The notes under the pieces were generated by a model, which ran no database searches, was not told the origin of the DNA, and saw only the letters and a list, made by a program, of their open reading frames with translations. A stretch of 38,148 nucleotides of DNA, from positions 1 to 38,148 of the IMG/VR virus record IMGVR_UViG_3300005253_000220, one strand, 5' to 3'. Both the position numbers and the translations under genes were made by a program. This document shows positions 1 through 38,148 of the stretch, piece after piece. Position 1 is the stretch's first letter. Every line of letters starts with the position of its first letter. This DNA comes from a virus.

Positions 1-8
1 TGTTGGTC

Positions 9-2321
9 TTACAGCAGCACCTCCCCCCCCCCCCCCCTCCCCCCTTTTTGGTGCTTGACCTGATATGCCCCCCCGGCGCCGGCGCGCCCCTTTTTGATAC
101 CCCCGTCCCCCCCCCCGCCGATACCGTCGAGGTCATCCGTCACGCCCGCCTGTGCGGCGGCGATGATGTAACCGCCTGTGGGCGTGGTGATCTCGTCAGA
201 CGAGATAGTGTCTATACCGTGGTGCAGCTCAATACTACCGTCCTTGATGGTCACGTTCTCGGCAGTAACGCCGACAGTGGCAGTCTCCTCGTTGATAACA
301 TCAACCAGTAGCGTTCCAACGACAGTCAAACTATCGGGCGTGTAAAGCACGTTAGCAGCACTACGGTAAAGGTGTGCATCGCCGCCGATAAGGATACCCC
401 CTGCAACTCCCTGCACCGTGGACTGAAGCTGACCCTCAGCAGTGAGAAGCATACGGACATCCGAATCAACCCGGAACTCCAGGTCATCGCTCATCTGTTT
501 GATTCCAACGACCCAGGAATCAAACGCTGCGTCCTGGCCAGCTCCTATCTCGTAACCGATAGTACCGCCTATGTTTCCAGCATCCCCGTGTAGGAGAATA
601 CCGCCTACTGTATTATCAGTTACACCGAGCATCAATATCCCAGAAGGGAGTTCCACGATCGGTGCCGTAAGCACAATCTTCGTATCGGCCTTGAGGTCAA
701 GCTGCCCGTCTGCTGAGGACCAGATCGCTAGGTCAGTGTCGCGGAACTGCACCTCCGTTGCGACAGTAGCGAGCAGGTCTCCCGTTAGGTTGCGGGAGCC
801 GTCAGCTAGGAGGTACTCCGGGTGGTCATCCTCACCACCACCGATGCCGGACAGTCCACTGTGGACGGTGACGCCGGCGACGGCGAACATCTGCACGAAG
901 GCAGTTGCAACCTGTGCGGGGATCGTGTCTCCTCTCTGGAAGACGTAGCGCCCAATCAGAGTGCCATGTACGGTCACTATATCGGGCACGGTAGTCGGCA
1001 CCGCCTCCTCGCCAGCCATCGCCTCTGTGTTGTACTGCGCCGTCCCGTAGAGCATGACAACGTCGCCGTCCAACTCCTGGTACCACCACAGGTTGGCCCA
1101 CTTGTTGCCTCCCAAGTTGGCTAGCACACCGCCGTTGTCGTACTGTAGATTAGGCCACACGGAGACACCCGCCGCCTCCAGCCCTCCAGCGGAGTAAGTG
1201 TCAAATGTGGCAGCGCCGGACGAGTCAAAGAGACCAAGTGCAGTGCGATCCAGGCCGACCCAGTAGGCGCCCGCAGTTATCTCAACGTTGCGATTGTTGT
1301 CGTTGCTCTCCCCCAGAATATTCCCGCCAAGCTCATTGTCTCGCTCGATATGGTTGGTCTGATGCCACCGCTCGATCACACGGTGGGAAACGTCTCCGGC
1401 GTGCTGCTCGTGCTGGTCAATGTGAATCTCTCCGCCGTCGGCCGCCGGCTGCCTGACCACGATGGCCAACTCAAAGTCGGTGAAGTTGTCGAAGTTCTCG
1501 GTCGCACGGACAGTGACTTGCGGCACTCCCATATTCCACTCAACACCGATGTAGCGAGTGGTGCCAACGGGAATCGCATGACCTGCCGATAGCGGCCAGT
1601 CGATGAAGAGCAGTTGAGCAGTAACCGTGGCTGCCGATCGCAACACCCCCGTCCCTGCCGTCACGTCAACGTTGCCCCCACCAGCGTCCGAGACTGCCCC
1701 GCCAGAGAACCAGCCCGCCGAGCCAAACAGGGTGTTGGCGTCCTCCACGTCGTCATAGGTCGAGCCGCTGACACGTGGTAGGTAGACACTGGCCGCCGTC
1801 AGCGCACCGATGGTGCCGAACAGGTAGGCGGCCACCGTACCAGCTCCTGGTCCTGCCGCGGCTGTGAGCGCCATGCCGAAGACGCCCTCGGTCGGGATCG
1901 TCCCTGCGTCCTCAGCAGCACCAGCCGTCGTGCTCGTCCGCAGGAACTGGCCGGCCACGACCGCGCCCTCTACGATGACGCTGGGGTGGTAGCCCTGGTG
2001 GCGGAGGCGGCCCTCCTCGGTGTTGGCAACGGCCTCGGTCAGCACCCCTACCACATCGAGATCATCGGCAGTAGTGGTCGTGTCAAACTGGCGGTCACCG
2101 TTCTGGATGACTACGGCACCGATACCTAGCGCACCGCCCGACTGGTTCGTCCACAGGCCTATGCTGCCATGCGCAGGAACGTTGGCCGAGGGAACGACGC
2201 CAGTAATCGCGTTCGCCCGCACGAAGTCCCCTGCGCCGCGCTGCTGCTGCTCGGCCCGCAGCCGACGAATCTCACGGTCCAGCTCAAGGATGTCTGCGCG
2301 GAGCTGTTGGATTTCAGCCAT
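9..2321 (-). CDS. Tail fibre or tail appendage protein
   Basis: This 770-residue protein is probably a virion tail fibre or receptor-binding appendage. It starts with a short charged helix (about residues 1-30, heptad-like Leu and Ile) suited to trimer formation. Long Ala/Gly/Thr/Val-rich beta-strand repeats follow, as is usual for fibres. Near residues 500-520 is a DDHPEYLLADGSRNLTGDL-type segment, a junction motif often seen in phage tail fibres before a knob or repeat region. The start codon directly overlaps the stop of the upstream tail-tip gene, so the two are translationally coupled. The last roughly 40 residues are Gly/Lys/Arg-rich and are read from homopolymer runs at the contig edge. 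The real C-terminus may be in another frame or beyond the window. The fibre role is inferred from composition, motif and position. Confidence 0.72.
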   Translation of the reverse strand: MAEIQQLRADILELDREIRRLRAEQQQRGAGDFVRANAITGVVPSANVPAHGSIGLWTNQSGGALGIGAVVIQNGDRQFDTTTTADDLDVVGVLTEAVANTEEGRLRHQGYHPSVIVEGAVVAGQFLRTSTTAGAAEDAGTIPTEGVFGMALTAAAGPGAGTVAAYLFGTIGALTAASVYLPRVSGSTYDDVEDANTLFGSAGWFSGGAVSDAGGGNVDVTAGTGVLRSAATVTAQLLFIDWPLSAGHAIPVGTTRYIGVEWNMGVPQVTVRATENFDNFTDFELAIVVRQPAADGGEIHIDQHEQHAGDVSHRVIERWHQTNHIERDNELGGNILGESNDNNRNVEITAGAYWVGLDRTALGLFDSSGAATFDTYSAGGLEAAGVSVWPNLQYDNGGVLANLGGNKWANLWWYQELDGDVVMLYGTAQYNTEAMAGEEAVPTTVPDIVTVHGTLIGRYVFQRGDTIPAQVATAFVQMFAVAGVTVHSGLSGIGGGEDDHPEYLLADGSRNLTGDLLATVATEVQFRDTDLAIWSSADGQLDLKADTKIVLTAPIVELPSGILMLGVTDNTVGGILLHGDAGNIGGTIGYEIGAGQDAAFDSWVVGIKQMSDDLEFRVDSDVRMLLTAEGQLQSTVQGVAGGILIGGDAHLYRSAANVLYTPDSLTVVGTLLVDVINEETATVGVTAENVTIKDGSIELHHGIDTISSDEITTPTGGYIIAAAQAGVTDDLDGIGGGGDGGIKKGRAGAGGAYQVKHQKGGRGGGGEVLL
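23..116. other. Homopolymer-rich, probably low-quality contig end
   Basis: This stretch holds a run of 15 C (23-37), a run of 6 C followed by 5 T (39-49), a run of 7 C (68-74), 5 T (91-95), 5 C (100-104) and a run of 10 C (107-116). Nothing comparable occurs in the other 38 kb. Such clustered C runs at a sequence end suggest a basecalling or assembly artefact, or a very glycine-rich coding end. The C-terminal 40 or so codons of the overlapping tail gene should therefore not be trusted. Confidence 0.6.
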
Positions 2322-5300
2322 TACGCCCTCGGCACCACTGCGAGGTTCTCCTCGCCCTGCGACGCGTGCGGGTATCCGCTAGTCAAGTTTGTCCATAGGC
2401 CAGCCGCACTCACAGGGCTCAGCTTCGCCACCTCGACAGCCGTGTTGGTGAGGAGGTAGATGGCGTCCCGCTCTGGCGACATGGCGAACCGTCCGAAGTA
2501 GTCGAAGTCTGCACTGACGAAATCCTGCAGCTCCGTAGCAAGAGTAGCCTGCGCGATGGTTAGGCCTCCGTCAGTTGAGAGCATGAGTCGGTGATCGCGC
2601 GGGGAGGCCGTGTTATCTACCAGATAGAAGAAGGCCACACGCTGACCACCCGGGCTCGCAAAGAGCCCGGTTACCCGTACATCGTCCCCTGTTACGCTCC
2701 ACGGCGTACTCCAGTTGCTCCCCTGATCGTCAGTGTAGCGTACACGCCACGGGAATGGAGATCCCACTCCAAAGTTACCGACGAGCACGAGTCGGCCGTT
2801 TGGTAGCATCACGGCATCCAGCGCGTACCGATTATTCAGCGCGAGGTCGCCCGGGCGAATCTCTGCGTGTGTGGTTACGGTCCACGAGGTTCCGCGGTTC
2901 GATGTGTGGAAGAGCACTCCGGAGACGGTACCCGATGCAAACTGCCCGACGACTGCGATTGTGTTCTCGTCGCTGGGATGCGGGACGATCTTCCACGTTC
3001 GGTAGTAGGTGCTCGACGCGTTCCCTTGAGTCTCAGAGAGGTTCCAGTTGTCACCCTCGTCGTCGCTCCAGAATATCTTAGTCCGGGTCCATGTTGCGTG
3101 CCCGTCATGCGCAAGGCACCAGATGCGGCCTCCAGCATCCCGAGCAACATCCATGATACCCCCGCCCGCGGCTCCAATACCGCCGGGATCCGGTGTGGCC
3201 CCCCACGTAGCACCGCCATCCTTGGAGCGCGCGCCGACGCCCCACCCCCAGGCTTCAATCTCCCCATTGCTGTTGATTGCGAACCAGAGCTGGTCGGTCA
3301 CAGCAACAACGCGCGGGTCGGTGCTTGTGATCCCAGCAACGGCTACTGGCGCAGACCAGCTTGCGCCGGTCCCCAGCAGGTCGCTGACCTCTCGGGGGCT
3401 GGCATCCTTCCCCATCGCTGCCAGGCGCTCGTCAAGCACCACACGTCGGCCGATGGCACTCATCTTTGCGTCGCTACCTGCCGGTGGTGCGGGGAAGCCC
3501 GTCGCCGGCCGCAGTTTGGCTACGGTCGCAAAGCGGTCCCACGTTTTCCAGAGGGTACCGTCAGCCGCGCCTTCACCTGAGACAAGGTAGGCACCACTGA
3601 ACGGATTGCCGAACGCCGTCGTTAGCACCATCCCGTGGTTGGGCTCATCGCCCGCGGTAAGCGTAGCCGCCGCTGCGGACGCGGCTATCACTGGCGGGTC
3701 CACGGCGAAGTTCACGTCGCCTAAGTAGATAGCGTTGTCGTTGAACTGGAAAGCGAAGCGGTCGTCCTCCAGGTCGTAGTCGATCCAGATGCCCTGGCTC
3801 TTAGCCGGGAGGCCGGTTGCCCGTGTCCAGTTAGAGCCGCCCCCCGTCGGGTCATCATTGAAGTAGACAGCGGGGGTAAAGGTCGCGCTGTTGAGGATGA
3901 TCGCCAGCCCGCTCCCGCGATCGGCTGCGTCGGCGATATAGAGGTCAGCCGTCAGCGTACCTATCACATCGTCCAGCAGGTCGCCTCCGAGCGCCGCCAG
4001 TCCCCACTCCTGCCCGCCTACGTTGCGCAAGTACGCGAGGACGGGAATGCCCGCGCCGTTCCCTCCGTATAGCCACAGCCCGCCGGCACCTGGCATCCCG
4101 ATATGGTTGATGCGGAGACCCGGAAGGTCGAGCTTCTCCTTGATGTCGGCATAGATGGCAAAAGTGGAGCCGCTGTCCTGCGACAGGTAGAGGCGTCCGT
4201 CCTGTGTCACTGCCCACACGAGGGCGGGGGCGCGCCAGTCCCAAGCGATGTCTACGATGGCGTTGTCGCCGCCGGCAATTGCGATGCTCTGCACAAGTGC
4301 GCTCGCACAGAAGTCTGTAGTGAGGTAGATTTGACCGTCGTCCGTCCCGAAGCACGCGCGGCCCGGCGTCGCGTTTGGCCAGCACGCCACGCTAATTACG
4401 CCGCCTGCCGGGTAGGCCTGGTCATTCCAGGTCTCGCCGCCGTCAGGTGTGCAACTGAACGCGATGTCAAACGCCGTGTAGACTACGGGGACGTAGACAT
4501 CCTCATCGCCTGCGTCTATTTCGACTGTGCGGTCCAGCGAGACGGCCTCCCCATCGTTGTCAGTTACCGTCAGTGTCACCACCCACGGCGTAACCAGTGT
4601 GCTGGGGTCGACGCGAATGGAGAACACCTCCTCGCTGCCAGTAGCAAGTTGTGGCGCCTGGTCGTCTGCCCACGCGAACGTCGAGATGGACCCGTCGGGA
4701 TCATGGCTCATCTTGGCGTCAAAGGTGACCACGGCCCACACACGGTCACCGATGACCTCACGCTCAATCCGAGTGGTGAATAGGGGAATGGGTGCGATGT
4801 TGATCGTGCTCCCAATGTCGTCCCCGCCCCGAAGTTCTACCTCGGAGATGAAGGCGGCGGGTGTAAGCGCTAGGCTGTAGGCCTCCACAAACCAGTTACC
4901 GGTCATGCCGGAGTAGTCCGGGTCCTCGACCTGAACGGTATCTGCCAGCTTCAGCCGTGGGTCGCCATCGACCACGATCGAGCCGAACACGCCTAGGCGG
5001 TTGCGCAGCGTTACTAGCCGGGCAGCCTCCGACACCGCCTTGTCTTCGGTCTCAATTAGCTCGTTGGAGAGCAGCAGGTCGTTGTACGATTGGCTGCCGT
5101 CGGCATGTAGTACCCACTCGCTAGGCGCAGAGGCGGAGACCTCGATATCGGCTGTGTTCTCCACCCCATCACTGTCGACCGTAGTGATGGCCGCCCCGCG
5201 GACAAAGACACGGTTCTTCACGTCCTCTACCTGCTCAATCTGGCGAGCACGTTGGAGGCGCGGCCGGCCAGAGCTGATGCCAGAGCCGGTAGGGTACGCC

Positions 5301-5920
5301 TCAACTAGGCCCGTCAGTTGCATGGAGAAGTACGCCCGCGCAGCGGTGCCGCTCGGGATGGCGTCCCACTCCGTCACTATAACGGTCCCGTTAGGTGCCT
5401 CGAACCACCTGCCACCACCGACCTCTACGATGTGCATGATGGCCTCGCCGTAGGTCTTGAATTTCAACGTCACTGGGTCGATAGTGGCGATAGTCCAGGC
5501 GGTGAGGTCGATCTTGTAGTCGATGATACCTAGCTCGTCTAAGAGAGCAGCCACAGCGGCCGCTGAGGTCGTGCTGTCCAGCGTGACGACGACCTTGCGG
5601 TAGTCTGTGTCAAGCGGCCAGGACTTGCCCACACACTTGAGCACGGTGCCGCGGGCATCGTCACGCACGTTCCAGACCTTCCCCGTGAAGACCCGCTGGG
5701 TAACTCCGTAGAAGCCAAGGTCGATATAGATATCCGAGAAGAACCGCGCCTTGTCGGGCGCCGGATGCGCGATCCGCACTGTCGCCGTTGGGACCTTGGC
5801 CGGCGCAAACTGCACCTCGATCTCCTGTACGCCAGCGAGTTCCTCCGCAGTAGCGATGACTACGCGGTGCGTCAGTTGCCGGGTATCCTCCCCTTCGTAG
5901 ATGTCGGTGAGTGTAGGCAT
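2321..5920 (-). CDS. Tail-tip hub protein with PKD-like and Asp-box propeller domains
   Basis: The protein has 1199 residues. Its first 370 or so resemble the hub or tail-associated proteins that close the tail tip (gpD/Tal-like beta-barrels). A PKD-like immunoglobulin fold follows, with a SHDPDGSI motif and VTLTVTDNDGEAVS at about 400-470. The rest is a beta-propeller region with repeated Asp boxes (S/T-x-D-x-G-x-T/S-W/F), for example SQDSGSTF, SKDGGATW, WSDDEGDNW, HTSNRGTSW and YTDDQGSNW. Asp-box propellers are found in sialidases and in surface proteins that bind glycans or proteins. No sialidase arginine triad was identified, so binding is more likely than cleavage. It lies immediately downstream of a small tail gene and upstream of the fibre gene, the usual place for a tip protein. 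The hub assignment is moderate and the propeller call is strong. Confidence 0.78.
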   Translation of the reverse strand: MPTLTDIYEGEDTRQLTHRVVIATAEELAGVQEIEVQFAPAKVPTATVRIAHPAPDKARFFSDIYIDLGFYGVTQRVFTGKVWNVRDDARGTVLKCVGKSWPLDTDYRKVVVTLDSTTSAAAVAALLDELGIIDYKIDLTAWTIATIDPVTLKFKTYGEAIMHIVEVGGGRWFEAPNGTVIVTEWDAIPSGTAARAYFSMQLTGLVEAYPTGSGISSGRPRLQRARQIEQVEDVKNRVFVRGAAITTVDSDGVENTADIEVSASAPSEWVLHADGSQSYNDLLLSNELIETEDKAVSEAARLVTLRNRLGVFGSIVVDGDPRLKLADTVQVEDPDYSGMTGNWFVEAYSLALTPAAFISEVELRGGDDIGSTINIAPIPLFTTRIEREVIGDRVWAVVTFDAKMSHDPDGSISTFAWADDQAPQLATGSEEVFSIRVDPSTLVTPWVVTLTVTDNDGEAVSLDRTVEIDAGDEDVYVPVVYTAFDIAFSCTPDGGETWNDQAYPAGGVISVACWPNATPGRACFGTDDGQIYLTTDFCASALVQSIAIAGGDNAIVDIAWDWRAPALVWAVTQDGRLYLSQDSGSTFAIYADIKEKLDLPGLRINHIGMPGAGGLWLYGGNGAGIPVLAYLRNVGGQEWGLAALGGDLLDDVIGTLTADLYIADAADRGSGLAIILNSATFTPAVYFNDDPTGGGSNWTRATGLPAKSQGIWIDYDLEDDRFAFQFNDNAIYLGDVNFAVDPPVIAASAAAATLTAGDEPNHGMVLTTAFGNPFSGAYLVSGEGAADGTLWKTWDRFATVAKLRPATGFPAPPAGSDAKMSAIGRRVVLDERLAAMGKDASPREVSDLLGTGASWSAPVAVAGITSTDPRVVAVTDQLWFAINSNGEIEAWGWGVGARSKDGGATWGATPDPGGIGAAGGGIMDVARDAGGRIWCLAHDGHATWTRTKIFWSDDEGDNWNLSETQGNASSTYYRTWKIVPHPSDENTIAVVGQFASGTVSGVLFHTSNRGTSWTVTTHAEIRPGDLALNNRYALDAVMLPNGRLVLVGNFGVGSPFPWRVRYTDDQGSNWSTPWSVTGDDVRVTGLFASPGGQRVAFFYLVDNTASPRDHRLMLSTDGGLTIAQATLATELQDFVSADFDYFGRFAMSPERDAIYLLTNTAVEVAKLSPVSAAGLWTNLTSGYPHASQGEENLAVVPRA

Positions 5921-5927
5921 AGCTGGG

Positions 5928-6305
5928 CTACTGACTGATCAGCTCTACGCGAACGCGGAAGCGCTGGCGCGTCGTGCCGTCGTTGCACTTCACAGTCAGC
6001 CGCTCAAGGTTGAGTAGGGCGCGCAGGAACGCCGAGCGGCTGTCGGGCGTGGGGCGTTCCCAGTCCGTGAACGTCCCAGTCGTGTTGACCAGGGCCTCCA
6101 GAGCAGCGAGGCGTGTAGGGCTGAGGTAAATCTCGAATGAGCGCGTAGCGGAGCCGGCGGCCGTCGTCACAATGCTGTCGGTAGCGGAGCCGAGCGCGCG
6201 TGTCCGGTCGATGCTGGGCAATCGCTGCCATCCCATGTCGGTGCCGAAGATCGGAATCTCGTCACGGGTAAAGAGGAAGGACGCAAAGCCGGACCACGGA
6301 AACAT
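5928..6305 (-). CDS. Small minor tail protein
   Basis: A 125-residue protein of unknown fold lies between the tape measure and the tail-tip hub, where siphoviruses encode distal-tail or minor tail components. It starts with an aromatic segment (MFPWSGFASFLF) and has a mixed alpha/beta composition with no membrane segment or enzyme motif. Its stop is 7 bases before the start of the hub gene, which suggests the same transcript. Its upstream neighbour on the same strand, the tape measure gene, is separated from it by an HNH gene on the opposite strand. The tail role rests on position alone. Confidence 0.6.
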   Translation of the reverse strand: MFPWSGFASFLFTRDEIPIFGTDMGWQRLPSIDRTRALGSATDSIVTTAAGSATRSFEIYLSPTRLAALEALVNTTGTFTDWERPTPDSRSAFLRALLNLERLTVKCNDGTTRQRFRVRVELISQ

Positions 6306-6320
6306 GCTATAATACGCCTA
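6302..6320 (+). promoter_or_regulatory. Extended -10 promoter for the HNH gene (leaderless transcript)
   Basis: The plus strand reads TGCTATAAT at 6305-6313, a perfect extended -10 element (TGn plus TATAAT at 6308-6313). No good -35 box is visible 17 bases upstream, which extended -10 promoters tolerate. Transcription would start about 7 bases downstream, at 6320-6322, essentially at the ATG of the HNH gene at 6322. No Shine-Dalgarno sequence precedes that ATG, so the message is probably leaderless. Confidence 0.55.
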
Positions 6321-6321
6321 C

Positions 6322-6804
6322 ATGCCCGACAGCTACTACCAGCGATTTCTTACTCCTGAGCAGCGTTTCTGGGAGAAGGTCGATAAGAACGGCCCAATCC
6401 CCGCCCACCGTCCGAGCCTTGGAGCGTGCTGGCTCTGGACTGCCGGGAAGTTCAGCAATGGCTATGGTGCCTTCTCCTGCGACGGTCGGCAGATGCGGGC
6501 TCACCGTTTCGCGTTCTTCCTGTCGGGGAGAACGTTCCGTGCCAAGGAGGTAACCGACCATCTCTGCCGCCAGCGGAGCTGTGTGCGCGCCAGCCATCTT
6601 GAGGCCGTTACGCAGTCGCAAAATATCATCCGAGGGATGCGCCCAACCCTTACACTGATGCGGACACACTGTCCCCAAGGACATCCCTACGACGCTGAGA
6701 ATACGGCCTACTCCAAAGAGGGCTGGCGGATGTGCCGCAACTGTCGGTCGGCCAGACTTCGTGAAATGCGTCGGCGTGTTCACTTATCCAATCTCCGAGC
6801 GTAG
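6322..6804 (+). CDS. HNH homing endonuclease
   Basis: This 160-residue protein matches the phage HNH endonuclease type. It has a CWLW...GYG..F segment (about 34-50), then AHRFAF, then the HNH core with VTDHLCRQRSC, SHLEAVT and the Asn of SQNIIRG (about 76-105). A second Cys/His cluster (HCPQGHPYD and CRNC) follows and probably binds zinc. Free-standing HNH genes cut intron-less or gene-less alleles and spread by repair. It is the only convincing rightward gene in the window and fills the gap between the tape measure and the next tail gene. Its last 21 bases overlap the 3' end of the tape measure gene tail to tail. It looks like a late insertion into the tail operon. Function call strong; homing role inferred. 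Confidence 0.9.
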   Translation: MPDSYYQRFLTPEQRFWEKVDKNGPIPAHRPSLGACWLWTAGKFSNGYGAFSCDGRQMRAHRFAFFLSGRTFRAKEVTDHLCRQRSCVRASHLEAVTQSQNIIRGMRPTLTLMRTHCPQGHPYDAENTAYSKEGWRMCRNCRSARLREMRRRVHLSNLRA

Positions 6805-9336
6805 TGGCGCTCCCGATCGGAGAGCCTGGCTGCGGGCGTCGTCGAGCGCCATGTCGACCTCTTGGTGGACCGCTCGCCGCACAGACGGCCAGTCCATCTG
6901 GTCCTGCATGGAGATCGGTGCGCTCACGACCACCGAGATCGGCTGTCCACCGCCGGCACTGGCCGCGGGCGTGATGCGCTCGCCACCGTGTACGAGTGCT
7001 AGCATGGGCTGTCCGATGGGTCCGGGGACGATGCCGCCGGACTGGAACCCGGGTGCCAGCGAGCCTGCAGGAGGATTAGGGATCGTAATCCCTGGCGGCG
7101 CCGCTACACCGCGCCCGAGCGCAATCCACATGTCGATGGCGGAGCTGGCTGTGTCCATAAAGGTAGGTATCAGAGTGTTACGCAGAAAGTCATTAAGCGG
7201 TGTGCCGGCGTCTGCTAGAGCGTCGATCTTCTCCGCAACAGTAGCCATCTGCTCCTGAGCATGCCCCCCCTGTGTGGCGACATCGCTGAGCATCAAGGCC
7301 AAGCCGCCGGCCAGGTCGTTTGCCTCTCTGTAGGTAGGGAAGTGGCCAGCGAGCGCAAAGACGCGATCCCCCTCCGCCTTCTTGGCGTCCTCGATGCCAG
7401 TCAGCAGTGTACCGAAGCGGTCGATCTCGTCGTCCAGCACCTCGACTTGTGCCTCCTCGGCAGGCGTCAACTCGCGGTCGTACAGTGCTGCCAGCGCACG
7501 AATTGCGGACTGCTTAGCCTCCAGTCCTGAGATGGTCGCACGCAGGTTCGCTTCCTCCGCAGTTGTGGGGGTCACGAGACTCCGCAGTGCAGCGGCCAGC
7601 TTATCTTCCAGCGCGTCGGCGAGAGCCTTGACAGCCTTGGTCTGGTCATCGAGTTTTTGCGTAACGGCCGGCACACTCTCGTCAAGTTCTCCTAGTGGCA
7701 CACTGAGCTCGGCCGCAGCGTCTGTCAGCTCAGGGAACAGCGGAATCAACTCTGCGAGCGGAACTCCCAACTCAGCGGCCAGCGTTACAAGGTCTGCCAG
7801 ATTGGCAGAGAGCCCTTTGCCTTCCTCAACGTTGGCGCGCTGTGCTACCTCCAGATCCTTGTACTGCCCCTCCAACTCCTTCGCGGCCATGATCTGGTCC
7901 CAGGTCGCCCCAGACAGCACGCCAGATTCTTGTGACGCAAGTTGCATGGCTATGATTGCGTCTCCCAACTCCTTGCCGAGGTCGGCTAGCCCTCGCTCGT
8001 TCTCGAAGAACGCCTCTGCAAGGTGCCGTAGGCGGGCTTCTCCCTCATCGACACCGGTCAGCCGCGCTATGCGATCCACTTCCGCCATCTCCTCTCCGAG
8101 AGCGGCCTGCGCATCCTTGAACCGATCAGCCGCATCCTTACCTCGCATAAAGTGGCGAGTAAGACCGAAGATCGCCAGCCCCGCCGCGGCCGCACCAATA
8201 GCGAGCATGGGGAGACCGATAGTTGGGAGCGCTAGGCTGGCGATGACGGCTTGGAAGATGGAGATATGTCGGGCTACGGCGATAGCGCGGAATACCGCGT
8301 GCAGATTCCACAGGGCAGTCACCGCACTCGTGACGGCGGGAATCAGCACTGCCGCAAGCGAGACGGCGGCGAACGCAGCGATGAGGTCCTTGTTCTCCTT
8401 CAATACCTTCGCCACCGTTCCCGAAGCGGAGATGAACTTCCCCATACCCTGTGCTGCCGCCTGGAGCCCCGGTACGAGGAATTGGGTGACGGCGCCCGTT
8501 ACTGCTAGCAGCGCGGGCGTCAGCGCCTGTGCGAGCACCTCCTTAGCCTCTGCCATCTCCGCCGACAGTTCGGCCTGCTTCCTCGCAGCGGTACCGGCAC
8601 CGTCAGCGTAGGCTGCCTGCGCGTCCGTGGACTTCTCGAAGATGAGTTCCTGTGTGACCGTGGCACGTGCCTGCTGGAGTTGGGCACCTGCCAAGTCGAC
8701 AAAGCCACGCGCAGCAAGTTTGGCTGTGACGTCGGCCTCGGTGATGACGACTCCTAGCCCCTTCAACGCCTCACGCTCACCAGTCATCGCCTTGGCCAGG
8801 ATGTCAGCCACCTCAGCCGCCGAACGCTGGCCGCCGGACCACTCTGCCAGGGCGCCGGCCAGGCCCACAACCTCGGTCGACATCTCGGCGGCGGTGTCCC
8901 GGGCGAAGCCCATCGGAATGAGGATGTCGCCGAAGCGTGCCGCGAGGTTCGTGGCCGAGGATGCGGTAATGCCCATTGCCTTGGCGTTCGCCTTCGCCCA
9001 CTCATTGACCACATCGATCTGGTCGCCGAATACGATGTTCGCCTTCTTCATCTGGAGCTCAAGGTCGCGGGACGTGCTCAGAATGCCGCCGAGGATACGG
9101 GGGATGGCCATCACGCCCTGAGCGACCAGGAAACCGCCGGCGGTGGCGGCGACCTGGCCGAGCGCCTTGCTCAGGAACCCAGACTGCTTAGCCGCCTTGA
9201 CAGCGCTATCGCCCATGCGCTGCTGCGCCTTCTGGACCTTCTTGGCGTTGCGCTCATAGGGGCCGATCCCCTGAACGACAGCTCGTACTCCCACATCTTC
9301 TAGAGCGATTTTACTTACGCCTCCGTCCCCGCGCAT
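6784..9336 (-). CDS. Tail tape measure protein
   Basis: This 850-residue protein sets tail length and is held inside the tail tube until DNA injection. It begins with a basic helix (residues about 20-50, KKVQKAQQRM), followed by a hydrophobic stretch rich in Ala, Gly and Ile. The family-typical block has LAARFGDILIPMGF and LAKAMTGEREALKGLGV (about 130-200). A central hydrophobic region follows (about 310-390, several possible membrane helices), then long coiled coils and a Gly/Pro-rich tail. At about 1.5 angstroms per residue, the length implies a tail of roughly 125 nm. The ATG at 9336 overlaps the end of the preceding tail chaperone reading frame by 26 bases. No strong ribosome site is visible, so coupled translation is likely. 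The order chaperone, then tape measure, then tip is classical. Confidence 0.9.
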   Translation of the reverse strand: MRGDGGVSKIALEDVGVRAVVQGIGPYERNAKKVQKAQQRMGDSAVKAAKQSGFLSKALGQVAATAGGFLVAQGVMAIPRILGGILSTSRDLELQMKKANIVFGDQIDVVNEWAKANAKAMGITASSATNLAARFGDILIPMGFARDTAAEMSTEVVGLAGALAEWSGGQRSAAEVADILAKAMTGEREALKGLGVVITEADVTAKLAARGFVDLAGAQLQQARATVTQELIFEKSTDAQAAYADGAGTAARKQAELSAEMAEAKEVLAQALTPALLAVTGAVTQFLVPGLQAAAQGMGKFISASGTVAKVLKENKDLIAAFAAVSLAAVLIPAVTSAVTALWNLHAVFRAIAVARHISIFQAVIASLALPTIGLPMLAIGAAAAGLAIFGLTRHFMRGKDAADRFKDAQAALGEEMAEVDRIARLTGVDEGEARLRHLAEAFFENERGLADLGKELGDAIIAMQLASQESGVLSGATWDQIMAAKELEGQYKDLEVAQRANVEEGKGLSANLADLVTLAAELGVPLAELIPLFPELTDAAAELSVPLGELDESVPAVTQKLDDQTKAVKALADALEDKLAAALRSLVTPTTAEEANLRATISGLEAKQSAIRALAALYDRELTPAEEAQVEVLDDEIDRFGTLLTGIEDAKKAEGDRVFALAGHFPTYREANDLAGGLALMLSDVATQGGHAQEQMATVAEKIDALADAGTPLNDFLRNTLIPTFMDTASSAIDMWIALGRGVAAPPGITIPNPPAGSLAPGFQSGGIVPGPIGQPMLALVHGGERITPAASAGGGQPISVVVSAPISMQDQMDWPSVRRAVHQEVDMALDDARSQALRSGAPLRSEIG

Positions 9337-9535
9337 CGTGCTTGTCGAGCGCGTCCTGCCTGTGCAGAGATATCAAGAGATGGAGTCGGTAGTGAGCGAT
9401 CCCATCCACACGCTCCGTGTAGGGGAGCTGCTGCCAGTCGTTCCACGTGTACCTCCCTGCGGTGGCTGCCGCGCGCTCCTCGAACTCAGGAACCAGCCCC
9501 GGCACTTGGCTCGGGATCTTCAGCCCCGTCTGCAC
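9311..9535 (-). CDS. Tail assembly chaperone, second (frameshifted) part
   Basis: This open frame overlaps the 3' end of the chaperone gene and stops just inside the tape measure gene, the position of the T part of G/GT-type tail chaperones. As an independent gene it would start at GTG 9535, but no ribosome site precedes that codon. The same frame is open further upstream, to a TAA near 9660. It reads protein-like sequence there (W-R-K-P-W-T-P-F-A-I-T-R-H-G-R-P), with no start codon. This favours expression as a fusion by ribosomal frameshifting from the upstream gene (+1 or -2, not the common -1). A sequencing indel is the alternative. It is rich in Arg, Glu and Leu with no membrane segment. 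Confidence 0.65.
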   Translation of the reverse strand: MQTGLKIPSQVPGLVPEFEERAAATAGRYTWNDWQQLPYTERVDGIAHYRLHLLISLHRQDALDKHDARGRRRK

Positions 9536-10142
9536 TGTCGGGAACCCCAGCTCCGTTATCGGTCGCCCGTGCCGTGTGATCGCGAAAGGAGTCCATGGCT
9601 TTCGCCACGTCCCCCTCTCCGACTCCGGCGGAGCGCATCGGCCCCATGAGTGCCTTTACCTGATCGTCATCGGTACGCAGGATGTAGAACTTGAGCCATG
9701 CCAGTTTGCGGGCGCCTAGATGATCCGGGTCAAACTCGATACCGAGAAGCTGGAGGTCTTGAACCCAGCTATCGTCGTCAAGGTGCGCTACCCCGTTTGG
9801 CACATGCTCAACGTCGGCGCCTAGCAGAAGGACGACGTCGTTGGCGACTAGCGCCTGCGCTGCCTCATACTCCGCAACCGCCTGGATGTAGGCCGAGTCG
9901 TTGGGGTTCTCCTCGTCGCGGTTCTTGTCCTCGATGTGGATCGTAGGCACCGTCGGCGCCTCAATACGCATCGCGGCCTCGCGGATAGCGAGGCTCGGTA
10001 CTGGCTTGAATCGCAGAACCACCCCACAGCTTAGGGTGACTGTCGTGGGCGCCGCCTCTGGTGCGGCACTGCTGCCGCCTACAGCAGCATCGAATGCTTT
10101 CTTGCTAGCGGCTCTTGTCTTGGCCTTTGTCTTCCCGGTCAT
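9486..10142 (-). CDS. Tail assembly chaperone, first part
   Basis: This 218-residue protein lies between the major tail gene and the tape measure. It has a low-complexity basic Ala-rich N-terminus (about 1-35), a compact domain (about 36-170) and an acidic disordered end. In siphoviruses this position encodes the gpG-type chaperone, which coats the tape measure protein during tail assembly. It also makes a minor, longer product by frameshifting into the next frame, and the overlap of about 50 bases with the following frame supports that here. The start ATG has a ribosome site (AAAGGTAGAGG) about 6-10 bases upstream. The role is inferred from synteny and the overlapping frame rather than a sequence motif. 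Confidence 0.75.
   Translation of the reverse strand: MTGKTKAKTRAASKKAFDAAVGGSSAAPEAAPTTVTLSCGVVLRFKPVPSLAIREAAMRIEAPTVPTIHIEDKNRDEENPNDSAYIQAVAEYEAAQALVANDVVLLLGADVEHVPNGVAHLDDDSWVQDLQLLGIEFDPDHLGARKLAWLKFYILRTDDDQVKALMGPMRSAGVGEGDVAKAMDSFRDHTARATDNGAGVPDSADGAEDPEPSAGAGS
9611..9616 (-). promoter_or_regulatory. Candidate programmed frameshift site (GAG GGG GAC)
   Basis: On the minus strand the first chaperone frame reads GAG GGG GAC here, within five consecutive G residues (9615-9611). A glycine tRNA on GGG (9614-9612) can move +1 onto GGG (9613-9611) with full pairing. That enters the frame of the second chaperone part at ACG TGG. The Mu-like -2 route gives the same frame. A second possible +1 site is GCT GGG GTT near 9549. 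The fused product would be about 276 residues. Confidence 0.45.
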
Positions 10143-10160
10143 ACACCTCTACCTTTCCCA

Positions 10161-11660
10161 CTACGCCGAACCCTTCACGAGGAACCCGTCGGTCGCGTCC
10201 CCAGCAAGCCCACCACCGTAGACGATGTTGACGTCTTCGCCACAGGCAGCAAGCGCGTTGACTTGGTCGTTAGTGGGAATGGAGCCCGTTCCTTCGGGCA
10301 GCACGTACCAGCTCTGACCTCCGTCAATGGTGCGGAGGATGCGGCCCGCAGGCGTGGCGGTATCGTGCGCGAGGTAGCCGACTGTCGGCGTAGCGAAGAC
10401 GATGTCTCGGACCTGCCCAGCGTTGGAGCCCGGGAAGACCTTTGTCGTCCACGTGGTACCCGCGTTCCGGGTGTAGTAGAGGTTGCCCGCGGCTGAGCCG
10501 ACGAACCATTCATCTGCGGACTTCATCCAGACGGCGTTGAGCACAATCCCGACCGCCGGCCCCGTGATGCTGGCCCAAGTCTCCCCACCGTTAGTGGTGA
10601 AGACGACCGCGTTGTTGGCGCCGACCGCGACGAGGTTGAGCTCGTCAAATCCGTGGATGTCGCTCAGGTTCTCGGAGGTGGCAACCCCCGCATCCTGCGT
10701 CTCGGAGACACCGGCCGTGATATCGTTGGTGAAGTAGACGTACCCACCGTCACCGACGATCCAGGTGAAGCGGCTACCGAGGCTGAAGATGGCGTTCGGG
10801 GCGCCCGCGGCGCACGTGATGCCGGTCGCAATCTCGGTCCAGGTCTCGGTTCCGTTCTCAATGTCAGCGATGGGCGCGTAGTGAATCGAGCAGGAGTCGT
10901 TGGAGACTACTACCAGATCCGTTCCCACACACGCCATATCGGAAGGGTCTTCGGTCGGGCCCAGCGTCGAGACGTTGGTCTCGCCGATGGTGTCTCCGCC
11001 GTCAGCGCTGTAGATGAGCTCCGCCGGCAGTCCGGGAGAGCCGGTCTGTGTGATGGTGATTGCGAAGATGTGCTGGCAGCCGGTGGACGGTAGGCCGCAT
11101 TCACCGCAGGTCACGGAGTCGCAGATCGTGACGGCCACGACCTCACCGATGACCTCGCTTCCCGCCAGCTCAGCAAAGGAGACTGGCAGGATCTCGTACA
11201 TGTCGAGGCCGTTGAAGTCAACTGTCTCGTTGACTACGGAGTCCTCGCCCTGCTCAAGCGCTCCTAGCTCGTTCGTGTTGAAGTTGGAGAAGTCAGCGCC
11301 CTCCAGCACCAAGATCTTGTCCCAGCCGCCGTTGAAGTTGCGCGGGTCCTGACACTGGCCGAAGTGGATCTGTAGGTCAATGGCGCAGCCGCGGCGAGCC
11401 ATTCGGAGGAAGTCTGAGATGGTGTACTGGTAGCGGTTCTCGATGCTCAGGGCAGGCAGGCCGCGCTCAGCCTTGATAGCATCGATGATCGTGAACGCGC
11501 CGTAGCGGTTCGGGTCTGGTTTGCGGATCGGAGTGCGGTCGCCGAACCCCCAACTGGGGCCCATAGCGCGACCTTCGCCTAGATAGACCGGCACGTTCGC
11601 CGGTCCGGCTCGGTCCTCAATCGTGAAGACACGGGAAAATGGACTTCTTACAGGTGGCAT
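10161..11660 (-). CDS. Major tail protein with C-terminal Asp-box beta-propeller
   Basis: This protein has 499 residues. The first 190 or so resemble a tail tube protein, and the rest is an Asp-box propeller: YSADGGDT, FTTNGGETW, YTRNAGTTW and RTIDGGQSW, with Gly-rich blade turns between. Six cysteines cluster around residues 180-200 (CDSVTCGECG...C). The gene has the strongest translation signal seen here (AAAAGGAGGT about 9 bases before the ATG) and its own extended -10 promoter. Both fit a protein made in hundreds of copies. It sits just upstream of the chaperones and tape measure, as major tail genes do. Tail tube proteins often carry an extra Ig-like domain, but a whole propeller is unusual. 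If correct, the tail would be studded with propellers. A tail-completion or spike role is the alternative. Confidence 0.7.
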   Translation of the reverse strand: MPPVRSPFSRVFTIEDRAGPANVPVYLGEGRAMGPSWGFGDRTPIRKPDPNRYGAFTIIDAIKAERGLPALSIENRYQYTISDFLRMARRGCAIDLQIHFGQCQDPRNFNGGWDKILVLEGADFSNFNTNELGALEQGEDSVVNETVDFNGLDMYEILPVSFAELAGSEVIGEVVAVTICDSVTCGECGLPSTGCQHIFAITITQTGSPGLPAELIYSADGGDTIGETNVSTLGPTEDPSDMACVGTDLVVVSNDSCSIHYAPIADIENGTETWTEIATGITCAAGAPNAIFSLGSRFTWIVGDGGYVYFTNDITAGVSETQDAGVATSENLSDIHGFDELNLVAVGANNAVVFTTNGGETWASITGPAVGIVLNAVWMKSADEWFVGSAAGNLYYTRNAGTTWTTKVFPGSNAGQVRDIVFATPTVGYLAHDTATPAGRILRTIDGGQSWYVLPEGTGSIPTNDQVNALAACGEDVNIVYGGGLAGDATDGFLVKGSA

Positions 11661-11690
11661 GTCTAAGTAACCTCCTTTTGAGGATGGGTG

Positions 11691-11987
11691 CTACGTGTTT
11701 GCACCTTCATTATAGCACGTTACGACTCGGTCTGTGTCCACGGCTAGCGCCTTCTGCAGGGCGCCGAATACGTCGGATCGCCGTGCCTTCACATCCGCCG
11801 CCGTCAGTAGGTTCCGAGCGACAAGCTGATTGTGGAGGCGCGTCTCAATATCCTCTGGCAAGCCGAGCGTCTTCAGCGACGGAGGGCCGACCGGAATGCC
11901 TAGTGTGGCGTGGCTGTCAGGCGCGTCGTCAGGAATGAGTACGACCTGAATGCGCCCCCTGTCGTCGGTGTGCTTGACCTGTCTCAT
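11691..11987 (-). CDS. Small protein of the head-tail connector region
   Basis: A 98-residue protein with no recognised family. It is polar and mostly helical, with a segment IPVGPPSLKTLGLPEDIETRL followed by a basic helix, and has no membrane span. Its ATG shares bases with the upstream stop (ATGA), and the upstream gene encodes a small membrane protein. It lies just upstream of the major tail gene, where siphoviruses often encode head-closure or tail-terminator proteins. The last codons contain the promoter of the major tail gene. No function can be assigned from sequence. Confidence 0.6.
   Translation of the reverse strand: MRQVKHTDDRGRIQVVLIPDDAPDSHATLGIPVGPPSLKTLGLPEDIETRLHNQLVARNLLTAADVKARRSDVFGALQKALAVDTDRVVTCYNEGANT
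11709..11717 (-). promoter_or_regulatory. Extended -10 promoter before the major tail gene
   Basis: The minus strand reads TGCTATAAT across 11717-11709, a perfect extended -10 (TATAAT at 11714-11709). It lies in the last codons of the preceding gene. A weak -35-like TGGACA (11740-11735) is 20 bases away, which is too far to matter. Transcription would start about 40 bases before the major tail gene's ATG (11660), so that abundant protein would get its own promoter. Confidence 0.55.
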
Positions 11988-12205
11988 CTACGCCACCCCG
12001 CGATCGTCTCTACGCGAGTCCATACTTGGTGTGCCTCGAAGAGCGCGGCGGTGGCGAGTAGGTAGGCGGGGATCAGCTTCCACCACTTGCGCTGCGTCAG
12101 CGCCCACCCGGCCCATTCCTGGGCCATTGCGAGCACTACCGTTGCGGCCAGAAAACTCGCGGAGCCTTTGGCAACATGAGAGCGGAGACTTATCTGGGCG
12201 GTCAT
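11984..12205 (-). CDS. Small membrane protein
   Basis: A 73-residue protein beginning MTAQISLRSHVA. The frame is open further upstream, but the ATG at 12205 lies just past the stop of the preceding gene and has an AGGA ribosome site, so this start is preferred. It has two hydrophobic segments (about residues 15-30 and 40-55) separated by a basic loop (TQRKWWK), which suggests a helical hairpin in the membrane. No family is recognised. Membrane proteins of this size in late operons can be holins, but nothing specific supports that here. Confidence 0.6.
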   Translation of the reverse strand: MTAQISLRSHVAKGSASFLAATVVLAMAQEWAGWALTQRKWWKLIPAYLLATAALFEAHQVWTRVETIAGWRR

Positions 12206-12213
12206 GGCACATC

Positions 12214-13470
12214 CTAGGGGGACACTCCGTGCCCCACCGCGCCGTCCTCGCCGGTTACGCGCCGCCATGCTGCGACCGCTCCGCGTCGTGTACCGAACTG
12301 GCTATCAAGGTCGGCGGGCGAGATGGACAGGCCCTCCTCCTCGCCAGCAATCGCTAGGTCGCGCTGCCAGTGCGCTACCCAGGCCTGGACGTTGTTGCAC
12401 TCGCAGATAGGGCGGTCTAGTAGCGCCGCTGCGAAGTAGGCGATGACGCGCTCCCAATCCGGGTCCATCGTTACCACGGGGCAGTCCAAGTCCTTATTGC
12501 GCAGACCGGCGTAGTACCAGAGCCGCACGATGTCCGGCGACCGCTGGCGCGACCACTCCGCCGATACGAATGCTGATGTCGATGCCGTCCACGTACCCGG
12601 GCGGTAGCCGACGCGGCTCAGCCGAGGGTCGTCGCGCACCATCAGGAACCCGGCCTGTGTGATGTACGAGCCGGGTGAAGCGTTGTCAGCCTCGAACGGC
12701 TCCCACAGGAACGTCGCCTGCGTCTGTGGGTCATTGTAGACGCGGTATACGTCGACCTCGTCAAGGAATTTAGTGTCGTCTGTCCCGTCCACACCGCGGA
12801 TGTGGCTGTCGTCTGCCGGCGGTACGAGGTCTACCTGTAGCTGTGGCAGGACTGCCTGCTCGCGGCGGAAGGTGATAGTCGCGGTCGTGCCGCTGACGGA
12901 GACGCTGATGGGCTTGATCTCCCATTGGTCCTCGCCGCCGGTGGCCACCATTGTGTTGGAGACAGGGAAGTAGACGCGCAGCTCACAGCCGCTCTGGCCG
13001 GAGTCGACCGTGACGCTGACCGTGGCGACCTCGCTGTAGGAGTCGCCGTCCGGGTCGGTGTACGCGACGGTGGTGCCAGCCTCGATAAGCGTTGCAGCTC
13101 GGATTCCTCCTGAGATGAATTGACCGTGCTTGGCCTGAACCGTCGGGGAGTACCCGCGCAGGTCGGTGAGGCTAACGTTGTGGAGCTCTGGCAGGTTCGG
13201 TCGGATGCTCTCGTGCCACTCATCAGTTTCCCATGTGGGCAGCAGTCGGTACCGGAGGAACCGCTCGCACATCGCCTCGGCATGTGCGATGGCGATCGCT
13301 ACCTCCTCGCGGCTGATGCGGTCGGCGGTCTGGTACGGAAATTGGAGCCAGGGCTGCTCACATACAGACGGCGAGCGGACGTAGACGCCGTTGAAATGCA
13401 TCGGATTTATGCCGAGCAGGGACGCCCAGCGGTCCAGGGAGAGCTTCGTCTTCGCTTCAGCGCGTGCCAT
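12214..13470 (-). CDS. Head-tail connector (adaptor-like) protein
   Basis: This 418-residue protein sits between the capsid block and the major tail gene. Its ends resemble helical adaptor proteins that sit under the portal: REEVAIAIAHAEAMCERFLRYRLLP near residues 55-80, and a C-terminal region with WERVIAYFAAALLDRPICEC and an Arg/Glu-rich helix. Between them is a beta-rich insert (about 110-215, VTVSVSGTTATITF type) that looks like an immunoglobulin-like fold. Adaptors are usually 100-150 residues, so this one is enlarged. It overlaps the stop of the preceding small gene by one base. The identification rests on position plus the helical ends, with no diagnostic motif. Confidence 0.55.
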   Translation of the reverse strand: MARAEAKTKLSLDRWASLLGINPMHFNGVYVRSPSVCEQPWLQFPYQTADRISREEVAIAIAHAEAMCERFLRYRLLPTWETDEWHESIRPNLPELHNVSLTDLRGYSPTVQAKHGQFISGGIRAATLIEAGTTVAYTDPDGDSYSEVATVSVTVDSGQSGCELRVYFPVSNTMVATGGEDQWEIKPISVSVSGTTATITFRREQAVLPQLQVDLVPPADDSHIRGVDGTDDTKFLDEVDVYRVYNDPQTQATFLWEPFEADNASPGSYITQAGFLMVRDDPRLSRVGYRPGTWTASTSAFVSAEWSRQRSPDIVRLWYYAGLRNKDLDCPVVTMDPDWERVIAYFAAALLDRPICECNNVQAWVAHWQRDLAIAGEEEGLSISPADLDSQFGTRRGAVAAWRRVTGEDGAVGHGVSP

Positions 13471-13769
13471 TACAGGCTACCTTCCCTCATACCGTCCTGT
13501 CGCCACTCTTCTCGCTGCTCAACTGCCCAAGCAATACCCGCATCAGCAAGAAGGCCAAGTGCTACCTTCGGATTACTTATCAACCAAGCGGTCCACAGGT
13601 CTTTTAGGTCCGGGCAGGACAGCCTCGACCTGTAGAAGCCCCGACAAATGTGGCCCGGACACTTCGAACTCTCCTCCTCACAACCGACGTGCCCACACTT
13701 TGGTGGGGGCTCGTATGTAATAGGGGAGCGCTCGTATGCTTTACGGCACGCTTCGTCAGCCGGTCCCAT
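13470..13769 (-). CDS. Small cysteine-rich protein
   Basis: A 99-residue protein with a possible zinc-binding cluster (CGHVGC followed by CPGHIC, two C-x4-C-like pairs, about residues 25-42). After it comes a hydrophobic-aromatic helix (DLWTAWLISNPKVALGLL) and an acidic end. The start has a GAGG ribosome site 7 bases away and overlaps the upstream gene by 14 bases. The stop overlaps the connector gene start by one base, so the three genes are coupled. No family is recognised. Confidence 0.6.
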   Translation of the reverse strand: MGPADEACRKAYERSPITYEPPPKCGHVGCEEESSKCPGHICRGFYRSRLSCPDLKDLWTAWLISNPKVALGLLADAGIAWAVEQREEWRQDGMREGSL

Positions 13770-14070
13770 TGTTCCACCTCTCCACAGCCACGACCACTGT
13801 CGCTGCAGCCAGTACGATGACGGCGAGCGGTACGACCTGCCAGAGGCCGAACGCTACAGCGGCCATCGGGAGGCCAAGACACCAGGGGCAAGCGATCAGG
13901 TTCCGCACTACGCCGTCAGCCCACGACTCGGGCCGGCCATCGTCGTCGTGCTCGAAGCCGAGCAGGCTGCGCAGTCGTAGGAACACGTCAAGAGGACCCC
14001 GCTCGTACGAGAGCAGAGCCGTCAGGCGCCATGCGGCGAGGCCGATGAGGATGGCTTGCTCAATACCCAT
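13756..14070 (-). CDS. DUF1360-type membrane protein
   Basis: A 104-residue membrane protein. The N-terminal AAWRLTALLSYERGP and the central LIACPWCLGLPMAAVAF are the recognisable features of the DUF1360 family, found in phages and in Gram-positive and other bacteria. Two hydrophobic segments (about 3-20 and 63-95) flank a polar acidic loop; the CPWC pair could be redox-active or metal-binding. The ATG follows directly after the stop (TAA) of the large glycosyltransferase reading frame. The molecular role of the family is unknown. The family call comes from memory of the motif and should be checked with a profile search. Confidence 0.7.
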   Translation of the reverse strand: MGIEQAILIGLAAWRLTALLSYERGPLDVFLRLRSLLGFEHDDDGRPESWADGVVRNLIACPWCLGLPMAAVAFGLWQVVPLAVIVLAAATVVVAVERWNNGTG

Positions 14071-14385
14071 TTAGGCCTCCTGGTGAACTTCGCCTCGGCG
14101 GAAGTCTATCTTGGCCAGGAAATACTCCACGTCTACCGCGAGCACGTATTTGACCTGGTCGGAACCGTCGGCGGCGAACCGATACCGAGTCCCGCTGGGG
14201 CCACGAAAGTTCTGTGATCCGCGCTTACGCCCCACATACTCTATGATAGCATACTCGCCCTTCCCATCGCCTGCACCACCATTCGCGGTCGCTGCCCGTA
14301 CGCGCTGAGCGGCAGTCGGTCCTGCGGACACGTCGCCTGTGGGAGCGCTCAGCTTCTTCTTCTTAGCACAGCTACTGCATGCCAT
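14071..14385 (-). CDS. Internal in-frame gene: small head-tail type protein (MACSSC)
   Basis: Inside the large glycosyltransferase frame, an ATG at 14385 is preceded by AAGGAG (14397-14392) with a 6-base gap, a near-ideal ribosome site. Translation from it gives a 104-residue protein. It starts with a Cys/Lys-rich MACSSCAKKKK, followed by a flexible Ala/Gly linker and a compact beta domain (YVGRKRGSQNFRGPSGTRYRF). Small proteins of this general look occur near phage connector genes. It may be made alone, only as the tail of the glycosyltransferase, or both. Its presence at the start of the connector block supports an independent gene whose upstream neighbour lost its stop codon. Independent function is inferred. 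Confidence 0.5.
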   Translation of the reverse strand: MACSSCAKKKKLSAPTGDVSAGPTAAQRVRAATANGGAGDGKGEYAIIEYVGRKRGSQNFRGPSGTRYRFAADGSDQVKYVLAVDVEYFLAKIDFRRGEVHQEA

Positions 14386-16773
14386 GAGTGTCTCCTTCCC
14401 GTCTAGGTACTTGGCCCACTTCACGCGCAGCTCCGCCTTGTTCTCCTCGAAGCGCGCGTAGTTCTCTTCGCGGCGCATCCCCTCGTCCTTGCGGTAGGTA
14501 AACAGCGGGTGTGGAATGCGCGTGCCGCAGACGCCGATCTCAGCCATCTTGAGCTGGTAGTCCCAGTCCTCCCAGGCAGGGATCTTCTCGTCGAAGCCGC
14601 CGACCCGTTCCCAGTCCACCTTCGTGTAGAGCGCCGTGATGGCGTGAATGCAGCCCTTGGCCAGGAGGTCCTTGGCGTCGTACTCCGGCGTCTTCCAGAC
14701 CTTCGACTTCTGCCCCGCCCACCGCTCATACCAGTCAGAGTAGACAACTCCGCCGACCTCCTTGTGGGCAGCGAAGAGGTAGGCGAGAGCGTCCGGCTCA
14801 AGAGTATCGTCTGCGTCCAGCGGCAGGAAGAGCGCTGCATGCGCCGCGGCAATGCCGAGGTTGCGCGCAGCTCCCACACCTATCTTGCCAGTCGTGTCGA
14901 TGACCCGCGCCCATGACGGAACGTAGCGCAACGGCCGGCCGGTATCGTTGACTACAATGCACTCCCAGAGGCGGAAGGTCTGAGCGTCGAGGCTGTCGAG
15001 CGCATCGATTACCAGCTCCTCGTGTCCAGGCCCGACAGGAATAATGACACTGACCAGGATCGGCTCGTAGGACGGAACGATCACCTCACCCTCGAAGTCA
15101 ATCGCGGAGGGTGGTGGCGCTAGCTCACGTGACCACGGATACCAGAACGTCCAGTCGGTGCGCGTCTCGTTCCTGCTCATGGACTCTACGCGGTTGCGAT
15201 ACACCAGTGTGTCGGCACCCGTAACCTTCCGAGCCACGAACCCGTAGCTAGTCGCTCGGGTCCAGAAGTCAGCGTCCTCGGCTGTACGGAAGCGCCGGCG
15301 GTAGCCGCCCGTCAGCTCCCACACGCGGCGCCGATACATAGAAGTCGAAGGGATGCAGTTGGCTGGCTGCTGGTCCTTGTCCGTCAACTTCAGTACCTGA
15401 TGCTCCGCCCTGAAGGGATCAGGTGGCCAGCCTGAGTGCCAGCGCTTCCCGTCGGGGTCCAGGAACAGGACACTGCCGTAAGCAATGTCGATGGCGCGCT
15501 CAGCGTCGAGTCCCTGGGAGAGGAACTCCAGTGCGCGGCGAGGTAGCGTGTTGTCGGCGTCGAGTGGGAGGATGTAACGTCCCGTTGACGCGGCAGCGCC
15601 TATGTTGAGCGCGCCGGCTAGGTATTGGTTCTCCTTGTTGTGGATGACCTTGAAGCGCGAATCCACCTTCGCGGCCGCGTCGGCGATCTTGCCACAGGCG
15701 TCCGGGGAGGCGTCGTCTACGATGATGCACTCCCAATCCTGCTCGGTCTGTGCCGTGATCGACTCAAGCGTCTCGGGCAGATGCTCGTCGAGCTTGTAGG
15801 CGGGGACGATGATTGAGATCTTCGGGGTCTCGCGCTTCGTTGCGGCTAGCGTCTCCTTGTAGAGTTCCGCGTAGGCGCCGACGATGTCCTTCCACTGGTA
15901 GTGTGCCAGCGCGACCTTCCGCGCAGCCTTTCCCATCCTGACACGATGCTCAAGGCAGTAAGAGAGCCCGCGCATGAGGTCGTCGTAATCCCCCGGCTTG
16001 GAGAGCCAGCCAGTGACCTTGTGCTCGATGAACTCCGCCTGGCCACCCCACCGCCAGCCAAGAATCGGCACTCCGGCAGCCATCGCCTCGATAGTACCGA
16101 TACCGAAAGTCTCGCGCGGCGTGCAGAGGTAGACGCTCGCACCGCGCACGTATTGCTTAGCGCGCTCGTACGGGACACGGCCAGTCACCTCAACGTTTGC
16201 CAGACCCTTGTTGCCGAAGGTGGTAACGAACTTCACACCAGGCATCCGCTTGGCGAGAATGTTGACCGGCTCCGGGTCGCAGATGGCGTCCGGCCGCGTC
16301 TTGTTCCACAGCACGTAGCTGGCGCGCTTCCGCGGCTTCGGTGCGGGCCAGTCCTTCGCCTCGATACCGTGACTGATCGCCACCACTTGACGGAGGCTAC
16401 TGCGTCGGAGAGCCTGGGCGACCCACTCGCTGGGACCAGTGATAGCGTCAGCCATGCGGAGGGTCTTCAGGCACTCGGCGTTGGCCTTGAGGCACCAATT
16501 CGCGTACTCGGGCTTGATACCCTCGTCCCAGTCGTATTCGGCCCAGTAGAGCCCGTGGTTGTGCAGGACAAGGGGCACACGCGCGTCCGTCCGGAGGATC
16601 GGCTTGTCAACCATAATGTGCGCCGCGACGAGGTCGGCCTTGCGCACGTCGGTCACGAGCGTCACTCCATGGTCGGGAAGGTGTCGGCGCTGTGCCTCAA
16701 CCACACGCCTTATGCCGCCGTCGCCTTTGTCCTTGCCCTTAAAGTCGGGATGCAGAAATACCTTGATCGTCAT
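14071..16773 (-). CDS. Three-domain glycosyltransferase (GT4-GT2-GT2) with C-terminal small-protein fusion
   Basis: This 900-residue protein appears to join three sugar-transfer domains. Residues 1-310 are GT-B type, with ETFGIGTIEAMAAGVPI (about 221-237) matching the GT4 donor-binding signature. Residues 317-550 are GT-A type (family GT2): SIIVPAY, VDDASPD, a PLDAD DxD-like motif at 403-407 and AEDADFW near 498. Residues 571-790 are a second GT2: SVIIPVG, PLDADD at 651-656 and WEDWDYQ near 735. The frame then runs without a stop into a 104-residue segment starting MACSSC at 797. An ATG at 16788 lies further upstream, but the one at 16773 has GGAGG 5 bases before it. Such chains usually build an oligosaccharide stepwise. 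It sits between a second glycosyltransferase and connector genes, so virion glycosylation is the likely use (inferred). Confidence 0.85.
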   Translation of the reverse strand: MTIKVFLHPDFKGKDKGDGGIRRVVEAQRRHLPDHGVTLVTDVRKADLVAAHIMVDKPILRTDARVPLVLHNHGLYWAEYDWDEGIKPEYANWCLKANAECLKTLRMADAITGPSEWVAQALRRSSLRQVVAISHGIEAKDWPAPKPRKRASYVLWNKTRPDAICDPEPVNILAKRMPGVKFVTTFGNKGLANVEVTGRVPYERAKQYVRGASVYLCTPRETFGIGTIEAMAAGVPILGWRWGGQAEFIEHKVTGWLSKPGDYDDLMRGLSYCLEHRVRMGKAARKVALAHYQWKDIVGAYAELYKETLAATKRETPKISIIVPAYKLDEHLPETLESITAQTEQDWECIIVDDASPDACGKIADAAAKVDSRFKVIHNKENQYLAGALNIGAAASTGRYILPLDADNTLPRRALEFLSQGLDAERAIDIAYGSVLFLDPDGKRWHSGWPPDPFRAEHQVLKLTDKDQQPANCIPSTSMYRRRVWELTGGYRRRFRTAEDADFWTRATSYGFVARKVTGADTLVYRNRVESMSRNETRTDWTFWYPWSRELAPPPSAIDFEGEVIVPSYEPILVSVIIPVGPGHEELVIDALDSLDAQTFRLWECIVVNDTGRPLRYVPSWARVIDTTGKIGVGAARNLGIAAAHAALFLPLDADDTLEPDALAYLFAAHKEVGGVVYSDWYERWAGQKSKVWKTPEYDAKDLLAKGCIHAITALYTKVDWERVGGFDEKIPAWEDWDYQLKMAEIGVCGTRIPHPLFTYRKDEGMRREENYARFEENKAELRVKWAKYLDGKETLMACSSCAKKKKLSAPTGDVSAGPTAAQRVRAATANGGAGDGKGEYAIIEYVGRKRGSQNFRGPSGTRYRFAADGSDQVKYVLAVDVEYFLAKIDFRRGEVHQEA
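14392..14397 (-). promoter_or_regulatory. Internal ribosome-binding site
   Basis: AAGGAG on the minus strand, 6 bases upstream of ATG 14385 and inside a longer open frame. It is the evidence that the MACSSC segment can be translated on its own. Confidence 0.55.
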
Positions 16774-16784
16774 GTGAGCCTCCG

Positions 16785-17522
16785 TCATCCGAAGTCGTAA
16801 CTTTGGGTGTTTACTGTCGCCTGAAATCGTTCTGGAGGAACGGCCTGATTGGGTTCAAGGTCACCCAGTTTCAAGCTCCAGAGATGCTGCCAAGGACTGA
16901 GCATTGCCACGAGCACATCCGGACCATCTGGTCGGGCACAGATAGCGGCATTATACTCAACTTCGGTTTTGGCTGGCGAGGCTGCCTCCATGAATGGTCC
17001 ATAGGCATAGAAGAAACGCTCGTGGTAGAGCGCAGGAACGAGTGACCAATAGAAGGCGTACCGCTCAAAGCTAACACCGACTTGCTGACCAAACCTCCTC
17101 CCCCGCCCTCCACGCACCGAACCGCTGGGCTGACCCATGCGAATGCACCCAATCTCTGGGTGCTGGGTTAGCAGATTCATCCAGGGCTGTAGATCCAAAT
17201 CGCAAGCAAGTTCCCAGTCGTCCATTGGATATAGTACAAACGGGCTTATCTTTGTGCAGACTGCAAGCCCTGTATTGAGCGATGCTCCCAGTCCCCCCTG
17301 CTGCTGCTGGCTATAGCTTAGGGTAGCCCAGTCTCCCAGCAGCCGCCTCCAGAATGATTCTCCAAAATCAAGGTCTGGTGCCGATCCATCATCGGAGACA
17401 TGAACATGTACCTCTCCCGGAACGCCTAGGTGTGCCTTCCAGCTCTCCACCGCACGGCGAACTGCTTCGATCCGCAACTGACCCCCCGGCGGCACATACG
17501 TGGTTACTAGGACAGCGATCAT
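16785..17522 (-). CDS. GT2-like glycosyltransferase
   Basis: A 245-residue protein with the GT-A fold pattern: IAVLVTTYVPPGG at the start, HVSDDGSAPD at about 40-50, and a metal/donor site FVLYPMDDWELA at about 115-126. It shares the DDWEL pattern and the DDGS motif with the 239-residue protein at 20410-21129, so the two are likely paralogs. The expected product is a nucleotide-sugar-dependent transferase acting in the cytoplasm; donor and acceptor are unknown. The ATG overlaps the upstream stop (ATGA). The stop overlaps an upstream ATG of the three-domain transferase. Confidence 0.75.
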   Translation of the reverse strand: MIAVLVTTYVPPGGQLRIEAVRRAVESWKAHLGVPGEVHVHVSDDGSAPDLDFGESFWRRLLGDWATLSYSQQQQGGLGASLNTGLAVCTKISPFVLYPMDDWELACDLDLQPWMNLLTQHPEIGCIRMGQPSGSVRGGRGRRFGQQVGVSFERYAFYWSLVPALYHERFFYAYGPFMEAASPAKTEVEYNAAICARPDGPDVLVAMLSPWQHLWSLKLGDLEPNQAVPPERFQATVNTQSYDFG

Positions 17523-18202
17523 GATCCCAGCCCTACCCGCATCGTCTCTGGCCTGCTTATAGTGGATACTGCTGTCTCCACGTCAACGAGAGACCTCCTG
17601 GTGGTGGCTGCCAGTTCCTCACAGAAGATTGCGGAATCTGTAGTCTTGAGGTTGAGAACTTCCGGGAACCGGAATCGACACATGGGGATTTGGTGATGGG
17701 TGCAGATTTGCAGTCCATATCCTACGGCCGCCAGCAGAACCAAGTCGGCATCCTCGCCCTCATAGATATAGGGAAGTAGCCGCGGATCCCATGCTGCGCG
17801 TGAGAGCGTTATATGTGCCAGCATCCGACTTGGCTGTACCACGCGGTCGACTAATCCTGCATGCACCCACAGATCGAGAAGCGGCAGTAGAAGCGGGGAC
17901 TTAACCACTTGTCCCAGTGCGTCTGTAGAAGGTGGCAATGCTTCCTGTAATCGGATCCGTAATGGACGGGGGTTTGTGTCGGAGATGGGCTGATCGAGCC
18001 GCGCCTCCGACCACTGGCAAGTAGGAAATCGTGCTTTCATCGGACCGATAAGGAGTTCTCGGCACAGGGTATGAAGGGGAGGATACTCCCACCCAGCATT
18101 CACCTTCTGATCGAAACTCCCACCAGGATCGAATCCCAACTCCCTAAAGCACTCGGCGACGAACGACGTTCCCGTCTTGCCTAGTCCAGTAATGAAGATC
18201 AC
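17519..18202 (-). CDS. Sulfotransferase-like P-loop protein
   Basis: A 227-residue protein starting at GTG 18202, which overlaps the upstream TGA (GTGA). The longer open frame upstream is the antisense-like shadow of the kinase-methyltransferase gene and is rejected. The N-terminus FITGLGKTGTSFVAECFRELG matches the PAPS-binding P-loop of the sulfotransferase family (G-x-x-K/R-S/T-G-T-S). A later R...S...R region around residues 125-145 (QPSRMLAHITLSRAAWD) may form the 3'-phosphate site. The predicted reaction transfers sulfate from PAPS to a sugar or protein, which would add charge to a glycan. The call rests on the P-loop and length; another small P-loop transferase is possible. Confidence 0.55.
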   Translation of the reverse strand: MIFITGLGKTGTSFVAECFRELGFDPGGSFDQKVNAGWEYPPLHTLCRELLIGPMKARFPTCQWSEARLDQPISDTNPRPLRIRLQEALPPSTDALGQVVKSPLLLPLLDLWVHAGLVDRVVQPSRMLAHITLSRAAWDPRLLPYIYEGEDADLVLLAAVGYGLQICTHHQIPMCRFRFPEVLNLKTTDSAIFCEELAATTRRSLVDVETAVSTISRPETMRVGLGS

Positions 18203-19269
18203 GTGACTTCCCAGACTGTTCGGTGCGCTGGGCGTCCAGCTACGTGGACTCTGACCAGCTCCTTCGGAGTGCCGACCTGCGCAAGCATCGCCTGCACGTC
18301 CTCCTCGGTCTGAAGAAAGTCCGGCCCGGGACCGTCTCCGTAGAGCTGTGTCTCGAAGAACAGCTTGCCACCCTGCCGCCGTCGCGATAGCTGCTGCATG
18401 ATGCGGCTTAGCAGCTCCAGCGCAGCCTTCTTCCCGTGCGTCTGTACGATGTACGGCCACGTTGAGAACAGCAGTACCGCGTCGTAGTTGAAGTCAGTAA
18501 CGTCCATGATGTCCGTCTTCCGCCAGGTCATCTTCCCGTGCATTCCGTCCCACAGCGCATGGGCGATCTGGACGGAGTCCTCGCCGGTGCGGAACCCTCC
18601 GCCGTCAACGCCAGTGGTGTGCATCCCCTCAGCCGCCGCCAGTGCGCAGAAGTCGCCCTGGAAGCAGCCAAGGTCTAGTAGCGTCTTGTCCTCAAGACCC
18701 CGGTGCGGATCGGAGTTACCGTCGCGGAGGCTACCGCAGACGGAGAACCAGCGGCGGATGATACGCGGAGTGTCAGGTGTGGGGTGTGCCTCAGAAGCCA
18801 CCGTTGCTGCCCATTTCAACAGGTAGAAGAAGTCGGGGCTCCTATGCTTCGGTGGGCACGGCTCGTCGTAGAGGTGCGCCTCGTGGAAGTCAACGGCGAC
18901 CGGGGTTGAGTTGGCGCACACGAACATGTTCTGGTGAGTGAGGTCGTCGTGATGGATCTCGTAGTGCCGCAGCGTCCAGAGGAGCCGTGCGATATTGCGG
19001 CGGAACTGCTCACCATCCTCAACTGGCTCCGCCTTGATGTATGTCTCCACGATGTAGTCGTCGTGCTGCTCAATCAACTCGGGGGCGATCCCGCTGCCCG
19101 CTAGTATGCGGAGGATGCGGGCCTCGTTGGCGATCGCCTTCTTGTTCTCCCATAGGCGCCCGTCCGCCTCACACACTCCGTCGAAGGTAACACGCTTGAC
19201 AATGACGCCGTTCTCGTGGCTGACTTCGAGACCATAGTGGCCTCCGACACGGACTGGCTCTTCAGACAT
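18199..19269 (-). CDS. Kinase-like and SAM methyltransferase fusion
   Basis: The protein has 356 residues and two domains. Residues 1-135 look like a small kinase of the aminoglycoside or lipopolysaccharide kinase type: VIVKR (22-26), an NEARIL helix (48-53), a catalytic loop HHDDLTHQN (106-114) and a metal-binding VDFHE (126-130). Residues 190-356 are a class I methyltransferase with LLDLGCFQGDFC (197-208) and GVDGG acidic-loop motifs. The kinase domain is short, about 130 residues, so it may be a minimal fold. A bifunctional enzyme that phosphorylates and methylates a glycan end, as in capping of bacterial O-antigen chains, fits the surroundings. It starts by TAATG coupling to the preceding virion-like gene and ends in a GTGA overlap with the sulfotransferase gene. 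Domains are clear; substrate is inferred. Confidence 0.75.
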   Translation of the reverse strand: MSEEPVRVGGHYGLEVSHENGVIVKRVTFDGVCEADGRLWENKKAIANEARILRILAGSGIAPELIEQHDDYIVETYIKAEPVEDGEQFRRNIARLLWTLRHYEIHHDDLTHQNMFVCANSTPVAVDFHEAHLYDEPCPPKHRSPDFFYLLKWAATVASEAHPTPDTPRIIRRWFSVCGSLRDGNSDPHRGLEDKTLLDLGCFQGDFCALAAAEGMHTTGVDGGGFRTGEDSVQIAHALWDGMHGKMTWRKTDIMDVTDFNYDAVLLFSTWPYIVQTHGKKAALELLSRIMQQLSRRRQGGKLFFETQLYGDGPGPDFLQTEEDVQAMLAQVGTPKELVRVHVAGRPAHRTVWEVT

Positions 19270-19865
19270 TACAGCACCTCCCGCAAACTTACGATCGCGT
19301 ACCGTGCATCCCGATCATGTTCGGGAGTCGTAGCAGGATCAGGAAGACCTCCAGCTACGTGCCCCTCTTGGTTAAGGACAGCAAGAACAGCTTGCTTCAT
19401 GACGCTAGCGTTGGCACCGCTCGCCGTGATTGGTAGACTGGCCATACCAGTTGCATCCGGACCGTAACAGGTCGGGGCTACATCGCTAACTGCCGTTAGG
19501 AAGTAGAAGCCCTCAAGCAGCTCTTGGCTGATGGTCTTCACCTTATATCCGGCCGCACCACTCACATCCACCGTGCCGGCGTCCAGAATGCGCGTCGAGG
19601 GTTGCAGATCATCGTCGGCGTTGTAGATGCCGAGTCGTGCTAAGCCAGCCGCCCCTGCCTGCGTGGAGATTGCGATCCTATCGTAGGTAGTCGTCCTCGA
19701 CACGTAGATGGGAATGAAGTACTCTTCACCCGCTATCAGCACAGCCGTCCCTGTCTGGAATCCCGCCCAGCCTGGACGGACATAAGGCTGCTCCCCTGGC
19801 ACATAGAGAGTAGGAAGTACGCGAGCCCCTGCTGCGCCACCTGCTGCGCCGCTAAAGCTACTCAT
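19269..19865 (-). CDS. Virion-like beta-rich protein
   Basis: A 198-residue protein starting MSSFSGAAGG at ATG 19865, with GGAGG 7 bases upstream and an ATGA overlap with the preceding stop. Upstream in-frame codons are not needed. The Ala/Gly-rich start is followed by a jelly-roll-like pattern (FIPIYVSRTTTYDRIAIST...GLARLGIYNADDDLQPS...LEGFYFLTAVSD), common in phage head or tail decoration proteins. It has no enzyme motif, signal peptide or membrane span. It sits with the next upstream gene (also virion-like) between glycosyltransferases and a kinase-methyltransferase. It could be a particle protein that carries the glycan or binds to it. Role inferred. Confidence 0.55.
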   Translation of the reverse strand: MSSFSGAAGGAAGARVLPTLYVPGEQPYVRPGWAGFQTGTAVLIAGEEYFIPIYVSRTTTYDRIAISTQAGAAGLARLGIYNADDDLQPSTRILDAGTVDVSGAAGYKVKTISQELLEGFYFLTAVSDVAPTCYGPDATGMASLPITASGANASVMKQAVLAVLNQEGHVAGGLPDPATTPEHDRDARYAIVSLREVL

Positions 19866-20404
19866 GCAGGTTCCTCCGTCCACTCGATATAGCCGTTGAT
19901 GATTGCGTCGGCCTGGAGCACAATTGTCATGCACTCAGCGGCACCTCGCAGGACAGCTTCCCGTACATTCTGCACGTCGCCAAACGTCTCGAAGAGCACA
20001 TCACTCGTCCCGTGATCAGCATCGTAGATATTGCCTACTGCTGCTCCCGGTGTCGGAGCGACTGTGTAGAGGCGGACGACAGCACTCGCAGCATCGTCCG
20101 CGCTATCGAGCGGCACCTTTGCGGGAGTCGTACTGGTACCTCCAGTTGCGGCCGCGCTGTTCTTCGTGAAGATCAGCGGAGCTTGGGCGACTGAAGGCTT
20201 AGCGAATTGAACGCGCGAAACGCGGATAACACGGTTTGCTGCTCCCTGGATTTGGACGGCCACACCAATCACTCCAGCCAAGTCCGCAAAGGTCGTACGG
20301 TACGTGGCTCTCGTTGCTAACACCGCGGTGTTAGCTGCCGCCAGAGCCTCAAGCGTAGCCAGTCGTTGTCTGACCTGGACAAGTGTCTTCTCTGCACTTT
20401 GCAT
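19862..20404 (-). CDS. Virion-like protein with N-terminal helix
   Basis: A 180-residue protein starting MQSAEKTL at ATG 20404 (AGAGGA about 9 bases upstream). It begins with a heptad-like helix (about 5-30, LVQVRQRLATLEALAAAN), suited to trimerisation. A beta-rich Ala/Thr/Ser body follows, ending in a short segment (INGYIEWTEEP) seen in many phage structural proteins. Ser and Thr content is high in the middle (SAAATGGTSTTPAK), which could offer O-glycosylation sites. It precedes a second virion-like gene with an ATGA overlap. The virion role is inferred from composition and fold pattern. Confidence 0.5.
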   Translation of the reverse strand: MQSAEKTLVQVRQRLATLEALAAANTAVLATRATYRTTFADLAGVIGVAVQIQGAANRVIRVSRVQFAKPSVAQAPLIFTKNSAAATGGTSTTPAKVPLDSADDAASAVVRLYTVAPTPGAAVGNIYDADHGTSDVLFETFGDVQNVREAVLRGAAECMTIVLQADAIINGYIEWTEEPA

Positions 20405-20409
20405 TGGTA

Positions 20410-21129
20410 CTATTCCTCTCCCTGCATTGGTGCGGTGCTGCCCGCAGCCTCTTCCTCTCCGCCGGCCTTGGCCGCACCGATGTGGACGAACAGGTCGCCG
20501 CTCGGCTTGACAAGATCCATTGGCCACACGACGCCCGCACGTGCCTCGGCACGGCTAGCGACCTCCATCTCCGTCTTGCCCTGCTGGAGGTTCTCTGGCC
20601 AGATGCCGATATCGCGCTCAAAACTCACCGTCTCCAGACGTGGGCCTCCAGCGAAGACATGGCGCTCAGGCGAGGATGGGTCAAAGGCTAGCCAGTGAAG
20701 GTTCTCGTGCCAGACTACCGTCCCTCGGAGCTCAGCGGTGAATCCGATGTATCCGAGCCGACAGCAGCGGAAAGCGTCAGCCCGTAGTGCCGCTGCGATG
20801 GGCGCCAGGTCAAACGGGCGTACGAGCTCCCAGTCGTCCTCCAATGGCAGCACCAAGTCGGCGACCCGGTGCGCGTCCTGGAGTGCGAGATTGTAGTTTC
20901 CTCCGTAGCCGCGCCCCCCACTGTTCGAGACGCTAGTGCGGTCGCCGTACTGCTCTCGCGCACGGGCCACGATCTCCTCGCGGAACGCCGGGTCGGAGCC
21001 GTCATCAGCTATGTGCATCCAGAACTCGTCGTCGCTGGCGGAGAGGTTCGTGAGTGCCTCAAGGGTCTTGAACGCGTACTCCGTCCGTTCCTTCGGCCGG
21101 TCGCAGGTCAGCAGTACGATAGCGATCAC
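20410..21129 (-). CDS. GT2-like glycosyltransferase
   Basis: A 239-residue protein starting at GTG 21129 (GTGA overlap, GGAGGT 8 bases upstream). It opens IAIVLLTCDRPKE, has HIADDGSDP at about 40-50, and LVLPLEDDWELVRPFDL near 92-108 as the metal/donor site. These match the 245-residue transferase at 16785-17522, so they may be duplicated genes with separate acceptor specificities. The C-terminus is acidic and Gly-rich (GGEEEAAGS). Predicted cytoplasmic nucleotide-sugar transferase; donor unknown. Confidence 0.72.
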   Translation of the reverse strand: MIAIVLLTCDRPKERTEYAFKTLEALTNLSASDDEFWMHIADDGSDPAFREEIVARAREQYGDRTSVSNSGGRGYGGNYNLALQDAHRVADLVLPLEDDWELVRPFDLAPIAAALRADAFRCCRLGYIGFTAELRGTVVWHENLHWLAFDPSSPERHVFAGGPRLETVSFERDIGIWPENLQQGKTEMEVASRAEARAGVVWPMDLVKPSGDLFVHIGAAKAGGEEEAAGSTAPMQGEE

Positions 21130-21803
21130 GGCGAGTACCTCCTCCAGGTTGGCGGTCGCCAGTCGGCGGTCAACTTGTTCCGTACCTCGTGTAGGATGCT
21201 AAACCAAGATCGCCGCTGCGCTGTGTCTGTGTTCTCATGGACACGATACCAGTATAGCGGTTCTGTTCCGTCAACCATAATGATCGGGACTGGGCCGTGC
21301 GCAAGGAGGATGGACAGGAACATGGTATCCGCCGCCCCGACGACCGACTCTGGCGGGAAGCCACCTGTCTTTCGCCAGAGGCCTTTGGTCACCATCGCCG
21401 CGTGGCAGGCGATGTATTGGTCCTCCCGGCCATCGCTGTGCATGACCCCGACATTGTAGTACGCGTCGATCTCGCCCTCGCGGAGGTAGGCCTCAACGCA
21501 CTTCTCAAGGCAGTTGGGCAGGAGCTTGTCGTCGGCGCCGAGCATGAAGACGAGGTCCGTCTTCGCCAGCGCTACACCGCAATTGAAGACGCCAGCAACG
21601 CCAAGGTGCCAGGGAGCGCGCCAGACACGGAGCTGCGGCAGCCTTTCGGTGCCACCACCTATCGACAGGTTTGCCATATCGTCGACTAGGAGGACGTCAG
21701 CCGCCGGGTGCGTCTGCTGCGCGACGCTCTCCAAACACTCCTCTAGAAAGTCGGTGTGGTGTGCCTCGGGACCGACCGGGATGATGACGCTTATGCCCGA
21801 CAT
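21126..21803 (-). CDS. GT2 family glycosyltransferase
   Basis: A 225-residue GT-A protein. SGISVIIPVGPEAH begins the nucleotide-binding strand, LLVDDMA follows near residue 40, and LVFMLGADDKLLP (about 85-97) holds the acidic metal site. GAADTMFLS (about 155-163) fits the region that positions the acceptor base. This is the standard single-domain family GT2 layout and length. The ATG has GGAG 5 bases upstream and overlaps the end of the RmlD-like gene by 13 bases. Sugar and acceptor cannot be told from sequence. Confidence 0.82.
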   Translation of the reverse strand: MSGISVIIPVGPEAHHTDFLEECLESVAQQTHPAADVLLVDDMANLSIGGGTERLPQLRVWRAPWHLGVAGVFNCGVALAKTDLVFMLGADDKLLPNCLEKCVEAYLREGEIDAYYNVGVMHSDGREDQYIACHAAMVTKGLWRKTGGFPPESVVGAADTMFLSILLAHGPVPIIMVDGTEPLYWYRVHENTDTAQRRSWFSILHEVRNKLTADWRPPTWRRYSP

Positions 21804-22552
21804 CGGATCTCCTCCACCAGCCAGTGCAGCATATCTTCTACTGGCGGAACTTCGATATCCGGCCAGAGCACGCGCCAGATGGCGGGCTCTACGGTGCCAA
21901 CAGGCTCAATGGGAAGGTCGAGTTGCTCCTTGAGGTACGTTATCATGAATGCCTTCGTGACCTCTGTCGGCGACGCGACGTGGACAACACCCGTCCGTCT
22001 CCCCTCTGCCAGGATGACGAGATGCTCCGCCATGATGTCCACGCTCGTACCGTTCCAGTGGGCGCGCTCCCAGGCGTCGACCTGCCCCTTAGCGAACAGC
22101 AGCCAGCCGAGGAATCCGGCTCCCTCACCGATGAAGCTGCCACGTACGACGAGCACATGGTCGCCGCTGGGCTCGCCGGCCAACTTGGTTCGGCCGTAGA
22201 GGTCTACGGGGTCAGGTGTCAGACCGGAGTCCAGCCCGTAGCCGCTGCTGGTGGGGTACTTGCGCCCAGAGAATACGCAGTCGGTACTCATGTGGACGAG
22301 GCGAATACCTAGGCGCGCCAGGTTGTGGGGGCCGAGGGCGTTAGCCAGTACGGTCTCGGAGTATGGACGACCAGGAAGGACGCCAGCACAGTTGATGATT
22401 GCGTCAATTGAGCGATTAGGGACTACCTCCTGCCAGAGCACTATATCGCACTGGTCACGGCTCGTTGCCACCACCGTATGATCACGGTAGTCCGCGATCT
22501 TGCAGACCGCCCTACCGAGTAGTCCGTTTGCGCCTGGGACCCAGATCCGCAT
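21791..22552 (-). CDS. RmlD-like sugar-nucleotide reductase
   Basis: A 253-residue extended SDR protein. The Rossmann motif GANGLLG lies at residues 7-13, and HMSTDCVFSG near 86-95 carries the catalytic Thr/Ser region. DLYGRTKLAGE supplies the Tyr-x-x-x-Lys pair. The length and motif order match dTDP-4-dehydrorhamnose reductase (RmlD), which makes dTDP-L-rhamnose; related enzymes reduce other 4-keto sugars. No RmlA, B or C gene is present in the window, so the keto sugar would come from the host or from the nearby dehydratase. The ATG at 22552 has AGGAGG about 6 bases upstream and lies 41 bases inside the end of the methyltransferase gene; upstream in-frame codons lack a ribosome site. Confidence 0.78.
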   Translation of the reverse strand: MRIWVPGANGLLGRAVCKIADYRDHTVVATSRDQCDIVLWQEVVPNRSIDAIINCAGVLPGRPYSETVLANALGPHNLARLGIRLVHMSTDCVFSGRKYPTSSGYGLDSGLTPDPVDLYGRTKLAGEPSGDHVLVVRGSFIGEGAGFLGWLLFAKGQVDAWERAHWNGTSVDIMAEHLVILAEGRRTGVVHVASPTEVTKAFMITYLKEQLDLPIEPVGTVEPAIWRVLWPDIEVPPVEDMLHWLVEEIRCRA

Positions 22553-23141
22553 CTCTCTCCTCCTGCTTGACATACCGCTGGCCAGCCCAGCCGATACCTG
22601 CAACCTTGACAACGCTCAACTCCTGTTTCCGTACCAACTCATTGACGGCGCGCTTGACACCACGAGCTGGCCGCACACCAAGACCGTATAGCATGGGATC
22701 GCCGTAGTCGTGAATCCAGACGAAGCCGCTGTCGCGTAGTAGGGGCAGCCATGCCGCTAGATCGGCGAGGACTGCCTTGTAGGTATGTTCAGCGTCCACC
22801 AGTAGAAGATCGATGTCCTGCCCGCCACGCTCGAAGATGGCTCGGGCTGAGTCGCCCACGAACCCCCGCCAGTCCCGGAGCCTGCCGATATTGCTCACCA
22901 CCAGTTTGCTCCACGCTAGTGCCTGTGCGTCGTGATCGACCGTGCGCACCAGAATCTTGTCCGACACCTCAGCAAAGACGGAGAGTGCCGTAGTTCCGCT
23001 GCCAGCGCCGATGTCTACGACCTGAAGAACCCGATGGGGCTCCTGTTCCCGAAGCCGCCGAACTAGCTCACGAATGAGGTCGACGTCCTCCGCGATGAGC
23101 ATCTGTCGGCTTGCGGATAGAGCGTGTGCCGGACAGGTCAT
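22512..23141 (-). CDS. Class I SAM-dependent methyltransferase
   Basis: A 209-residue protein with motif I VVDIGAGSGTTALSVF (about 42-57), an acidic loop VDHDAQAL (about 68-75), and LLLVDAEHTYKAVLAD (about 112-127) near the active site. The last motif, with VDAEHTY, is typical of the methyltransferase 24 group that modifies sugars in glycan clusters. Predicted to methylate a sugar hydroxyl or a related group. It is directly followed by the RmlD-like gene (41-base overlap). The C-terminus is strongly basic (GPRRKRTTR). Confidence 0.78.
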   Translation of the reverse strand: MTCPAHALSASRQMLIAEDVDLIRELVRRLREQEPHRVLQVVDIGAGSGTTALSVFAEVSDKILVRTVDHDAQALAWSKLVVSNIGRLRDWRGFVGDSARAIFERGGQDIDLLLVDAEHTYKAVLADLAAWLPLLRDSGFVWIHDYGDPMLYGLGVRPARGVKRAVNELVRKQELSVVKVAGIGWAGQRYVKQEERDADLGPRRKRTTR

Positions 23142-23143
23142 GG

Positions 23144-23371
23144 CTACTGCTTCCCTCCGTTGCTGCGCTGGCCGTTCTTGTAGCCGTTCTGGTGGCCGAA
23201 GAAGAAGGCCAGGCCAGCCATCACGACGTTGGAGAACACGACGTTTATGGCTATGATCTGCTCGACTGACCAGTTGGCACTCATACCCACAAGGGTAGTC
23301 ACCAGCATAGCGGTGAGCCCACCCAGCGCGAGCGCTCCGGCGAACAGCAGTTTGATCGTGCTCTCAGTCAT
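23144..23371 (-). CDS. Small two-span membrane protein (possible holin)
   Basis: A 75-residue protein with two predicted membrane spans (about 7-29 and 40-59) separated by a short polar turn. It has a hydrophilic, positively charged C-terminus (NGYKNGQRSNGGKQ). This topology and size match class II holins, which permeabilise the inner membrane at lysis. No endolysin is found beside it, and it sits between the dehydratase and methyltransferase genes rather than in a lysis cassette. A helper for membrane-bound glycan transfer is the alternative. AGGAGG is present 6 bases before the ATG. Confidence 0.5.
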   Translation of the reverse strand: MTESTIKLLFAGALALGGLTAMLVTTLVGMSANWSVEQIIAINVVFSNVVMAGLAFFFGHQNGYKNGQRSNGGKQ

Positions 23372-23381
23372 CGGGTGCCTC

Positions 23382-24326
23382 CTAAAGCTCCTCAGTGTCA
23401 GCGATCAGCTTTCGCATCTCGTCGACCTCCATGCGGTAGTGCGGGGTATGCGATGCGAGCGTGAACGCCTCTCGGCCCTCTTCGTTGGGAGCGGCGCCAC
23501 GAACTACAGGCAGCAGTTCGAGGTGGTCTGTATGTGCCACAACCCGTACCGACTCTTGGTGGTGCAGGAGAGACTCGTGCATCTTCTCACCCGGGCGCAT
23601 ACCTGTGATTTCCACAGGAGTGTCGTCGCCTACAGCGGCGCGCACGGTGTCTGCCAGTGTCATTGCCCGCACTAGCGGGATTGCGATCGAGCCGCCGTCG
23701 AGCTGGAGACCGGTGAGGATGAGGTCAATGGCCTCGTCCACACCCATCCAGAAGCGTGTCATCTTCGGATCCGTGACCTTGACGCTGCCTGTCTCCGTGA
23801 ACTGCCGGCGGAAGAGCGGAATCACCGAGCCTGTGCTGCCGATGACATTGCCGTACCGGACGCAGGTGAAGATGGTTTCGTAGCTCGATACCTCGGCGAA
23901 CAGGCGTTCCATCGCCATCTTGGAGCAGCCATACACGTTGACTGGCTGCACGGCCTTGTCGGTTGAGATACCGATGACACGAGACACTTCGGCGTACAGT
24001 GCCGCCTTCGCTACAGCCTGAGCCCCACCGATGTTGACAGCGAGGCACTCGGCCGCGTTGAGCTCGGCCTCTGGGATGTACTTCAGCGCCGCGGCGTGGA
24101 CGACGAAGTCTACGCCCTCCATTGCCGCCATCAGGCGGTCGGTGTCGCGGACATCGCCGAGGATGTACTTGGCGAAGGGGTACTGCTGCCGGCAGATGTC
24201 CTGCTTCATTTCGTCGCGGGAAAATACTATAGGGTCCCACGCCAGGCGGTGGGTAGCGATGCGTCGTAGAATCCCCCGCCCCAGGAATCCTGCTCCTCCG
24301 GTGATCAATACTCTCGGTGTCGTCAT
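23382..24326 (-). CDS. UDP-GlcNAc 4,6-dehydratase-like enzyme (PseB/CapD type)
   Basis: A 314-residue SDR enzyme starting MTTPRVLITGGAGFLG. The longer frame upstream is a shadow of the capsid gene; ATG 24326 has AGGAGG about 6 bases before it. It shows the Rossmann GGAGFLG, the STDKA (about 119-123) and NVYGCSK (about 128-134) catalytic Tyr/Lys segment, and RYGNVIGSTGSVIPLF. TRFWMGVDEAIDLIL and RPGEKMHE near the end are typical of PseB/CapD/FlaA1 dehydratases. These convert UDP-GlcNAc to a 4-keto-6-deoxy sugar, the first step of pseudaminic, legionaminic or 6-deoxy-amino-sugar pathways. It lacks the N-terminal membrane domain of CapD. It is the first gene after the capsid gene and probably supplies precursor for the downstream transferases. 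Confidence 0.85.
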   Translation of the reverse strand: MTTPRVLITGGAGFLGRGILRRIATHRLAWDPIVFSRDEMKQDICRQQYPFAKYILGDVRDTDRLMAAMEGVDFVVHAAALKYIPEAELNAAECLAVNIGGAQAVAKAALYAEVSRVIGISTDKAVQPVNVYGCSKMAMERLFAEVSSYETIFTCVRYGNVIGSTGSVIPLFRRQFTETGSVKVTDPKMTRFWMGVDEAIDLILTGLQLDGGSIAIPLVRAMTLADTVRAAVGDDTPVEITGMRPGEKMHESLLHHQESVRVVAHTDHLELLPVVRGAAPNEEGREAFTLASHTPHYRMEVDEMRKLIADTEEL

Positions 24327-24344
24327 CTCTCCTCCTGCTCGTGC

Positions 24345-24368
24345 TGGGGAGAGGCCGCCGCCTCCCCA
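24345..24368 (-). other. GC-rich hairpin between capsid and dehydratase genes
   Basis: Seven-base stem TGGGGAG/CTCCCCA with a 10-base loop. No T-run follows, so it is not an obvious intrinsic terminator. It lies in the 65-base gap after the capsid gene and may partly block read-through or shield the capsid message from decay, which would lower sugar-enzyme expression relative to capsid. Confidence 0.35.
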
Positions 24369-24391
24369 CCAACACGGTATGGTCGCTAGTG

Positions 24392-25843
24392 CTACGCGCT
24401 TCCCCAGAGCGTAAATAGGCTCGGACCAGGCCTGCTCGTCTTGCCGCCGTCGACGTGGTAGTCGCCACCAGGGAACGGGTCCCGCTCGTGCTGGACCGGG
24501 CAGTACAGGACGTTCTGCAGGCGCCCTGCCAGCCACGGAGTCCTGAGCACCAGGCGAGGCTCGATCTTCGTCTCGAAGGAGAAGCACTGCCTGAGCTGTA
24601 GGGGCACCGTGAGGAACGCTCCCTCGACCTTCCCCAGGACCATGTTGCCAAGACCGTCCTTGAGTGCGGGGTTGTCGAAGTTGAAGTATTCCAGGAAGGT
24701 GACTGCACGCCCACCGATGACGGACATCGGGATCAGGTAGATGTCGCTGGCGAAGCACCCTGCGGGCACGTTCGCGTTGTCGGCATCGCCCTCTTCCGCA
24801 ATCCCATCGTCCAGGACGACAGGGATCTTCTCGCCATCGACCAGCAGATACCTACCGACGCGCATGGCATCGCGCAGCTCAATGTGCTCCGGCGCATTGA
24901 CATTGATCTGCTCATTGTCACCAAGGTTGCAACGGTAGGTCAGGTAGGAGCACGGCCACACAGCGGTCAGCTCGTAGAAGAGCTGCGGACGCATGGCGAA
25001 CACCCACCGTACCGGCATCACACCGGACATCTCTGCGCGGGTCTTGATCTCGTGGTACAGGGCCGTGATCCAGGCCACGAGGTTGTCACCGTCCGTGTCG
25101 ACGCGCTCGTAGTTGGCGTCGGGCAGATACGAGTCCAGCGAGGGGCAGCTCGTGTTGGTCTCGGCATCCACATGGCCGGTGTTGATGAGGGTGTCGAATC
25201 CCGTCATCTGCTTTTTGGAGCCCTGCTCGCCGGCGTCGTTTGCCGGGTTCCCGATCCAGAGCTCCTGACTCAGGAGACGGTGCATCGCCACGCCCAGCTC
25301 CCACATCTTCTGCGAGACCTCGTTGACGAAGATGTCGCCGGGAACGGACGGGTCGCCGGGGCCCTGTGCGAAAATGCCAGAGCCGTGAATCGGCGAGCCG
25401 ATCAGCGTCAGGTCTATCGGGTCTGCACGGTCGGTCCGCTGCCCAACCCGATTCAACTCAAGCTCTGGAGTCGCCCTCTTGTATCGTCCGAACACGGAGG
25501 TCGTCAGGCAGGCCTTTTTCAGGCCGGCGGTCGGAGCCGCATCGCAGTTCCCGTCTGCCTCATCACCGCTCACGTCCTGGACACCAGTGATGGTGTAGTA
25601 CGTGGGGTTGGTGTAGAGACTCGGGGTGGTGGGGAGCATGCCGAGCATCGACCTGTTCCCCATGATGGTGTGGAACACAACCGGGTCCACACCCGGGAAG
25701 GTCAGGAGACCACCGGGGCCGTGGGCATAGCCCACTGAGATTGGCGTCCCGGAGGCACTGTGCTTCTGACCTTCACGCTGCTTGTCCAGGGCCGGACCCA
25801 GCGCTTCAGCCAGAGCTTCGAGGATTCCCGCTTCTGTGGTCAT
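24392..25843 (-). CDS. Major capsid protein
   Basis: A 483-residue protein following the maturation protease gene, as in HK97-type phages. It has a short N-terminal helix (residues 1-25), then a DPVVFHTIMG segment and a long body. The A-domain-like region holds VRWVFAMRPQLFYELTAVWP (about 277-296), then EHIELRDAMRVGRYLLVDGEKIPVVLDDG. Near the end is a beta-rich region (IPMSVIGGRAVTFLEYFN). The gene has a strong ribosome site (AAGGAGGT about 8 bases upstream), fitting high expression. Four to six cysteines are scattered, with no obvious pattern. The HK97 fold is inferred from position and length. The N-terminus could be cleaved by the upstream protease. Confidence 0.88.
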   Translation of the reverse strand: MTTEAGILEALAEALGPALDKQREGQKHSASGTPISVGYAHGPGGLLTFPGVDPVVFHTIMGNRSMLGMLPTTPSLYTNPTYYTITGVQDVSGDEADGNCDAAPTAGLKKACLTTSVFGRYKRATPELELNRVGQRTDRADPIDLTLIGSPIHGSGIFAQGPGDPSVPGDIFVNEVSQKMWELGVAMHRLLSQELWIGNPANDAGEQGSKKQMTGFDTLINTGHVDAETNTSCPSLDSYLPDANYERVDTDGDNLVAWITALYHEIKTRAEMSGVMPVRWVFAMRPQLFYELTAVWPCSYLTYRCNLGDNEQINVNAPEHIELRDAMRVGRYLLVDGEKIPVVLDDGIAEEGDADNANVPAGCFASDIYLIPMSVIGGRAVTFLEYFNFDNPALKDGLGNMVLGKVEGAFLTVPLQLRQCFSFETKIEPRLVLRTPWLAGRLQNVLYCPVQHERDPFPGGDYHVDGGKTSRPGPSLFTLWGSA

Positions 25844-25880
25844 GGAGTTGTACCTCCTTCCTTTCTTATGTGAGCGCCGG

Positions 25881-27593
25881 CTAGCCCTGCGGCATCCTGC
25901 CGGCTCCGGTCATCAGGTCAGCGTATGCGCGCCCGCGCTTCATGCTCTCGGGCTCGTCGGGACCATCCGTGGCGCCCTTCTCGGCTGCTTCCTTGCTGTC
26001 GATGACGTTGCCCTTGTCGTCCGTGGGGCGGTCACCGGTGGCGGCCGCAGCCCGAGTCTTCGGCGTCAGCTTGTCGGCGACCTTGTCGTCATCCGACTTC
26101 GACAGCTCCTTGACCTGGCTGGTGATTTCAGCGACCTGGTCTGCTACCGGATTGACTGCCTCCGCAATCGCAGTGGTAATGAACGCTGCGAGCGGTGCCA
26201 GCTCCTTGCCTACGGTTACGTCCTGTGGGTCGTCCTCACCCGGCTCGTTGTCGTCTGTGGCATTTGCCGGAGGATCGTCGTCAGCGTTATCGCCTGCGGG
26301 CGGGTCGTCCGCAGGTGCTTCGGCTGCTGGCGTCTCGTCCTTGGTGCCGGCCAGAACCTTGGCTAGGTCCTTGAAGCCAACCCCCGACCCCTCAAGGTCT
26401 TTGGACATGGCCTCAACGCCCTGCTCGATCTTGGCGGTACGCTCCTCACCCAGGTGCTCGGTAAGGAACGCCCTCTTCTCATCTGTAAGCGGCATGTTAA
26501 GCACCTCCTCTCTGATTGACTTGCCTGTGAACTCGATTTCAGTCCACGGGTTTGCCGCTGTGCTTGCTGGTACAATTGAAATCTCGAAGCGGCGGTATCT
26601 GCTGTACACACCGTCTTGGAGGTCTTTCACCCTGTAGTGGTAGCCGTGACTGATCTTCAGCCCTTCCTTTGAGGCCACCAGGGACTCAACCACATCCTCC
26701 ATGCCCTCGTCGAATGTGCCGGAGGAGATCACGAAGCCGTCGGTGTAGGCAGTGAAGTCCTCACGACCGATATCGGATCCGGGGATGTGAACTAGGCGTA
26801 GGGCGGAGTACGCCTTCGTTCGGTCAACCCATTCTGTGAACTCCTGGTGGGAAGCCTCAGAGAAAATCTCCTCGTCGCGATCCTCAAACTTGTTCGTGAC
26901 GACAGCAACCCATCGCGGAATGCCAGTCTCCTTGTCGCGTGTCACCAGCAGTCCACCGCCTGCGAACTCGGCATAGCCGATGCGCTCCGGCGCGGCGTCC
27001 TTGTCTCCGCCAAGCAGCCCCCTGACTGCCCTAACAGCCCGACCGGCCAGCCCATCCGCCTCCTTACAGTGCTCGGGCGGCTCCTCCGACCGCGCAGCGA
27101 ACTCGTCAACGGCGGACTTGACCTGCGAGAGCTTCTGATCCATGTCCACCTCCGTCGGGTCCTGCGCCATGATGTTCTCGAAGACCTTATCGAAGGTCCA
27201 CTTCTGATTGCTGATGTTATAGTCGAAGTCCTGCGACTCACGGTACTTGTCCACGTCGTCGAAGCTGATCGCCCCGCCGAAGGCGACAGGCTCGTGATAG
27301 GGCTCTATCGCCGCAGCCATCTTCTCGCCATCCTCCGTGGGCTCGTCATCGGATGCAGGCGTAACGGACTCGTCGGTTGGGTCCATGAATACCTCCTTCG
27401 TCTTCACCACCCCGTTGGCGACCTTCATGGCCGCACCCTCGCACGTCGCCACGGAGCCAGCAGACCCGATCTTGGGGCTACGGCAGTTCTTGAAGAACGC
27501 GTTGAAGACTTTGACAAACTTCCGCCGCGCGGCGATAGGCATCGCCTTGATGCGGGGTGGCAACTTGGGGTCAGAGTGGCTAGTGTACGGCAT
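25881..27593 (-). CDS. ChaB - prohead protease - scaffold fusion
   Basis: A 570-residue protein with three regions. Residues 1-65 resemble the ChaB fold (PYTSHSDPKLPPRIKAMP...ARRKFVKVFNAFF). Residues 190-365 look like an HK97-type S78 protease: RLVHIPGS holds the likely catalytic His, GLKISHGYHY the nucleophile Ser, and FEISIVPASTAANP the typical C-terminal strand. Residues 390-570 are acidic, Ala/Pro-rich and coiled-coil (ITTAIAEAVNPVADQVAEITSQVKEL), as in scaffolding domains. The protease would cleave scaffold and capsid N-termini during head maturation. ChaB is found in several phage maturation proteins, but its role is unknown. It is the first gene after a strong promoter. Catalytic-residue assignment is approximate. 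Confidence 0.8.
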   Translation of the reverse strand: MPYTSHSDPKLPPRIKAMPIAARRKFVKVFNAFFKNCRSPKIGSAGSVATCEGAAMKVANGVVKTKEVFMDPTDESVTPASDDEPTEDGEKMAAAIEPYHEPVAFGGAISFDDVDKYRESQDFDYNISNQKWTFDKVFENIMAQDPTEVDMDQKLSQVKSAVDEFAARSEEPPEHCKEADGLAGRAVRAVRGLLGGDKDAAPERIGYAEFAGGGLLVTRDKETGIPRWVAVVTNKFEDRDEEIFSEASHQEFTEWVDRTKAYSALRLVHIPGSDIGREDFTAYTDGFVISSGTFDEGMEDVVESLVASKEGLKISHGYHYRVKDLQDGVYSRYRRFEISIVPASTAANPWTEIEFTGKSIREEVLNMPLTDEKRAFLTEHLGEERTAKIEQGVEAMSKDLEGSGVGFKDLAKVLAGTKDETPAAEAPADDPPAGDNADDDPPANATDDNEPGEDDPQDVTVGKELAPLAAFITTAIAEAVNPVADQVAEITSQVKELSKSDDDKVADKLTPKTRAAAATGDRPTDDKGNVIDSKEAAEKGATDGPDEPESMKRGRAYADLMTGAGRMPQG

Positions 27594-27634
27594 GCCGGAA
27601 GGGCTCCGGCTCGACTCTTCTCACCTGCACTTAC

Positions 27635-27664
27635 AGTATAGGGGGTTCAGCGAAACCTTGTCAA
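27635..27664 (-). promoter_or_regulatory. Strong sigma-70-type promoter (head module)
   Basis: On the minus strand, TTGACA (27664-27659), an 18-base gap ending in five C, and TATACT (27640-27635). Start would be about 35 bases upstream of the protease gene (27593). The sequence before the -35, ACTGCTTGACAA, is identical over 12 bases to that of the promoter at 34167-34195. Confidence 0.7.
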
Positions 27665-27753
27665 GCAGTCCAGGCCGCGATGCGCCGGGGAGGGAGTAGG
27701 TCGTTCGCAGGAGGAGAAGCCGAGCCTGCCTCCCCCGACCGACACACCGCGGT
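27665..27753. other. Intergenic segment between tail-completion and protease genes
   Basis: This 89-base gap has a possible long-range stem, GGGGAGG (27687-27693) with CCTCCCC (27729-27735). It encloses GCAGG/CCTGC and has no T-run. It may be a weak stop between two transcription units or nothing. No gene is seen. Confidence 0.3.
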
Positions 27754-28137
27754 CTACACTGCTTTGTCTTGAATCGCTCGGATGAGCCCGCCCTTGTGGG
27801 CCTTGAAGGACTCTTCGGCGTCGTCCACGATAGACGCCCAGCCTAGCCGCTTGAAGAGCTTGCGCTGCTTCGGGTCCTTCTTCTTGAGGCCCTTGACGTA
27901 CTTGCCGTACTTCACCTTGGTTCCGGTGATGACGGCCAGTGCGCCGCCCTGCTGGACGGGCCCGCGCACCGTCCAGCCACGGCCGAGAGCACCGGTACGA
28001 CGATACTTGGTACGCGCCGTGGGGTAGTCGCCGGCCTTCCCCTGCGTCGCGCGACCGATACGCAGCAGCGCCACGCCGATCTTCGAGCGCTTCGGGTCGA
28101 AGCCTTTACCCTTCGGGGTGATCGCTACTAGCTTCAT
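27754..28137 (-). CDS. Tail-completion or connector-type small protein
   Basis: A 127-residue, strongly basic protein starting MKLVAITPKGKGFD at ATG 28137, which overlaps the portal stop (ATGA). The long frame upstream is a shadow of the portal gene. The sequence ARTKYRRTGALGRGWTV followed by Gly/Val-rich strands resembles HK97 gp10-like or phage virion morphogenesis proteins, which close the head or set the tail end. The C-terminal half is lysine-rich. Function is inferred from the motif and from its place after the portal gene; no conserved catalytic residues are expected. Confidence 0.6.
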   Translation of the reverse strand: MKLVAITPKGKGFDPKRSKIGVALLRIGRATQGKAGDYPTARTKYRRTGALGRGWTVRGPVQQGGALAVITGTKVKYGKYVKGLKKKDPKQRKLFKRLGWASIVDDAEESFKAHKGGLIRAIQDKAV

Positions 28138-30344
28138 TGTGCTTGTCCCGCGCGGAGCAGCGGCTTCTCGTCCACCACCGGCGCCAGCCAGCAGCGGCAA
28201 TTGGGGTGCAGCGGCGGCGACACGGGGTTCTGTCCGAGCGGCCACTGCTGCCCTTGGAGCGCCTCGCAGTCCGGGTCCACAACGGCGTCCTTGACGGTCT
28301 GCCACTTGACCTGATCGACCGCGCCAGAGTCCTCGAAAGCTACGCGGTTGCCCTCTGTGTAGAGCCGCGTGACCTCGGTCGCCGCAATGAGCTTGGCGCG
28401 CTTCTTGCCGAACAGCGGTTCCAGGTCTTTGACCAGCGTCTTGAGCGGCGTCCCCTCGTCGATATGGGTCTGCACCGCGCGCCGCATGCCCCGTCGGGTC
28501 GTGCCAGAGAGCTGCTCCCACCACTGGTCGGTGTAGGTGGCCGACAGGTCGAGCACCTGCTGGTTGACCACATCGAAGCCGACAGCGAGGCCGAGGTCGG
28601 ACGCCTGCTGGACGCCCTCCTGTAGTAGCGCCTGCGGCTGGTCGCCCAGCGCTGCCATGAACTCCGTCTTCTGTAGGCTCCAGAACGCCTCATCGTTGGG
28701 GACATCGGACCGACCCTTGAAAGCGATCTCCTTGCGGCCCTCACGCCGTAGGCGCTTCTTGATGTTGGTGAAGATGTTGCGGAAGGCCTTCTCGACCGCC
28801 AGCCTCAGCTTGCGCTCAGCCTTGATGCGCTCGTCCTCGAATGGGCCGGCGCGCTCCTTACTCCCAGACGCTGCCTCGACGAAGGAAAAAGGGACGGGGT
28901 CAGAAGAGACCTCTGACTCCCCCTTCGCACCCGTCTCCGGCTGCTCACCCTCCTCCTCGATATGCTCCGACGCATCCGGCACCTCGGACTTCTCTTCGGA
29001 TGGAAGCTTGCTTTCTGTGGTCGCGTCCGAGCCACCCCCGGCCTCAAAGAGCTCCTCGGGCAGGTCACCGTCGTCCATCGCCAACTGTCGCGCCTCACCC
29101 GTGGTCAGCTCCTTGGAGACAATACGAACTGCGCGCTCCTGCGCCCGGGTCAGCTTGATCCGGGCCTGCTGCTCGTCGGCATCGGGATCCTGTTCCTCGA
29201 ACTGGAACTCGGTGACGCATGGCAGGATGCGGAAGTTCATCGCCTGGACTATCAGCTTCCGAAAGACTGCTGGCCCCTTACCCTTGGACTTCTGGTGTAG
29301 CATCTCGCTCTGCGCCGAGGTTCCGAGGCCGCCGCCGGGTAGTGGCGCGAAGTCCTGGTAGTCAGCGAGGAACGCCATCGCTATCTGCGAGACGTAGTGC
29401 TTGAAGACCGTCTCCGCATTGAAGTTGTCTGGCAGCGACGTCAGCTCCACCGTCTTGACATCGATGTTGGCCTTGGGATCGACGCTACCCACAAGGAGCG
29501 GGCCGAGGAAGCGCATGAGGCCCTTCGCGTCCGCCTCGCCCTTGACCTGGCTTATCGCATCCTGGATCTGCGAGTTGGTGATACCCGCAATGAGGTGGAT
29601 CGCCTGTGCGTTGCGGCCGCCAGTCTTCTCCTTCGTATAGATGGCGATGTTCTTGGTAATCTGCGCGGCGAGTAGCAGGCGCGAGAGCGCACAGACCTGT
29701 AGGCCGTACAGCCGCTCGCGTGGTGTCGGTAGCTCAGCCAGCGGCACTACGCTCCACCAGTCGAGCTCGTGGAACTTGCCCTCGATGTCCTCGTAGATGA
29801 CGGGCTTCTCGGGGTCGCCGGTGTGCCAGCATCGCGACGCGTCGAGCGGGTTGATGGCGAGCAGCGCCCCCTCCGGAGAGTTGCCGTCCCTGACGATCTC
29901 AATGAAGGCACCGTAGTCCTGCGTGTAGAGGTCTACCGAGAGTTTGGAGATGAAGCTGACCCAGCCGCGGCCGCTGTCGGCGTCCTCCAGGATTTGGTGG
30001 ACGCGGGCGGCTACGCGCGGCGGGCCCTCGACGGTCCACGTAAAGCCCGCGTTCCGCGAGGTGACTACGCCGAGTGCGGAGGAGAAGAGCGACTCTGTGG
30101 GGTAGAACTCGCGGAGCTGGCGATCGCGGAGCTTGGGGCGCACGCCCCACGGCGTAATCTCGTCGCCGGCCTGTGCCACCATCCACAGCAGCGAGGAGTC
30201 GAGTGACGGCGTCGGTGTCTGTCCCGACGACTCAGGAGTCGCAATGACGGACTTCTCAACCGTCTTGGGATTGACCTGCTTATCGCCAGCGACCTGCGCG
30301 TCAGGCTTCGGCGCCTTGCTAGGGGATTTCGGCTTTCGAGGCAA
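28134..30344 (-). CDS. Portal protein fused to Mu gpF-like domain
   Basis: A portal of 736 residues from TTG 30344 (AGGAGG 6 bases upstream) or 748 from ATG 30380, which lacks a ribosome site. Residues about 50-400 carry portal features (WMVAQAGDEITPWGVRPKLRDRQL; FIEIVRDGNSPEGALLAINPLDASRCW; LLAAQITKNIAIYTKEKTGGRNA). Acidic disordered linkers follow (about 440-510). The last 200 residues are a phage_Mu_F/SPP1 gp7 domain ending in the signature HPNCRCW. Portals form the 12-fold ring for DNA entry; gpF-type proteins are minor head proteins that help head assembly. Separate genes in many phages, the two are fused here. The portal lies next to the terminase-side block and just before the head proteins, as expected. 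Confidence 0.88.
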   Translation of the reverse strand: MPRKPKSPSKAPKPDAQVAGDKQVNPKTVEKSVIATPESSGQTPTPSLDSSLLWMVAQAGDEITPWGVRPKLRDRQLREFYPTESLFSSALGVVTSRNAGFTWTVEGPPRVAARVHQILEDADSGRGWVSFISKLSVDLYTQDYGAFIEIVRDGNSPEGALLAINPLDASRCWHTGDPEKPVIYEDIEGKFHELDWWSVVPLAELPTPRERLYGLQVCALSRLLLAAQITKNIAIYTKEKTGGRNAQAIHLIAGITNSQIQDAISQVKGEADAKGLMRFLGPLLVGSVDPKANIDVKTVELTSLPDNFNAETVFKHYVSQIAMAFLADYQDFAPLPGGGLGTSAQSEMLHQKSKGKGPAVFRKLIVQAMNFRILPCVTEFQFEEQDPDADEQQARIKLTRAQERAVRIVSKELTTGEARQLAMDDGDLPEELFEAGGGSDATTESKLPSEEKSEVPDASEHIEEEGEQPETGAKGESEVSSDPVPFSFVEAASGSKERAGPFEDERIKAERKLRLAVEKAFRNIFTNIKKRLRREGRKEIAFKGRSDVPNDEAFWSLQKTEFMAALGDQPQALLQEGVQQASDLGLAVGFDVVNQQVLDLSATYTDQWWEQLSGTTRRGMRRAVQTHIDEGTPLKTLVKDLEPLFGKKRAKLIAATEVTRLYTEGNRVAFEDSGAVDQVKWQTVKDAVVDPDCEALQGQQWPLGQNPVSPPLHPNCRCWLAPVVDEKPLLRAGQAQ

Positions 30345-30487
30345 GCGGCTCCTCCTATAAGAGCGGGGGGCGGAGACCATATTTCAGGGCACCCTCCCCC
30401 GCTGTGCTAGCAGTCTGCATGACCTCTCCAACTAGCCTCTCGGCAGTACCCCATGGGCACGTTCATCGGAGAGGAACCTTTACCTCT

Positions 30488-30517
30488 AGGATAGGGGGTC
30501 GGTGGGAGCGTTGTCAA
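30488..30517 (-). promoter_or_regulatory. Strong sigma-70-type promoter (portal operon)
   Basis: Minus strand: TTGACA (30517-30512), 18-base gap ending in five C, TATCCT (30493-30488). It lies about 140 bases before the portal start and 3 bases from a block of 10-bp repeats. The gap ending CCCCC followed by TAT is shared with the promoter at 27635-27664. Confidence 0.7.
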
Positions 30518-30520
30518 CCC

Positions 30521-30570
30521 GTACCGAGCTGTAGCACGCTGTAGCGCGCCGTACCAAGCTGTAACGCGCC
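30521..30570. repeat. Five tandem 10-bp repeats abutting the portal promoter
   Basis: On the plus strand, five directly adjacent 10-base units read GTACCGAGCT, GTAGCACGCT, GTAGCGCGCC, GTACCAAGCT and GTAACGCGCC, with consensus GTANCRMGCY. A weaker sixth (CTAGCTTGCG) overlaps the preceding gene's end. Spacing equals one DNA turn, so a bound protein would face the same side of the helix. They end 3 bases from the -35 box, suggesting an activator or repressor array; chance periodicity is not excluded. Confidence 0.6.
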
Positions 30571-30966
30571 CTAGCTTGCGCCCGCCGCGTACCACTCCCG
30601 CACGAGCTGTGGGAACATGGCGTGCGTGTACACGTCCTTGCCCTGCTCGTGGGCTTGATCCTTCTCCACCACCGTCCCACGTGAGTCCCGCCAGCCGGGG
30701 AGCAGCAGCAACGCGCTCGCGTAGCGCAGGATTACGAGGTCCATGTCCAGCCAATACTGCGACGGCACCTTGGGGACTATGATCTCGAAGTGGGCGGAGT
30801 TGAGGTGTGGGCAGAAGAACGGGATGCCCGCCTCAGCTAGAGCCGACGACCACTTGCGTGCCTCGGCGATGTGTGCGTCTATCTCGAAGTAGCCGCGCCA
30901 GTCGTGCGTCCCGTCTTTCGGACGGTAGGGACCGGCGACGTAGACGAAGGTGTTCGGCTGCTTCAC
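30571..30966 (-). CDS. Nucleoside 2-deoxyribosyltransferase-like protein (DUF4406 type)
   Basis: A 131-residue protein starting MKQPNTFVYVAGPYRP. The N-terminal strand and loop VYVAGPY, followed by DAHIAEARKWSSALAEAGIPFFCPH, match the nucleoside deoxyribosyltransferase/DUF4406 family. So does the C-terminal LLLPGWRDSRGTVVEKDQAHEQG, which supplies the conserved acidic residue and Gly loop. Members cleave or transfer nucleosides or nucleotides and are common in phages, where many remain unassigned. The ATG overlaps the next gene's stop (ATGA). Together with the dNMP kinase at 34192-34818 it suggests nucleotide-pool or base-modification work. A hydrolase or a non-catalytic version is possible. 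Confidence 0.75.
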   Translation of the reverse strand: MKQPNTFVYVAGPYRPKDGTHDWRGYFEIDAHIAEARKWSSALAEAGIPFFCPHLNSAHFEIIVPKVPSQYWLDMDLVILRYASALLLLPGWRDSRGTVVEKDQAHEQGKDVYTHAMFPQLVREWYAAGAS

Positions 30967-32276
30967 GACGTACCCTCCTCAGATGGCAGACCATCCACCG
31001 GCGCCAGCAGCTCGCCACCCTGCGCCTGGAAGATCTCGAACTTGCGCATGTCCGCGGCGGTCGCCAAGTGGATGCGGTGGTGGTGGGTCAGCCCGTACTT
31101 CGGATGCAGTAGGTAGAACTCCTGCGATGGGATGTTGGCCACTGCGGCGTTCCGCTCCAGCGTGAGCATCGACGGGCCGACGAAGGAGCCGTTCTGGATG
31201 ATACTGCCACCGATCTCCCCCTCCACGTTCTGCGCCTCGTGTAGGTGCCCCTTGACCATGTAGTTGATGATGCGCCCCGTGATGGAGTTCATGCGCAACT
31301 TGTGGTCGTAGGCGCCGGTGTACGTCCGCTTCAGGTCGCCGATCCCGTGGCCGTGCCGAGCGTAGAAGAGCCACCCCTGGATGTCGGCCATCACGAACCA
31401 CGAACGGCTGATGCAGAGGTTGACGCGGCCGCCGGTCAGTAGGTGCGTCCCGTTCCTGGAGTACGACCATTCGCCGCCGGTCGTCGCGCGGAGCCGGTCG
31501 CCGATGTGCTCCCAGGCCATCATCTCCATATTGTCCGGGCCGTACCAGTCCTTCCAGCCTGTAGCCATCCGCCCGTGGTTGCCGTACACCTTGAAGATCG
31601 TCACCGTCTTGTAGCGGTTCAGCATCGACAGGATGATCTCCTCCATGTCGGTGATAAACCCCATGTACTGGAAGAAGGCCGTCTGGTCCATCTGGAACGC
31701 CTGAGTGCCGAACATCTTACCGTGGCCCTCAAGTTCGTCCCCAAGCGCGAACAGCACTAGGTCATCGACGGTGACCGCGAGCTGGTTCATCTGCGTAAAG
31801 CGCAGCAGCGTATCCCGCCAGCGTGCGAGGCGGAGCCGAGCTATCGCTGTCGAATACTCCGCCAGACCACCCGACACGCGCGGGTCGATCTTGGATCCAA
31901 AGTGGTAGTCGGAGAAGAGCGCGATCGCCGTCTGCGGCGTCTTGAAGCCCATCTCCTCCTTGCGTATGGCTGCGATGTGTGCGGGCACGGGGGGCAGTGG
32001 CGCGTGCTGCGCTAGGAACTCTGTGGACCGCTTCGTCCACTCCGCCTCGTCCCAATCCGCCGGCCCGGGCGGGAGGTTGATCTCCTTAGCCTTTGCCACG
32101 TCTTCGGGAGAGTGGGTACGGAGCTCAGGATGCTCCTGCAGATAGCGCCGAATAGTCGACCCAGAGGGACCGCCGTACTTCGGCTTGACGATAGCGGCGA
32201 TGTCTTCTGCAACCATACCCCCCGCCAGCAGGACCTTGACCTCTTCCCAGGACTCCGGGGGAACGCTATTGTGCAT
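30963..32276 (-). CDS. Metallophosphoesterase with N-terminal helix-turn-helix
   Basis: A 437-residue calcineurin-like protein. FSDYHFGSK (about 121-129), LGDELEGHG (about 179-187), YGNHGRM (about 231-237) and MVKGHLHEAQ form the di-metal phosphoesterase pattern. The first 60 residues look like a helix-turn-helix or winged-helix (WEEVKVLLAGGMVAEDIAAIVKP...STIRRYLQ). The enzyme could cleave DNA, RNA or a nucleotide phosphodiester. Phages use such enzymes as nucleases, in tRNA end trimming, or against host signals. The HTH part suggests it acts on, or is guided to, DNA. It overlaps the deoxyribosyltransferase-like gene by ATGA. The enzyme class is clear; the substrate is unknown. Confidence 0.8.
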   Translation of the reverse strand: MHNSVPPESWEEVKVLLAGGMVAEDIAAIVKPKYGGPSGSTIRRYLQEHPELRTHSPEDVAKAKEINLPPGPADWDEAEWTKRSTEFLAQHAPLPPVPAHIAAIRKEEMGFKTPQTAIALFSDYHFGSKIDPRVSGGLAEYSTAIARLRLARWRDTLLRFTQMNQLAVTVDDLVLFALGDELEGHGKMFGTQAFQMDQTAFFQYMGFITDMEEIILSMLNRYKTVTIFKVYGNHGRMATGWKDWYGPDNMEMMAWEHIGDRLRATTGGEWSYSRNGTHLLTGGRVNLCISRSWFVMADIQGWLFYARHGHGIGDLKRTYTGAYDHKLRMNSITGRIINYMVKGHLHEAQNVEGEIGGSIIQNGSFVGPSMLTLERNAAVANIPSQEFYLLHPKYGLTHHHRIHLATAADMRKFEIFQAQGGELLAPVDGLPSEEGTS

Positions 32277-32291
32277 AAATGAGTTGGCCTC

Positions 32292-32573
32292 CTACTGGAT
32301 AGTGCCGTCTCCATAGGTCGTGCGCTGCCAGATCACTACCAGCCACAGTGCCACCATCAGAACGTCGATACCGGCGGTCAGCCACATGCTTAGCGTAGCA
32401 AAAACAACCCCCATCGTGCAAGTCGCCAACAGGTATGGCACCGCCGTCATCAGCGGTACCGTGCATGCTCGCGCCATGGCCTGGTGGCGCAGTTGCGGCA
32501 GGAAGAACACGGCGTAGACGATGGATGCTGCGGCGAGGATGGCGTCGGCGTTGGCGCGGATGAGGTCGATCAC
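32292..32573 (-). CDS. Three-span membrane protein
   Basis: A 93-residue protein from GTG 32573 (GGAGG 8 bases upstream; GTGA overlap with the preceding short gene). It has about three hydrophobic segments (residues about 10-25, 35-60 and 62-82). A small YAVFFLPQLRHQ motif near the start faintly recalls PQ-loop transporters. It lies between small proteins and a metallophosphoesterase. No function is assigned. Confidence 0.55.
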   Translation of the reverse strand: MIDLIRANADAILAAASIVYAVFFLPQLRHQAMARACTVPLMTAVPYLLATCTMGVVFATLSMWLTAGIDVLMVALWLVVIWQRTTYGDGTIQ

Positions 32574-32668
32574 CGCCACGCCCTCCACAGCAGGCGCCAG
32601 CCTGTGATCCACAGCGCCAGTGCGGGCACGCTCAGCGCCAGGTCGGTCATTGCTTCTTGGACCGGCAT
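32570..32668 (-). CDS. Tiny 32-residue membrane-type protein
   Basis: ATG 32668 has GGAGG 8 bases upstream and lies directly after the stop of the preceding gene (32672). Translation gives 32 residues: a short polar start (MPVQEAMTD), a hydrophobic stretch with Trp (LALSVPALALWITGWRLLW) and a basic end, as in a single membrane helix. Its TGA overlaps the GTG of the next gene (GTGA). The spacing fills the gap with no spare bases, which supports a real gene. Confidence 0.45.
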   Translation of the reverse strand: MPVQEAMTDLALSVPALALWITGWRLLWRAWR

Positions 32669-32671
32669 CGA

Positions 32672-32899
32672 CTACTCCTCCGCCTCAAATAAGTCAGTCA
32701 GCAGCCCCGCCTCCGCAGCGGCTTCCGCCAATCTCCGTCGGTCAAGCGCATCACAGGCCAGCATCCAAACAGCATTATGGGGCTGATCTTCTTTCTCGTC
32801 GGCCAACACACCCAATTGTTCCTGAAGTGCCACCAGAGCCTTCCGATACCAGTCCCTCTCAAACTCTCGGATCCGTACACGGGCCGACGTGTCGCACAT
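32672..32899 (-). CDS. Small acidic helical protein
   Basis: A 75-residue, helical protein of unknown family (MCDTSARVRIREFERDW...). It contains an EFERDWYRKALVALQEQLG helix and an acidic end. It lies in a run of small, closely spaced genes, its stop 3 bases before the next ATG. No motif is recognised. Confidence 0.55.
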   Translation of the reverse strand: MCDTSARVRIREFERDWYRKALVALQEQLGVLADEKEDQPHNAVWMLACDALDRRRLAEAAAEAGLLTDLFEAEE

Positions 32900-32900
32900 C

Positions 32901-33467
32901 CTACTCTTCCGCCTCCGGCGCCTCCTCAGCGGTCTCTGGCGCAGGCTTCCTAGCAGGATCGGGATCGGTCGGATCCTGCGCTGTTAGCACCTTGAGCCGC
33001 TTCGCCTCGGACTTCGAGATCGGCGTAGGCTCAGCGGCCGTGTCCGACTCTGGCTTCTCCGCCGGCATCCTGCGCTGCGCCTTCACCTGCGCACGCTCCC
33101 GCGCTCGCCGCGTCTGCCGACTCACCGACATCGCGCCAGACGGCGCCTGTAGCCCCTGCGGCCCTATCTTAGCCAGGAGCTCGGCGTCCGGGTGCTCCTC
33201 GATGTGGGCCTCGATCTGCTTGTCGAGGTCGTCGATGCGGGAGCCGACGCGGAGGATCACCTCGTCCAGACGCTCCAGCTCCTCCTTGCGCACATCGTCG
33301 TCTATCACCTTGTCTGTGGTTGTCAGGTCGCGGTCGATGAAGACCTGCTCGGACCGCTCCCGCAGCGTCTCCCGCGTCCGCCGCATGTTCGTCAGCAGCG
33401 ACGCCGGGTTCGTCAGCAGCTTCTCGCGGTACGCGGCAATCGCCTTCGGTGTTGCTTGTCTGGTCAT
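32901..33467 (-). CDS. Coiled-coil protein with disordered end
   Basis: A 188-residue protein with strongly charged helices (about 40-110, RKEELERLDEVILRVGSRIDDLDKQIEAHIEEH) consistent with a coiled coil. A Pro/Glu/Ala-rich, likely disordered C-terminus follows (EKPESDTAAEPTPIS...PETAEEAPEAEE). No enzyme motif. It lies several genes downstream of the large terminase. A small terminase subunit or scaffold role can be imagined, but nothing specific supports it. Confidence 0.6.
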   Translation of the reverse strand: MTRQATPKAIAAYREKLLTNPASLLTNMRRTRETLRERSEQVFIDRDLTTTDKVIDDDVRKEELERLDEVILRVGSRIDDLDKQIEAHIEEHPDAELLAKIGPQGLQAPSGAMSVSRQTRRARERAQVKAQRRMPAEKPESDTAAEPTPISKSEAKRLKVLTAQDPTDPDPARKPAPETAEEAPEAEE

Positions 33468-33700
33468 GGGGTCTCCTCCTTCTCTGCTAGCACTACACAG
33501 ACGCCGTGGGTCGCAGGTGCTATGGTCTCTGTAGCTCCTGACCGTAGTCCCACCTCCGGCGCCTGGTAGTTGTACTCGATAGCCACCAACTCCAAGTCCT
33601 CAATGGAGACAGCGTGCAGGTACCGTTCTACCTCCTGCTCTACTTGGTAGCCTTCCCCCTCGAACAGCCGGATTCGCACCCTGCGCGCTGGTACCATCAC
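33464..33700 (-). CDS. Cse60-like small protein
   Basis: A 78-residue protein. VRIRLFEGEGYQVEQEVERYLH followed by LELVAIEYNYQ faintly matches the Cse60/DUF2758-type pattern (VKVKLFD....EKDLEEEINKFL...IVDIQY) found in Bacillus and phages. Function in that family is unclear. It starts at the ATGATG overlapping the preceding stop and ends by overlapping the coiled-coil gene's ATG. Confidence 0.45.
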   Translation of the reverse strand: MMVPARRVRIRLFEGEGYQVEQEVERYLHAVSIEDLELVAIEYNYQAPEVGLRSGATETIAPATHGVCVVLAEKEETP

Positions 33701-33909
33701 TCTCTCTCCTCCTCATCGTCCGCAAATGGAGGATGTTGGGGAGCCAATCCTACCCAACGAAAAACAACCGAAGCACACGCCGTCTCTGTTTCGTCCGTGA
33801 AGGTGTGAAGCTCCCAACCCCGTGAGCGTGCCTCGTTCAGCTTCTCCTCAATCTGCTCAGGGCGTGCCTCTGTGGGAAGCTGACGATAGGCATACGATAG
33901 ATTGCCCAT
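33697..33909 (-). CDS. DUF4177-like small protein
   Basis: A 70-residue protein starting MGNLSYAYRQLP at ATG 33909, which shares an A with the preceding stop (TGATG). ARSRGWELHTFT and the Glu-rich helix before it resemble the DUF4177 pattern (a beta-strand, a helix, then GWELV). An acidic C-terminus follows (ADDEEERE). The function of the family is unknown. In-frame codons upstream are poor start candidates. Confidence 0.5.
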   Translation of the reverse strand: MGNLSYAYRQLPTEARPEQIEEKLNEARSRGWELHTFTDETETACASVVFRWVGLAPQHPPFADDEEERE

Positions 33910-34145
33910 CACTCGCTCTCCTCCGAGGCGAGACAATACTCGACGCCATCGTGGTCGGCGACAAGCAGCTCGCCGGGCGGGCAGTCCAGTTGCCGCTGCA
34001 TCTCACCTACGCGGTCGTAGATGACGTCGATCTGATAATCTTGTAGCATAAACGTCCCGATGGTGAAGGTGAACAGCACCGCGAATACGAGGAAAATCGC
34101 ATACCATGCGCCTTCGTAGTCGTGACTGTCTGTTGGTTCTGTCAT
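33909..34145 (-). CDS. Single-span membrane protein
   Basis: A 78-residue protein with a single membrane helix (about 13-33, AWYAIFLVFAVLFTFTIGTFM) after a short acidic start. A polar C-terminal tail contains two Cys (DCPPGEL and YCLASEE), so the tail may lie outside the membrane. Topology resembles spanin- or superinfection-type accessory proteins, but there is no specific evidence. It is the first gene after the promoter at 34167-34195, with AGGAGG 9 bases before the ATG. Confidence 0.55.
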   Translation of the reverse strand: MTEPTDSHDYEGAWYAIFLVFAVLFTFTIGTFMLQDYQIDVIYDRVGEMQRQLDCPPGELLVADHDGVEYCLASEESE

Positions 34146-34166
34146 CTTACTTCTCCTCCTGACCCT

Positions 34167-34195
34167 AGCATAGCATGATTAACACAGGTTGTCAA
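34167..34195 (-). promoter_or_regulatory. Sigma-70-type promoter with extended -10
   Basis: Minus strand: TTGACA (34195-34190), 17-base gap, TGC before TATGCT (34172-34167). A consensus-like -35, ideal gap and extended -10 make it one of the best promoters in the window. The spacer contains the 13-base motif CTGTGTTAATCAT (34187-34175), which would lie under RNA polymerase and could serve as an operator. Confidence 0.75.
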
Positions 34196-34818
34196 GCAGT
34201 GGTGCTGATCCGATCAGCGTGCCGCTCCACCAGCAGCTTGGTCTGCGCGTACAGCCCCAGCAGGTCGCCGCGGTTGCTCTCGATACGCTCGTTAACCTCT
34301 GCGTGCTGCCACTCCTGCTCCGACGGGTGCGAGAGCATTGCCTCAATCTGCTCGTCGGTCTTCCCATGCGCCAGAAAGTAGGAAGTGACATCGCGTAGCG
34401 GCATGTCCACATGGACGATGAGGAAGCCGTGGTCGCGGAGCATGTCGATCTCGTTCTGGAAGCGCACATCGGTGAAGACGAGCGGATGGGGATGCCGGTC
34501 AGCGCCCCGTAGGAGAATCTGCCCCCGCGCCATCTTCACCCAGTAGTCCGGGTCCTGACCGCGGCGGAACTCGGTGCCCCAGACCTGGAGGACCTGTCGT
34601 ACTTGGCTCTTGAGCGGCTCCGCGTTCAGTTCCTCCGACCGGCACCCGACGCCCCGCGCTACCTCCGCTTTGAGGGCTGTGGCGAAGCCCAGCTTGCGGT
34701 AGCCGTAGTGCTCGATCAGCCAGTCGGCTACGCTGTCCTTCCCACTCCGCATCCAGCCGACGAGGCCGATGTCGGGACAGTGCCGCTTCGGGCAGTCATC
34801 TCCTTGGTAGTGTGACAT
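34192..34818 (-). CDS. Deoxynucleoside monophosphate kinase-like protein
   Basis: A 208-residue P-loop protein starting MSHYQGDDCP at ATG 34818 (GGAGG about 8 bases upstream). LVGWMRSGKDSVADWL is a Walker A. Helices around YRKLGFATALKAEVARG and the later VFTDVRFQNEIDMLRDHGFLIVHVD fit the T4 gp1-type dNMP kinase fold. The enzyme would phosphorylate dNMPs to dNDPs during phage DNA synthesis. Its last bases contain the promoter of the next gene. Length agrees with that family (about 200-240). Confidence 0.7.
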   Translation of the reverse strand: MSHYQGDDCPKRHCPDIGLVGWMRSGKDSVADWLIEHYGYRKLGFATALKAEVARGVGCRSEELNAEPLKSQVRQVLQVWGTEFRRGQDPDYWVKMARGQILLRGADRHPHPLVFTDVRFQNEIDMLRDHGFLIVHVDMPLRDVTSYFLAHGKTDEQIEAMLSHPSEQEWQHAEVNERIESNRGDLLGLYAQTKLLVERHADRISTTA

Positions 34819-34819
34819 G

Positions 34820-35056
34820 CTAGTCCTCCTCCTCCCACATTCCGGCTCCCCACCGGACAAAGCCCACGATGCCCCTCACCGTGTACGCGAGCAGGGCAAT
34901 CGGTATGGCAAGCGGCCAGCAGATTCCGTGTGCGACCGCCTCAGAACGGCTGTATGGCCAGTCCAGCGCCAGACTGAGGCGCGTGACCAGCATGGCCGCC
35001 ATCAGATAAAACAGCGCGCTGCTTGCCACAAATGCTGCGAATTCAAATGGGTTCAT
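34820..35056 (-). CDS. Two-span membrane protein
   Basis: A 78-residue protein with two hydrophobic segments (about 5-27 and 44-65) and an acidic C-terminus (WEEED). It lies right after the 13-base motif and short gap at the terminase 3' end, and just before the dNMP kinase gene. The topology is holin-like, but no lysin gene is nearby. No family is recognised. Confidence 0.55.
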   Translation of the reverse strand: MNPFEFAAFVASSALFYLMAAMLVTRLSLALDWPYSRSEAVAHGICWPLAIPIALLAYTVRGIVGFVRWGAGMWEEED

Positions 35057-35074
35057 GATTCTCCTCCTCCTACT

Positions 35075-35104
35075 CTGTGTTAATCATAGTAGCAGATACA
35101 GGCA
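35075..35104 (-). promoter_or_regulatory. Weak promoter and operator-like 13-bp motif
   Basis: The plus strand carries CTGTGTTAATCAT (35075-35087), an exact inverted copy of the motif in the promoter at 34167-34195. The minus strand has a TGCTACTAT extended -10 in the same area and a poor TTGCAA -35 17 bases away. It may help express the small genes after the terminase; weak on its own. Confidence 0.4.
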
Positions 35105-36607
35105 GCGATTGCAAGCCATCGACGTGGCTACCGCCAAGTCCACCTTCCGGTGCGGCGCCTTCTTGACGATACGGATCTGCGAGTCCTCCTTGGTCTGGAG
35201 CTTAGCGGCCGCGTTCAGGAAGTGCTCGCGCAGCGACCGATTGCCGTCGTGCACCAACCGCCGGTTGACGATGAGGTCCCGCAGCTCCGAATCAGCAATC
35301 AGGCGGTCCTTCCCCTGGTTGAACGCCTCGCACCACACCACTGCGTCGCGCGTGAGGTTCTGCATCATGGACTCTAGCTGGTAGGGATCGTAGGCGAGCT
35401 GCACGACGTTGTAGAGCCGGCAGATCTCGCGGATGAACTTCTCCGGCGCCGCGAAGTCGATGTGCTCACCCTTCGGCGGCTCCCACAGACGGACGGCTCG
35501 GATGGCGACGTCGGCGTGGCGCGAAGGATGCGGGTGCCGCGTCACCGCGACGATACCAAAGCAGTCGTTGGACACACCCGCGTCGACCGCGAGTACGACG
35601 GGCTCCTTGGTCCCCGCCATCCCCACCTTCTCAGGGGCGAAGGACGGCAGCTCCTCCATGCAGGCGTCCCAAAGCTGCTCGGGAATGAACGAGGACTGCT
35701 CATCGCCGGCCAGCGCGTCGGCCACCGTCTCGGGCGCGAAGTGGGCGATGCCCTGCGTAGTCATCGGCTTAGCCTCCTTCTCCCGCCAAGCTGCATCCCT
35801 GCCCGGCCGCGCCGTGTACGGCTGGAAGAAGGGGTACAGCTCACCGTCCCCCTCCTCGATCTGCGTCCAGAGCTCGGCACCGAAGTTATCCTCGCCGGCG
35901 CCCCGGGTGACGATGTGACAGGAGCCTCCCGGCGCAATGGTCGAGTGGACGGCCTGCCACGTCTTCTGTGGGAACGGCATCCGCGCCAACTCGTCAACGT
36001 GGGCATGCTGACAGGTCTGGTCGACAGAGACGTTGGCGCCAGCCGGATAGGAGACGATGGCGCGGACGTCATCGGCCCCCGTCGGGCCCTCAAATGAGAG
36101 CTGGTGCATCGTGTCGCCCCGCGTCTTGATATCCTGCGTCGCCTGTGTGGGCCGTGCCAGCAGCGTTGGGCGCAGGAACGCCGGCAGGTGCGTCAGGCCA
36201 AAGCGGATGTAGGCCAGAACGTCCTGCGACGCCAAGTCCCCCTTGGAGAAGACGTGGACGCGGGCGTTGGCTTGGCGGAAGAGTGCCACCCAAGCGTCGA
36301 AGGCGCATTCGAGTTCGGTGAAGCCCAGCTTGCCGGCCTTGAGCGCGTAGAGCCGCGGGTGCTGCTTCATCACCTCGACAAAGGCATCCTGCCCCGGCCA
36401 GATCTCATCCCCGTGCTCCTTGTGGTCGGGGTCGGCATGGAGACAGGGCAGGAAGGTGCGCACCTCGCCGGTCTCGCGGTTCTTGAAGTGCCAGTAATGG
36501 AGGAACTCGCGGAAGGATTTCGATGCGGCGCGCTTCGCCCGCTCATGTGCAACCGCCGTCTGAGCCTGGCGAAGTTCCTCTAGGCGATCTCTAACAAAGT
36601 CTCGCAT
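35084..36607 (-). CDS. terL: Large terminase subunit
   Basis: A 507-residue DNA-packaging motor. The N-terminal ATPase has a degenerate Walker A, LKAGKLGFTE (about 89-98), and a Walker B HVDE (about 203-206). The C-terminal RNase H-like nuclease shows LAVDAGVSND (Asp 342), LAYDPYQ (Asp 407) and KVDLAVATSM (Asp 490), a typical acidic triad. The enzyme cuts concatemeric phage DNA and drives it through the portal. The degenerate P-loop is common in terminases. AAGGAGG lies just before the ATG. The small subunit is not recognised. The portal is about 4.7 kb downstream with several small genes in between, so the terminase-portal pair is interrupted. Confidence 0.9.
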   Translation of the reverse strand: MRDFVRDRLEELRQAQTAVAHERAKRAASKSFREFLHYWHFKNRETGEVRTFLPCLHADPDHKEHGDEIWPGQDAFVEVMKQHPRLYALKAGKLGFTELECAFDAWVALFRQANARVHVFSKGDLASQDVLAYIRFGLTHLPAFLRPTLLARPTQATQDIKTRGDTMHQLSFEGPTGADDVRAIVSYPAGANVSVDQTCQHAHVDELARMPFPQKTWQAVHSTIAPGGSCHIVTRGAGEDNFGAELWTQIEEGDGELYPFFQPYTARPGRDAAWREKEAKPMTTQGIAHFAPETVADALAGDEQSSFIPEQLWDACMEELPSFAPEKVGMAGTKEPVVLAVDAGVSNDCFGIVAVTRHPHPSRHADVAIRAVRLWEPPKGEHIDFAAPEKFIREICRLYNVVQLAYDPYQLESMMQNLTRDAVVWCEAFNQGKDRLIADSELRDLIVNRRLVHDGNRSLREHFLNAAAKLQTKEDSQIRIVKKAPHRKVDLAVATSMACNRCLYLLL

Positions 36608-36635
36608 TTTCTCCTCCTTCTACTAGCGCCGTCGG

Positions 36636-37043
36636 TCACGACTTCTCAGGTACCGTTGGCAGATTGTCGCCCTCAAGAGCCGTATCCTGGAAGAGCGCAT
36701 GCGTCTCCTCAGATGACGCGAGCCGCACCGCATCCTTTCCCGTGGACTGCTCGTACAGCGCCTGCCGCGTCTGGTGCAGGAGCTCGGCGGACCAGCCGCC
36801 GTCCTCAGCGGAGACGAAGTGGTTGATGACCATGACCTCGTCGTGGGAGATGGGGAAGCCGACGGCCTCAATATCGGGGTCGGCCTCCAGCATGTAGTAG
36901 GCCAGATAGAGACGTTCGCAGAAGTCCTCTACGATGCGGGGGTCCAGCTCGATCTCGTTGTACGGCCGCACCACCTCACGCAGACCCGCACAGTGGTCGC
37001 GGGTCAGCTTGATACCGGCGAATGGTCGCGCCACGTCAGTCAT
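36636..37043 (-). CDS. Unidentified protein next to the terminase
   Basis: A 135-residue protein starting MTDVARPFAGIKLTRD at ATG 37043 (GGAGG 5 bases upstream). In-frame codons upstream lack a ribosome site. It has a helical, acidic character (VEDFCERLYLAYYMLEADPDIE) and no recognised motif. It overlaps the upstream gene by 8 bases and precedes the large terminase, the usual place of a small terminase subunit. It lacks an obvious DNA-binding motif, so that role is only a possibility. Confidence 0.55.
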   Translation of the reverse strand: MTDVARPFAGIKLTRDHCAGLREVVRPYNEIELDPRIVEDFCERLYLAYYMLEADPDIEAVGFPISHDEVMVINHFVSAEDGGWSAELLHQTRQALYEQSTGKDAVRLASSEETHALFQDTALEGDNLPTVPEKS

Positions 37044-37674
37044 AGTCGCCTCCCGGCGATGCCCCGCCGTAGTCCATCCAGGGCGTGAGTTCAAACGGCG
37101 GGTGAGGTGTCGGCTTGGCCACGACCTCGTGCCAGAATACGTGCGTGTCGAAATCGTACTGGAGCACGTTCTCCTCCATCCAGCGCAGGAGAAGGTGATT
37201 CCATTCCACACACATCTTCCGCTTCAGCCTAAGCGGTAGCGCCACCATCGGGAACGGCTTGGTCTCCCAGCCTGTCGGCCGCCGCTCGGTCGGCATGTCC
37301 TGAAAGAGCTCGCAGAAGCGGCGGAGGTTGGCGCGGTTCTTGTGATCGTGCTTCGGGTTCGGAACGTCCGGCGATCCGCTATCCAACCAAGCACCAATGT
37401 GCTGGTACTTCCCACGGCACGCCTCGATGTCGATCTGATGCTGGAAGCCATCAACACGCTGGATCGCCTGCTCGTCGGTCAGCCGCACGCAGAACAGGCA
37501 GTCGTCAGCCACGACGGCGGGCTCCCGCCAGGGACGGCTGCGGTCAACGACGACGAAGCGGTTCTGCTGCCCGTCCTGGTACGGATGCCCGACGAGAGCG
37601 CCCGCGTACCGCTGAGCGATCAGTGTGTGCTCGTCAGCGAGGGACTGCGGCGGTGTGACCTCTTCGCGTGGCAT
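37036..37674 (-). CDS. Unidentified 212-residue protein
   Basis: A soluble protein with no recognised family. It contains DDCLFCVRLTDEQ, a conserved-looking RRFCELFQDMPTERR segment, and an aromatic-rich C-terminal part (MCVEWNHLLLRWMEENVLQYDFDTHVFWHEVV). An AGGA ribosome site precedes the ATG by 7 bases. It overlaps the following gene by 8 bases, so it belongs to the terminase-side operon. Confidence 0.6.
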   Translation of the reverse strand: MPREEVTPPQSLADEHTLIAQRYAGALVGHPYQDGQQNRFVVVDRSRPWREPAVVADDCLFCVRLTDEQAIQRVDGFQHQIDIEACRGKYQHIGAWLDSGSPDVPNPKHDHKNRANLRRFCELFQDMPTERRPTGWETKPFPMVALPLRLKRKMCVEWNHLLLRWMEENVLQYDFDTHVFWHEVVAKPTPHPPFELTPWMDYGGASPGGDYD

Positions 37675-37683
37675 TGTGGCATC

Positions 37684-37833
37684 CTAGTCAAGCGGTTCTG
37701 GGTCGTCGTACGGCCAATACTCAGCCATCACAGACCAGAGAGTCATGTGCTCCCACCACGCCTTTCTGCGCACCCGATCCCGTTGAAGCAGGGACAGGCC
37801 GTCCCATCGCTTGCAGAATTCCCTCTGCGTCAT
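37684..37833 (-). CDS. Small acidic-tailed protein
   Basis: A 49-residue protein starting MTQREFCKRWDG at ATG 37833, with AGGAGG 7 bases upstream. It has a basic helix (LQRDRVRRKAWWEH), three Trp and an acidic end. No family is recognised. The longer open frame upstream has no ribosome site and is a shadow. Confidence 0.5.
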   Translation of the reverse strand: MTQREFCKRWDGLSLLQRDRVRRKAWWEHMTLWSVMAEYWPYDDPEPLD

Positions 37834-37844
37834 GGCTTCTCCTC

Positions 37845-38018
37845 CTAATGCTCTCTCGGTCCGGCGTAGTGCCGCCCGAACGTAATCAGCCACCACAGCA
37901 GATGCAGGTCGAGGTGTGCCATGTGCGGGGGCCAGACATGGACGTGGATGCCGAATGCAGCCCACCATCCTACAAACTTGTCTACCCGAATCCCGTACTT
38001 GCGACCGACCGCCAGCAT
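37845..38018 (-). CDS. Small Trp/His-rich protein
   Basis: A 57-residue protein if started at ATG 38018, 2 bases after the stop of the partial gene to its right. An ATG at 38066 would also be open but overlaps that gene. It has many Trp and His (WWAAFGIHVHVWPPH and LHLLWWLITFGRH) and a hydrophobic C-terminal helix. Weak ribosome signals; a low-confidence gene. Confidence 0.4.
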   Translation of the reverse strand: MLAVGRKYGIRVDKFVGWWAAFGIHVHVWPPHMAHLDLHLLWWLITFGRHYAGPREH

Positions 38019-38020
38019 AG

Positions 38021-38148
38021 CTACGGTCTGCTGCGGCGCTCCGCGTCCTCGCGCTGCGACGGGCATAGGCGCTCCGGGGAGTAGTACGGGTCGGGGTCAA
38101 TCGCCGGCTCAGTACGGGTCGGTGTCTTGGTGGGGGTCTGCGTCTTCT
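38021..38148 (-). CDS. Partial gene at the right end (C-terminus)
   Basis: The end of an open frame that enters from outside the window and stops at TAG 38023-38021. The visible 41 codons give a Thr/Pro-rich stretch (TPTKTPTRTEP) followed by a polar, charged end. Its stop is 2 bases before the next ATG. Too little is present to name it. Confidence 0.45.
   Translation of the reverse strand, partial: KTQTPTKTPTRTEPAIDPDPYYSPERLCPSQREDAERRSRP

Follow-up and report, generated by a model that had tools for sequence, protein, structure and literature searches.

We propose, with a probability of about two in three, that an uncultivated siphovirus lineage glycosylates its own virion proteins in the cytoplasm by way of a late gene module, and that a C-terminal domain of the main glycosyltransferase (g12) guides this enzyme to the capsid. 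The lineage is represented here by a 38,148-nt viral sequence (IMG/VR record IMGVR_UViG_3300005253_000220), the whole of which we refer to as the window.

A Glycan Cassette among the Structural Genes

Annotation by Pfam, PDB, and homology searches identified 12 minus-strand genes that, in a single series, separate the capsid gene g24 from the gene of a putative connector. Nine of them encode glycan enzymes (g14 by motif only) and one a small membrane protein; the products of the other two are beta-rich and unexplained. The genes and their surroundings are as follows.

12214..13470, minus strand: g09, putative connector, assigned by position only, from its conserved place in the gene order
13756..14070, minus strand: g11, DUF1360 membrane protein (PF07098, above cut-off)
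14071..16788, minus strand: g12, GT4-GT2-GT2 glycosyltransferase with fused C-terminal module (Pfam)
16785..17522, minus strand: g13, GT2-like protein homologous to g18 (relatives of the two proteins match each other)
17519..18202, minus strand: g14, P-loop protein, putatively sulfotransferase-like (ITGLGKTGTSF motif)
18199..19269, minus strand: g15, kinase-methyltransferase fusion with WbdD-like domains in reversed order
19269..19874, minus strand: g16, beta-rich protein, phrog_25864 (function unknown; 3.8e-8), absent from relative G001
19862..20407, minus strand: g17, beta-rich protein, window-specific, no family match, absent from the closest relative G001
20410..21129, minus strand: g18, GT2 glycosyltransferase (PF00535, 3.4e-4; invariant DDG and LEDDW)
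21126..21803, minus strand: g19, GT2 glycosyltransferase (PF00535, 1.8e-16)
21791..22555, minus strand: g20, RmlD-like NDP-sugar reductase (PF04321, 8.2e-19; PDB RmlD-type, 1.9e-9)
22512..23141, minus strand: g21, SAM methyltransferase (PF13578, 1.6e-14)
23144..23371, minus strand: g22, 75-aa membrane protein, weakly holin-like (Phage_holin_3_6, E 0.021, below cut-off; hydropathy 2.19)
23382..24326, minus strand: g23, UDP-GlcNAc 4,6-dehydratase-like SDR of the FlaA1/PseB/CapE type (PF02719, 6.9e-76)
24392..25843, minus strand: g24, major capsid protein with HK97 fold (AlphaFold2 and Foldseek against the PDB)
27635..27664, minus strand: candidate promoter TTGACA-18-TATACT (consensus scan, 11/12 bases)

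A first-pass annotation of this DNA had described about ten glycan genes, usually overlapping, inside the late structural series. The matches above establish that the cassette is real, but the count is 12. Its placement within one minus-strand series holds, with intergenic gaps of at most ~66 nt throughout and frequent short overlaps. Its place beside the capsid gene points to late expression, and the candidate promoter sits upstream of the protease/scaffold-capsid-cassette series.

Sequence profile searches with g24 returned no family match. An AlphaFold2 model computed from a 40-sequence alignment (pLDDT 81) matched the capsid of phage SU10 (2.3e-10) and HK97 Head II (2.3e-7) in a Foldseek search of the PDB, confirming by predicted structure that g24 is the capsid gene, as first annotated. 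The call of g09 as connector stands on its conserved position in the gene order, whereas searches against PDB and PHROG profiles gave no match. Neither capsid nor connector matched any of 50,697 phage records.

Enzymes of the Cassette

The dehydratase, reductase, and methyltransferase recognized at first pass were all recovered as Pfam families (g23, PF02719; g20, PF04321; g21, PF13578). The nearest PDB entries to the g23 profile are FlaA1/PseB from H. pylori (2gn4, 1e-86) and then CapE (3vvb, 8e-80), and the catalytic TDK and YxxxK motifs are invariant, which places the protein in the SDR family. Comparison of g23 from the window and G001 gave a dN/dS of 0.14, and selection was purifying where it could be measured. 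The proposed kinase-methyltransferase fusion is g15, for which an eight-sequence profile found WbdD (4azw, 1.2e-12) as the best match in the PDB. Three single-domain GT2 enzymes are indeed present: g19 and g18 were assigned by PF00535, and g13, which has no Pfam match, via homology to g18 only. The g18 protein is conserved in G001, G003, G004, and G005 and has no match among the 50,697 phage records.

The sulfotransferase-like protein could not be upheld as such. With its start corrected to GTG 18202, g14 has a motif-bearing homologue in G001 (61% identical), but searches of Pfam and the PDB gave no sulfotransferase family match and left a P-loop only. True sulfotransferases (PF00685/PF13469) do occupy the same slot in relatives. 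The small membrane protein g22 also occurs in G001. Finally, g16 and g17 are not glycan enzymes, and both are missing from this closest relative.

The largest enzyme, g12, is the invariant component of the cassette, with 31-84% identity across 48 viral loci; g11 is its downstream neighbour in 40/42 loci. Both GT2 domains contain DxD-type and ED motifs (invariant D410/D412, E504/D505, D658-D661, and E740/D741), and the GT4 domain contains an E-x7-E motif and the invariant segment RETFGIGTIE. The description of g12 as a three-domain transferase was correct for GT4-GT2-GT2 but overlooked a fourth module, which is Cys-rich, lies at the C-terminus, and has an internal start codon of its own.

Taken as a pathway, g23 and g20 would convert host UDP-GlcNAc to a 6-deoxy amino-sugar nucleotide, while the GT2 proteins and g12 would build an oligosaccharide in the cytoplasm. 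The methyltransferases, the WbdD-like kinase-methyltransferase, and possibly a sulfotransferase may trim or cap this product.

Conservation of Gene Order

The capsid gene and g12 occur together in 40 related viral contigs, in every one of which g12 follows the capsid gene on the same strand. The connector lies downstream of g12 in 35 of these contigs, and the remaining five end first. Since 40 independent contigs share this order, the cassette is neither a product of chance nor the misassembly that had initially been considered. The idea that it was inserted between capsid and connector did not survive this comparison either: no related contig has these two genes adjacent, and the shortest state is capsid-g12, which are direct neighbours in L105 and L107. 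Therefore, g12 is the ancestral core and the intervening enzymes form a variable slot. A recent insertion was rejected on the same two observations.

The slot ORFs of relatives encode GT2 enzymes, DegT aminotransferases, and methyl-, sulfo-, acetyl-, and formyltransferases, whereas the 122 ORFs that follow the connector yielded no sugar enzyme. In L043, whose capsid protein is 67% identical, 6.2 kb encoding beta-rich proteins follow the capsid gene, with no transferase before the contig end. Co-variation of g12 with the capsid (rho 0.57; 0/500 permutations) is comparable to that of connector and capsid (0.65). The precursor-to-transfer-to-modification set recognized at first pass thus lies within the late structural series and is co-inherited with the capsid. 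A genome scan gave a single strong relative, L107, which is binned as Methanothrix; because this contig is possibly mis-binned, we rejected Methanothrix as an assignment and claim no host.

An Internal Start within g12

The fourth module of g12 is Cys-rich and comprises ~100 residues. In the window, its two features are the following.

14071..14385, minus strand: nested in-frame gene for a 104-aa Cys-rich module, translation from an internal ATG predicted
14392..14397, minus strand: Shine-Dalgarno AAGGAG of the internal start (from sequence; duplex -8.8 kcal/mol)

All 46 fused g12 genes have an in-frame start codon (38 ATG, 4 GTG, 4 TTG) that coincides exactly with the onset of the module at the Cys cluster, and a Shine-Dalgarno motif precedes it in 45 of the 46 against a background of 4.3%. 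When the genes are clustered at 50% identity, this conservation spans 28 clusters. The most distant relative, L100, encodes the module as a gene of its own (13072-13617). From these sequences, we predict that g12 is made in two forms, as full-length enzyme and as free module translated from the internal start. The start and its Shine-Dalgarno motif would initially survive a gene fusion by descent, and so could be an unused relic of that event. We consider this very unlikely, since both persist at the above frequencies down to ~31% identity and since in eight genomes the residue is now V or L but the codon is still a start codon, GTG or TTG.

An AlphaFold2 model of the module consists of a disordered N-terminus (residues 1-43 have low predicted order) and a small beta-rich domain. 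Comparison with PDB structures gave no match below E 0.2, the best matches in BFVD are uncharacterised phage proteins (E 2.9e-3), and tblastn of the module in the phage collection returned no match. Because no structural match of known function emerged, binding of the module to the capsid stays a prediction. The linker beside the Cys cluster in the window is rich in S, T, P, A, and G, and several relatives (L074, L085, L104) have long P/T-rich module tails. Along with the low predicted order of the N-terminus, these features would suit a model in which the free module, or its P-, T-, S-, A-rich extensions, belongs to the virion and receives the glycan, with fusion to the enzyme ensuring its modification. 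The linker is conserved neither in sequence nor in length, however, and we regard such a role as unlikely.

In our preferred reading, g12 probably reaches its target through binding of the module to the head during assembly; the free module would be the abundant partner, by analogy with lambda Nu3 nested in protease gene C. A more elaborate proposal, that head-tethered g12 couples capsid assembly with glycosylation through the nested-start module and that the fast-changing slot gives each phage its own sugar coat, is tentative and has clearly less than an even chance of being correct.

Acceptor of the Glycan

Several searches bear on what the cassette glycosylates. Initiating lipid-carrier sugar transferases of the PF02397 family, a thymidylate-synthase-type hypermodification enzyme, and a tyrosine integrase were all absent from 14 related records, with positive controls in each case, and the cassette transferases contain no convincing membrane segments. 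These results somewhat favour a protein in the cytoplasm as the acceptor. A TET/JBP search also gave no match, but its control was likewise silent.

The resemblance of g23 and g20 to capsule and O-antigen enzymes, and of g15 to the O-antigen chain terminator WbdD, could indicate that the cassette remodels host surface polysaccharide late in infection, either to block superinfection or to free progeny from receptors. We judge this improbable in view of the missing PF02397 and tyrosine integrase, the transferases without convincing membrane segments, the strict linkage of the cassette to the capsid gene, and the fact that no flippase or polymerase was recognised in the window. Glycosylation of phage DNA has a precedent in glycosyltransferases that hypermodify DNA (Pyle 2024, as cited in PMC12619734). 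For the window it is highly improbable, since a hydroxymethylase of the thymidylate synthase family is missing from the 14 records and the genes sit in the capsid series, not with replication genes. The acceptor would be a virion protein, with the capsid or a protein attached to it as the most likely candidate for modification while particles assemble, and the data suggest that the phages themselves apply a sugar coat to their virions.

If true, capsid-tied glycosylation with a changeable set of sugar-modifying enzymes would be a surface property both fundamental to phages and variable, with a bearing on how they avoid antibodies, predators, or binding to debris. The lineage supplies many new sugar enzymes, and the nested gene offers a direct test case for a modifying enzyme recruited to the capsid as lambda recruits its protease.

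Comparison with Known Systems

The pairing of g23 with g20 resembles that of FlaA1/PseB and CapE dehydratases with RmlD-type reductases. Unlike in those systems, a complete pseudaminic acid or L-FucNAc pathway was not found in the window, and the final sugar is not nameable. The g15 family matches WbdD, the O9a O-antigen chain terminator, in two stretches, but here the kinase domain comes first and the methyltransferase domain second, opposite to their order in WbdD, and there is no sign that the window glycan is a polymer. Tandem GT2 domains as in g12 are found in bacterial chondroitin synthase K4CP, which the first GT2 domain matches at 7.7e-16; g12 has an extra GT4 domain and the C-terminal module.

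In lambda, protease gene C contains the nested scaffold gene Nu3, whose internal in-frame start allows the assembly domain to be produced separately as well. Similarly, g12 combines an enzyme with a C-terminal module that has a conserved in-frame internal start and ribosome-binding site, and the gene lies near the head genes. The g12 enzyme is a glycosyltransferase, however, the module is unrelated, and its head binding is predicted.

As far as we found in the literature, the only phages with demonstrated virion glycosylation are a small number of mycobacteriophages (Corndog, cluster O; Che8, cluster F; Myrna). These phages, like the window, encode their own glycosyltransferases, with the genes lying within the virion structural series. 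In Corndog, the genes of an O-methyltransferase and three transferases separate those of portal and protease (PMC4351075), and Corndog-type phages are reported to have glycosylated capsids and tail tubes (Freeman 2023, as cited in PMC12363180 and PMC12619734). These precedents temper the early description of the window as an unusual self-decorating particle. No mycobacteriophages appeared in the organism tally of g12 matches, a comparison that did not include the Corndog record itself. In contrast to the Corndog-type phages, the window has its cassette between capsid and connector, includes sugar-nucleotide synthesis, relies on a GT4-GT2-GT2 fusion with a nested module as its main enzyme, and belongs to a deep lineage across which the linkage of cassette and capsid is conserved. 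Virion glycosylation by phages is already known from mycobacteriophages, and the window lineage would add another form of the same phenomenon.

Results and Discussion

The window is an incomplete 38,148-bp virus record, and on its minus strand the genes run in the order terminase, portal-MuF fusion, protease/scaffold region, capsid, a block rich in glycan-related genes, g11 (a DUF1360 membrane protein), connector, tail genes, tape measure and tail fibre. The capsid protein (g24) matched no sequence family, and its confidently predicted structure indicates an HK97 fold; the connector (g09) is a putative assignment from gene position alone. Neither protein has relatives among 50,697 phage records. 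The block comprises 12 genes with hardly any intergenic space, nine of them glycan-related (g23, g21, g20, g19, g18, g13, g15, g14 and g12).

Gene content of the block
24326-14071 (-), whole block, g23 to g12
g23, dehydratase, FlaA1/PseB-type
g22, small membrane protein
g21, methyltransferase
g20, reductase, RmlD-like
g19, g18 and g13, GT2 enzymes (g13 placed solely by homology to g18)
19269-20407, g17 and g16, no glycan enzymes
g15, kinase-methyltransferase
g14, P-loop protein (glycan link by motif only)
g12, multi-domain transferase (GT4-GT2-GT2 plus C-terminal module)
14071-14385 (-), Cys-rich module of g12, 104 aa, predicted internal ATG start

The first-pass annotation proposed a glycan-enzyme set of about ten genes; nine genes of the block are glycan-related, and g22, g16 and g17 are not such enzymes. 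The latter two break up the glycan gene run and are absent from the closest relative (93% capsid identity); they are possibly virion decoration proteins or glycan acceptors. In the closest pair, dN/dS of block genes was 0.10-0.34 wherever computable, which indicates purifying selection; synonymous sites of g13 and g14 were saturated in this comparison.

The same annotation had described the cassette as inserted between capsid and connector genes. Searches with capsid and g12 gathered about 60 viral contigs, all environmental and mostly incomplete. Both genes were present in 40 distinct contigs. Without exception g12 lies downstream of capsid on the same strand, and the connector follows in 35; the other five end before it. 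For four contigs with a short fetched flank, whole-record searches placed the capsid gene some 10-12 kb upstream of g12, again on the same strand. Elsewhere the distance is shortest in L105 (-64 bp) and L107 (60 bp) and reaches about 8 kb in the loci as fetched. In addition, g12 identity correlates with capsid identity about as strongly as that of known structural neighbours. This constant order, the tracking of identities and purifying selection argue against an insertion: g12 belongs to the ancestral head gene cluster, and what lies between it and capsid is a slot of varying content. L107, where g12 directly follows capsid, is binned as Methanothrix (an archaeon); it represents an archaeal virus unless the contig was mis-binned.

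A Pfam search covered 130 slot ORFs from relatives, the majority of these ORFs not belonging to families that the window itself had yielded. It returned methyltransferases, 11 GT2 enzymes, 10 DegT aminotransferases, sulfo-, acetyl- and formyltransferases, de-N-acetylases, five HNH genes (HNH_3 domains) and a few lectin-like proteins. The 122 ORFs just past the connector matched only tail, propeller and similar non-enzyme proteins (PSII_BNR in 27); by this comparison, glycan-enzyme content is specific to the slot. Locus G005 has a three-gene form (dehydratase, g18, g12); G003 carries an additional aminotransferase and acetyltransferase, consistent with amino-sugar chemistry. In L043 (capsid identity 67%) the capsid gene is followed at 11729-16112 by a run of ~200-aa beta-rich proteins with no sugar enzymes there, as if the slot may also accommodate protein decorations; this contig ends before the connector.

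Several other features of the window were observed. Portal and MuF head-morphogenesis domains form a single 748-aa protein (28134-30380), whereas in G003 and G005 they are apart or interrupted. A near-consensus sigma-70 promoter (11/12, 27635-27664) directly upstream of the protease/scaffold gene is a candidate origin of a transcript with capsid and cassette. An HNH endonuclease gene (6322-6804 (+), phrog_826, 1.1e-42) sits amid the tail genes in opposite orientation, like a mobile element. Tail-region proteins (10161-11660 and 2321-5920) contain apparent Ycf48/BNR-like propeller repeats.

Annotated initially as a three-domain transferase, g12 has a fourth part after its second GT2 domain. A Cys cluster, then a linker predicted to have little order, then a small beta-rich domain make up this module (87-238 residues across genes); structure searches gave no match of known function. 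A start codon lies directly before the Cys cluster in every one of the 46 fused genes whose 3' end is complete (38 ATG, 4 GTG, 4 TTG). In 45 of them it has a properly spaced Shine-Dalgarno match of at least four bases, whereas only 4.3% of background positions within these genes do. Against 748 other in-frame methionines, matches were found at 92% versus 15%, with median duplex energies of -8.8 versus -2.4 kcal/mol; the sequences are related, so that nominal p-values should not be taken literally, and the effect size leaves little doubt about the enrichment. Since the fused genes form 28 clusters at 50% identity, kinship alone does not explain the conserved start. In eight genomes the residue at this position is now valine or leucine and the codon is still a start codon. 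L100, the most distant relative, has the module as a gene of its own, which starts two bases after the transferase ends. From the conserved start and Shine-Dalgarno sequence, and from L100, we conclude that the module is probably translated as an independent product as well as fused to the transferase.

In the most likely mode of action, sugar nucleotides would come from host UDP-GlcNAc, soluble enzymes would assemble and cap an oligosaccharide, and the acceptor would be a virion protein. We hypothesize that the module would associate with the head and deliver g12 there, the nesting suggesting a logic similar to lambda C/Nu3. Two results make a role at the host surface less likely: searches of 14 records with working controls found neither tyrosine integrase nor the PF02397 lipid-carrier initiating transferase, and the transferases have no convincing membrane segments. 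DNA glycosylation is likewise made less likely by the absence of thymidylate-synthase-type enzymes from the 14 records, again with working controls; a TET/JBP search gave no match with a silent control and carries no weight.

Virion glycosylation is already known in mycobacteriophages. The nearest precedent is the Corndog-type mycobacteriophages, for which capsid and tail-tube glycosylation is reported (Freeman 2023, as cited in PMC12363180 and PMC12619734). In Corndog, transferases and an O-methyltransferase sit between portal and protease (PMC4351075). The system proposed here differs in its place and gene set, in its fused and nested transferase, and in the depth of its conservation.
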